A stretch of 37,401 nt of DNA from a virus: positions 1 through 37,401 of IMG/VR virus record IMGVR_UViG_3300027970_000710; one strand, 5' to 3'. Under the pieces are notes generated by a model. That model saw only the letters and a list, made by a program, of their open reading frames with translations. It ran no database searches and was not told where the DNA came from. Made by a program: the position numbers and the translations under genes. Positions 1-37,401 of the stretch are shown here, piece by piece (within the stretch, counting starts at the first letter, position 1; each line of letters begins with the position of its first letter).

Positions 1-506
1 ATCAGAATGCAGTAATGATTGCAGCCAGGATCTTGGGTTACGGTAAAGACTATGAATTTAGTTACGGAGGACAGAAGCATACTATCGATTTGACGACTTT
101 AGAAGATAGGGAATTTGATGAAAGCCTGATTACCCCTCATGTTAATGAATTCACTTATGAACTACCTTTCACAAAGACAAAGATTACTTTTAAAGTAATG
201 ACTGTTGGTGATGAAGAGAAAGTAAAAAAGGAATTAGATGGCTTAAAGAAAATCGATAAGAATCTAAACCCTGAATTATCTACAAGATTGAAGTTCATGA
301 TTACTTCAGTAGAAGGTAATAGAGAGCTAGGTGTTATCAGAAACTTTGTTGATAATGGATTACTGGCCAGAGATTCTAAAGCATTACGTGAATACGTTAA
401 GAAGGTTCAACCGGATATTGATCTAAATGTCACTGTTGAAGTAGGTGGTGTTGAGGAGGACATCACATTACCGATTACTGTTAGCTTTTTTTGGCCTGAC
501 TTCTGA
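1..506 (+). CDS. gp26-like baseplate hub / tail assembly chaperone (5' partial)
   Basis: The reading frame is open to the left edge (first whole codon at position 3), so the N-terminus is missing; the ATG at 15 is probably internal. The visible 160-odd residues have a polar, charged alpha/beta character with GDEEKVKKELDGL and end FFWPDF-stop, which recalls the T4 gp26 (T4 baseplate protein) family. In T4, gp26 and gp51 are needed for hub assembly but are not clearly part of the finished baseplate. Here the gene lies directly before the tape-measure gene, the classic position of the tail assembly chaperone G of long-tailed phages. Its last codons run over a T7 tract (486-492) where ribosomes could slip into the gp51-like frame. 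Family assignment is from recognition, not a search; the role as a chaperone is inferred from position. Confidence 0.6.
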   Translation, partial: QNAVMIAARILGYGKDYEFSYGGQKHTIDLTTLEDREFDESLITPHVNEFTYELPFTKTKITFKVMTVGDEEKVKKELDGLKKIDKNLNPELSTRLKFMITSVEGNRELGVIRNFVDNGLLARDSKALREYVKKVQPDIDLNVTVEVGGVEEDITLPITVSFFWPDF

Positions 507-750
507 GCATAGAAAGCATATATTTGATCAAATACATCAAATAGTCTTTCATGGTAACGGAGGATATTCTTTTGTAGAAATTTATGAACTCCCTATTCAT
601 TTAAGGAAATACATATACCATCAGATAAAAGAATATTACGATACACAAAACAAACAAGACTCACCAGAAGAATTAACTTCTAAAATTAAATCAGGTACCG
701 TTCAAGTACCGGATTACGCAAAAGGTAAAAAAACAGCATACAATGGATAG
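445..750 (+). CDS. gp51-like protein, probably made as a frameshift product of the gp26-like gene
   Basis: This +1/-2 frame carries conserved-looking protein sequence only from about position 493 (GLTSEHRKHIFDQI...), immediately after the T7 run. There is no ATG anywhere in the 101 codons; the only formal start is GTG at 445, and the residues before the T run (RRTSHYRLLLAFF) are just the out-of-frame reading of the upstream gene. A shift at TTT-TTT (486-491), either +1 or -2, would fuse it to the gp26-like protein as ...SFF(F)GLTSEHR. Both shifts keep the Phe codon-anticodon pairing because of the homopolymer. This matches the G/GT arrangement of tail chaperones upstream of tape-measure genes. 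Ends at TAG 748-750, overlapping a terminator-like hairpin. What is seen: the missing ATG and slippery run. Inferred: frameshifting. Confidence 0.6.
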   Translation: MVLRRTSHYRLLLAFFGLTSEHRKHIFDQIHQIVFHGNGGYSFVEIYELPIHLRKYIYHQIKEYYDTQNKQDSPEELTSKIKSGTVQVPDYAKGKKTAYNG

Positions 751-773
751 GCATCGTAAAACCGGTGCCTTTT
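750..773 (+). terminator. Terminator-like hairpin after the gp51-like frame
   Basis: GGCATCG (750-756) pairs with CGGTGCC (763-769), seven pairs including one G-U, with a TAAAAC loop and a TTTT tail. It begins at the last base of the stop codon and lies directly before the TATTTATAA promoter of the tape-measure gene. The short U tract makes it a modest terminator. Confidence 0.5.
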
Positions 774-775
774 CA

Positions 776-784
776 TATTTATAA
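776..784 (+). promoter_or_regulatory. TATTTATAA motif, putative late promoter of the tape-measure gene
   Basis: TATTTATAA ends three bases before the ATG at 788. The same nonamer recurs before other tail genes (3182, 8890) and all homing endonuclease genes. Its spacing implies a very short or absent leader. It is the reverse complement of the T4 late box TATAAATA plus one base, but all genes here read on this strand, so it is a distinct box or a convergent one. Confidence 0.5.
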
Positions 785-787
785 TAT

Positions 788-3172
788 ATGGCAGGTCTAG
801 ACGACAATATTAATAAAACCAATGCTAATCTACGTAAAGATGCTTTAGAGACAGCATCTATTGTAGAAGAAGCATTACGCTCCATAGCAGACAGCGTCAG
901 TACAGCTTTTGAAAATGCTTTAGGGGGAGGTAATACAGTAGGTCAAGCTCTGGCGAAAGACCTACAGTCTAGCTTTAACAGTCTGGCAAAAATTTCAAAA
1001 GAAACAGCTTCAAATGTATCTAAACTACAAGATGGTTTATTAAAATCTAAAACTGTCCAAGAGCAGATAAATAAAAGAAAAACTGACGAATTAGCTTTAG
1101 GTATAAGTCTTGCTACTGCCCTAAAGGCAGAAGGAGCTGCTCTGTCATCTATTGATGATTTAATTGACAAAACAACCGGTGAATTAAAAGACCAGGAAGT
1201 AGTTTATCAAAATTTAAATGACTCACAAAAAAGCATTGTTCAACAATACTCAGAAGCTTTAAAATACTCAAAAGAACAAACAGAAGAACTAAAAAAGCAA
1301 GAGAAACAAGCTAAAAAAATAGAGGATGCACGAGAGAAGAGTCTAGGGGTTTCTGGGAAGATACTTAAAACACTTGGAGTAATAAGAGGATTAGGAGATA
1401 GTGCTAAAAAAGCACAGATAGAGCTTAACGAATACGCTGAAGAATACAGGAAAACTAATGAAAAGGGAGAATACCCCTCCAAAATGCAATCCTTAGGTAA
1501 AGCTATAAGCTTAACCGGTAAAAACTTTGTTAAAGACTTACTAGATCCAGCGATACTATTAGGAAGTACGTTAAATCTGTTAATAGAAGGCTTTCTTGAA
1601 GTAGACAAACAGACTGAGGATCTTGCAAGGAATATGAATATGAGCTACGATTCCGCAGCTAATTTTAGATTTGAACTTGCAAAAACTGCATTGTCTGCAG
1701 GCAGTCTGTATGTTTCCACTAAAGGATTAGCAGAAACTAATCTAGCAATCAACGGAACTTTAGGGACTAACGTTAAACTTACCGACGAAAATGTTATTGC
1801 TTTTACTAAGTTAAGAACAGCTGCCGGTCTCACTAACGAGGAGTTAATGGGAATTCAATCTCTAACTCTCACTAACGGGAAGACTTTAAATGAAAACGCT
1901 GATATAATCTTAAAACAAGCCAATTTCACCGGGAGAAAAAATGGAGTACTTTTAAATGAAAAACAGATTCTCAAAGGTATAAAAGATATTTCAGCAGCCA
2001 CAACCCTAACTCTAGGTAAAAACCCGGGGTTACTTGCTCATGCAGCAGCAACTGCTAAATCTTTAGGGTTGGAAATGAGCCAGATAGAGAGTATCTCTAA
2101 CAGCTTATTAGACTTTCAATCATCTATTGAAAATGAACTATCCGCTGAATTACTAACAGGGAAGCAATTAAATCTAGAAACTGCAAGATATGCAGCTTTA
2201 ACCGGGGATGTAGCAACAGTAGCATCTGAGGTAGCAGCACAGTTAGGTTCCGCTGCAGAATTTGGTGAAATGAATAGAATCCAACAAGAAGCAATTGCTA
2301 AGTCTGTTGGGATGGGGAGGGAAGACCTTGCTAAAACTCTATATGTACAAGAACAGCTAAGAGGAGTTTCGGGGGATCAAGCTAAAATACAAGAAGATCT
2401 TATCAATAAAAGGATTGAGGAAGTTGGACTAGCACAAGCTCAAGCAGAATTAGCTAAAGGCGGTGTAGAATTACTAGAACAACAAGCCGGAAGAGCTACT
2501 GAGTTTAAGCTAGCAATGGATAGAATTAAGGAAGTAGTGGCTGATTTTGTAGCAGGGCCATTGGGACAATTCTTAACTAGCACAACCGGCATATACACAG
2601 TGATGGGGCTTATGGCAGTCACTGCATTACCAAAATTAATCAGCGGATTCGGTGTATTGGTAAAAGTAGCTAAAGCATTTAAGATACAGGAGATAGGAGC
2701 TGCTATTGCATCTGGTTGGACAGCAGCAATGTCTAGTCCTCAATCATTACTAACCGGTGGTGCTATTGGATTAGCACTAGGTGCCGGAATAACAGCAGCC
2801 ATTATGGCTGCAACCTCAGAAGCAGATGATTTATTCTCAGCAGGACAAGGAGGGGGAGGTTACGGGAAAAGAACCCTACTTGCACCAGAAGGAGCATTTA
2901 AGCTAAACGATTACGATAATATTATTGCAACAACCAATCCGGTTAATGTTAATGATATGATATCAGGACCTAAGGGTTCTATAAAACCTCAAGCACAAAC
3001 AACACAATCACAACCAACCAAGAGTGAGATAAGCATAGCACCTGCAAATACCCAAATAAACCTCAATCTAAACGGTGCTGCAATCGGCAATGCTAATGCA
3101 AGACAGGATTACGGAGTGGGCAGAGGATCTAAGACTTTCGGCGGTGCGGTAGACTATAGTGCACCTATTTAA
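788..3172 (+). CDS. Tail tape measure protein
   Basis: A 794-residue protein placed directly after the putative chaperone pair. The first ~220 residues are rich in A, K, E and Q and look like coiled coil (repeated LKKQEKQAKKIED-like stretches). The middle is long alpha-helical sequence with few aromatics, and residues ~590-690 hold two hydrophobic helical segments (around VMGLMAVTALPKLISGFGV and LALGAGITAAIMAA). The tail has a GGGGYGKRTLLAPEGAF...NDYDNIIATT motif of the kind found near the ends of phage tape measures (Gly-rich, then 'f.lnd.D.iiA'). Length control of the tail tube and DNA/protein passage at infection are known for the family. In T4 the counterpart is gp29 (590 aa); this one is longer. 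A late-type promoter sits 3 bases before the ATG. Confidence 0.8.
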   Translation: MAGLDDNINKTNANLRKDALETASIVEEALRSIADSVSTAFENALGGGNTVGQALAKDLQSSFNSLAKISKETASNVSKLQDGLLKSKTVQEQINKRKTDELALGISLATALKAEGAALSSIDDLIDKTTGELKDQEVVYQNLNDSQKSIVQQYSEALKYSKEQTEELKKQEKQAKKIEDAREKSLGVSGKILKTLGVIRGLGDSAKKAQIELNEYAEEYRKTNEKGEYPSKMQSLGKAISLTGKNFVKDLLDPAILLGSTLNLLIEGFLEVDKQTEDLARNMNMSYDSAANFRFELAKTALSAGSLYVSTKGLAETNLAINGTLGTNVKLTDENVIAFTKLRTAAGLTNEELMGIQSLTLTNGKTLNENADIILKQANFTGRKNGVLLNEKQILKGIKDISAATTLTLGKNPGLLAHAAATAKSLGLEMSQIESISNSLLDFQSSIENELSAELLTGKQLNLETARYAALTGDVATVASEVAAQLGSAAEFGEMNRIQQEAIAKSVGMGREDLAKTLYVQEQLRGVSGDQAKIQEDLINKRIEEVGLAQAQAELAKGGVELLEQQAGRATEFKLAMDRIKEVVADFVAGPLGQFLTSTTGIYTVMGLMAVTALPKLISGFGVLVKVAKAFKIQEIGAAIASGWTAAMSSPQSLLTGGAIGLALGAGITAAIMAATSEADDLFSAGQGGGGYGKRTLLAPEGAFKLNDYDNIIATTNPVNVNDMISGPKGSIKPQAQTTQSQPTKSEISIAPANTQINLNLNGAAIGNANARQDYGVGRGSKTFGGAVDYSAPI

Positions 3173-3181
3173 ACTGTAAGA

Positions 3182-3190
3182 TATTTATAA
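3182..3190 (+). promoter_or_regulatory. TATTTATAA motif, putative late promoter
   Basis: TATTTATAA lies 12 bases before the ATG at 3203, in the 30-base gap after the tape-measure gene. It probably starts the transcript for the 3203-8883 baseplate genes, which are tightly coupled. Confidence 0.45.
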
Positions 3191-3202
3191 CTAAATAAGA
3201 AC

Positions 3203-3490
3203 ATGGGAATACAAGACATACTTACAACCAAAGGCTCAACTTATACAAAATATAACGGAGCTACACCACCTACCAACCCCCTAGCTACAAAGGCCTCTAA
3301 AATGCACGCAGATCTAGCTGGAACACCCGGGTATTCATTAGATGGAGCATCATTTAGTGTAGTTAATACAGCTTACATCCAATACGATGATGGTGATAAT
3401 AACCCACTCCCACAGCCTTCACAATTAGATATGAACGGTAAAACTCCTGCAAAATATAAGAACCCAGAAAAAGGAACTACATACCCTTAA
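3203..3490 (+). CDS. Small structural-region protein of unknown function
   Basis: Ninety-five residues, no signal peptide, membrane segment or motif that I recognise. It is rich in Thr, Pro, Asn, Tyr and Gly (TPPTNPLATKASKMHADLAG), with an acidic DDGDNN stretch around residue 62, consistent with a small virion or assembly protein. Its stop overlaps the start of the next gene by one base (TAATG at 3488-3492), so the two are translationally coupled. Position between the tape measure and baseplate genes suggests a tail role; nothing more specific can be said. Confidence 0.65.
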   Translation: MGIQDILTTKGSTYTKYNGATPPTNPLATKASKMHADLAGTPGYSLDGASFSVVNTAYIQYDDGDNNPLPQPSQLDMNGKTPAKYKNPEKGTTYP

Positions 3491-5694
3491 TGGCTTTAAA
3501 GGACTTATTAACCGACCTATCGTCCTTTTATAAGGATAATCCCTACCAGGCAAAATATAAGACAAAAGCCGGGCCGGTTAATATTATGGAAACTCCTTTT
3601 AATCAAAGGAGCTTAAAATTTGGTAATGATAGACCGGGTGGAGGGAGTAGCAAACAGCCCTTTATACAAGAGCCTTTACCGGGGGTCAACTCTGATCCAA
3701 ATGCACCATTCCCAGACTTCTTATTAAGAGACCCTAAAAATGCTTTAAACGACAGGGTTGATGATTTAGAAAGAATCGGCAAATTCCTTTTAACAACCGA
3801 AGGTGGTTTATTTATAGCCAAGCAGGAACTACTTTCTTTACAAAATCCAATAGTACCAGGAAGACCTAACAGGTCAACCCCAACCTCAGGATTATACAAT
3901 CCGTTAATGACTCTTGCCCAGGTAGAAGCAGCAGGTACTGGATTACATATTGAAAAGCAGGGATTGTTTCCTATCTTCTCAAATACTGATAAGTATGCAT
4001 ATATCTACAAGACTGACCATAGTGCAGAAGAAAACAACAGGTTAACAATCCTCTATAACTTAAAAATAAACCCAGACCGTCCTAAGGTTGCAGCATCAGA
4101 AGCAAAAAAACTTGGAGTTTCTACCAATAGTGATTTAATACTTTCCTACTTAGGAGGACCTAATGTACGTCTATCAGGTAAAACAAATATAGGATTTGCC
4201 TCAGACGGACTCTCACCTTCTGCTATGCAGGAGAAAATTGACACTTCTTTAATAAACTCTCAAAATAAAACTTTAGATACTAGAATTAACTACACCGGAT
4301 CTTTAGGAGTTTCTTATAAAGCAAGCGATCTAGGGTATATCCAAATAGATACTGGAAATACAGACACTAACAGTCTTAATTTTTTAGGACAGAATAGTGT
4401 TTATGCTCTAGGAGTTTCAAATACTTTCCCAACACCTAACTTAAATAATACAACAGGTAAAGGAGCTTATACTCTTACCCAGCAGCAACTAGTAGCTAGG
4501 ACAGCTATCGGCAAAGTAGGAAGTACAAGTCTAACTAATATTTCCGATTTTAGAGAAACAATCAGAAAAACTTTTACAGAAGAAAAAGATCAAATAAAAC
4601 AGGACCAACAAGGTTTAATTTTTTTTAACTACCCCAATAGTACTATAAACCGGGAACAGAGAGTAGGATTAGGGAACCCAGGAAAAAGAAGTAGAAATAG
4701 AAGTAAATTAACTGACTACGATAATGATACGGTAGATAGAATTAATATGCTACCTCTGTATTATGATAATATTGTACTAGACCCGGATGTATTAACCCGT
4801 GATTTAGTTAAGTTTAGATTCGAAGTTATAGACAATGCTAACCCAGCCTTTTCGACTTTTATCCACTTCAGAGCATTCCTAGGAGCTATAAACGATAACT
4901 TTAAAGCAGAATGGAATCCTATAAAGTATATTGGAAGAGGGGAAAACTTTTATAATTACAGTGGCTTTTCTAGGGATATTAGCTTTTCTTTCAAGGTACA
5001 TCCACAATCAAGAGCTGAAATGAAATCAATCTACCAAAAATTACAGTACCTTGCCTCTTCTCTAGCACCAGACTACACAGGCGGTTATATGAAAGGAAAC
5101 CTGGTAAGATTGACTATCGGCGACTATCTTTATATTGTGCCTGGCTTTATTTCAAGTCTAACTTACAATATACCAGAAGATGCAGCCTGGGAAATTTCAT
5201 TAACAGAACCGGAAGACGGAGTAGATGTAGGAACAATGGAAACACCAAAATTCTTCGATGTTAATGTTTCATTTACACCGATTCACGATTTCGTACCTCA
5301 AGTAGGTAATAGTAAGAAGACAGCATTAATAACACCTGCTAGAGCAACCAATACCTATTTGGATACATTAGGTTACAATTCACAAGATAAACCTGGAAGA
5401 AATAATAAAATCTATAATTTCAATAATGACTACAAAAATGGCGAGTTTAGCTTTAACCAAGGAACAGGCTCATTAACAGATCAAGATTATATAACCGCTA
5501 CTAATCTACAGCAGTTTGCCACCGGTGAGGTTATTGGAGTAATTAATAAAGCAACTCCAAGAAAGATAAAAGTTGAAGTAGGGACTATAAAAGGCTTAGA
5601 TGCACTACTGGCACAGAACCTAAAACCACAAACACCGAAGAAAGCAAAAGTAGAGGTACCGCCAACCCCTGCAAAGACTAAGAAGAAGAAATAA
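3490..5694 (+). CDS. Large tail-tube/baseplate structural protein
   Basis: A 734-residue protein. The N-terminal half is long, Asn/Thr/Ser/Gly-rich and not recognisable. The region ~440-600 is a compact domain with W-N-P-I-K-Y-I-G-R-G, a Tyr-rich stretch, then RDISFSFKVHPQSRAEM and K-L-Q-Y-L-A-S; this order (W...GR...Y....R.I.FSF......E....L..LAS) is typical of phage baseplate/tube-initiator proteins whose beta-rich domain caps the tail tube. The last 25 residues are Lys/Pro-rich (PKKAKVEVPPTPAKTKKKK), perhaps disordered. It is coupled at both ends: TAATG with the upstream gene and TAATG (5692-5696) with the gp53-like gene. A role like T4 gp48/gp54 is possible but is an inference. Confidence 0.6.
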   Translation: MALKDLLTDLSSFYKDNPYQAKYKTKAGPVNIMETPFNQRSLKFGNDRPGGGSSKQPFIQEPLPGVNSDPNAPFPDFLLRDPKNALNDRVDDLERIGKFLLTTEGGLFIAKQELLSLQNPIVPGRPNRSTPTSGLYNPLMTLAQVEAAGTGLHIEKQGLFPIFSNTDKYAYIYKTDHSAEENNRLTILYNLKINPDRPKVAASEAKKLGVSTNSDLILSYLGGPNVRLSGKTNIGFASDGLSPSAMQEKIDTSLINSQNKTLDTRINYTGSLGVSYKASDLGYIQIDTGNTDTNSLNFLGQNSVYALGVSNTFPTPNLNNTTGKGAYTLTQQQLVARTAIGKVGSTSLTNISDFRETIRKTFTEEKDQIKQDQQGLIFFNYPNSTINREQRVGLGNPGKRSRNRSKLTDYDNDTVDRINMLPLYYDNIVLDPDVLTRDLVKFRFEVIDNANPAFSTFIHFRAFLGAINDNFKAEWNPIKYIGRGENFYNYSGFSRDISFSFKVHPQSRAEMKSIYQKLQYLASSLAPDYTGGYMKGNLVRLTIGDYLYIVPGFISSLTYNIPEDAAWEISLTEPEDGVDVGTMETPKFFDVNVSFTPIHDFVPQVGNSKKTALITPARATNTYLDTLGYNSQDKPGRNNKIYNFNNDYKNGEFSFNQGTGSLTDQDYITATNLQQFATGEVIGVINKATPRKIKVEVGTIKGLDALLAQNLKPQTPKKAKVEVPPTPAKTKKKK

Positions 5695-5996
5695 TGAATA
5701 GATACGCAGATACAACACTCTATAAAACCTCGACCGGGATTCAATATCAGGGACTAACCAGGTATCCAGAAATTTCATACGGGGAGGATGATGTTTATAC
5801 TTTTCCAGTAGCCGGGGATAGATTGGATAATTTAGCATATCAGTTTTACGGTGATTCTTCACTGTATTGGATTATTGCAGCAGCTAACCCCCAGATTGCA
5901 TATAATTTACTTTACACAGTACCTGGAGTACAGTTACGTATCCCCTTCCCAGTTGATAGAGTATTAAGTAGTTTTAATGAAATAAACAATGGTTAA
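5694..5996 (+). CDS. gp53-like baseplate wedge protein with LysM-like fold
   Basis: One hundred residues. The core RLDNLAYQFYGDSSLYWIIA, followed by an N-P and a final 'P.G..L.IP' (VPGVQLRIPFP), is the LysM-like signature of T4 gp53-type wedge proteins and of phage tail X proteins: a GD(R/T)LdnLA.qfYGd..lwWiIa.aN core and a closing IP. T4 gp53 locks neighbouring baseplate wedges together. The start overlaps the upstream stop by one base and the 3' end overlaps the next start by eight bases (ATG 5989), so it sits inside a coupled baseplate operon. Confident for the LysM/gp53 family, less so for the exact position in the particle. Confidence 0.75.
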   Translation: MNRYADTTLYKTSTGIQYQGLTRYPEISYGEDDVYTFPVAGDRLDNLAYQFYGDSSLYWIIAAANPQIAYNLLYTVPGVQLRIPFPVDRVLSSFNEINNG

Positions 5997-7539
5997 AATA
6001 TTAGGATTGCCTTTTGACGGGTATGTCGACAAACAAATAGGAATAAGACAGTCAAAACTTGCCAAGACTCAAAAAAGCCCGGAAGATTTAGTTGTATTTA
6101 ATTCTAATACAGCCTGGGTAAGATTATCCTCAGGAGTTAAGATAGAGCCTGATAAAGCATTAATATTAAAAGATAAATTAGGCATATCCCAGGATCAAAT
6201 AGTAGGAACAGGATTAGCAAGAAACTTAGTACTGTGGGCAGGAGTTTCAAGCTTTTCAACCGGATCTGATAGTGTTACATTAAATGAAAGACCATCAGGG
6301 GTAGTAGATAATCAATACCAAGGCTACGGCTTAAAAAACGCATATGGATTTTTAACAACCTCAGACCAGGGTTTGAAACCACCCCCAGGTATTACCGGAA
6401 TCAATAGCAGCTACAAAAATAATGGATCTTTAAGACAAGCTCAAGTAAATATTAAATGCTTCAGTAGATCGCAATTTGAAGCATTAGAGTCTATCTACTT
6501 ACGTTTAGGTTATACAATGATTTTAGAATGGGGTAATACAACCTACTTTAATAATGCAGGAGAAATTCAACAGACTAGAGCTTATAGTATTCCAAACCTA
6601 CTATATGGAAACGACGATTTAGATCCAGATAAAATAAAAGAGAGGATTCAAATTAATAAAACACAGACAGGGTGTAACTATGATGCAATGGTAGCAAAGG
6701 TCTGTAACTATTCTTGGAATTTAAATGAAGATTTAAGTTTTGATATTAAACTTGATTTAATTTCCGTTGGTGATATTGTAGATTCTTTAAAAGCTAATCT
6801 AGCAGGTTCTGCCGGAGAAATAACAGCACAAGTACAAACCTCGGGAAGTATCCAAAACCTTGTTAATATTGTAATTAATAAAGAAGTTTCAAAAGTTAAT
6901 AAGTTATTTTATGAAATGTACGATGAAGTATTTAAAAGTCTGCTTAGTGAATTTGGAAGCCCGGAAAACCAACAAGCTGTTAAACAGGTTGATAATATAG
7001 AAAAAACAGTAGGCCTGGTAGAGGAAGTACAAAAGAAATATGACGATGAAGTATTCGCTACACTAGAAAGACCGTATAAAGGGTATGAAGAAGCTGTTAA
7101 GATTTATGAAGAACTTGGAAAAGATATAGATAAGTTTAGAGCTGATCCAAAAATTATAGCTCTTGGAAAAGAGTTTGGGTATCAACAGGGGACAGCACTG
7201 GGGTCAAATGATTTGTATGCTAACTTCATATTAGAAACCAAACTTAATCAAAATGCAGCACAATCCGTAGAAGATTATAAATCAAAAATTAACACTCTTA
7301 GAAGCTACTTTGCTAATTTAAAACCGGTACCAGAAGATGAAGGTAAAAAGCAGCTTGAATATCTAAAAGCATCCACCGATCCACTAGGAACTTTAGTAAC
7401 AGCCTTAGACATAGGGTTTTTTGATACAGATAAAAAATATAAAATAGAGGATGTTAAATTTGAAGATGGAGGAGGTGATTTCGTCTTTACTAATCTATTA
7501 GAGGATAAAGTCTTTAAAAAGTATAATTTTGATGGATAA
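5989..7539 (+). CDS. Predicted baseplate protein, unknown family
   Basis: A 516-residue soluble protein without signal peptide or membrane helices. Notable parts: PPPGITGI at ~127, then SLRQAQVNIKCFSRSQFEAL and YLRLGYTMILEWGN (~145-185), a beta/alpha unit that looks like an oligomerisation domain, followed by a basic-acidic helical region from ~270 to 480 (DNIEKTVGLVEEVQKKYDDE and similar) probably coiled coil. The C-terminus is acidic and Gly-rich. It lies between the gp53-like wedge gene and the hub-like gene with 8-base overlap and 3-base gap, so it is almost certainly a baseplate or hub component. I cannot assign it to a named T4 gene product. Confidence 0.55.
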   Translation: MVKILGLPFDGYVDKQIGIRQSKLAKTQKSPEDLVVFNSNTAWVRLSSGVKIEPDKALILKDKLGISQDQIVGTGLARNLVLWAGVSSFSTGSDSVTLNERPSGVVDNQYQGYGLKNAYGFLTTSDQGLKPPPGITGINSSYKNNGSLRQAQVNIKCFSRSQFEALESIYLRLGYTMILEWGNTTYFNNAGEIQQTRAYSIPNLLYGNDDLDPDKIKERIQINKTQTGCNYDAMVAKVCNYSWNLNEDLSFDIKLDLISVGDIVDSLKANLAGSAGEITAQVQTSGSIQNLVNIVINKEVSKVNKLFYEMYDEVFKSLLSEFGSPENQQAVKQVDNIEKTVGLVEEVQKKYDDEVFATLERPYKGYEEAVKIYEELGKDIDKFRADPKIIALGKEFGYQQGTALGSNDLYANFILETKLNQNAAQSVEDYKSKINTLRSYFANLKPVPEDEGKKQLEYLKASTDPLGTLVTALDIGFFDTDKKYKIEDVKFEDGGGDFVFTNLLEDKVFKKYNFDG

Positions 7540-7542
7540 ACT

Positions 7543-8883
7543 ATGGGAGAATTTAAGAAATTTATAGACGAGGTTACTCTAAGTGCATACTATAGAGGAG
7601 CTAACATCCTCCAGTACAGCGACGGAGGAGGAGAACTATATATCTCCTTTCAGGTACTCTTAAAATTCCTAGAAGAGCAGGTGAACATGAAATCTAACGG
7701 AAAATCTATAGTTAAAATAGATTGGGAATCTGACAAACCGTATTTTGCTTTTTCAACCTCTGTTTCCTTTAACCTGCTTAAGTGTTATCTTTATAATAGT
7801 TACGTACCCACCAGTGACGGCGCATTCTCACAAAGTGGAGTTTTCACTTTTAATCCATTTAATACTTTTGCAACACCAAGCACTCCACCTCCTTTCCTTA
7901 CTACAGCACAAACTGAAAGGAGCGGAAAGATCAACGGGATTAATGATGCTTATACAAAAGCTAATGCAACTGAAAAAGTATATAGAGTTTACCCGCAAGT
8001 CGGTAATATAAACTACATTTACTTAAATGCAGGCTTTGTTGCAGAACAAATGACCAAACAGGCGGATGCTGCAGACTCAGCAGTAAGTGTACGTAAACTT
8101 TTACAAGGAATCTGTGATGAAGTAGGAAAAGCTTTAGGGAGCATTAACGACTTTCAAGTTATCTTAGATGATGATGAAAATATACTAACTATTATTGATT
8201 ATAACCAGAAACGAATTAAGGGCTTGGCTGATATTGAAGGCTCACAAGTCACAACAATTAAAGCACAGGGCTTGGGTAGCTTTGTCACTAGCATCTCTAC
8301 CCAAAGTAGTATAACACCAGAACTCGCAACTATGATCTCAGTCGGTGCACAAGCTAATGGAAACAAACCAGGAGTTGAAGCAGTTTCCTTTAGTTTGATG
8401 AACAAAGGGCTTATTGATAGGTTCTATGTTGAAAAATCAACGCCGGGAGAAACCGATAAAACAGATGAAGACATACTTGCAAAAAGCGAGAAAGAGAGAA
8501 GTACAAAATACGAAAAAACTAGAGAAGCTTATATAATCTTTATTGCAAATCAAAAAGAAAGTAGTGATAAAGTATTTTTTAAGTCGACAGACAAATTAAA
8601 CCTGGAGAATATTTGTGCAGACTTTTATAAAACACTCCTAGGAGCTTTTACCAACAACAAACAAACCTCCACAAGTTTTATACCTGTAAAAATAGATCTT
8701 AGCTTGGCAGGCATGAGCGGAATAAAAATCTTTCAGAGATTCACACTATCCGGAGACGTACTTCCTTATACATACAAAGACAATTTTGATTTTGTAATAA
8801 CCGGAGTTAGCCATGAAATCAGTAATAATGGAAGGTGGATAACTAAATTATCTGCTATTATAGCTTTGAAAGAAACCCAGTAG
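7543..8883 (+). CDS. Predicted baseplate hub-like protein
   Basis: A 446-residue soluble protein. The C-terminal ~80 residues (GIKIFQRFTLSGDVLPYTYK, then DFVITGVSHEISNNGRW and a final TKLSAIIAL) have the beta-barrel pattern seen at the ends of tail-hub proteins of the gp27/late-control-D type: a domain in which 'gI.if..F......lP..Y......F.I.gV.H.i....W.T.l' recurs. The N-terminal half has several aromatic beta-strands and a Pro/Thr loop (~105-120). It is followed 18 bases later by the lysozyme gene, which would fit a hub plus cell-puncturing device. Family assignment is by pattern only. Confidence 0.55.
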   Translation: MGEFKKFIDEVTLSAYYRGANILQYSDGGGELYISFQVLLKFLEEQVNMKSNGKSIVKIDWESDKPYFAFSTSVSFNLLKCYLYNSYVPTSDGAFSQSGVFTFNPFNTFATPSTPPPFLTTAQTERSGKINGINDAYTKANATEKVYRVYPQVGNINYIYLNAGFVAEQMTKQADAADSAVSVRKLLQGICDEVGKALGSINDFQVILDDDENILTIIDYNQKRIKGLADIEGSQVTTIKAQGLGSFVTSISTQSSITPELATMISVGAQANGNKPGVEAVSFSLMNKGLIDRFYVEKSTPGETDKTDEDILAKSEKERSTKYEKTREAYIIFIANQKESSDKVFFKSTDKLNLENICADFYKTLLGAFTNNKQTSTSFIPVKIDLSLAGMSGIKIFQRFTLSGDVLPYTYKDNFDFVITGVSHEISNNGRWITKLSAIIALKETQ

Positions 8884-8898
8884 TTCGTATATTTATAA
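8865..8898 (+). promoter_or_regulatory. Composite promoter: host-like TTTG-N19-TATATTTA overlapping TATTTATAA
   Basis: TTTG at 8865-8868, a 19-base spacer and TATATTTA at 8888-8895 match the Bacteroidota sigma-A consensus exactly in layout. The same bases hold TATTTATAA at 8890-8898, three bases before the ATG of the lysozyme gene. This is the only tail gene that has both elements, so it could be read early and late. Confidence 0.5.
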
Positions 8899-8901
8899 AA
8901 T

Positions 8902-9651
8902 ATGTTCTCAGGTAGTTTTTATTTAACTGACAAATTTGAACCAGTAGCCACTACCAACCTGCAAGCAGGAAGCTATGAATTTAACAATGGACAATCTTAT
9001 AAAATAGGAGTTGGTAAAATTACAAAAGACGTAAGTGATTTTAAAACAGTAACAAAACAAGTTATTGCAAATTTAGAAGGGGGATATTATAACCCAGCCT
9101 ACCACGGTACCGGAGATGCAAGATACAATACATCAGGAGAAACGATGTTTGGGATAGATCGCAAAAACGGCGGAACAATTAATACAAGTAAAGCTGGTGT
9201 TGAATTCTGGAAGTTAATCGAAGAAGCTCAAAAAACTAAAAAATGGAAATGGAATTATGTTCCACCAGATCCACTACAGACACAATTAGTAGATTTAGCC
9301 GTTCAAATGATAGAACCAGGCTACAACGATTTTATAAAGAGATATGTCGAGAGTAAGACAAACGGAAAACAAGTTTCAGATATTATAAACCAAGACGGAA
9401 GATTAAAATTTAATTTTGTTTACGGAGCTTGGAACGGTCCGGGATGGTTTCAAGGATATAGTAACAAGGTAGTAGCTGCTTATAACTCCGGTAAAAAAAC
9501 ACCTGATGAACTAGTTAAAGTATTTATAGCAGCTAGACTAGATAGCACGGATCTCTTAAAGAAAGGTAAGCCAGTAAAAAATGGTAGTTCTTGGTCACTA
9601 CAAAATCAAAGCGGGATTAAGATAGCAAAGTTAATAGGAGTAAATGTATAA
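8902..9651 (+). CDS. Tail-associated lysozyme/muramidase
   Basis: A 249-residue protein without a signal peptide. After a ~45-residue N-terminal region comes a lysozyme-like domain: VIANLEGGYYNPAYH with the likely catalytic Glu59 in E-G-G-Y, then RYNTSGETMFGIDRKNGG (71-90) with the G-E-T-M-F-G-I-D signature, then W-K-W-N-Y and a helical second half with a YGAWNGPGWFQGYS stretch (~174-188). These match the lysozyme-like domains used by phages with long contractile tails to cut the peptidoglycan. Gene position after the hub gene, rather than with the holins, favours a baseplate-mounted enzyme for entry; the GH19 enzyme at 31729 would serve exit. The hydrolase family number is not assigned. Confidence 0.75.
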   Translation: MFSGSFYLTDKFEPVATTNLQAGSYEFNNGQSYKIGVGKITKDVSDFKTVTKQVIANLEGGYYNPAYHGTGDARYNTSGETMFGIDRKNGGTINTSKAGVEFWKLIEEAQKTKKWKWNYVPPDPLQTQLVDLAVQMIEPGYNDFIKRYVESKTNGKQVSDIINQDGRLKFNFVYGAWNGPGWFQGYSNKVVAAYNSGKKTPDELVKVFIAARLDSTDLLKKGKPVKNGSSWSLQNQSGIKIAKLIGVNV

Positions 9652-10274
9652 TGTATTTTCCAAAATCCAAAATAATACCAGACCAGTATACTAACGGCAA
9701 TGACTTAGTATACAAAGACACTAACCAGTATTATGCAGGGTATTACCACATTCTTGCTAGCGGTAAAACTTATTCAGGTAAAAATACAACCGATGGAATA
9801 CCGAGAGAATTAATTTTTATACAAGACCGCGCAGACGTAGTTGATAGTGAATCAGAAACTTATGGATTTACACCCACCTCCATTTTTGCCCTCTACGATT
9901 TTGAAGCTTCCAAGTTATATTATGACAATATAAGATTAAAAAACGGAATTGATTACCCGGCAACTAGTCTAACAGAACCTTATTATGTAACTCCTACACC
10001 CAAATACCCATCTTTTATCAGATACTTTGTCAAAAGGGTAAATAATAATTCCTATATTGAAATCGATCAGGCACAGTATCAAAAAATAGGAAGTAGGGAT
10101 AATAGGTACAACTGGGCATCATATTTAGCTTTTGAATTGCCTTGGACTACAGGCGGGGCTCCTGGTCAAGATATCCTTATAACAAATAAGAACATTGTAT
10201 CTTTAACTGAACGGAGGTTAAAACTTTACGGATTCTCTCAATACATAACTAATTATACTCAATTTGCTTTATAA
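9651..10274 (+). CDS. Structural-region protein, unknown function
   Basis: A 207-residue protein starting on the last base of the lysozyme stop codon (TAATG). It is rich in Tyr and Asn; the N-terminus has Y-Y-A-G-Y-Y-H-I-L-A-S-G-K-T-Y-S-G-K, a motif I associate with uncharacterised virion proteins of T4-like marine phages. No signal peptide or membrane helix. The C-terminus ends with aromatic, polar sequence (YGFSQYITNYTQFAL). It is the last gene of the tail block before the replication genes. A virion role is inferred from coupling and position. Confidence 0.6.
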   Translation: MYFPKSKIIPDQYTNGNDLVYKDTNQYYAGYYHILASGKTYSGKNTTDGIPRELIFIQDRADVVDSESETYGFTPTSIFALYDFEASKLYYDNIRLKNGIDYPATSLTEPYYVTPTPKYPSFIRYFVKRVNNNSYIEIDQAQYQKIGSRDNRYNWASYLAFELPWTTGGAPGQDILITNKNIVSLTERRLKLYGFSQYITNYTQFAL

Positions 10275-10275
10275 G

Positions 10276-10306
10276 TTGGCACTCTGACCAATCTTTCGTA
10301 TCTTTA
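10276..10306 (+). promoter_or_regulatory. Host-like promoter TTGG-N19-TATCTTTA
   Basis: TTGG 10276-10279, 19-base spacer ending TTTCG, TATCTTTA 10299-10306. The ATG of the polymerase-like gene follows 10 bases later. Same layout as eight other sites in this window. Confidence 0.65.
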
Positions 10307-10316
10307 GTCAAAGGTT

Positions 10317-11600
10317 ATGTTTTGGCTAATAGAGACACAAGAGCAGTTCGATGATTTAAAGTATCAATTAGGAAAGGAGATTTTCGCAATCCCGATCTAT
10401 AAACATACTGAAATGCATCCGGGGATGTTTACCCCCATCAGTTTATATCTGAGGGATATAAACCAGAAGAGAGGCTTCTTAATTAACTTTTATCATCCAG
10501 AAGCACTCCTGTTTGATTACCTACAGGCTAAGGAATACCTTAAGACTTTCGATAAAATTTATACTCCGGACAAAAAAGCATTTAATTATGTTCATTTCGG
10601 AGAAAATACATTAGATCTAAACTTATGCCAGTATGTGGAACTCAAAAAGCATACCTACGCCCATAATTACTATTCCCAGAAGTATTACGATAGTGACGAT
10701 CTTAATATGGTCATACCGATAGTAAAACACTTTGAGGAATGTGAATCAATCTTTCAGCAGTACCTCCCGGTAATAAACAAATACCAACCTAATACATATT
10801 ACGATGATCTCTCTAATGTATTCTGGTTTATAGAAAAGAACGGACTGAAGGTTAACAGTGCATTCGAAAGATACTTTGAGTTAAAGAGACCCTTTTTATC
10901 CCGGTATAACGACTATACATTCACCCAGTATAATCTAAATACAACCACCGGACGTCCTTCTAATACATTCAACAATTTAAACTTTGCAGCCTTACCTAAA
11001 GACTCCGGAGCAAGATCGGTTTTCATACCTAGAAATGATTTCTTACTTGAGATTGACTTGACGGCTTACCATCCTACGTTAATTGGGCAGATGGTCGGTT
11101 ACCAATCACCAACAGGGGATATCTACGAAGACTTTGCTGATAAGTATGGAATGGATAGAACTGAGGCTAAGAATCTAGTCTTCAAGCAGCTCTACGGGAA
11201 TGTCTTTGATCAATACAAGGATTTTGAATTCTTTCAATTAACTACCCAGTTGATTAATAAGATCTGGGCAGAGTTTAGTGCCAAAGGTAAATACACAGTA
11301 CAAGAAACCGGGAAAGTATTTACGGAGAAGGAATTACAGAATATGAATCCTCAGAAACTATTTAATTACATAATTCAACACTGGGAAACTTTCAATAACG
11401 TTGCACTTCTGAAGAATATTCATTATATTCTTAATAATAGTAAGACAAGATTAGTGCTTTATACCTACGACGCATTTTTGCTAGATACTGCCAAGGAAGA
11501 TAAAGAGAAGATTAGAGCAATATTAGACGTATTTAAACAAGCAAAATTAAAAATAAAAACAAGTTATGGAACAGACTACAACTCTTTACAGCCCCTTTGA
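10317..11600 (+). CDS. Compact family-A DNA polymerase-like protein
   Basis: A 427-residue protein with the palm/fingers motifs of Pol I-type enzymes in order. The region TTTGRPSNTFNNLNF (209-223) resembles 'TGRLSS..PNLQ'. Motif A is LEIDLTAYHPTLIG with Asp247. Motif B is R281-x3-K285-x3-F289-x3-Y293-G, identical in spacing to R754/K758/F762/Y766-G of E. coli Pol I. Motif C is LYTYDAFLLD with Asp385. Two positions are unusual: the Pol I steric-gate Glu710 aligns with His252, and the motif C HDE is YDA. The N-terminal ~160 residues could be a decayed 3'-5' exonuclease, but I see no DxE. T4 uses a family-B polymerase, so this may be a replacement or an accessory enzyme. A host-like promoter precedes it; the 3' end overlaps the next gene by 35 bases. 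Confidence 0.7.
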   Translation: MFWLIETQEQFDDLKYQLGKEIFAIPIYKHTEMHPGMFTPISLYLRDINQKRGFLINFYHPEALLFDYLQAKEYLKTFDKIYTPDKKAFNYVHFGENTLDLNLCQYVELKKHTYAHNYYSQKYYDSDDLNMVIPIVKHFEECESIFQQYLPVINKYQPNTYYDDLSNVFWFIEKNGLKVNSAFERYFELKRPFLSRYNDYTFTQYNLNTTTGRPSNTFNNLNFAALPKDSGARSVFIPRNDFLLEIDLTAYHPTLIGQMVGYQSPTGDIYEDFADKYGMDRTEAKNLVFKQLYGNVFDQYKDFEFFQLTTQLINKIWAEFSAKGKYTVQETGKVFTEKELQNMNPQKLFNYIIQHWETFNNVALLKNIHYILNNSKTRLVLYTYDAFLLDTAKEDKEKIRAILDVFKQAKLKIKTSYGTDYNSLQPL

Positions 11601-12021
11601 TATTTATGATAGAGAAACTATCAATATCGGAGACGTGACTAACAAACTATTTTGCACTTTTGTGCCGTTGGACGGAGTAGATTCCTTTATTGAGGATATT
11701 TCTAGTCAATACACAATTCTTTATAATAAGATATTTGTCCTACATATTAAAAGCAATGACGAGTATGTTTGTACCTACAATGTAGATCAACCAAACATTA
11801 ATAACATTCCAGACAATACTATCCTAGTACATCGGAAAAAGGAGACAAATACCTTATATACGATTAATGCTTTAAATGAATTGATTAAAAGCTTGAATGA
11901 AGGCATAGTAGATACCAGCTTTAGAATAGACTGGCAGCATTATAAAAATACTGTCATGCTAACTCAGCAGGGTGATCTAAAACTGCTAAGAACAAAGATT
12001 TATCAGATAGTGGAACTTTAA
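11566..12021 (+). CDS. Hypothetical protein between polymerase-like gene and SSB
   Basis: A 151-residue soluble protein whose start lies inside the polymerase-like gene (35-base overlap), so it is probably co-translated with it. The C-terminal third has a well-defined pattern FRIDWQHYKNTVMLTQQGDL followed by a Leu/Lys/Ile-rich helix; the middle has IVHRKKETNTLYTINALNEL-like helices. I do not recognise the family. Its location directly upstream of the gp32-like gene suggests a DNA-replication or regulatory role, but there is no direct evidence. Confidence 0.6.
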   Translation: MEQTTTLYSPFDIYDRETINIGDVTNKLFCTFVPLDGVDSFIEDISSQYTILYNKIFVLHIKSNDEYVCTYNVDQPNINNIPDNTILVHRKKETNTLYTINALNELIKSLNEGIVDTSFRIDWQHYKNTVMLTQQGDLKLLRTKIYQIVEL

Positions 12022-12022
12022 G

Positions 12023-12053
12023 TTGCATATCTGAAATAAGTTTCGTAAATTTA
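12023..12053 (+). promoter_or_regulatory. Host-like promoter TTGC-N19-TAAATTTA
   Basis: TTGC 12023-12026, 19-base spacer ending TTTCG, TAAATTTA 12046-12053. The leader to the SSB start is about 12-17 bases and contains AAGTTAT, a short string also seen before the helicase (17230) and the gene at 37357. Confidence 0.65.
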
Positions 12054-12070
12054 CAAATAAGTTATAAAAA

Positions 12071-12937
12071 ATGGATATCAACTCGATCAGAGCGAAACTA
12101 AGCGCTCTACAAACTCAGAACAGCCGTCCTTCTGGAGAGGCACGTAAGAATGTCTTCTGGAAACCTGCCGTGGGCAAGCAAACAATTCGTATTGTACCTT
12201 CAGCGTACAACAAATCTAATCCATTCTCGGAATTATTCTTCCATTATGGGATTGACAAAAACCCTGTAATCTCACCAACCAACTGGGGTGAAAAAGATCC
12301 TATCGTTGAGTTCGCTAAAGAACTACGAGGTTTAAAAGACAAAGAAAGCTGGAGCCTTGCTCGTAAGCTTGATCCAAAAATGAGAGTATTTGTACCTATC
12401 ATCGTTAGAGGTGAGGAAGCTGAAGGAGTTAAACTTTGGGGCTTTGGTAAAGAAATCTACATGGAACTACTTTCAATGGTTGAAGATGAGGACATCGGGG
12501 ATTACACCGACATCGTTACCGGCCGTGATTTAAATTTAACTACAGTAGGTAAAGAAACTACCGGAACTGGTTTTAACAAGACTACAGTACGTGCTAGGAC
12601 TGCACAAACTCCTTTAGCAGAAGATCAAGCAATGTTAACTAAGATCCTAAATGAACAACCGGATCCTTTGAAGGTTTTCTCTAGAATGTCTTTTGATGAC
12701 ATGAAAGCATTACTTCAGCGCTGGCTTGCACCTGAGGAAGAAGAGGGAGCAATCTCATCTGAACCAGCTTCTAACTTTGATGACAAACCTACTACAGCAC
12801 CAGCACCCGCAGTAGAGGCACCTTGGAAGAAACCTGCTAATCCTTTTACCTTAGAGACTCAAGGAAAAAAAGTAGAGTCTAAAGCAGACAAGTTTGATTC
12901 TTTATTTAACGACGACGATAACGATTTACCTTTCTAA
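12071..12937 (+). CDS. gp32-like single-stranded DNA-binding protein
   Basis: A 288-residue protein. The N-terminal helix (INSIRAKLSALQ) fits the basic cooperative-binding 'B' domain. The core has W-K-P near 31, TIRIVPSAYN, a PISPTNWGEKDPIVEFA-like region, then VFVPIIVRGEEAEGVKLWGF and IGDYTDIVTGRDL, which together are the gp32 core pattern. The C-terminus is Pro/Ala-rich and ends in the acidic tail DSLFNDDDNDLPF used to dock replication partners. Odd point: the protein has no cysteine at all, so the zinc site of T4 gp32 (His64, Cys77, Cys87, Cys90) is absent. It would coat ssDNA for the polymerase, UvsX and gp41 helicase coded nearby. A host-like promoter lies just upstream. Confidence 0.85.
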   Translation: MDINSIRAKLSALQTQNSRPSGEARKNVFWKPAVGKQTIRIVPSAYNKSNPFSELFFHYGIDKNPVISPTNWGEKDPIVEFAKELRGLKDKESWSLARKLDPKMRVFVPIIVRGEEAEGVKLWGFGKEIYMELLSMVEDEDIGDYTDIVTGRDLNLTTVGKETTGTGFNKTTVRARTAQTPLAEDQAMLTKILNEQPDPLKVFSRMSFDDMKALLQRWLAPEEEEGAISSEPASNFDDKPTTAPAPAVEAPWKKPANPFTLETQGKKVESKADKFDSLFNDDDNDLPF

Positions 12938-12965
12938 TTAAGTTTGTTAAATTCAAAGAACAGAG

Positions 12966-12989
12966 CATATTTATAATAAAATAAATATG
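12966..12989 (+). promoter_or_regulatory. TATTTATAA promoter inside a start-codon-sequestering inverted repeat
   Basis: CATATTTA (12966-12973) is the perfect complement of TAAATATG (12982-12989), and the last three bases of the right arm are the ATG of the HNH endonuclease. The TATTTATAA box spans 12968-12976. Read-through RNA from the SSB promoter could hide the start codon, whereas RNA started from the box would lack the left arm. The stem is A-T only, so it is weak. Confidence 0.45.
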
Positions 12990-13514
12990 AACTATAGAAA
13001 ACTTTGGATTAAGGAAAATGGCCCTATACCTTTAGATAAACAGGGTAGATCTTACGAAATACATCATATTGATGGTAATCGAAAAAACAATTGTTTAGAG
13101 AATCTACTCTGTTTGTCTATTCAGGATCATTACAGGCTACACTATGATAAAGGAGATTACTTTGCTGCAAACCTAATAGCTCAGAGAATGGATAAACCTG
13201 CTGAACCTGTAAAAAAATGGAATGTTTCAGAAAGTACAAGAGCTGCTTTACGTGAATCTAAACTGGGAGATAAAAATCCAATGAAGGACCCGGCAGTTAG
13301 AAAAAAAGTATCCGAAGCTTTAAAAGGTAGGAGAAAATCCCCGGAAGCGGAAGCTAAAAGACTGAAAAGCCGGGAAGGTTTCAAGCATTCAGAAGAAACT
13401 AAACAGAAAATGAAAAAACCAAAGTACAAATTAAAATGCCCTCATTGTTCATTAGAAGGCGGCAGCAGCCAAATGAAACGATGGCATTTTGAAAATTGCA
13501 AAAATAAGATATAA
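12987..13514 (+). CDS. Free-standing HNH homing endonuclease
   Basis: A 175-residue protein inserted between the SSB and uvsX genes. The HNH motif is YEIHHIDGNRKNNCLENLLC (24-43), with the second His in the following helix (HYRLHY). Residues ~80-135 carry NUMOD3-like repeats (GDKNPMKDPAVRKKVSEALK; GFKHSEETKQKMK), which are DNA-contact modules of homing endonucleases. The C-terminus has a short zinc-finger-like unit CPHC-x13-HFENC shared with the GIY-YIG enzyme at 35954. Known role: cut intron-less or gene-less alleles and spread by repair. It has its own TATTTATAA promoter overlapping a hairpin at the start codon, and ends two bases before uvsX. It is not an intron ORF; no intron boundaries are visible. 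Confidence 0.88.
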   Translation: MNYRKLWIKENGPIPLDKQGRSYEIHHIDGNRKNNCLENLLCLSIQDHYRLHYDKGDYFAANLIAQRMDKPAEPVKKWNVSESTRAALRESKLGDKNPMKDPAVRKKVSEALKGRRKSPEAEAKRLKSREGFKHSEETKQKMKKPKYKLKCPHCSLEGGSSQMKRWHFENCKNKI

Positions 13515-13516
13515 AA

Positions 13517-14596
13517 ATGGCTAAAAAAGAAAAAGCTTCTTTAACAGAAGCAGTATCAGCAGAATTAAAAAAAGGATTTTCTTTAGATAAGTTTAAAGAA
13601 AAAAAACTCCTAACAGGGAACGTTCGTTTTAAAGACCAGCAGTGGATTCCTCTATCAGCTGCATTCCAGGAAGTAACTTCCATACCCGGAATACCGATGG
13701 GGCATATAGTAATGCTAAGAGGACATTCTGATACAGGGAAGACTACAGCATTATTAGAAGCAGCAGTATCAGCACAGAAGGCAGGTATCCTTCCGGTATT
13801 GATTATCACTGAGATGAAATGGAACTGGGAACATGCCATGCAGATGGGACTTCAAGTACAAGAAAAGATCGATAAAGAGACTGGAGAGATTGTAGATTAC
13901 GTCGGTCAGTTTATCTACGTTGATAGAGAGACTTTGAATACAATTGAGGATGTTGCCGGATTTATTCTAGATTTGATTGACGAACAAAAGAAAGGAAGCC
14001 TACCTCAGGACTTATTGTTCTTATGGGATTCAATCGGTTCAGTACCTTGTGAACTTTCAGTACGTTCTAATAAGAATAATGCAGAATGGAATGCAGGTGC
14101 AATGTCAACCCAGTTTGGTAATTTAGTAAACCAGAAGATTGTTATGTCGAGAAAAGAATCTTATCCCTACACTAACACATTAGTAGTGGTGAACAAAGTC
14201 TGGACTCAAAAACCAGAATCACCGATGGGTCAGCCTAAACTAATGAACAAAGGAGGATTTGCGATGTGGTATGATGCAACATTTGTTGTTACATTTGGAA
14301 ACATTATGAATGCAGGAACATCTAAGATTAAGGCAATCAAAAACGGCAAACAAGTAGAGTTCGCTAAAAGAACAAATCTACAGATTGACAAAAACCACAT
14401 TAACGGAATTACTACCCGCGGTAGGATCATTATGACACCACATGGATTTTTAAATGATGACGAAAAAGAAATCAAAAAATACAAGGATGCTCATGCAAAA
14501 GAATGGTCAGCTATCTTAGGCGGAACTGATTTTGATGTGGTGGAAGAAAACTTTGAGAATGCATCCTCAGACTTCTTTCACAACGAACCAGAATAG
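13517..14596 (+). CDS. uvsX: UvsX, RecA-like recombinase
   Basis: A 359-residue protein of the T4 UvsX/RecA ATPase family. Walker A is GHSDTGKT (69-76); the catalytic Glu is in IITEMKW (E99); Walker B is LLFLWDS with Asp171; the polar residue motif follows in SVPCELSVRSNKNNAEWN. The C-terminal part has WTQKPESPMGQPKLMNKGG. UvsX forms filaments on gp32-coated ssDNA and drives strand exchange and recombination-dependent replication, consistent with the SSB and helicase neighbours. It follows the HNH endonuclease by two bases and has no obvious promoter of its own, so it is likely read through from the SSB promoter. The length is close to T4 UvsX (about 390). Confidence 0.92.
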   Translation: MAKKEKASLTEAVSAELKKGFSLDKFKEKKLLTGNVRFKDQQWIPLSAAFQEVTSIPGIPMGHIVMLRGHSDTGKTTALLEAAVSAQKAGILPVLIITEMKWNWEHAMQMGLQVQEKIDKETGEIVDYVGQFIYVDRETLNTIEDVAGFILDLIDEQKKGSLPQDLLFLWDSIGSVPCELSVRSNKNNAEWNAGAMSTQFGNLVNQKIVMSRKESYPYTNTLVVVNKVWTQKPESPMGQPKLMNKGGFAMWYDATFVVTFGNIMNAGTSKIKAIKNGKQVEFAKRTNLQIDKNHINGITTRGRIIMTPHGFLNDDEKEIKKYKDAHAKEWSAILGGTDFDVVEENFENASSDFFHNEPE

Positions 14597-14616
14597 TAAA
14601 AAATAGTCTTTTGCTC

Positions 14617-14625
14617 TATTTATAA
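14617..14625 (+). promoter_or_regulatory. TATTTATAA motif, putative late promoter of the second HNH gene
   Basis: The box sits in a small stem (CTATT-TAT-AATAG, 14616-14628) flanked by CTCTA/TAGAG. A transcript starting 6-8 bases downstream would begin almost exactly at the structured leader 14633-14709. Confidence 0.45.
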
Positions 14626-14632
14626 TAGTAGA

Positions 14633-14716
14633 GTCGAGGCTACACTTACTAATTTGAACTTATTAGAACTCTTGGTGAGTAAGGACCTCGACCCTGAAAG
14701 CCAAGAGTTTTTTTAT
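14633..14716 (+). ncRNA. Structured leader RNA: interleaved helices (possible pseudoknot) ending in a U-run
   Basis: Three pairings can be read: A, GTCGAGG 14633-14639 with CCTCGAC 14686-14692; C, CTTACT 14645-14650 with AGTAAG 14678-14683; B, AACTCTTGG 14667-14675 with CCAAGAGTT 14701-14709, nine perfect pairs, followed by a T run (14708-14714). A and C are nested, but the left arm of B lies in the loop of C while its right arm lies outside A, so B either makes an H-type pseudoknot or competes with C/A. B plus T7 looks like an intrinsic terminator after uvsX. The start codon of the HNH gene follows at once (14715), so the element may control that gene. I do not recognise a named RNA family. 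Confidence 0.5.
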
Positions 14717-15371
14717 GGACTACAAAAAAATATATAATCAATTAATAGACCGGGCCAGACAAGAAGCTCGAACCAAAGGAGAGCAGGTGTATTACGAAAT
14801 ACACCATACTAAACCCAGGTCGTTAGGAGGTACAGGAAAGAACCACGAATGGAAACACCACCCAAACTTAGTTCTTTTAACAGCTAAGGAGCATTTCATT
14901 GCACACCTACTACTATGTGAAATCTACCCAGATAACCAGAAACTTAAAAAAGCATTATGGGCATTGGTTAATGCAACAAAAAACAATCGATATAAAGTAT
15001 CTGCTAGGGTTTACGAACGAACTAAACAAGACTACATTAAGACTATTAAAGGAGTTCCTAAATCAAAAGAAGCCTTGGAGAAACGAACAGCAACCAGGAA
15101 AGCAGCAGGTACCTACAACAGAAGCTCAGAAGCAATTCAGAAAGGGATTGAAACCCGGAAAGCTAATGGGAGTTACCACTACGAAAGAACCCCGGAACAT
15201 AATAAAAAACTTTCAGAAGCAAAGCAGGGTAAGCGTTTGAAAGGAAAATCAATAGTAGATCCAAGTACAGGTAATTGCTATGCTTCTCAAACACAAGCAA
15301 TAGAAGCTTTAAGGATATCAATGACCGGACTTTACGGAAAATTAAAACGAGGGGAATTACTAAGAATGTAG
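14715..15371 (+). CDS. Second free-standing HNH homing endonuclease
   Basis: A 218-residue protein. The HNH core is YYEIHHTKPRSLGGTGKNHE (26-45), then HHPNLVLLTAKEHFIAHLLL with the final His residues. NUMOD3-like repeats follow (EALEKRTATRKAAGTYNRSS; EAIQKGIETRKANGSYHY; TPEHNKKLSEAKQGKRLKG). The last ~35 residues (YASQTQAIEALRISMTGLYG) look like an IENR1/NUMOD1 helix-turn-helix for DNA recognition. The order nuclease - NUMOD3 - HTH is typical of phage HNH homing enzymes. It lies between uvsX and the gene at 15427, preceded by a TATTTATAA box and a structured leader, and its stop codon abuts a host-like promoter. Confidence 0.87.
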   Translation: MDYKKIYNQLIDRARQEARTKGEQVYYEIHHTKPRSLGGTGKNHEWKHHPNLVLLTAKEHFIAHLLLCEIYPDNQKLKKALWALVNATKNNRYKVSARVYERTKQDYIKTIKGVPKSKEALEKRTATRKAAGTYNRSSEAIQKGIETRKANGSYHYERTPEHNKKLSEAKQGKRLKGKSIVDPSTGNCYASQTQAIEALRISMTGLYGKLKRGELLRM

Positions 15372-15402
15372 TTGCCTTGCAGGGGCTTTTTTCGTATCTT
15401 TA
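15372..15402 (+). promoter_or_regulatory. Host-like promoter, first copy of a 31-bp direct repeat
   Basis: TTGC 15372-15375, 19-base spacer, TATCTTTA 15395-15402. The full 31 bases are identical to 16109-16139, so the gene 15427-16077 is flanked by two copies. The T6CG before TATC gives it a partial terminator look, but the upstream arm of the hairpin is missing in this copy. Confidence 0.65.
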
Positions 15403-15406
15403 GGTA

Positions 15407-15415
15407 TATTTATAA
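15407..15415 (+). promoter_or_regulatory. TATTTATAA motif
   Basis: Lies just after the host-like promoter and 11 bases before the ATG at 15427, so this gene may be transcribed early and late. Confidence 0.4.
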
Positions 15416-15426
15416 CAAAAGAAAAA

Positions 15427-16077
15427 ATGGATAATTTTGATTTACGTAAATACCTTGTTGAAAATAAAGCAACTATTAATTCTAAGATACTGAAGGAGGG
15501 AGATTTTAAAGATTTTTTAAACTCATTGGACATAGATACTTCTGGTATAGAAGATGCAGATGTTATTGAAGTAGGGGATGATGTTGCTACTATTAAAGGA
15601 CCGGGTACAGTTGTAGATATTGATAGTGCAAATGAAACATACACTGTTGACTTAGGAAAAAGTAGATCCTTTGTAACATCCTTTGCAAGTGTTAAAAAAC
15701 TAGGAGATACTGTAGATAGCGATTACTTACTTATTTCTGATATAGATAAATTAGAACAGGAACACAAAGCATTTCAGAAAAACTTTGTAAACCTAGACTT
15801 TAGATCTCAAAACGCAGTTGAAGATTTTAAAAGTGAATATTGGAAATTATCAAAGGTATGTGATTTCTACCTAGACTTAGGGCAAGAGATGTGGAATATG
15901 TTTAAACGAAATCGCAAATTCATTGAACACAGTGATGAATTTGAAGATTTATTTTTCGAAGTTGCAAACTTCCTAGTATCGCTTCAAAAACTAGATAACA
16001 ATCAAAATGAAGATTTAAATATGCTAGTAAGGTCTTTTGCAAAAATAGGAAATCGAATAGGGGCAGGGGTAGAGTAA
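15427..16077 (+). CDS. Hypothetical acidic protein
   Basis: A 216-residue soluble protein of no family I recognise. It starts DNFDLRKYLVENKATINSKI, a leader-like N-terminus that I recall from several uncharacterised proteins of T4-like phages. Residues ~45-85 suggest a small beta-barrel (IEVGDDVATIKGPGTVVDID, then TYTVDLG and SRSFV), perhaps SH3/KOW-like and potentially RNA- or protein-binding. The second half (~95-205) is helical and acidic. It is bracketed by a 31-bp direct repeat that carries a promoter, which hints at insertion or duplication. It is followed by a terminator and then the 5'-nuclease gene. Confidence 0.6.
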   Translation: MDNFDLRKYLVENKATINSKILKEGDFKDFLNSLDIDTSGIEDADVIEVGDDVATIKGPGTVVDIDSANETYTVDLGKSRSFVTSFASVKKLGDTVDSDYLLISDIDKLEQEHKAFQKNFVNLDFRSQNAVEDFKSEYWKLSKVCDFYLDLGQEMWNMFKRNRKFIEHSDEFEDLFFEVANFLVSLQKLDNNQNEDLNMLVRSFAKIGNRIGAGVE

Positions 16078-16103
16078 CTAGAAGTAAAAAATAAACACAG
16101 AAG

Positions 16104-16129
16104 AGCCCTTGCCTTGCAGGGGCTTTTTT
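16104..16129 (+). terminator. Intrinsic terminator overlapping the next promoter
   Basis: AGCCCT (16104-16109) pairs with GGGGCT (16119-16124, one G-U) followed by T6. The T run and spacer belong also to the host-like promoter 16109-16139, a compact terminator-promoter unit seen again at 23387, 33351 and 35837. Confidence 0.65.
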
Positions 16130-16139
16130 CGTATCTTTA
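16109..16139 (+). promoter_or_regulatory. Host-like promoter, second copy of the 31-bp direct repeat
   Basis: TTGC 16109-16112, 19-base spacer, TATCTTTA 16132-16139, five bases before the ATG at 16145. With the normal distance from the -7 element the transcript would start at or next to the ATG, so the mRNA is probably leaderless. Confidence 0.65.
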
Positions 16140-16144
16140 TAGTC

Positions 16145-17185
16145 ATGGCAGTTGATTATAAAGCCTTGCTGAGTAATATCAAGCAGGAAGAAATTACAAC
16201 ACCGGTAGATGAAAATTTTCATTCCCGGGTTTTAATTATTGATGCATTAAATCTATTCTTTAGAAACTTTGCAACCATTAATATGACAAACTCTGACGGA
16301 GCTCATATTGGAGGTCTAGCAGGTTCAATTAGATCACTAGGATCTTTGGTACAGCTTGTACAACCGACCGGGGTGTATGTAATCTTTGACGGGGTAGGAT
16401 CTTCCACAAATAGAAAAAATCTGTTACCGGAATACAAATCAAACCGAGGAATAACTAGAATTACAAATTGGGATGCTTTTGATGACTTAGATGATGAGAA
16501 TGATGCAAAAGTTGGTCAAATTACTAGATTCATTCACTACCTTCAATGTCTACCGATCAAAGTTGGTATGATTGATAAAGCAGAAGCAGATGATATGATT
16601 GCTTACATGGCTAAGGAATTACCTGAAAGATTTGATTCACAGGTTATTATGGTATCTTCAGATAAAGATTACCTTCAATTAGTATCAGACAAAGTAACTC
16701 TGTACCGTCCGGTTACTAAAGTATTTTATGGACCGAAGGATGTTAAGAAGGAATTTATGATTCATCCGGATAATTTTATTATTTATAAAACCATGCTTGG
16801 GGATCAATCAGATAAGATCGAAGGCATTAAAGGATTAGGACCTAAGACGCTTTTAAAATTATTCCCAGATATTATGACCGTCCCTATGACTCTAGAAGAT
16901 GTTTTCCAGCATGCTGAAGACAATCTCTCAAAGCATAAAGTGTATGCCCAGATTTTATTCCGAAGACAGAATCTTGAGAATCATTACAAGTTAATGGATT
17001 TAAAAAATCCAATCTTAGATGATAGACAGATTGCTTACATCAACGAACTAATCAATGAGGAGAATAACGACTTCCATAAAAAGCAATTCTTACAACTCTA
17101 TGAACTTGATGGCATCGGGCATTTTCTAAAGGACCCTAATTTTTGGGTTACAGATATTTTCTTCAAGCTTGCTAAACACAAGTAA
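16145..17185 (+). CDS. 5'-3' exonuclease / flap endonuclease (T4 RNase H-like)
   Basis: A 346-residue FEN-family nuclease. Metal-binding acidic motifs appear in order: VLIIDALNLFFRNF (first Asp ~33), YVIFDG (~80), DKAEADDMIAYMA, MVSSDKDYLQLV, and GDQSDKIEGIKGLGPKTLLK, which includes the helix-hairpin-helix (GIKGLGPKT). Such enzymes remove RNA primers and flaps during lagging-strand synthesis. I choose ATG 16145 (MAVDYK) rather than the formal TTG at 16109, because 16109 lies in the terminator/promoter and would be upstream of the expected transcription start. It precedes the helicase gene and is part of the replication block. Confidence 0.88.
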   Translation: MAVDYKALLSNIKQEEITTPVDENFHSRVLIIDALNLFFRNFATINMTNSDGAHIGGLAGSIRSLGSLVQLVQPTGVYVIFDGVGSSTNRKNLLPEYKSNRGITRITNWDAFDDLDDENDAKVGQITRFIHYLQCLPIKVGMIDKAEADDMIAYMAKELPERFDSQVIMVSSDKDYLQLVSDKVTLYRPVTKVFYGPKDVKKEFMIHPDNFIIYKTMLGDQSDKIEGIKGLGPKTLLKLFPDIMTVPMTLEDVFQHAEDNLSKHKVYAQILFRRQNLENHYKLMDLKNPILDDRQIAYINELINEENNDFHKKQFLQLYELDGIGHFLKDPNFWVTDIFFKLAKHK

Positions 17186-17199
17186 AGTTCGTATATTTA
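17169..17199 (+). promoter_or_regulatory. Host-like promoter TTGC-N19-TATATTTA for the helicase gene
   Basis: TTGC 17169-17172 lies inside the end of the nuclease gene; TATATTTA is at 17192-17199 with TTCG just before it. The 30-base leader contains two AAGTTAT strings before the ATG at 17230. Confidence 0.65.
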
Positions 17200-17229
17200 G
17201 AGTATAATAAGTTATAAAGAAGAAGTTAT

Positions 17230-18012
17230 ATGGCAGCATTAAAGACCCTCATCGATTATGGAGCTCCTTTCCAGGTAAAGACCATTGGAGCATTATTAAC
17301 GCGAAAAGAATTCGTACAGAATATTCATGATATTTTATCTGATGAGCATTTCCCGAACCCAGCTCACAAATGGATTATAAATGAAATCCTGCAGTATTGG
17401 AATAAGTACCACACGGTTATTTCCATGGACACTCTAAAGATAGAAGTTAAGAAAATTGATAACGACGTTCTTAAAACTTCTATTGTTGAGCAGTTAAAAG
17501 AAGCCTACAGACATTCTGATGATGAACTTCAGTATGTAGAAGAAGAATTTACAGCCTTCTGTAAAAACCAGCAATTAAAAACAGCATTACTTTCATCAGT
17601 TGATTTACTAAATTCAGGTGACTACGATAACATTCGGCACTTGATTGATAACGCGTTAAAGGCCGGACAGGATAGGAATATTGGGCACGAATATAATAAA
17701 GATATTGAGACCCGATACCGGGAGGATTATCGCCCCACTATTCCTACTCCCTGGCCTATGTTAAACCAATTAACCCAGGGAGGCTTTGGCCCAGGTGACC
17801 TAGGGATTGTATTCGGTAACCCGGGAGGAGGGAAGTGTTTAGATGAAAACGCAATGATTGAAATTGAATACCCGGAGTATGGATTAGAGTTAGTTAACAA
17901 CCAAGGCAAAACATACACGCTCTGGATACAACCTTGGGAAGAGTTTAATATTGACGGGTATCATTTATATGGGTGGCAGGTAAACAACCTCTTTACCAAC
18001 TTAAAAAAGTAA
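17230..18012 (+). CDS. Replicative DNA helicase (gp41/DnaB), N-extein fused to split-intein N half
   Basis: Residues 1-202 are the N-terminal part of a gp41/DnaB-type helicase: an all-helical N domain, a linker (DYRPTIPTPWPMLNQLTQGG) and a RecA-fold start GPGDLGIVFGNPGGGK. The P-loop GNPGGGK is cut exactly before its Ser/Thr. Residue Cys203 begins an intein (CLDENAMIEIEYPEYGLELV), and the frame stops after 58 intein residues (LFTNLKK-stop). The missing helicase half is coded at 18946 in the same frame but after a separate endonuclease gene. Protein trans-splicing would join residue Lys202 to Ser139 of the second protein, giving GNPGGGKS and a 456-residue enzyme, close to T4 gp41 (475). Without splicing the ATPase has no functional P-loop, so splicing must work for replication. 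Confidence 0.88.
   Translation: MAALKTLIDYGAPFQVKTIGALLTRKEFVQNIHDILSDEHFPNPAHKWIINEILQYWNKYHTVISMDTLKIEVKKIDNDVLKTSIVEQLKEAYRHSDDELQYVEEEFTAFCKNQQLKTALLSSVDLLNSGDYDNIRHLIDNALKAGQDRNIGHEYNKDIETRYREDYRPTIPTPWPMLNQLTQGGFGPGDLGIVFGNPGGGKCLDENAMIEIEYPEYGLELVNNQGKTYTLWIQPWEEFNIDGYHLYGWQVNNLFTNLKK
17836..18012 (+). other. Split intein N fragment in the helicase
   Basis: Fifty-eight residues starting with the nucleophile Cys (codon 17836-17838) in CLDENAMIEIE, the block A pattern. No block B (TxxH) is present; that block is found in the C fragment. The last ~30 residues, from about GKTYTLWIQPW on, do not look like the usual intein sequence and may derive from the endonuclease invasion. Confidence 0.8.
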
Positions 18013-18028
18013 ACACCAAAACAGGAAT

Positions 18029-18088
18029 CCCGGTGGGGGTAAGTCTATTTATAATAAAGCACTTTATGAATATAGAAAAACCACCGGG
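18029..18088 (+). promoter_or_regulatory. Late promoter and start codon enclosed in a nested hairpin
   Basis: Outer arms CCCGGTGG (18029-18036) and CCACCGGG (18081-18088) are perfect complements; a middle pair is TCTAT (18044-18048) with ATAGA (18072-18076); the inner hairpin ATAAAG-CA-CTTTAT (18053-18066 approx.) takes in the start of ATG 18066. TATTTATAA lies at 18046-18054. Transcripts coming from the helicase promoter can fold the whole structure; transcripts started at the box lack the left arms. Confidence 0.6.
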
Positions 18089-18983
18089 GCTAACTTGTCA
18101 AATTTGCGGACACTGGGAGCCAAGAGCCTTGAACACTCACCTTATTGCTGAGCACAACTTAAAAACAACAGAGTATAAACATCAATACCCTAAAGCGAAA
18201 ACAATGACCGGACACAGTAAGAGAACAATTGACTATTGGATGGCACAAGGGTACACATTAACACAAGCACAAGGAGAAATAAAAAACACCCAGAAGCAAG
18301 GAAAGCAGCAGTTTATACAAAAGAAAATAGAGACAGGGCAGACAGTGGAGCAGGCACAGCAGGAGTGGAATAAGAAACAAGCAAAAAATTCAAAAAGAGC
18401 TTCTGAATATTGGGTAAGCAGAGGTTTTTCGGAGCAAGAAGCAAAACACCACCAATCCATTCAGCAGAGCAAATACAGTGCCAAGTCAAATAGGTTCACT
18501 GGGAAACATCATACAACAGCAAGCAAACAGAAAATCTCAGAAACAATGCAAAAGCATGTTGAAAACCACGGACCTGAGGAATGGGCGCAGAAAATGTATA
18601 GAGGAAGAGTGGGAGTACAGTCAGCAGGAGAAGTTAAATGTTATCTAGAATTACAAAAGCATTTACCGGATTTAAAAGCTAACATAACACTAGGTAGCTA
18701 TATCGCAGATATGGTCTACGAAAGTACGGTAATTGAATACTACGGAGATTTTTGGCATGCTAACCCGCAAATATACAAACAAGAAACTTTACCCCTAATA
18801 GGGAATACACAGAGGATACATATTAGAGATAAAAAACGAGTTGAGAAATTTGCAGAATTAGGGTATAGTACGTATATTATATGGGAAGCAGATTGGAAGA
18901 AAAATAAAGAAGAACAAATAAAACAAATTAAAAAATATATAAGTTATGAAAATACAAACACGAACAAAAACACAGAAAATTAA
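18066..18983 (+). CDS. Free-standing Vsr-like (EDxHD type) homing endonuclease within the fractured helicase locus
   Basis: A 305-residue protein in a different frame from the helicase halves. N-terminus: TCQICGHWEPRALNTHLIAEH (11-31), a C2H2-type zinc finger, and a NUMOD-like lysine-rich middle (with GFSEQEAKHHQSIQQSKY and GKHHTTASKQKISETM). The C-terminal ~110 residues carry a Vsr-fold nuclease: EVKCYLELQ, YIADMV, VIEYYGDFWHANPQIY, RDKKRVEKFAELGY and YIIWEADW. This matches the endonuclease family known from metagenomic 'fractured genes' with split inteins (Dassa and co-workers). I choose ATG 18066, 12 bases after the TATTTATAA box, instead of ATG 17973, which is inside the intein fragment. 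Its 3' end overlaps the next gene by 38 bases. Confidence 0.82.
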   Translation: MNIEKPPGLTCQICGHWEPRALNTHLIAEHNLKTTEYKHQYPKAKTMTGHSKRTIDYWMAQGYTLTQAQGEIKNTQKQGKQQFIQKKIETGQTVEQAQQEWNKKQAKNSKRASEYWVSRGFSEQEAKHHQSIQQSKYSAKSNRFTGKHHTTASKQKISETMQKHVENHGPEEWAQKMYRGRVGVQSAGEVKCYLELQKHLPDLKANITLGSYIADMVYESTVIEYYGDFWHANPQIYKQETLPLIGNTQRIHIRDKKRVEKFAELGYSTYIIWEADWKKNKEEQIKQIKKYISYENTNTNKNTEN

Positions 18984-19359
18984 AATCGGAGATCTATTCT
19001 TTAAATTGGGAATTGAACCGCGACCGGAAAATATGTACCTTACGGAGTTTGACCTTAAAGTAAAAACACCTTACGGATTTAAACCAATAGTAACGTTATT
19101 CACAACAGAAAGACAACCCTCAATAACAACAACCTTTAGCAATGGAGAATCTTTAAATACATCAGGACACCACTTATTTAAAACAGAAAATAGAGAATGG
19201 GTAAAAGCTGAAGAACTAACCCCTAATGATCTGATACTTACAGAAGAGGGCGTAACTAAGGTAAGTAAGCAAGTAGTTGATAAAAAAGAAAAAGTAATGT
19301 ACGATCTTTCGGTAGCAGATGTATTTTGCTATTACAGTAACGGTATATTATCCCACAAT
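18946..19359 (+). other. Split intein C fragment in the helicase (138 aa, contains block B)
   Basis: The fragment begins MKIQTRTKTQKIKIGDLFFK, which resembles the 'kIkIgDLf' strand normally close to the intein N-terminus. Block B is LNTSGHHLFKTENREW followed by VKAEELTPNDLIL (about 70-98), and blocks F/G are VMYDLSVADVFCYYSNG and ILSHN. Because block B lies in this half, the break is far upstream of the usual site. Confidence 0.8.
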
Positions 19360-20124
19360 TCCTGGATGATGGTTGCAATGGCCGCTCACGCAGTTAAGAT
19401 GGGGTATAATGTCGTTTATTATACCTTGGAATTAGGGCAGGATTATGTAGGTAAACGATTTGACTGCTTCTTTACCGGACATTCTATCGAGGAGATTCAA
19501 CATCATAGATCAGAGGTTGAGCGCATAGTTGAAGGCCTGGCCGGTAAGTTGATAGTAAAAGAGTATCCGCCTAAAGGAGCCACTGTAGCAACCTTGAAAT
19601 CCCATCTTCAAAAGTGTATTGATGCTGATGTAAAACCTGATTTAGTTATTATCGACTATATTGATTACTTGAGAGCACCTTCCAAGAAATTTGCCGAGCG
19701 TAAGGATGAGATTGATGACTTGTATGTAAGTTGCAAAGGACTTGCTAAGGAATTTAAAGTAACCGTACTCTCACCTTCACAGGTTAACCGAATGGGAGCC
19801 AAGGATGATATCATCGAAGGAGATAAAGCAGCAGGTTCATACGATAAAATTATGGTTGCCGATTTCTGTTTATCCTTATCTAGAAAAAAGGAAGATAAGG
19901 TTCATGGAACAGGCCGAGTGCATATTATGAAGAACAGATACGGGATGGACGGTATGACTTTCGGAGCTAAGATTGATACTAACAACGGCCATATTGAATT
20001 AACAGAAGATATGCCGACTTATGAGGATACTAGCCCCAGTAGCACTACCTCATTCTCACAAGTTGATTCATTCGATAAACGAGAGCTTGCTAAGAAATTT
20101 GCACAACTTTCTAATTTCTCTTAA
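18946..20124 (+). CDS. Replicative DNA helicase (gp41/DnaB), split-intein C half fused to C-extein
   Basis: Residues 1-138 are the C fragment of the helicase intein, ending GILSHN; Ser139 is the +1 nucleophile and also the P-loop Ser. Residues 139-392 are the rest of the RecA-fold motor: SWMMVAMAAHAVKMGYNVVY, the catalytic Glu in YYTLELGQ, Walker B DLVIIDYIDYL, the sensor-like region TVLSPSQVNRMG, and the arginine-containing end VHIMKNRYGMDG. The start ATG 18946 lies inside the endonuclease gene and is preceded by AAGTT. After trans-splicing with the 17230 product the enzyme would unwind DNA ahead of the replication fork as a hexamer. Seen directly: complementarity of the two halves at the P-loop. 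Inferred: activity of the intein. Confidence 0.88.
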   Translation: MKIQTRTKTQKIKIGDLFFKLGIEPRPENMYLTEFDLKVKTPYGFKPIVTLFTTERQPSITTTFSNGESLNTSGHHLFKTENREWVKAEELTPNDLILTEEGVTKVSKQVVDKKEKVMYDLSVADVFCYYSNGILSHNSWMMVAMAAHAVKMGYNVVYYTLELGQDYVGKRFDCFFTGHSIEEIQHHRSEVERIVEGLAGKLIVKEYPPKGATVATLKSHLQKCIDADVKPDLVIIDYIDYLRAPSKKFAERKDEIDDLYVSCKGLAKEFKVTVLSPSQVNRMGAKDDIIEGDKAAGSYDKIMVADFCLSLSRKKEDKVHGTGRVHIMKNRYGMDGMTFGAKIDTNNGHIELTEDMPTYEDTSPSSTTSFSQVDSFDKRELAKKFAQLSNFS

Positions 20125-20183
20125 AAAAACAGGGAATTTTTAATTAAAACTAGATACTTATCAAATACAATAGGAAATAAAAA

Positions 20184-21446
20184 ATGGATATTAGTCAAAA
20201 AATTTTAAGCGATGTAACAGTCTTCTTAAAATACGCAAAGTACAAGCCGGAATTAAGCCGGAGAGAAACCTGGCAAGAACTGGTTATGAGGAACAAAGAG
20301 ATGCACCAGAAGAAATACCCTCAACTTGCCGAGGAGATTGAAGCAGCTTATAAATACGTCTACGATAAGAAGATTTTACCTTCAATGCGTTCTATGCAGT
20401 TTGCCGGACGGCCTATTGAGGTGAATCCTGCCCGTATTTACAACTGTGCTTTTTTACCAATTGATGATTGGAGAGCATTTGGAGAAGTAATGTTCCTACT
20501 TTTAGGAGGAACCGGAGTAGGTTATTCAGTTCAGTATGATCATATTGAAAAACTACCTGAGATTAGAAAACCAAATCCGAATAGATCGAAGAGATTCTTG
20601 ATCGGAGATTCAATTGAAGGATGGGCTGATGCAGTTAAAATCCTAATGAAGTCTTACTTCAGAGGAACTTCCACAATACTTTTTGATTATTCAGATATTA
20701 GACCAAAAGGTGCAAGATTAGTTACTGCAGGGGGTAAAGCACCCGGACCTGCTCCTTTGAGAGAATGCCTTACTAAATTACAGGGTATGCTTGAGGCGAA
20801 AAAAGACGGGGAACGTTTAACCACTATCGAAGTTCATGATATGGTTTGTCATATTGCTGACGCAGTACTGGCAGGTGGTATCAGAAGAGCTGCTTTGATC
20901 TCCTTATTCTCTGCCGATGATGATGAGATGATTGCTTGTAAATCAGGCGACTGGTGGGAATTGAATCCCCAGCGTGGAAGAGCAAACAACTCAGCAGTTC
21001 TTTTAAGATCAACTACTGAGAAAGAACAATTCTTAGATATTTGGAAAAGAATTGAAGCATCAGGAGCAGGAGAGCCAGGAATCTACTTTACTAATAATTT
21101 AGAGTGGGGAACCAATCCTTGCTGCTTTGTTGCCGACACTCAAATAGAGTTGGAGAATGGCAAAAAGAGTATTCTAGAGATTGTTGAAGGTTTGGAAAAA
21201 GGAGAGACCTATAAAGTACAAACCTACAACGAGGAAACACGTCAAATAGAGCTTCAAACTGTTAGAGCGGGAATACTTTCAAGAAAAGACAGTGTAGTTG
21301 TTGAACTTGAAGTAGAAGAAGATGGAGTGGTCTACCGTGTTAGTTGTACACCGGATCATAGGTTCTATACAACAAATAGAGGGTGGGTTGAATGTATGAA
21401 CTTAACACACGAAGATGATCTTGTAATATTTAACAAAGAAAAGTAA
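20184..21446 (+). CDS. nrdJ: Class II ribonucleotide reductase (NrdJ), N-extein fused to split-intein N half
   Basis: Residues 1-313 form the first half of an adenosylcobalamin-type reductase: PSMRSMQFAGRPIEVNPARI, NCAF with a redox Cys (88), LLLGGTGVGYSVQYDHIEKL, ADAVLAGGIRRAALISLFSADD, and GAGEPGIYFTNNLEWGTNPC. Asn311 and Cys313 are the N and the thiyl-radical Cys of the reductase motif NxCxE. Cys314 starts the intein (CFVADTQIELENG), 107 residues long, with block B as CTPDHRFYTTNRGWVECM. The stop TAA is at 21444-21446. The remaining motif residues C-E come from the second gene at 22331. The enzyme would reduce ribonucleotides for phage DNA synthesis. The insertion point resembles that of the known NrdJ-1 split intein (NPC/SEI flanks). 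Confidence 0.9.
   Translation: MDISQKILSDVTVFLKYAKYKPELSRRETWQELVMRNKEMHQKKYPQLAEEIEAAYKYVYDKKILPSMRSMQFAGRPIEVNPARIYNCAFLPIDDWRAFGEVMFLLLGGTGVGYSVQYDHIEKLPEIRKPNPNRSKRFLIGDSIEGWADAVKILMKSYFRGTSTILFDYSDIRPKGARLVTAGGKAPGPAPLRECLTKLQGMLEAKKDGERLTTIEVHDMVCHIADAVLAGGIRRAALISLFSADDDEMIACKSGDWWELNPQRGRANNSAVLLRSTTEKEQFLDIWKRIEASGAGEPGIYFTNNLEWGTNPCCFVADTQIELENGKKSILEIVEGLEKGETYKVQTYNEETRQIELQTVRAGILSRKDSVVVELEVEEDGVVYRVSCTPDHRFYTTNRGWVECMNLTHEDDLVIFNKEK
21123..21446 (+). other. Split intein N fragment in NrdJ (107 aa)
   Basis: Block A CFVADTQIEL at Cys314, then a beta-rich run and block B TPDHRFYTTNRGW with LTHEDDLVIF. Length and content are those of a canonically split intein N half (about 100 residues). 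Confidence 0.88.
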
Positions 21447-21458
21447 AGAGCTGCAACA

Positions 21459-21507
21459 ACTTTAGTGCTATTTCGACTATTTATAATAAAGGAAATAGCA
21501 CTAAAGT
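21459..21507 (+). promoter_or_regulatory. Late promoter in the loop of a perfect 16-bp inverted repeat
   Basis: ACTTTAGTGCTATTTC (21459-21474) is the exact reverse complement of GAAATAGCACTAAAGT (21492-21507). The 17-base loop holds TATTTATAA at 21478-21486. The ATG of the endonuclease follows ten bases after the right arm. Read-through RNA from nrdJ would form a strong hairpin; late RNA starting in the loop would not. Confidence 0.65.
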
Positions 21508-21516
21508 ATAAGCACT

Positions 21517-22326
21517 ATGAAAAATAAAAACGGAGGAAAAGTAAAGAAAGGGAATAACAAAAGCCGAGGGTATATTGGTTACCATACAACTTGGACCGGA
21601 AGCAAAGTTTTTCTGCGAAGCAAAGTTGAGTTTATTTATGCAAGAACCCTAGATCATCAAAAAATAGAGTACAAGGTGGAAAGTATGACATACTGTATAA
21701 ATGGTAAGAATTACAAGCCAGATTTTTTCTTATATAATCAAACAGGGCAGCTATATAAAATAGTTGAGACTAAAGGATGGGATGCAAAAGCTATCTCAGT
21801 AGAATACAAAGAAAAGTTTGCAGAATATTTTTTAAAAATAGGTGTAGAGTATGAAGTTGTTTGGAAGTACCAGAGACTAGTAAACCAGTACAACCTGCAA
21901 GCAGATATACAAGAGTGGGTTAAAAGGTCGATCACCGACTACGAACACGTAAAAAGCACTGCAGGGGAACATAACTCCATGTACGGTAAAAAACACACAC
22001 TGGAGACTAAAGCTCTAATTGCACAAAAAGCAAGGCAGCGACAAACACCAGAATATAGGGAGATGAACTCTAAAAAGCAAAAAGCTTACTGGTCGACTGA
22101 GGAGGGTAAGCAGCGGAGAGAGTTAGTAAGATTGCAAAAACTAGAACTCGCCAAACAAAAAAACCCAATAGTTGTAAGAGAGTGTAAACAGTGTCAGAAC
22201 TCCTTTACATGTAAGCAGAAAAGCACCCGGGAATTTTGCAACGGACAATGTTCACGAAAATGGAACTTTACTAACACCCCCGGTTACGGACAACATAAAA
22301 AGAAAATTAATAAAACAAAAAACTAA
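21517..22326 (+). CDS. Free-standing PD-(D/E)XK homing endonuclease within the fractured nrdJ locus
   Basis: A 269-residue basic protein between the two nrdJ halves. The nuclease part has FLRSKVEFIYARTLDHQKIE with a leading Glu, then NYKPDFFLYNQ and YKIVETKGWD, that is E...PD...ExK of the PD-(D/E)XK fold. Downstream are a NUMOD3-like unit (SMYGKKHTLETKALIAQKAR), a Lys/Arg-rich linker and a C-terminal zinc-binding unit with four Cys (CKQCQNSFTC...FCNGQC). By position it is the mobility gene of the split-intein locus; its nuclease family differs from the Vsr-like enzyme in the helicase locus. Its own TATTTATAA promoter lies in the loop of a 16-bp inverted repeat. Ends four bases before the second nrdJ ORF. 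Confidence 0.8.
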   Translation: MKNKNGGKVKKGNNKSRGYIGYHTTWTGSKVFLRSKVEFIYARTLDHQKIEYKVESMTYCINGKNYKPDFFLYNQTGQLYKIVETKGWDAKAISVEYKEKFAEYFLKIGVEYEVVWKYQRLVNQYNLQADIQEWVKRSITDYEHVKSTAGEHNSMYGKKHTLETKALIAQKARQRQTPEYREMNSKKQKAYWSTEEGKQRRELVRLQKLELAKQKNPIVVRECKQCQNSFTCKQKSTREFCNGQCSRKWNFTNTPGYGQHKKKINKTKN

Positions 22327-22330
22327 AAAA

Positions 22331-22438
22331 ATGGCAAAACTAATAAAAATAACAGTACAGGAGCATACACAGGATGTATATGATCTTGAAGTGGAAAACA
22401 ACCACAACTTCTTTGCAAATGGAATCTTAGCGCATAAC
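22331..22438 (+). other. Split intein C fragment in NrdJ (36 aa)
   Basis: Block F/G residues DVYDLEVENNHNFFANGILAHN with the penultimate His and terminal Asn, followed by Cys+1. The size matches canonical split-intein C halves (about 35-40 residues). Confidence 0.88.
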
Positions 22439-23362
22439 TGTGAAATTGCTTTACGTCCTTTTCAATTTTGTAACTTATGCGAAGTAAATGTTTCGGATAT
22501 TGAGTCTCAAGAAGATTTAAATAACAGAGTAAAGGCAGCATCTTTGATTGGAACCTTACAGGCCGGTTATTCTGACTTTCATTACTTAAGAGAAGTCTGG
22601 AAACGCACTACTGAGAAAGAAGCTTTGATCGGAGTATCAATGACCGGTATCGGCTCAGGAGTTGTTACTCACTGGACTTACAGTATGACCGAAGCAGCTG
22701 AATTAGTAAAGGTGGAGAATGAAAGGGTTGCTAAGATTTTAGGAATCAATAGTGCTGCAAGATGTACTACAGTTAAACCTGCAGGCACAACCTCGCTAAC
22801 ACTTGGAACCTCTAGTGGAATTCACGCCTGGCATAATGATTACTACCTAAGAAGAATGAGAGTAGGTAAGAATGAGGCAATTTATACATACCTTGCAATC
22901 CACCATCCTGACTTATTAGAAGACTGTGTACTCCGTCCTCACGATACTGCAATACTTACAATACCCCAAAAAGCACCAGAGGGAGCAATTCTAAGAACAG
23001 AATCACCTTTTGATCTTTTGGAAAGAGTAAAGCAGGTAACCAAGGAATGGATTAAGCCCGGTCATCGTAAAGGAAACAATAGTCACAACGTTTCTGCTAC
23101 AGTCTCTATTAAAGATGAGGAGTGGGGTACAGTTGGTGAATGGATGTGGGAGAACAGAAAATTCTATAATGGACTTTCAGTTTTAAATTACTCTGGACAT
23201 TCCTATAAGCAGGCTCCCTTTGAGGATTGCACAGAAGAGGAGTATGAAAGATTACTACAGACCTTATCCGATCTTGACTTAACCAAGGTAGTTGAGATGG
23301 AAGATATGACTGATCTAGCAGGAGAAGCGGCTTGTGCCGGTGGCGCTTGTGAGGTAAAATAA
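22331..23362 (+). CDS. nrdJ: Class II ribonucleotide reductase (NrdJ), split-intein C half fused to C-extein
   Basis: Residues 1-36 are a short intein C fragment (YDLEVENNHNFFANGILAHN), and Cys37 is the +1 residue. Cys37-Glu38 continue the active-site motif, so that trans-splicing yields NPC-CE (NxCxE). The rest (307 residues) has the second half of the reductase barrel: ALRPFQFCNLCEVNVSD, GVSMTGIGSG, RCTTVKPAGTTSLTLGTSSG (the P-x-G-T loop), YLRRMRVGKNE, and a final redox pair C-A-G-G-A-C near the end. The spliced enzyme would be 620 residues. Lack of an ATP-cone fits a minimal class II form. A strong terminator follows at 23387. Confidence 0.9.
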   Translation: MAKLIKITVQEHTQDVYDLEVENNHNFFANGILAHNCEIALRPFQFCNLCEVNVSDIESQEDLNNRVKAASLIGTLQAGYSDFHYLREVWKRTTEKEALIGVSMTGIGSGVVTHWTYSMTEAAELVKVENERVAKILGINSAARCTTVKPAGTTSLTLGTSSGIHAWHNDYYLRRMRVGKNEAIYTYLAIHHPDLLEDCVLRPHDTAILTIPQKAPEGAILRTESPFDLLERVKQVTKEWIKPGHRKGNNSHNVSATVSIKDEEWGTVGEWMWENRKFYNGLSVLNYSGHSYKQAPFEDCTEEEYERLLQTLSDLDLTKVVEMEDMTDLAGEAACAGGACEVK

Positions 23363-23386
23363 TCTTAATCTTAACATAATATTAAG

Positions 23387-23412
23387 GCCTGGGTTTTTAC
23401 TCAGGCTTTTTT
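23387..23412 (+). terminator. Intrinsic terminator after nrdJ
   Basis: GCCTGGGT (23387-23394) pairs with ACTCAGGC (23399-23406), eight pairs with one G-U, TTTT loop, then T6. The best terminator in the window. Confidence 0.8.
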
Positions 23413-23419
23413 ATCTTTA
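23412..23419 (+). promoter_or_regulatory. Host-like -7 element TATCTTTA
   Basis: Starts at the end of the terminator U-run; six bases before the ATG at 23426. The -33 position (23389-23392) is CTGG, a weaker match than at other sites, so activity is less certain. Confidence 0.45.
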
Positions 23420-23425
23420 TAAGAG

Positions 23426-24112
23426 ATGAAGACATTAGTTATATCCGACGTCCATATTGGATCAAAAGGATGTCAAGCAGAAGCAGTTCTGGAGTTACTT
23501 GAAGATCAAAGTTATGAAAGATACATCCTGGTTGGTGATATTATTGATGGATGGTTATTTAAAAAATATAAAAAATTTGATTATAATCAGACTAAAATTA
23601 TCCGCAGGTTTTTAAAACTTTCAAAAAACAAACAGATTATCTGGATCTCCGGAAATCATGATGAATTTTTAAGAAAATATACCCCCTTAGAAATCGGCAA
23701 CATCACAATCGTGGATGAGTTTATAGAAGAAGGAATTTGGTTTTGTCACGGAGACGAATACGACGGTATTGTTCAGATGCACTGGCTTGGGATGCTCGGA
23801 GCTTTAGGTTACGATCTTGCAATCGTTATTGATAGGCTCTTAAAAAAATTAGGCAGGAAGAAAAGTCTTTCTAAATTTTTAAAAGATAATATTAAAGCTG
23901 CTATTTCTTTTATGGTTGATTTTGAGAAAGAGATGGTGAGACAAGCTAAAAAAAGAAACTGCCATACAGTAGTATGTGGGCATATTCATGCACCTTCGGA
24001 TAAACAAATTGGTGGTGTACGTTATATTAATTGCGGGGATTGGGTTGAAAATTGCTCTCACATTGTTTACTACTCACATTACAACACCTTAAAATTATGG
24101 AAGAAATACTAA
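23426..24112 (+). CDS. LpxH-like calcineurin-type metallophosphoesterase
   Basis: A 228-residue protein with the full dinuclear metal set: SDVHIG (Asp8, His10), VGDIIDG (Asp38), SGNHDE (Asn77, His78), WFCHGDE and CGHIHAPSD. The order and spacing, with an inserted helical part (~120-165) containing basic and hydrophobic residues, resemble the UDP-2,3-diacylglucosamine hydrolase LpxH and its UshA-like relatives rather than phage nucleases. LpxH acts in lipid A synthesis at the inner membrane. In a phage this could adjust the outer membrane of the infected cell, which fits the following glycosyltransferase. Its end overlaps the glycosyltransferase start by 16 bases. The substrate is not determined from sequence alone. 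Confidence 0.75.
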   Translation: MKTLVISDVHIGSKGCQAEAVLELLEDQSYERYILVGDIIDGWLFKKYKKFDYNQTKIIRRFLKLSKNKQIIWISGNHDEFLRKYTPLEIGNITIVDEFIEEGIWFCHGDEYDGIVQMHWLGMLGALGYDLAIVIDRLLKKLGRKKSLSKFLKDNIKAAISFMVDFEKEMVRQAKKRNCHTVVCGHIHAPSDKQIGGVRYINCGDWVENCSHIVYYSHYNTLKLWKKY

Positions 24113-24813
24113 CCATTGTTATTCCCTGTAAGAATGAGGAGAGTAACATTAGGAGGGTGCTATTAGAGTTGAAACAGCAGGACATTGGAAATACTGCAAT
24201 TATACTTGCTGACGCTAAATCCACAGACAAGACTAGGGTCCTAGCTAGTACTTCCGCTCTCGAACTTAATTTAAATCTAAGGATAGTAGACGGAGGGATG
24301 CCTGCTGTTGGAAGAAACACCGGAGCCAGGCTTGCTAAAACACCTTACATTTTATTTTTAGATGCTGATATTACATTTACATCTCAGTACGCAATCCAAG
24401 AAGCGATTGATTGTATACACAATAGAGCAATTGACATGGTGGGTACTACTCCACGGTATAAAGGAGAGCCTGATGTTAGAGCTTGGATACTATTTCGCTT
24501 AAACTTATTAGTAACCTGGTACCTTTCTAAGACACAGCCCTTTGCTATTGGAGGATTTACTTTAGTTAAAAAAACTATCTTTAAGAAACTAGGAGGTTAT
24601 GATGAAAGAGTAACTCAGTCTGAGGATTGGCTACTGAGTCGGCAGGTAAAACCATCAAAATTTTTATTAATACCTGATCTAATTACACAGGATAATCGCC
24701 GGTTTAAGCAGTACGGTTATTGGAAAATGATTAAGCTGCTATTAACTAATTTTATTAATAGAAAAAACCTTGGTCATTTCTATAAAGATGTTGGATATTT
24801 TAAAAAATCTTAG
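24097..24813 (+). CDS. Family 2 glycosyltransferase (GT2)
   Basis: A 238-residue protein. The N-terminus is LTIVIPCKNEESNIRRVL, the standard GT2 opening; IILADAKSTDKT gives the first Asp; VGRNTGARLAKTPYILFLDADI contains the D-A-D metal-binding triad (89-91); GYDERVTQSEDW has the acceptor-side E-D. The C-terminal ~40 residues include a hydrophobic/basic helix (MIKLLLTNFINRK) that may touch the membrane. I choose ATG 24097 (MEEILT) over the formal start at 24052, which would overlap the upstream gene by more than 50 bases. It probably transfers a sugar to a lipid or surface glycan, and with the LpxH-like gene could form an envelope-modifying pair; DNA glucosylation is less likely, since those enzymes are GT-B folds. 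Confidence 0.78.
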   Translation: MEEILTIVIPCKNEESNIRRVLLELKQQDIGNTAIILADAKSTDKTRVLASTSALELNLNLRIVDGGMPAVGRNTGARLAKTPYILFLDADITFTSQYAIQEAIDCIHNRAIDMVGTTPRYKGEPDVRAWILFRLNLLVTWYLSKTQPFAIGGFTLVKKTIFKKLGGYDERVTQSEDWLLSRQVKPSKFLLIPDLITQDNRRFKQYGYWKMIKLLLTNFINRKNLGHFYKDVGYFKKS

Positions 24814-24824
24814 AGATTATATCC

Positions 24825-24833
24825 TATTTATAG
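24825..24833 (+). promoter_or_regulatory. TATTTATAG, late-type promoter motif
   Basis: Eight of nine bases of the recurrent box, three bases before ATG 24837. It would start the secreted-protein cassette. Confidence 0.4.
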
Positions 24834-24836
24834 GAG

Positions 24837-25295
24837 ATGCAAAAGTTGTTTCTCCTACTGTTTTTACTACCCTCTAGTTTGTTTTCACAAACCAATGTTC
24901 ATAAGGCAGGTGATGGTTGGGATTCAATTGTTTATTCAGCTATCAATCTTATCAAAAAAACATCCCCCTACCATTATGTAATCTTTGAAAACGTGGTACA
25001 GGAAGTGCAATTTTGGAATGAAGATTATTCATCAAATAATTTAGTGGAAGGGAAGGGTATTATAGTAATATCATCCAAGGATATCAAGCTTAATTCAATT
25101 AACAATTTAGCTGCAGCCTTGGTACACGAGAGTTATCATTTAAAAGTCCTTAAGTACGGTCCTGATATAGCAGGAAGGGAAGAGGAATATCTTTGTTATG
25201 TTCATGAATTAAAGTTTTTAAAATTGTTGCCTAATGTAGAGCCGGACCTTCTGACCTATACAAAAGAACAAGTAAAACTTTGGAACATAAAATGA
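24837..25295 (+). CDS. Secreted protein with HExxH motif, putative metalloprotease
   Basis: A 152-residue protein with a clear signal peptide (KLFLLLFLLPSSLFSQ, cleavage about residue 18). The mature part has one recognisable motif, LAAALVHESYHLKVLKYG, with His97-Glu98 and His101 of a zinc HExxH helix, followed by GREEEYLCYVHELKFL, where Glu116-118 could give the third ligand as in gluzincin-like small proteases. The overall fold is unassigned. It is the first gene of a run of exported proteins, starts 3 bases after a late-type box, and overlaps the next ORF start. It may process the exported proteins coded downstream or a host envelope protein; both are guesses. Confidence 0.6.
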   Translation: MQKLFLLLFLLPSSLFSQTNVHKAGDGWDSIVYSAINLIKKTSPYHYVIFENVVQEVQFWNEDYSSNNLVEGKGIIVISSKDIKLNSINNLAAALVHESYHLKVLKYGPDIAGREEEYLCYVHELKFLKLLPNVEPDLLTYTKEQVKLWNIK

Positions 25296-27181
25296 AAAAA
25301 ATAACACTCCTCCTCCTAATGGCTATTGCAGCTATTGGAGCATTCGCACAATCGGCAGCTACCTCACCCGGAACCGGGCATTGGGTAGTGATTGACTCCG
25401 GCTACCAGGTAGCAACAAACACAGTTGGTAAGACTGTTGCACCTCTGTATTTCCACAATACCTCCACCAGTAAAAAAATCACCGGTATGCAATTCAGAGT
25501 ATTCTACGATAAGGCAGCTTTTGCTTCAGTAGTTCCTTCTTTGAAAATTTCTGCTACAGAGCAATACCTGCAGTATGTTGATGATAATACAAATGGTAGT
25601 TTAACAGTAACCGTTGTTTACACAGGTACTAACGCATCTTTTAACTATGCTAATGGAGCTACCTTTGATTTGACTTTCAATCACGTTGCTGAAGCAGCTT
25701 GGAACGTTTTAGACTCTGTTAAAACTTTAAAAGTATCAGGTGTAAATTCATTCCCTAACGTTGCTTCAACTAATATGGGTAATGATACTACCTTGGTAGT
25801 TTATTCTTACGGTGGTCGTTTCAATCAGAAGATGCTTAGATTTGCCGGTAAGTTTATCAATACTACCGGGACTAATGCTAAAAACTTATGGGTTAGCTTA
25901 GAAAAGAAATCACCAGCAGGATCTTGGACCACAGTATTAACTCAGAAGACTAATGCTTCCGGTGTTGTAGTATTCTACAAAAACATTGATACTACGTATT
26001 GGGATGTTAGGATGGCAATCAAAGGAGATACAATGACTCCTGGTTCCGTATTCTCAACTGCTGATGCACAGAAGATCAACCAAGCAGTGTTAGGACAATA
26101 CACAGTTAAAGGCTTTGATTATTACTCAATGGATGTTAACGGAGCAGACGGGGGTATAACAATTGCAGACGTTTATTCAGTCTATGGAAGACTTGCAGGT
26201 AGATTCACTGCATGGCCTAATTCCCAGAATGATATTAAATTCTTCACAGTATCTGAATACAATACAATTAATGGGTCAGGGACAAACTACACAAGCACAA
26301 TTACTGGTTTGACCAACTTGTATTACCCTATTGACGGTAAAGACTCAATTACCTACTATGTGAATGTTAAAGGTGATGCTAACGGAACAGGATTTAAAAT
26401 GGCTCGTTTAACACCAATTAAAATAACTAACCCAGTTAATGCTAAAAATTATATTATTGATAACACAGTCACTTACGATAACGTATTTGAAACTATTGAA
26501 ATCAATATGCCTAAGGTTAAAGTTGATGAAGGTAATTTAGTTAACATCCCTGTTAAGGTTTTAACCAACGGGGTTAAATTAGGTGCATTTCAACTTGAAT
26601 TAAAATACGATACTACGCTATTAACATTTGCTAAAATTGATTTGACTGAAAAGATGATGAATTGGATGTCTTACACCAACCCAGACAAGGGAGTAATTGC
26701 TTTCGGTTCAGCGGACCTAAAAGGTGATAACTTACTGAATGATGGTGAGCAGGTAATGACTGTGCAGTTTATTGCTAAGAAGCCACAAGACGAATGGGGA
26801 ACTGCTGCAATCTGGACCGGCCCTAAGTTTGTAGGCGGTAATGACGCCAGAGACATGAATGTAAATCCTACAATGGGTATTGTAGAAGTTAGGAAGATCA
26901 AACAAGATGTAACAATAAAAGGTCTTGAGCAATTAATTATTTATCCAAATCCAAACCAGGGAGAAGTAATAGTTGAATTTAGAGTCCAGGTAGACTCAGA
27001 TGTTAATATCAACGTTACAGATATGATTGGCAAAAAAGTATTAGAAATTCTAAATACTAAAATGCCTGCCGGGGATTACAAATACCTAGTAAAGTTGGAT
27101 GTTTTAAATAACGGAATGTACATAATGTCTCTTCAGACAAGCACAACTTCTGAAGCACATAAAATATTTATAAACAAATAA
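25292..27181 (+). CDS. Secreted cohesin/dockerin-like protein with T9SS C-terminal sorting domain
   Basis: A 629-residue protein with a signal peptide (KKITLLLLMAIAAIGAFAQ). Two beta-sandwich regions look like cohesin domains (about 30-150, and about 400-535: VDEGNLVNIPVKVLTNGVKL, YDTTLLTF). In between, at ~255-300, is a dockerin-like unit: DAQKINQAVLG, then YYSMDVNGADGGITIADVYS with calcium-loop spacing D-x-N-x-x-D-G. The last ~75 residues (IIYPNPNQGEVIVEF, DMIGKKVLEI, GMYIMSLQ, HKIFINK) match the type A T9SS sorting domain (Por secretion tail, TIGR04183 style). I choose ATG 25292, because it gives a normal signal peptide. T9SS cargo is exported across the outer membrane and attached to the cell surface. 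A phage gene with this tail is rare; function is unknown. Confidence 0.82.
   Translation: MKKITLLLLMAIAAIGAFAQSAATSPGTGHWVVIDSGYQVATNTVGKTVAPLYFHNTSTSKKITGMQFRVFYDKAAFASVVPSLKISATEQYLQYVDDNTNGSLTVTVVYTGTNASFNYANGATFDLTFNHVAEAAWNVLDSVKTLKVSGVNSFPNVASTNMGNDTTLVVYSYGGRFNQKMLRFAGKFINTTGTNAKNLWVSLEKKSPAGSWTTVLTQKTNASGVVVFYKNIDTTYWDVRMAIKGDTMTPGSVFSTADAQKINQAVLGQYTVKGFDYYSMDVNGADGGITIADVYSVYGRLAGRFTAWPNSQNDIKFFTVSEYNTINGSGTNYTSTITGLTNLYYPIDGKDSITYYVNVKGDANGTGFKMARLTPIKITNPVNAKNYIIDNTVTYDNVFETIEINMPKVKVDEGNLVNIPVKVLTNGVKLGAFQLELKYDTTLLTFAKIDLTEKMMNWMSYTNPDKGVIAFGSADLKGDNLLNDGEQVMTVQFIAKKPQDEWGTAAIWTGPKFVGGNDARDMNVNPTMGIVEVRKIKQDVTIKGLEQLIIYPNPNQGEVIVEFRVQVDSDVNINVTDMIGKKVLEILNTKMPAGDYKYLVKLDVLNNGMYIMSLQTSTTSEAHKIFINK
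27165..27173 (+). promoter_or_regulatory. TATTTATAA motif before the 27185 gene
   Basis: Lies in the last codons of the T9SS-cargo gene, 11 bases before ATG 27185. It probably gives a second late transcript for the downstream membrane and lipoprotein genes. Confidence 0.4.
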
Positions 27182-27184
27182 ACT

Positions 27185-27544
27185 ATGGGGATTAAAGAAA
27201 GAATCAAAAACGCAGTCGGAATAAAATCCGAATTTGTTCAAGTAGACGATAAGAATCGTTTCTACTTCATGTTACAGCAAATGCAGAATAACCGCTGGAA
27301 GATTACAGCTATCGTATTAGGATTATTTACCCTAATCATTGTAGGGATCAACTCAGCTGTATTTTTCGGAGTACCAATCGGGGAAGATTGGAAAGAGTTA
27401 TTGCTTATCTTATTAGGAGCATTTGTAGGAAACTTAAATAAAGTAGTTGACTACTGGTTTAATTCTGAGGATAGAGATAAAATGCTAATTCAGAAAGTAG
27501 ATGAGGAGGACGGGCAATCATTATCAAGCACACTAGAAGGTTAA
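27185..27544 (+). CDS. Small membrane protein with two TM helices
   Basis: A 119-residue protein. A basic N-terminal amphipathic part (GIKERIKNAVGIKSEFVQ) is followed by TM1 (ITAIVLGLFTLIIVGINSAVFF, quoted in part: ~40-60) and a shorter hydrophobic stretch ELLLILLGAFVG (~72-83), then an acidic tail. This is a holin-like layout, but it lies in the export cassette, not beside the endolysin, so a scaffold or anchoring role is also possible. It ends four bases before the next gene. Confidence 0.6.
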   Translation: MGIKERIKNAVGIKSEFVQVDDKNRFYFMLQQMQNNRWKITAIVLGLFTLIIVGINSAVFFGVPIGEDWKELLLILLGAFVGNLNKVVDYWFNSEDRDKMLIQKVDEEDGQSLSSTLEG

Positions 27545-27548
27545 AATT

Positions 27549-27869
27549 ATGTCAGAAGAAAAAGAAGAAGGTAGTTCATCTACCATTAAAAAAGCCATCA
27601 TCGGAGCTATTACCACTGCGGTAACTGCCGGTGGTGCATGGTTTGCTACCCACTTAGGAGGTGGTGAAGAAGCAAAAGAGGAAGTTAAAACAGAGCAAGT
27701 TGCCCCGGCTGCTGCTCCTGTTATTAATATCACTACTAATAACGAACAAAAACAACAAACCTCAGGAGGTACTAACACAGTTATTTACAAAGAGAAACCA
27801 GCCCCCGCAGCTGCATCTCCTGCTAAATCAGAACCTGCTACACCAAAAGAAGAAGAATCACCATGGTAA
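27549..27869 (+). CDS. Small single-TM protein with Ala/Pro/Glu-rich tail
   Basis: A 106-residue protein. An acidic N-terminus (SEEKEEGSSS) precedes a hydrophobic, Ala/Gly-rich segment (AIIGAITTAVTAGGAWFATH, 16-35), and the rest is low-complexity: GGGEEAKEEVK, an Asn/Gln/Thr region, and AAASPAKSEPATPKEEESPW. It may span the inner membrane once and reach into the periplasm or bind a partner, like a TonB-type spacer, but no TonB box is seen. It overlaps the CsgG-like gene by seven bases, suggesting joint translation. Function unknown. Confidence 0.6.
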   Translation: MSEEKEEGSSSTIKKAIIGAITTAVTAGGAWFATHLGGGEEAKEEVKTEQVAPAAAPVINITTNNEQKQQTSGGTNTVIYKEKPAPAAASPAKSEPATPKEEESPW

Positions 27870-28549
27870 AAAATATTCTAATTTCTTTCTTACTAGTAAT
27901 TTTAATTGGTTGTGGTTCAATGAAAACCACTACTGAAAAAGATGTAATTGAAACTAAAAGTATTTCATCAGTATCTAATTACACTGACTCTATTAAAAAC
28001 ACAGTTCAAGTAATTAATGTTGATTTAACTAAAGTTTTAGCTTTATACCCTAGTTTACAAGAAAAGAATGTTGGATTAGGATTTGCCGAATCAGTACTTG
28101 ATTACTTAGATGAGACTAACAGATTTATCTTCACAGAAGAAAAACAAGAAATTAAAGAGCGAATGGTTACTCAATTTAAAGCTTCTAAAAAAGGAGTCTT
28201 TGAAGAACCAATTGATGGCAAAGGTAAGATCAAGGCTGCTCGTTACTTTGTTTATGTCTCTGTGGCCGATTTTGCTGTTGATGAAGATGAGTCTGTCGCA
28301 GGTGCAAAAGGTAAGGTTGTGGTTACAACATTCATTCGCCTGCAGGTAAGATTTGTAGATGCGATGACCGGTCAAATTTACATCGGTTCAGGTGAAGGTG
28401 AAGCAACTAAAACAGGTGAATCATTCATGAAATCTCTTGATATGAAGTTTTCTCAAAGTACGGTAGGTAAAGCAACTAGAAAGTCTTTAGAGACTGCTAC
28501 AACTAAAGTAATTGAAAACTTAATCAAAGCCGGTGTCTTTAAAAACTAA
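27863..28549 (+). CDS. CsgG-like outer-membrane lipoprotein
   Basis: A 228-residue lipoprotein precursor: ISFLLVILIGCGSMKT has a lipobox (L-I-G-C, Cys17). The remaining sequence has the CsgG/HfaB-like pattern: early SIKNTVQVINVD strand, EKQEIKERMVTQF helix, KIKAARYFVYVSVADFAV strand, VVVTTFIRLQVRFVDAMTGQIY strands, and a final VGKATRKSLETATTKVIENL helix typical for the end of the CsgG family (gAt..A...av..l...i). CsgG forms the outer-membrane pore that secretes curli. Here it lies between a membrane protein and a predicted OM barrel and near secreted cohesin/GEVED-type proteins, suggesting an export or surface-assembly unit. Assignment is by pattern, not search, so moderate. Confidence 0.6.
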   Translation: MVKNILISFLLVILIGCGSMKTTTEKDVIETKSISSVSNYTDSIKNTVQVINVDLTKVLALYPSLQEKNVGLGFAESVLDYLDETNRFIFTEEKQEIKERMVTQFKASKKGVFEEPIDGKGKIKAARYFVYVSVADFAVDEDESVAGAKGKVVVTTFIRLQVRFVDAMTGQIYIGSGEGEATKTGESFMKSLDMKFSQSTVGKATRKSLETATTKVIENLIKAGVFKN

Positions 28550-29930
28550 AATATTATTCTTTTTTTTAATAATTGGGCTGTCTGTAAAAGGGCAGTCCTT
28601 TTTGTATTCATACATAGATCCTTGTACACAGCAAACTAAATTTATTACAGCAGACATGTCCGCACCTGTCATAATAGCATACTACGGACAAGTAAAGGCA
28701 TTCACTTATTTAGAACTGAGTAACGGGGTTTTTGAGAGTTGGTTAAATGATATTTATAATAAGTATAAATCTACATCCCCATGCCAGGGTGTGTTCACCA
28801 CTACTACAACCACCACTTCAACCAACCAAGTTTCAAACATTATTGGAAATGTAACAAGCCTGGTTAGCCTGGATTTATCCTCTGTAGCCGGAACGGCAGC
28901 AGGAGGGGTGGGGAGTAACATTGGTAGCACTACTTCCTCTGGGTCAGGTAGTGTAGAAGTAAAAAATAATAAAAATGGAAGCTCACCTGATAAGAACCAG
29001 AAGACCGATGGAAACTCTACAAATGATCCTACAAATGGGTCTAGCTCTGGTAGTAGCGATGGGACCTCTAGTTCTGGTAATACAGATGGTGAAGGAACCG
29101 GCCAAGGGTCGTCAGAAGGGCAAGAAGGCCAGGTAGGCAGTAATTCAGGCTCATCTAAGGGTTCTTCTTCTAACTCTACAGAAGGTGGGGGGTCAGAGAA
29201 GCCTTCAGAACAGAAGGTAGAGGATCAGAAGACAGAAACTCAAAAATCACAATCAAACAGTACTGCTAAGGCAGCCTCCAAAGCAAAAACAGAAACTCAG
29301 AAACCTGCAATCTTACTTACAGGGGATATTGTGGGTATACAAACGGCTGCTGATAAAGCACAGGATGCTAGAGCAACCATGTCTTTCACAAGAGTAAAAG
29401 GGGATGGCACGGCCTCCATCGGCTTTTCAGCAGACTATATGGTCGGTGCCAGGATTGGTAACGTGTCTGGGATTAAATCCTGGATTGGAACTAATGAAAA
29501 AGGAAACAAACACATAAATGTAATTTCTGCCGGAATAGGCTTAATGCCGCAGTCAACAACCGGGAATATATTATTTATAAGAGTTAATTCATTAAAGAAT
29601 TTTACAGCACTTTATGGAGCAGCAGGAACATACGGAGAGTTGTTTGGCGAAGAATTAATATCAACGATTGCGATTGTGGGTTGTATGTATAAGGGTAAGA
29701 TCGGTAAAGCAGTTGATGCAACAATAATAGCAGCCGGAATCTACTCCCCTTATCAAAAATACTATACCGAGACTTTTTTCAAAGCCAAGCCTATCGTTAT
29801 TCCTTTCTTAAACTTGAATTATAAGATAACAAAGACGTTTGGATTTGGATTAACCGGAGGAGGTACCTATATTGCAGGACAGGACATTCTAAACTTTCAA
29901 ATCTTGATGGGAGCAAAATTAAAACTATGA
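28533..29930 (+). CDS. Predicted outer-membrane beta-barrel protein with Ser/Gly-rich linker
   Basis: A 465-residue protein; start GTG 28533 is chosen because it gives a signal peptide (KTKILFFFLIIGLSVKGQ) and because no ATG is available before it. Residues ~25-85 are a small Cys-containing domain; ~90-270 is low-complexity (GSSSGSSDGTSSSGNTDGEG and similar, then Lys/Glu/Gln); from ~275 alternating hydrophobic strands (ASIGFSADYMVGARI; HINVISAGIGLM; ATIIAAGIYSPYQKY; FGFGLTGGGTYIAG) end in FQILMGAKLKL, characteristic of an outer-membrane barrel. It overlaps the CsgG-like gene by 17 bases and the next gene by four (ATGA), so it is co-translated. It may be a surface-exposed receptor block or part of a secretion unit. 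No family name given. Confidence 0.6.
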   Translation: MSLKTKILFFFLIIGLSVKGQSFLYSYIDPCTQQTKFITADMSAPVIIAYYGQVKAFTYLELSNGVFESWLNDIYNKYKSTSPCQGVFTTTTTTTSTNQVSNIIGNVTSLVSLDLSSVAGTAAGGVGSNIGSTTSSGSGSVEVKNNKNGSSPDKNQKTDGNSTNDPTNGSSSGSSDGTSSSGNTDGEGTGQGSSEGQEGQVGSNSGSSKGSSSNSTEGGGSEKPSEQKVEDQKTETQKSQSNSTAKAASKAKTETQKPAILLTGDIVGIQTAADKAQDARATMSFTRVKGDGTASIGFSADYMVGARIGNVSGIKSWIGTNEKGNKHINVISAGIGLMPQSTTGNILFIRVNSLKNFTALYGAAGTYGELFGEELISTIAIVGCMYKGKIGKAVDATIIAAGIYSPYQKYYTETFFKAKPIVIPFLNLNYKITKTFGFGLTGGGTYIAGQDILNFQILMGAKLKL

Positions 29931-30997
29931 GGTGGGTTATCATTCTCTTTTTTTTCACAGCTACAGCTTACTCCCAATCACCCCTATGTGCAAGTAGGCC
30001 AACAAACTTCTGCTGTGAGTATGTTTCCGGAGTAACTATCAACGGGAAATCATTTAAAGGAAGTACTGGATTCACAGCCGGATCAGGAGGAAGTCCTGCC
30101 GGGTATTATGACTACACTTCCACAAAAGACACTATCCCTAGAATTAAAGCAGGTCAATCCATCTCTATTTCATATACAGGAGTTACTAATGGTAACTATA
30201 TGCAATACTTTAAATTATGGATTGATTTTAATGGCAATGGTTTATTAACAGATGCTGGTGAATTAGTCCATGCTCAGAACCAATCTTGGTCAGGCACAAG
30301 GACTATGACTGCTACGTTTGTAGTACCGACATCTGTATACAATGGAGAAGTTTATATGAGATTTGTGATGCAATTCAGCGGCTCTCCTGTCATTTGCGGA
30401 ACCTACTCCTACGGTAATACTTTTGATTTCAGAACTAGAATTGTGGGAGCTACTGATCCCTTTTCTTACACAGGGTATATCTACAATTCTAAAGGAACAG
30501 GCATTCAAAACATCCCGGTTAAGTTTTATTCTAAATTAAAATCTGCCACAGCCTATACTTTAGAAAATACAATCAACACAGATGCAAGTGGTAAGTATAG
30601 TATTTCATCAACCAAAGACGCTACCGTGTATGACTTCCAGCTTGAAATTAGCAATCTAAGTATTGCAGCCCCTTCAATCTCTGATGCACAGCAATTCAAC
30701 CAAAAAATATTTACAGGCAACTTTACAGCTATAGACTATTACACAATGGATGTCAATAATAATAATACGTTAACAATCACAGATGTGTATCTAATCTATA
30801 GAAGAGTACTGGGTATCAGCTGGAGAAGTGGAGTTCCTAGCTACAGGTTATTTACAGCTACGGAGTGGAATACTATTACCAGTAGTGCCAATAACCTAAA
30901 AGCAACATACCCTGGCATTCAGACTACAACACTCCCTAGACTCACAAATAAAGGTAGTATAAATTATTACCTAGTTCGAACGGGATACATAAACTAA
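29927..30997 (+). CDS. Secreted GEVED/dockerin-like protein
   Basis: A 356-residue protein with signal peptide (RWVIILFFFTATAYSQ). A Cys-rich start (CASRPTNFCCEY) is followed by a GEVED-type adhesion domain: KLWIDFNGNGLLTDAGELVH (95-114). Next comes a carboxypeptidase-regulatory-like beta domain (TGYIYNSKGTGIQNIPVKFY), then a dockerin-like unit DAQQFNQKIFTG...YYTMDVNNNNTLTITDVYL, and a tail YRLFTATEWNTITSSANNLK. This last ~120-residue portion is paralogous to residues ~250-370 of the T9SS-cargo protein at 25292. It has no T9SS sorting domain, so export beyond the periplasm is uncertain. ATGA overlap with the barrel gene. Confidence 0.7.
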   Translation: MRWVIILFFFTATAYSQSPLCASRPTNFCCEYVSGVTINGKSFKGSTGFTAGSGGSPAGYYDYTSTKDTIPRIKAGQSISISYTGVTNGNYMQYFKLWIDFNGNGLLTDAGELVHAQNQSWSGTRTMTATFVVPTSVYNGEVYMRFVMQFSGSPVICGTYSYGNTFDFRTRIVGATDPFSYTGYIYNSKGTGIQNIPVKFYSKLKSATAYTLENTINTDASGKYSISSTKDATVYDFQLEISNLSIAAPSISDAQQFNQKIFTGNFTAIDYYTMDVNNNNTLTITDVYLIYRRVLGISWRSGVPSYRLFTATEWNTITSSANNLKATYPGIQTTTLPRLTNKGSINYYLVRTGYIN

Positions 30998-30999
30998 AC

Positions 31000-31008
31000 T
31001 ATTTATAA
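31000..31008 (+). promoter_or_regulatory. TATTTATAA motif before the 31012 gene
   Basis: Ends three bases before ATG 31012; likely starts the lysis-gene transcript at late times. Confidence 0.45.
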
Positions 31009-31011
31009 AGG

Positions 31012-31464
31012 ATGCTTAGCATATTAGCTCCGATATTGTTTGCCTTAGTTCCACAAAAGGATACCACGTCTGTAAAAATACATACTCATAACTATACTCA
31101 AGTTAAAAAAATTGGGGATAGAGATCCTCTATTCGGAGTTAAAGAAAATATTGAAGAATTACTAATTGAGAAAGGGTATACCCCAGTTGATTCTGGATAC
31201 GGACTAGATGTTCATGTCTCTATTGATAGTGTCTATTCACCGCAGGAATTAATTAATATTGCAGGGTTGCAGTGGTTACGTAAAGATTACATAGTAGAAA
31301 CTACTATTTGTATTGGATCAGGTTGTTTTAAGGGCAGAGGTGAAAGAAAAACTTTCATTTTCGCTATGTTTTTAACTGTTGAGAATAATGAAATTCCTTT
31401 AAATAGGAAAGCATTCTCAAAAGCATTACAAGAAGCACTAACTAAAACAACTAAACAATTCTAA
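31012..31464 (+). CDS. Exported or membrane-anchored hypothetical protein
   Basis: A 150-residue protein with a short hydrophobic N-terminus (LSILAPILFALVPQ), a weak signal peptide or anchor. The mature part contains GVKENIEELLIEKGYTPVD, which looks like a small alpha/beta lipoprotein domain of the kind that pairs with CsgG-like or DUF4136-like periplasmic proteins (helix ELLIEKGY, strand LDVHVSID), a Cys pair (CIGSGC, 103-108), and FIFAMFLTVENN. The C-terminal helix KAFSKALQEALTKTT also has the flavour of the CsgG-like C-terminus. I cannot assign it. It is two bases from the holin-like gene. Confidence 0.55.
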   Translation: MLSILAPILFALVPQKDTTSVKIHTHNYTQVKKIGDRDPLFGVKENIEELLIEKGYTPVDSGYGLDVHVSIDSVYSPQELINIAGLQWLRKDYIVETTICIGSGCFKGRGERKTFIFAMFLTVENNEIPLNRKAFSKALQEALTKTTKQF

Positions 31465-31465
31465 T

Positions 31466-31726
31466 ATGAAAAAATTTTTCACACAATTATTTGACGACAA
31501 CAACACAATCAACGAAAAGAGTGTTGTGGGCTTTATTGCATTCATAATGCTCTGCCTTGCTTTCCTAGTAGATGTAATTACAGGCTACTTTGGAAAAGAG
31601 TTTGTAGTCAACAAGCTTGTCTTTGAAGGCTTTATGGTACTAGTTTTAGGATCATTCGGAATAGCTTCAGTGGACAAGTGGATCAACAAAAAGAAATCAA
31701 CAGACGAAGATAAAAACGAAGGTTAA
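31466..31726 (+). CDS. Holin-like small membrane protein
   Basis: Eighty-six residues with two hydrophobic helices (VVGFIAFIMLCLAFLVDVI, 20-38; LVFEGFMVLVLGSFGIASVD, 51-70) and a highly charged C-terminal tail (KKKSTDEDKNEG). This is the class II holin layout. It starts one base after the upstream stop and ends two bases before the GH19 endolysin gene, the normal holin position. I give it as the best candidate for timing lysis; the gene at 32950 is a second candidate. Confidence 0.65.
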   Translation: MKKFFTQLFDDNNTINEKSVVGFIAFIMLCLAFLVDVITGYFGKEFVVNKLVFEGFMVLVLGSFGIASVDKWINKKKSTDEDKNEG

Positions 31727-31728
31727 TT

Positions 31729-32559
31729 ATGTTACTAAAAAAAGGAGACAACAACGAAGACGTTAGAAAATTACAAATCAAACTAGGTGTAGACCCAGTT
31801 GGTAATTTTGGACCAAAAACAGAAGAAGCAGTTAAGGCTTGGCAAAGAGCAAATGGATTAGAAGATGACGGCGTAGTAGGAGACGGAACATGGAATAAGA
31901 TGTTCGGGACAACTCCAGCACCTACAGCTACTCCAGCTCCAACCACAATCTTAGTTTCTTCATTTAAACTTGATAAACTAAAAGGGCACATCCCTGATTC
32001 TGTAATAGCAGCAATCCCTGATACGGCAGCTAAATTTAATATCACAAACGTTCTACGTTTGGCTCACTTCCTTGCACAGGCAGGGCATGAATCAGGACAA
32101 TTTAAAGCCACTCAAGAAAATTTAAATTATTCATCAAAAGGCTTATTAGGCATCTTTCCAAGATACTTTAATGCTGCTACTGCTGAACAATATGCTCGTA
32201 AACCTGAAATGATTGCTTCTAAAGTTTATGGAAGTAGAATGGGTAATGGAGCCGAGGCTACTAAAGAAGGTTACAGATTTAGAGGGAGAGGTTATATCCA
32301 ATTAACCGGTAAAGACAACTACACACAATTTGATAAAGCAGTCCCAGAAGACATTCTAGCTAATCCAGATTTAGTGGCAGGCAAGTATGCCTTAATGTCA
32401 GCTGCCTGGTTCTTTGATAAAAATAAATTATGGGGTATTTGCGATAGGGGAGCGGATCAAGCTACAATAACAGCAGTTACAAAAAGAGTAAATGGTGGAA
32501 CAATTGGATTACCTGATCGTATTAAACATTTCAACGAATATTATAATTTATTAAAATAA
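31729..32559 (+). CDS. Endolysin: peptidoglycan-binding domain plus GH19 lysozyme/chitinase-like domain
   Basis: A 276-residue protein without a signal peptide, thus dependent on a holin. Residues 3-60 form a PG-binding_1 domain (DNNEDVRKLQIKLG, AVKAWQRANGLEDDG, TWNKMFG). A Thr/Pro/Ala linker (61-73) leads to a GH19 domain: LAHFLAQAGHESGQF with catalytic Glu121, ATQENLNYSSKGL with Glu130, RFRGRGYIQLTGKDNYTQF, LMSAAWFFDKNKL and VTKRVNGGTIGLPDR. GH19 phage enzymes cut the glycan strands of peptidoglycan. The order PGBD-linker-GH19, and the flanking holin-type genes, support a lysis role. It ends with a one-base overlap (TAATGA) with the next gene. Confidence 0.9.
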   Translation: MLLKKGDNNEDVRKLQIKLGVDPVGNFGPKTEEAVKAWQRANGLEDDGVVGDGTWNKMFGTTPAPTATPAPTTILVSSFKLDKLKGHIPDSVIAAIPDTAAKFNITNVLRLAHFLAQAGHESGQFKATQENLNYSSKGLLGIFPRYFNAATAEQYARKPEMIASKVYGSRMGNGAEATKEGYRFRGRGYIQLTGKDNYTQFDKAVPEDILANPDLVAGKYALMSAAWFFDKNKLWGICDRGADQATITAVTKRVNGGTIGLPDRIKHFNEYYNLLK

Positions 32560-32936
32560 TGAGCCAATTTCAATTAAAAGAAAAACAGGGGTACATTTAT
32601 GTAGGTGAATACTTTCACAAGTTTGGTGGTACAGTACCTTCAGAGAAGAAAATAGGTAAAATAGATGACCTATTAAAAATACCTCAAATAGACGACCATG
32701 CATTCAGTCTAGACTTTCATACCCCGGATATTTACCTTGTTGATGATATGGATATGCTTTACACAGCACTAACTGTCCTACTAAGTCATGATGTTATTAG
32801 AGAAGATTGGTTTGCAGACAGCGACAATGACTTAAAAGACCGAGTGGCTAGCTTTATGAAAGCATTAGGGTATACTGAAATTGCGGATGTGGATGGAGAC
32901 GGAATCCCAGACCATCTAGATGATACTATAGGCTAA
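32559..32936 (+). CDS. Hypothetical protein with calcium-loop motif, in the lysis cluster
   Basis: A 125-residue soluble protein starting on the endolysin stop codon. No membrane segment. Residues 1-60 contain YIYVGEYFHKFGGTVPS, an alpha/beta region of unknown fold; the end has DVDGDGIPDHLDD (109-121), a D-x-D-x-D-G calcium loop of the type-3 thrombospondin/EF-hand kind. Coupled to both lysis neighbours. Function unknown; the Ca motif is the only recognisable part. Confidence 0.6.
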   Translation: MSQFQLKEKQGYIYVGEYFHKFGGTVPSEKKIGKIDDLLKIPQIDDHAFSLDFHTPDIYLVDDMDMLYTALTVLLSHDVIREDWFADSDNDLKDRVASFMKALGYTEIADVDGDGIPDHLDDTIG

Positions 32937-32949
32937 TAAGACAACAAAA

Positions 32950-33363
32950 ATGAAAACCACCATACTAGCAACTACAGCAGTTCTTTCCTTTATCTGCACT
33001 TACTTTTTAAATTTAGCTATGGATAATGCTGATCAATACCTAGCAATTGTTGCTGTAATCTTTATGGATGGTTTTTTTGGAATTATTGCAGGAGTAAAAC
33101 GGGAAGGATTTAAAACCTACAAAGCAATTAAAGTATTAAAAACTTTAGTTGCCTGGATCATAACTTTAACAGTCTTATTGATGGTTGAGCAGGGCTTCAA
33201 AGGTACAGCCTGGTTATCAGAAACAATCCTAATACCTCTAATAGTCTTCCAGCTTATAAGCTCTCTAAAAAATGCTGCCGATGGAGGATTCGTAAAGAAC
33301 GAACTGCTGGTACAGATACTACAAAAAATAGATCAACATAAAACAAACGAAGGCAAGAATTAA
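32950..33363 (+). CDS. Phage holin family protein (holin_4/BhlA-like membrane protein)
   Basis: A 137-residue membrane protein. TM1 TTILATTAVLSFICTYFLNL (3-22), TM2 YLAIVAVIFMDGFFGIIAG (30-48) followed by KREGFKTYKAIKVLKTLVAW, TM3 IITLTVLLMVEQG, and TM4 ILIPLIVFQLISSL. The segment 'D..fGi.ag.k....s.ka...l.k...' is characteristic of the holin_4_1 family. It ends in a charged tail. It follows the calcium-loop gene by 13 bases. A terminator overlaps its stop codon, so this closes the lysis operon. Confidence 0.72.
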   Translation: MKTTILATTAVLSFICTYFLNLAMDNADQYLAIVAVIFMDGFFGIIAGVKREGFKTYKAIKVLKTLVAWIITLTVLLMVEQGFKGTAWLSETILIPLIVFQLISSLKNAADGGFVKNELLVQILQKIDQHKTNEGKN

Positions 33364-33376
33364 CTTGCCTTTTTTT
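33351..33376 (+). terminator. Intrinsic terminator closing the lysis operon
   Basis: AGGCAAG (33351-33357) pairs perfectly with CTTGCCT (33364-33370); the six-base loop contains the TAA stop codon; T7 tail. It partly coincides with the TTGC element of the next promoter. Confidence 0.8.
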
Positions 33377-33395
33377 ATCTCTGTGCATATCTTTA
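33365..33395 (+). promoter_or_regulatory. Host-like promoter TTGC-N19-TATCTTTA
   Basis: TTGC 33365-33368 lies in the terminator's right arm; TATCTTTA 33388-33395 is four bases before ATG 33400, giving a leaderless or nearly leaderless transcript. Confidence 0.65.
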
Positions 33396-33399
33396 GTGT

Positions 33400-34509
33400 A
33401 TGGGTAAAAAACTATTTCCTTACATTATAGCATTATCGGCTTTAGCAGTCTCTGCTTCGGCCGGTTTTTATTCTGTATCCGGGTTAATGAAATTATTCGC
33501 CGGAGCAGCATTCGCAGTTGGAATCATGGCTGGTTCTTTAGAAGTATCTAAGCTAGTGATTGCATCTCTACTTTACCAATATTGGGACAGTCTAAATAAG
33601 GTTCTAAGAACCTATCTAACCATTGCAGCCTTTGTATTAATACTAATAACCTCGGCTGGTATTTATGGATTTTTATCGTCTGCTTACCAAGAGACTGCAA
33701 ATAAGGATCAAATGACCACCCAGCAGATCACTGCTTTAGAATCTAAGAAGAAATTATTTGAAGATACTAGGGAGAATCTTTTAAAGGAAAAGCAATCCTT
33801 GTCTGAATTACGGGGTATGTTATCTAAAAGTTCTACTAACCAGTATACAGACAGCAGAGGGAACCTAGTGGTCAGATCTAATAATGCAAGTTACAAGCAG
33901 ATAGAATCAGCATCTAAATCAGATGAGAAACTTTCTAGTAAACTTGATATAGTAAATGATTCAATCTTCTCGATTGAGAATAAAATACTTCAAGTTAAAA
34001 CAAACTCAACAGCATCCTCTGAATTAGGCCCTCTAAAATACCTGTCTGGATTGACCGGGTATCCTATGGATAAAATTATCAACTGGTTCTTACTTGTCAT
34101 TATTTTTGTATTTGATCCTTTAGCTATTGCTTTAGTCATTGCAGCAAACTTTGCTTTCAAGCATAAAGAACAACTAGAAGATGAGGAAATAGATATTCCA
34201 GAAAAAGATTGGATTGAAGACTGGGATGAGACTATAGGAGACGGGCTGGAGGACTTAGAAGAAGAGCCTGCTGAAGAATATGAAGAAACTTTAGAAGAAC
34301 AGGCCAAACAGGCGGATTGGGAAATTCAAGATGAAGATAAAGAACCTTATGAAGTTTATACCGGCCCGCAGGAACCTGAACTTACCCCGCTTGAACAAGA
34401 GATCCAGGCGATAAACAACGAGAGGAATCTTTCGGAGTGGAAGAAAAAACAGCTCATACAAGAAAAAATATACCAGGCTAGTAAAAATCCCGAAGGGAAA
34501 GTATACTAA
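33400..34509 (+). CDS. Multi-pass membrane protein with coiled coil and acidic tail
   Basis: A 369-residue protein. Hydrophobic segments lie at about 7-25 and 30-58, 70-92 (LTIAAFVLILITSAGIYGFL) and 225-250 (NWFLLVIIFVFDPLAIALV). A helical region between (100-200: TQQITALESKKKLFEDTREN and similar) should lie on one side of the membrane as coiled coil. Residues ~258-320 are very acidic (DLEEEPAEEYEETLEEQ), the tail is polar. It resembles uncharacterised membrane proteins of T4-like phages of marine hosts. Could be an early host-takeover or exclusion factor, as it has its own host-like promoter behind a terminator; no family function known to me. Confidence 0.65.
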   Translation: MGKKLFPYIIALSALAVSASAGFYSVSGLMKLFAGAAFAVGIMAGSLEVSKLVIASLLYQYWDSLNKVLRTYLTIAAFVLILITSAGIYGFLSSAYQETANKDQMTTQQITALESKKKLFEDTRENLLKEKQSLSELRGMLSKSSTNQYTDSRGNLVVRSNNASYKQIESASKSDEKLSSKLDIVNDSIFSIENKILQVKTNSTASSELGPLKYLSGLTGYPMDKIINWFLLVIIFVFDPLAIALVIAANFAFKHKEQLEDEEIDIPEKDWIEDWDETIGDGLEDLEEEPAEEYEETLEEQAKQADWEIQDEDKEPYEVYTGPQEPELTPLEQEIQAINNERNLSEWKKKQLIQEKIYQASKNPEGKVY

Positions 34510-34512
34510 CAG

Positions 34513-34543
34513 TTGCTTTTCAAAATTATAATTCGTACCTTTA
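34513..34543 (+). promoter_or_regulatory. Host-like promoter TTGC-N19-TACCTTTA
   Basis: TTGC 34513-34516, TACCTTTA 34536-34543, four bases before the ATG at 34548. It drives a run of small early-type genes. Confidence 0.6.
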
Positions 34544-34547
34544 GGTT

Positions 34548-34679
34548 ATGTTAGAGGCAGTTAAACATACTTTAGGAATGTGTGGGGAGCATTGGCATCC
34601 AAATATTTTTACTTTATTAGCAGCAGGAGTTGGAAGTCTGCCAGGAATTTCGTATATTAGATATAAGTTAAAAAAATAA
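34548..34679 (+). CDS. Microprotein, 43 aa
   Basis: The frame codes for 43 residues: MLEAVKHTLGMCGEHWHPN, then a hydrophobic stretch IFTLLAAGVGSLPGI and a basic end RYKLKK. Its promoter lies only four bases upstream, so translation from the 5' end is likely. It may be a membrane-bound host-takeover peptide. The last codons and stop are part of a 26-bp direct repeat. Too short for family assignment. Confidence 0.5.
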   Translation: MLEAVKHTLGMCGEHWHPNIFTLLAAGVGSLPGISYIRYKLKK

Positions 34680-34688
34680 AAGTTATGA
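34663..34688 (+). repeat. 26-bp direct repeat, copy 1
   Basis: Identical to 34737-34762, 74 bases away. It codes KLKK-stop of the 43-aa protein and then the AAGTTATGA start region of the next. This suggests the 22-aa gene arose or was inserted by recombination at this short homology. Confidence 0.8.
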
Positions 34689-34753
34689 CAGTACTATTGT
34701 TGTTAGTTGTAATATTGTACCTCGGTGCAATTAATGATAAGTTAAAAAAATAA
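34685..34753 (+). CDS. Microprotein, 22 aa, single hydrophobic helix
   Basis: The 22 residues are MTVLLLLVVILYLGAINDKL plus KK: one hydrophobic helix of ~13 residues and a basic tail ending in the same KLKK as the preceding microprotein. The start has the same AAGTTATG context as other early genes. Whether it is translated is uncertain; the repeated start/stop unit makes it plausible. Confidence 0.35.
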   Translation: MTVLLLLVVILYLGAINDKLKK

Positions 34754-34762
34754 AAGTTATGA
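34737..34762 (+). repeat. 26-bp direct repeat, copy 2
   Basis: Second copy; it joins the end of the 22-aa ORF to the start codon (34759) of the next gene. Confidence 0.8.
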
Positions 34763-35112
34763 TAAATACATTCTCCTATTCAATTGCAGAGACGGAATGT
34801 CTCGTTTTTAGAACCGAATTAGATTGCTTTCATGTATTCAGTAAACACGAAAGTACTCAGGAATCCCACATTGCATCCTACAAAGGCGGTAAGTGGATCT
34901 TTGAAAACATGCAGCAAAGACAGTTCTTCTTCTTATTGTTCGAACAGTATAAAGCCCAGTTCGGTAAAGCAGTTAAAGCCTATAATAGAAGCTTGAAAGA
35001 GAAACCCCACCTGTATGAATTTAGATGTTTAAGAAGCAGGTTCTCTTTAAAGATTAGCAGGGTTAAACGCAGTCTTTGGCAATCAATGTATAATACGTTT
35101 TATGCTAGGTAA
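34759..35112 (+). CDS. Hypothetical basic protein
   Basis: A 117-residue soluble protein with many aromatics and Cys (ETECLVFRTELDCFHVFSKH) and a basic helical second half (FGKAVKAYNRSLKEK; SRFSLKISRVKRSLWQSM). No motif known to me; the basic part may bind nucleic acid. It belongs to the small-gene run behind the 34513 promoter and ends 14 bases before the SGNH hydrolase gene. Confidence 0.55.
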   Translation: MINTFSYSIAETECLVFRTELDCFHVFSKHESTQESHIASYKGGKWIFENMQQRQFFFLLFEQYKAQFGKAVKAYNRSLKEKPHLYEFRCLRSRFSLKISRVKRSLWQSMYNTFYAR

Positions 35113-35126
35113 TAAATAAAAAAGCA

Positions 35127-35804
35127 ATGAATATAAAAGATGGATTAGCACTAGCTGCTGGAAGTTTAATGATTGGGTGGATGTTGGTACATGCCAAGCC
35201 AGACACAATTAAAATGCCATTACTGGCAGTAGATACTGTAGTAGTGGATACATTAATAGAAATTAACGTTAAAAATAAAACAGCTCTCTTTATAGGAGAC
35301 TCTCATACGGCAAACCACCAATTTGGATGGCAAAAAATACTAAGCCAACAAGTTGGATTTACATATGGTAATGTTTCCATAGGGGGTAAAACAACCTCTT
35401 GGATGTTGAATATGGCCGTCTATAAAATGAATAAAGACATTGATTATTGTTTTATATACGGGGGTGCAAATGATATGTACTCCAATAATATAAAACCTAT
35501 AGATGCGGTAGAGAACATTAGAGCAATTGCTAGGTTGGCCAAACACCATGGTGTAAAATGTATTGTGTTAACCGGGTTTGATGCTGGGAAATGCACTATA
35601 ACTAGCAACAAAAAATATGCTGGAAGATATGCCGAATTCCAGAGAATTTTATTGCAGGAGGGGATTCCAGGGGCCACTGTGGTGGATACTAGAGTAGTTA
35701 CAAGAACGGATTGCTGGGATGGTTTATGCCATATGACCCCAGCCGGACATAAAAAAGTTGCAGAAAAAGTAATCTCAGATTTAAATTTTGTAGTCCTAAA
35801 ATAA
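35127..35804 (+). CDS. SGNH/GDSL-family hydrolase with N-terminal membrane anchor
   Basis: A 225-residue protein. The N-terminus (GLALAAGSLMIGWMLVH, 6-22) is a signal peptide or anchor. SGNH blocks follow: ALFIGDSHTANH with nucleophile Ser59 (block I), NVSIGGKTTSW with Gly (block II), CFIYGGANDMY with Asn115 (block III), and WDGLCHMTPAGHK with Asp198 and His202 (block V). These enzymes remove acetyl or other ester groups from lipids, glycans or peptidoglycan. Location in the periplasm suggests de-acetylation of an envelope polymer; in phages such activities change O-antigen or capsule receptors. Substrate not determinable. A terminator follows at 35837. Confidence 0.75.
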   Translation: MNIKDGLALAAGSLMIGWMLVHAKPDTIKMPLLAVDTVVVDTLIEINVKNKTALFIGDSHTANHQFGWQKILSQQVGFTYGNVSIGGKTTSWMLNMAVYKMNKDIDYCFIYGGANDMYSNNIKPIDAVENIRAIARLAKHHGVKCIVLTGFDAGKCTITSNKKYAGRYAEFQRILLQEGIPGATVVDTRVVTRTDCWDGLCHMTPAGHKKVAEKVISDLNFVVLK

Positions 35805-35836
35805 ACTACATAGTGGTCTCAAATACAAAAAAGCAG

Positions 35837-35864
35837 AAAAGGCTTGCTTCGTTGAGCCTTTTTT
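35837..35864 (+). terminator. Intrinsic terminator after the SGNH gene
   Basis: AAAAGGCT (35837-35844) pairs with AGCCTTTT (35855-35862), ten-base loop, T6. Its left arm end and loop contain the TTGC of the next promoter. Confidence 0.75.
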
Positions 35865-35874
35865 CGTATATTTA
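35844..35874 (+). promoter_or_regulatory. Host-like promoter TTGC-N19-TATATTTA
   Basis: TTGC 35844-35847, TATATTTA 35867-35874, followed by a 16-codon ORF at 35883. It probably belonged originally to the metallophosphoesterase gene now at 36618, separated from it by the GIY-YIG gene. Confidence 0.6.
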
Positions 35875-35882
35875 TATTAAGT

Positions 35883-35933
35883 ATGAGAATTAAAATGAGA
35901 ATAACATTTTTACGTAATGTAGACTATTTATAA
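35883..35933 (+). pseudogene. Possible relic of the original 5' end of the metallophosphoesterase gene
   Basis: A 16-codon frame MRIKMRITFLRNVDYL-stop right after the promoter. Its KMRITFL resembles KLRITLI at residues 3-9 of the metallophosphoesterase at 36618. The stop codon TAA is the end of the late box of the GIY-YIG gene. It could be the remnant start left behind when that gene inserted; the similarity is short, so this is tentative. Confidence 0.25.
35925..35933 (+). promoter_or_regulatory. TATTTATAA motif before the GIY-YIG gene
   Basis: Twenty bases before ATG 35954. Unlike the other four endonuclease genes I see no convincing inverted repeat around it. Confidence 0.45.
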
Positions 35934-35953
35934 TAAAGTAATACACACTCTAG

Positions 35954-36625
35954 ATGGTAATTTACAAAACACTAAACATACTAAACGGAAAATATTATAT
36001 AGGAATGGATACTAAAAACGATCCAACCTACCTAGGGTCTGGCACACTGTTGAATCAAGCAATAAAAAAATACGGCAGAGACTCTTTTAAGAAAATAATT
36101 CTAGAAGAATGTACTTCGGTAGAGCAATTAAGAGAGCAGGAAAAATACTGGATAGCTACCTACAATGCATGTAGCGATAGGGAAAGTTACAATATAGCAA
36201 CAGGTGGAACAGGAGGGGATACCTTTACCTACAACCCGGGAAAGGAAGTAATAAGAGAAAAACTACAAGCAAGAACGCATACAGAAGCTACTAAGAAAAA
36301 GATTAGTGACAATAATTGGCAAAAGAAGCACGGTGGGTCGAGGCTAGGAACAAAATGGTCAGAGAGCCAAAGAAAAACAATGGAGGAATATTGGAAAACT
36401 AATCACCCAAGGAAAGGTAAAACACACTCCGAAGAGACTAAGAAAAAAATTAGCGAAACCAAAAAAGGTACAAAACTTTCAGAACAGACTAGAGAAAAAA
36501 TGAGAATATCAGCAAATAAAGGAGGCACGCAAGCTAAAATAACATGCCCACACTGTAAGAAACAAGGTGGAAATACAATGTATAGATGGCATTTTAATAA
36601 CTGTAAAAGTAAACAAAATGACTAA
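35954..36625 (+). CDS. Free-standing GIY-YIG homing endonuclease
   Basis: A 223-residue protein. The GIY-YIG domain starts VIYKTLNILNGKYYIGMDTK, with Y-L-G-S-G at 25-29, the KKYGRDSFKKIILEE segment and the catalytic Glu in REQEKYWI. NUMOD3-like repeats fill the middle (TEATKKKISDNNW; KTHSEETKKKISETKKG; LSEQTREKMRISANKGG). The C-terminus has CPHC-x12-HFNNC, a zinc-finger-like module closely similar to that of the HNH enzyme at 12987, showing domain exchange between nuclease classes. It ends by overlapping the metallophosphoesterase start by eight bases. Late box upstream. Typical T4-like mobile gene of the seg class. Confidence 0.87.
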   Translation: MVIYKTLNILNGKYYIGMDTKNDPTYLGSGTLLNQAIKKYGRDSFKKIILEECTSVEQLREQEKYWIATYNACSDRESYNIATGGTGGDTFTYNPGKEVIREKLQARTHTEATKKKISDNNWQKKHGGSRLGTKWSESQRKTMEEYWKTNHPRKGKTHSEETKKKISETKKGTKLSEQTREKMRISANKGGTQAKITCPHCKKQGGNTMYRWHFNNCKSKQND

Positions 36626-37319
36626 GCTACGCATCACACTCATCTCAGATACGCATAATAAACATAAGCAAGTAACCCACCACCTACCGGGGGGAGACTT
36701 ATTAATTCACGCCGGCGACTCTACCTCAAGAGGATACAAGCATGAAATCCAGGAGTTTTGTAAGTGGTATGATGGTTTAAACAACTACACCCGTAAAGTC
36801 TTCATCGCCGGTAATCATGACTGGGGCTTCCAAGACAACCCTCAAGAGACCTTGGAGATCGTTAATTTCTATAAGAATATTGATTACCTACAGGACAGTA
36901 TGTTCTTGCTCGGTGATGACTATGAGAGTGGTGTTAAGATCTGGGGCAGTCCCTGGCAGCCGGAATTTCACAACTGGGCTTTCAATCTCCCCAAACACGG
37001 AGATCAATTAGCAGAAGTATGGCAGAAAATTCCTACGGATGTGGATATTCTAGTGACCCATGGCCCGGCTTGCGGGTATTTAGACTGTGTCACCGGGCAG
37101 TATGATAATCTAGGCTGTGAGTTACTAACAGAAAGAATCAAGGAGATCAAACCTAAGATACATGTCTGCGGTCATATTCACACCGGGTACGGGTATACTT
37201 TTGACGGTAATACGCACTTCTTTAATGCAGCAGTCCTTAATGAGCAGTATGTTTATGCCCAGAAACCGCTGACTATTGACTGGGATCCTATAGAAAATAA
37301 AGTTGTTTTCCTAGATTAA
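36618..37319 (+). CDS. Calcineurin-like metallophosphoesterase (MPPED-type)
   Basis: A 233-residue protein with all metal motifs: LISDTHNKH (Asp11, His13), LIHAGDSTSRG (Asp34), FIAGNHDWG (Asn66, His67), VTHGPACGYLD, and HVCGHIHTGYG. The inserted WGSPWQPEFHNWAF segment (~120) is typical of the MPPED1/2-like subfamily of single-domain phosphodiesterases. Substrate unknown (cyclic nucleotides are possible). I choose ATG 36618 (MTKLRI), as the longer frame from 36567 would lie inside the GIY-YIG gene. This differs from the LpxH-like enzyme at 23426. Followed directly by a host-like promoter. Confidence 0.82.
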   Translation: MTKLRITLISDTHNKHKQVTHHLPGGDLLIHAGDSTSRGYKHEIQEFCKWYDGLNNYTRKVFIAGNHDWGFQDNPQETLEIVNFYKNIDYLQDSMFLLGDDYESGVKIWGSPWQPEFHNWAFNLPKHGDQLAEVWQKIPTDVDILVTHGPACGYLDCVTGQYDNLGCELLTERIKEIKPKIHVCGHIHTGYGYTFDGNTHFFNAAVLNEQYVYAQKPLTIDWDPIENKVVFLD

Positions 37320-37333
37320 AGTTCGTATCTTTA
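37303..37333 (+). promoter_or_regulatory. Host-like promoter TTGT-N19-TATCTTTA
   Basis: TTGT 37303-37306 inside the end of the phosphoesterase gene; TATCTTTA 37326-37333 preceded by TTCG. The leader contains AAGTTATG with the start codon at 37357. Confidence 0.65.
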
Positions 37334-37356
37334 GAGTATAGAAATAAATACAAGTT

Positions 37357-37401
37357 ATGAAAAACAAATTTTACAAGTCGCCAACCTTTAAAGAACGTTT
37401 A
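37357..37401 (+). CDS. Start of an unknown gene (3' partial)
   Basis: Fifteen codons (KNKFYKSPTFKERL after Met) run off the right edge. It follows a host-like promoter and has the AAGTTATG context of other early genes here. No function can be inferred. Confidence 0.45.
   Translation, partial: MKNKFYKSPTFKERL

Follow-up and report, generated by a model that had tools for sequence, protein, structure and literature searches.

Organization and conservation of the O1-O8 cassette

The window, that is, the whole 37,401-nucleotide stretch of IMG/VR virus record IMGVR_UViG_3300027970_000710 analysed here, contains an operon of eight genes, O1 to O8, between positions 24837 and 31464. The genes and coordinates assigned by an earlier sequence-only reading of this DNA are correct. 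The operon and its surroundings comprise the following features:

24052..24813, plus strand: glycosyltransferase family 2 (PF00535, 7e-21), directly upstream; a possible partner outside the cassette
24825..24832, plus strand: late-type box TATTTATA, 12 bp ahead of O1
24837..25295, plus strand: O1, secreted protein with an HExxH zinc motif (HESYHL...EEE), from its signal peptide and motif
25292..27181, plus strand: O2, putative surface scaffold; the first-listed start is 25280, the ATG at 25292 is likelier
27165..27172, plus strand: late-type box, 20 bp ahead of O3
27185..27544, plus strand: O3, inner-membrane protein with two transmembrane segments (TM), very conserved in the alignment
27549..27869, plus strand: O4, inner-membrane protein with one TM, a Pro/Ala/Glu-rich periplasmic tail and an invariant terminal Trp in the alignment
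27863..28549, plus strand: O5, CsgG-superfamily outer-membrane lipoprotein with both pore-hairpin regions shortened, from profile comparison
28533..29930, plus strand: O6, N-terminal DPC domain, long Ser/Gly linker and predicted C-terminal 12-strand outer-membrane barrel (residues 259-463), from AF2 model and alignment
29927..30997, plus strand: O7, secreted adhesin-like protein with a GEVED head, a CarboxypepD-like domain and a dockerin-like C-terminus, from Pfam
31000..31007, plus strand: late-type box, 12 bp ahead of O8
31012..31464, plus strand: O8, small secreted protein, conserved as far as immuto gp019
31466..33363, plus strand: genes for a 2-TM protein, a GH19 endolysin, a 125-aa protein and a holin, continuing the same gene run

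Signals for export or membrane insertion are present in all eight products (a signal peptide in O1, O2, O6, O7 and O8, that of O8 being the weakest, a lipobox in O5, two TM in O3 and one in O4), one more than the seven of eight from which the sequence-only reading had proposed an export or surface cassette. Such N-termini were found in none of the 25 genes between positions 15 and 24813. The overlapping starts and stops taken by the same reading as a sign of a coupled operon were confirmed, with successive junctions from O1 to O8 of -16, +3, +4, -7, -17, -4 and +14 bp, as was its HExxH protein: in O1, residues H97, E98 and H101, together with the conserved pair E116 and E117, are unchanged in 27 homologs, and the homolog in L099 shows a weak SprT-like match (6e-4). 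For O8, no Pfam family was recovered across 31 members, and a protein-family scan gave chance matches only. Sequence comparisons of O1, O2, O5, O6, O7 and O8 with solved structures did not yield any useful match.

The block is conserved in more than 120 IMG/VR phage contigs, and an identical gene order recurs across some 100 contigs, which is far beyond chance. We consider the architecture of the cassette well supported and its function inferred. The carriers form a large group of T4-like phages whose hosts are of Bacteroidota type, with one isolate, Flavobacterium phage immuto (NC_055915), which infects Flavobacterium sp. LMO8 and contains a rearranged version of the block, likewise located after replication genes.

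The late-type boxes that had been reported in the operon are indeed present, ahead of O1, O3 and O8. Overall, 18 boxes are located on the plus strand versus one on the minus strand, with about two expected; in immuto, an identical box precedes terL, portal, sheath and tube. The box upstream of O8 occurs in 29 of 56 distinct relatives, against a background of 1.8%. Late expression of the cassette is what these motifs would predict, with some of them lying just 12 bp from the start codon, and promoters of this type are more easily reconciled with action late in infection than with superinfection exclusion of the classical, early kind. A superinfection block was one of the candidate roles in the sequence-only reading, next to gluing cells together and capturing a substrate.

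The proposed O2 scaffold and the exchangeable heads of O7

O2 consists of a signal peptide, a first cohesin-like domain, a CarboxypepD-like/dockerin-like module, a second cohesin and a type A sorting domain of the type IX secretion system (T9SS) (Pfam cohesin, 5.3e-10; Por_Secre_tail, 1.4e-10; TIGR04183, 9.5e-9). Each of 11 large phage records contains one T9SS-tailed protein, which is always O2; its C-terminal cohesin is present in all 11, and a weaker second cohesin, always in the same ORF, in eight. O2 thus shows both features of T9SS type A cargo, a signal peptide and a C-terminal type A sorting domain, which suggests that it is exported by the T9SS. This system is not essential to the module, because the most distant relatives, L109 and L110, keep the cohesin-module-cohesin layout without a T9SS tail. 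The O2 of immuto is divided between gp014 (cohesin-like domain plus module) and gp015 (cohesin plus T9SS tail), with a signal peptide on each, and the existence of two separately exported proteins suggests a non-covalent assembly.

In 12 of 13 records there are exactly two copies of the dockerin-like module, one in O2 and the other in O7 (gp014 and gp013 in immuto). It displays one clear calcium loop, and its Dockerin_1 scores are below the Pfam cut-off (0.16 in the window, 0.0067 in L059, 2.2e-4 in O2 of L099). The cohesin and dockerin-like modules noticed in the sequence-only reading are therefore both recovered, the latter weakly. Judging from these modules, O7 may bind O2 through a cohesin-dockerin contact.

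O7 carries a GEVED head in the window (Pfam, 6.4e-12), and the O7 heads are of four kinds: Lectin_C (C-type lectin; 1.7e-17), PA14 (6e-6), GEVED (6e-12) and one of no recognised family, which is present solely in O7, in 4 of 13 records, and in none of the tail proteins. The head differs between near-identical phages, whose O5 proteins are 99-100% identical; between such phages, swaps to GEVED aside, the last 114 residues of O7 are 77-88% alike. Mapped on the core tree, there were 21 head changes, where the minimum is three. We rejected a diversity-generating retroelement as the source of lectin-head variation, since reverse transcriptase is absent from the 13 records. O7 lacks a T9SS tail, so that any route for it over the outer membrane is a guess.

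The envelope proteins O5 and O6

O5 (228 aa) has no Pfam match of its own, and its family membership was evaluated with a custom CsgG profile and hhalign, using decoys as control. The profile retrieved most of the O5 family with E values of 1e-9 to 4e-14, versus more than 0.2 for decoys, and hhalign gave a probability of 97.7 over 215 of the 228 residues, although just 43 against ten curli-type CsgG alone; the hhalign comparison of single-sequence O5 with E. coli CsgG was uninformative. In the alignment, the hairpin regions of O5 are charged and each approximately 12 residues shorter than in CsgG (the O5 model itself is of low confidence, pLDDT 49), and in immuto the protein has no cysteine for lipidation. 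For these reasons, of the CsgG-type pore proposed by the sequence-only reading we retain the relationship to CsgG and consider the pore unsupported. We discarded matches of the O5 model to RAD52 and ribosomal proteins (VIA-align, Z up to 8.9) as common alpha/beta arrangements in a low-confidence model. A scan of genome contigs for a bacterial source of O5 produced one match, with 84% identity to a contig of a Sphingomonadaceae MAG, which was taken as a phage contig. The outer-membrane barrel with Ser/Gly linker expected for O6 is supported by the AF2 model (barrel pLDDT about 60-79), and its leading structural matches are nearly all outer-membrane barrels.

Candidate roles and relation to known systems

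We propose that the cassette encodes a late trans-envelope apparatus for the surface display of an exchangeable adhesin, with masking as its likeliest benefit, a reading to which we give an even chance. The signal peptide would bring O2 into the periplasm and the host T9SS would carry it on to the cell surface, where it would form a two-cohesin scaffold onto which O7, with its exchangeable ligand-binding head, would dock by its dockerin-like tail. O5 would be a CsgG-like lipoprotein, probably a ring at the inner face of the outer membrane, and O4 an inner-membrane tether whose terminal Trp serves for docking; together, O3 to O6 might span the envelope and export or anchor O7. The head would then coat receptors or glycans on the infected cell, so that fewer competing phages adsorb and less progeny sticks to the dying cell or debris. 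Masking of host glycans is the role that we prefer, with aggregation and lysis as its rivals.

The heads, which are adhesive domain types, could instead attach to cells or particles nearby, making infected cells clump and helping progeny to find new hosts, and the two cohesins and internal dockerin-like module of each O2 chain could allow it to polymerise. This 'sibling capture' was proposed earlier for pelagiphage curli (PMC7029224, PMC9599517), but aggregation was checked for in the curli-carrying phage Melnitz and not seen (PMC9004378); late-type boxes would also allow little time until lysis, and we regard this role as unlikely. Somewhat less probable still is a lysis module, with O3 as a holin-like protein, O4 and O5 as a spanin-like pair, O6 perturbing the outer membrane, O1 as a protease, and O2 and O7 as passengers. 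The cassette, with its late-type boxes, continues directly into endolysin and holin genes, O3 has a weak relative in Thalassomonas phage BA3 flanked by holin and amidase, and the topology and overlapping genes of O4 and O5 are compatible with an i-spanin/o-spanin pair, O4 weakly matching an Rz-like spanin (0.093). However, the endolysin and holin genes of immuto (gp190-191) are 30 kb from the cassette, O5 is a CsgG relative rather than a short o-spanin, and a T9SS scaffold with swapped lectin heads would be useless in lysis.

We see only a slight chance that O5 and O6 are a diverged curli-type (type VIII) exporter secreting O7 or O8 as fibre or effector, with the scaffold being secondary. O5 does belong to the CsgG superfamily, and the csgF-csgG genes of pelagimyophages adjoin the SSB gene, a comparable genome position; but a Pfam search of all eight proteins at E values up to 1 showed neither CsgF nor curlin (CsgA/B), the O5 hairpin regions are shortened, and immuto O5 is devoid of the lipid-anchor cysteine. 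Lectin-like folds are frequent in phage tails which, with the late-type boxes, would agree with products that decorate the particle or baseplate. This is highly improbable, since signal peptides, lipobox, barrel and T9SS tail would remove the products from the cytoplasm, where T4-like virions assemble.

If surface display is correct, this would be the first virus to assemble a scaffold-based adhesin display on its host's surface, and phage-encoded CsgG relatives, puzzling since 2020, could serve something besides curli. That four heads are exchanged suggests an arms race at the cell surface, and glycan arrays could identify its target directly. Because this widespread aquatic phage group includes one cultured representative, the system is testable.

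The PelB/PelC outer-membrane exporter combines a lipoprotein ring with a barrel partner. The PelB barrel is among the structural matches of O6 (9h80, Z 13.9), with no sequence relation shown, and this likeness is an analogy only, because all barrels score alike against O6. The sequence-only reading had considered the cassette not to be a known phage module; in fact, phage CsgG/CsgF operons (PMC7029224, PMC9004378, PMC9599517) and phage T9SS cargo (PMC7468147) are already published, and what stands is the combination, since we found no report on phage cohesin or dockerin, of a virus building such a scaffold with exchangeable heads, or of CsgG, T9SS and cohesin/dockerin together. The curli (type VIII) operons of pelagiphages and Melnitz are similarly found in T4-like marine or aquatic phages, near the SSB gene, and encode a CsgG-superfamily outer-membrane lipoprotein; unlike them, the cassette has no CsgF or curlin, its O5 probably lacks full hairpins, and it also includes a barrel of its own, a T9SS-tailed cohesin scaffold and swapped adhesive heads. 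Cryophages also encode proteins with T9SS type A tails that vary between near-identical phages (PMC7468147), but these are separate enzymes plus a PA14 protein, whereas here one conserved scaffold is tailed and the variable partner is untailed. The proposed outcome resembles that of phage T5 Llp, which prevents unproductive adsorption to infected cells and debris (PMC9586334), although Llp is a single early periplasmic lipoprotein and not an eight-gene, late-type surface system.

Like the bacterial cellulosome, the cassette has cohesins on a scaffold and a dockerin-like module on a partner that would plug into it. It differs in being viral and T9SS-anchored, and in that the partner bears a lectin-type head; dockerin-bearing catalytic subunits were found in none of the searched phage records, the module being confined to O2 and O7 in 12 of 13 records. 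More tentatively than for surface display as such, the cassette could be the viral equivalent of a cellulosome, in which a cohesin-dockerin scaffold assembles by itself on the infected cell by way of the host T9SS and the phage's own CsgG-like and barrel apparatus. Cartridge-like adhesive heads, exchanged among phages, would then mask or bind surface glycans.

Organization and distribution of the cassette

The 37.4 kb virus record includes genes for SSB, a UvsX-like recombinase, an exonuclease, a DnaB-like helicase, ribonucleotide reductase, an endolysin and a holin; positions 788-11600 encode proteins of 794, 734, 516, 446 and 427 aa that show no PHROG or Pfam matches and are possibly structural. 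The eight consecutive ORFs at 24837-31464 (plus strand), O1 to O8, singled out by the sequence-only reading as an export cassette, are real and tightly packed, with junctions of -17 to +14 bp. Signal peptides occur at the N-termini of O1, O2, O6, O7 and O8 (the weakest), O5 starts with a lipobox (LIGC), and O3 and O4 contain, respectively, two and one TM segments. None of the 25 genes upstream of the cassette (15-24813) has an export- or membrane-type N-terminus.

A search of IMG/VR located relatives of the lipoprotein O5 at 122 places, and at 137 with a broader query. A further relative (42.6% identity) belongs to an isolate, Flavobacterium phage immuto (NC_055915), whose 160 kb genome has T4-like head and tail genes. 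Contigs repeatedly show the order O1-O2-O3-O4-O5-O6-O7-O8, followed in most cases by a small 2-TM gene and then endolysin and holin genes. In the immuto branch O1 is placed after O8; in immuto itself no O1 was seen. A secreted DNA/RNA non-specific endonuclease, which could destroy incoming or extracellular DNA, is often part of the cassette block in this branch (L098:6205-6783; L110:5949-6560, PF01223 1.2e-34 in L110); it also appears outside the cassette in several other records, with L105, L108 and L112 also listed. Of 84,980 scanned species genomes of bacteria and archaea, only a Sphingomonadaceae MAG gave a match, on a contig of 84% identity that we take to be a phage contig.

Envelope proteins

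O5 has no Pfam match of its own, and seven of 34 homologs reach Pfam CsgG below threshold (best 0.011). Against a custom profile built on CsgG sequences of E. coli, pelagiphages, Melnitz and Pseudomonadota, most O5 homologs scored 1e-9 to 4e-14 (ca. 1e-5 for a few immuto-branch members), versus values above 0.2 for shuffled and unrelated ORFs, and hhalign aligned O5 with CsgG over 215 residues (probability 97.7). Because the match to ten curli-type CsgG alone was weak (probability 43), these comparisons place O5 in the CsgG superfamily, and not as a curli CsgG. Its AF2 model is poor (pLDDT 49), with CsgG as best Foldseek matches (E ~2e-3). Both membrane-hairpin regions are ca. 12 residues shorter than in CsgG and charged, making a periplasmic ring more likely than a pore; of the CsgG-type pore proposed earlier, the superfamily assignment is supported and the pore is the less likely form.

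The predicted outer-membrane barrel is supported for O6, whose AF2 model shows 12 strands at 259-463 (pLDDT ~60-79) and has outer-membrane barrels as its leading PDB matches. O4 has a Pro/Ala/Glu-rich periplasmic stretch ending in a terminal invariant Trp, the sole distant match of O3 in the phage collection sits between holin and amidase genes, and O1 keeps its HExxH and EE motifs.

A putative cohesin scaffold and an exchangeable head

In O2, Pfam recognizes a cohesin at 5.3e-10 and a T9SS type A tail at 1.4e-10 (9.5e-9 for TIGR04183), and the protein has a further cohesin stretch. Across 11 large phage records, no protein other than O2 carries a T9SS tail. The C-terminal cohesin is present in all 11, and the N-terminal one is above threshold in eight. 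The two cohesins flank a CarboxypepD-like plus dockerin-like module, which by alignment recurs at the C-terminus of the adhesin-like O7; in 12 of 13 records there are just two copies, one each in O2 and O7. With a best Pfam Dockerin_1 E of 2.2e-4, just short of the cut-off, the module is a weak dockerin candidate. In immuto, O2 corresponds to two genes, each with its own signal peptide: gp014 (cohesin-like plus module) and gp015 (cohesin plus T9SS tail). Since the halves are fused in the window and split in immuto, they probably associate non-covalently. The simplest chain would run from the surface through the gp015 cohesin to the gp014 module, and from the gp014 cohesin to the module of gp013, the lectin counterpart of O7. 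The most distant relatives, L109 and L110, keep the cohesin-module-cohesin layout (L109 by eye; L110 Pfam cohesin 5.5e-6) alongside O5 and O6 and lack the T9SS tail, which points to a core of scaffold plus O5/O6, with T9SS as an add-on.

Wherever the O7 slot could be read (84 loci), the head is one of four: C-type lectin in 29, an unknown domain in 25, GEVED in 20 and PA14 in 10. The second commonest, U400 (L007:12053-13258, residues 45-245), is a ~195-residue domain with neither a Pfam family nor a PDB sequence match. Heads differ even among phages with O5 proteins 99-100% identical. In swaps among lectin, PA14 and unknown heads, the last 114 residues of O7 are 77-88% alike and the middle falls to 34-50%; in swaps to GEVED the C-terminus is also more different (34-37%). 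A tree built from O5 and the O6 barrel requires at least 21 head-type changes, where three would suffice, and 200 shuffles gave 24 or more. A diversity-generating retroelement was ruled out as the source of this variation, because no reverse transcriptase was found in 13 records.

Late-type boxes and comparison with known systems

The window has two box types: TTG-N18-20-TAnnTTTA, 5' of SSB, helicase and other genes, and the late-type box, found 18 times on the coding strand and once on the other (ca. 2 expected).

Late-type boxes in the window
24825, 27165, 31000 and 15 other places: TATTTATA

In immuto, this late-type box stands ahead of terL, portal, sheath, tube and further structural genes. 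The early-type genes examined seldom have it, and many of them carry TTG-N18-20-TAnnTTTA. Only the late-type box stands close before cassette genes (O1, O3, O8), at times just 12 bp from the start codon, and TTG-N18-20-TAnnTTTA is absent from all O1-O8 upstream regions across relatives. This distribution makes late expression of the cassette likely.

Late-type boxes also lie 5' of free-standing homing-endonuclease genes (12987, 21517, 35954), and T4 late promoters likewise precede such genes. Ribonucleotide reductase is split over two genes: the N-terminal region of an intein (TIGR01445, 1.2e-7) closes 20184-21446 and an intein C-terminal region (TIGR01443, 8e-11) opens 22331-23362, the two genes being separated by a free-standing endonuclease-like gene (21517-22326), an arrangement that reads as a fractured gene with a split intein. 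The DnaB-like helicase (17230-20124) is likewise split, directly after GGGK|C (Walker A); its second part restarts after an intein-like ...SHN|S, and a 336-aa ORF of unassigned function separates the parts.

Surface display of an exchangeable adhesin would be the core common to readings of the cassette as masking, clumping or helping lysis; masking has a precedent in T5 Llp (PMC9586334). None of the open-access papers searched describes a cohesin/dockerin system in a phage, and GenBank annotates immuto gp015 as 'cohesin domain-containing' and gp013 as 'lectin C-type' without describing a system. Phage CsgG/CsgF operons (PMC7029224, PMC9004378, PMC9599517) and phage-encoded T9SS cargo (PMC7468147) are each already known, but separately.
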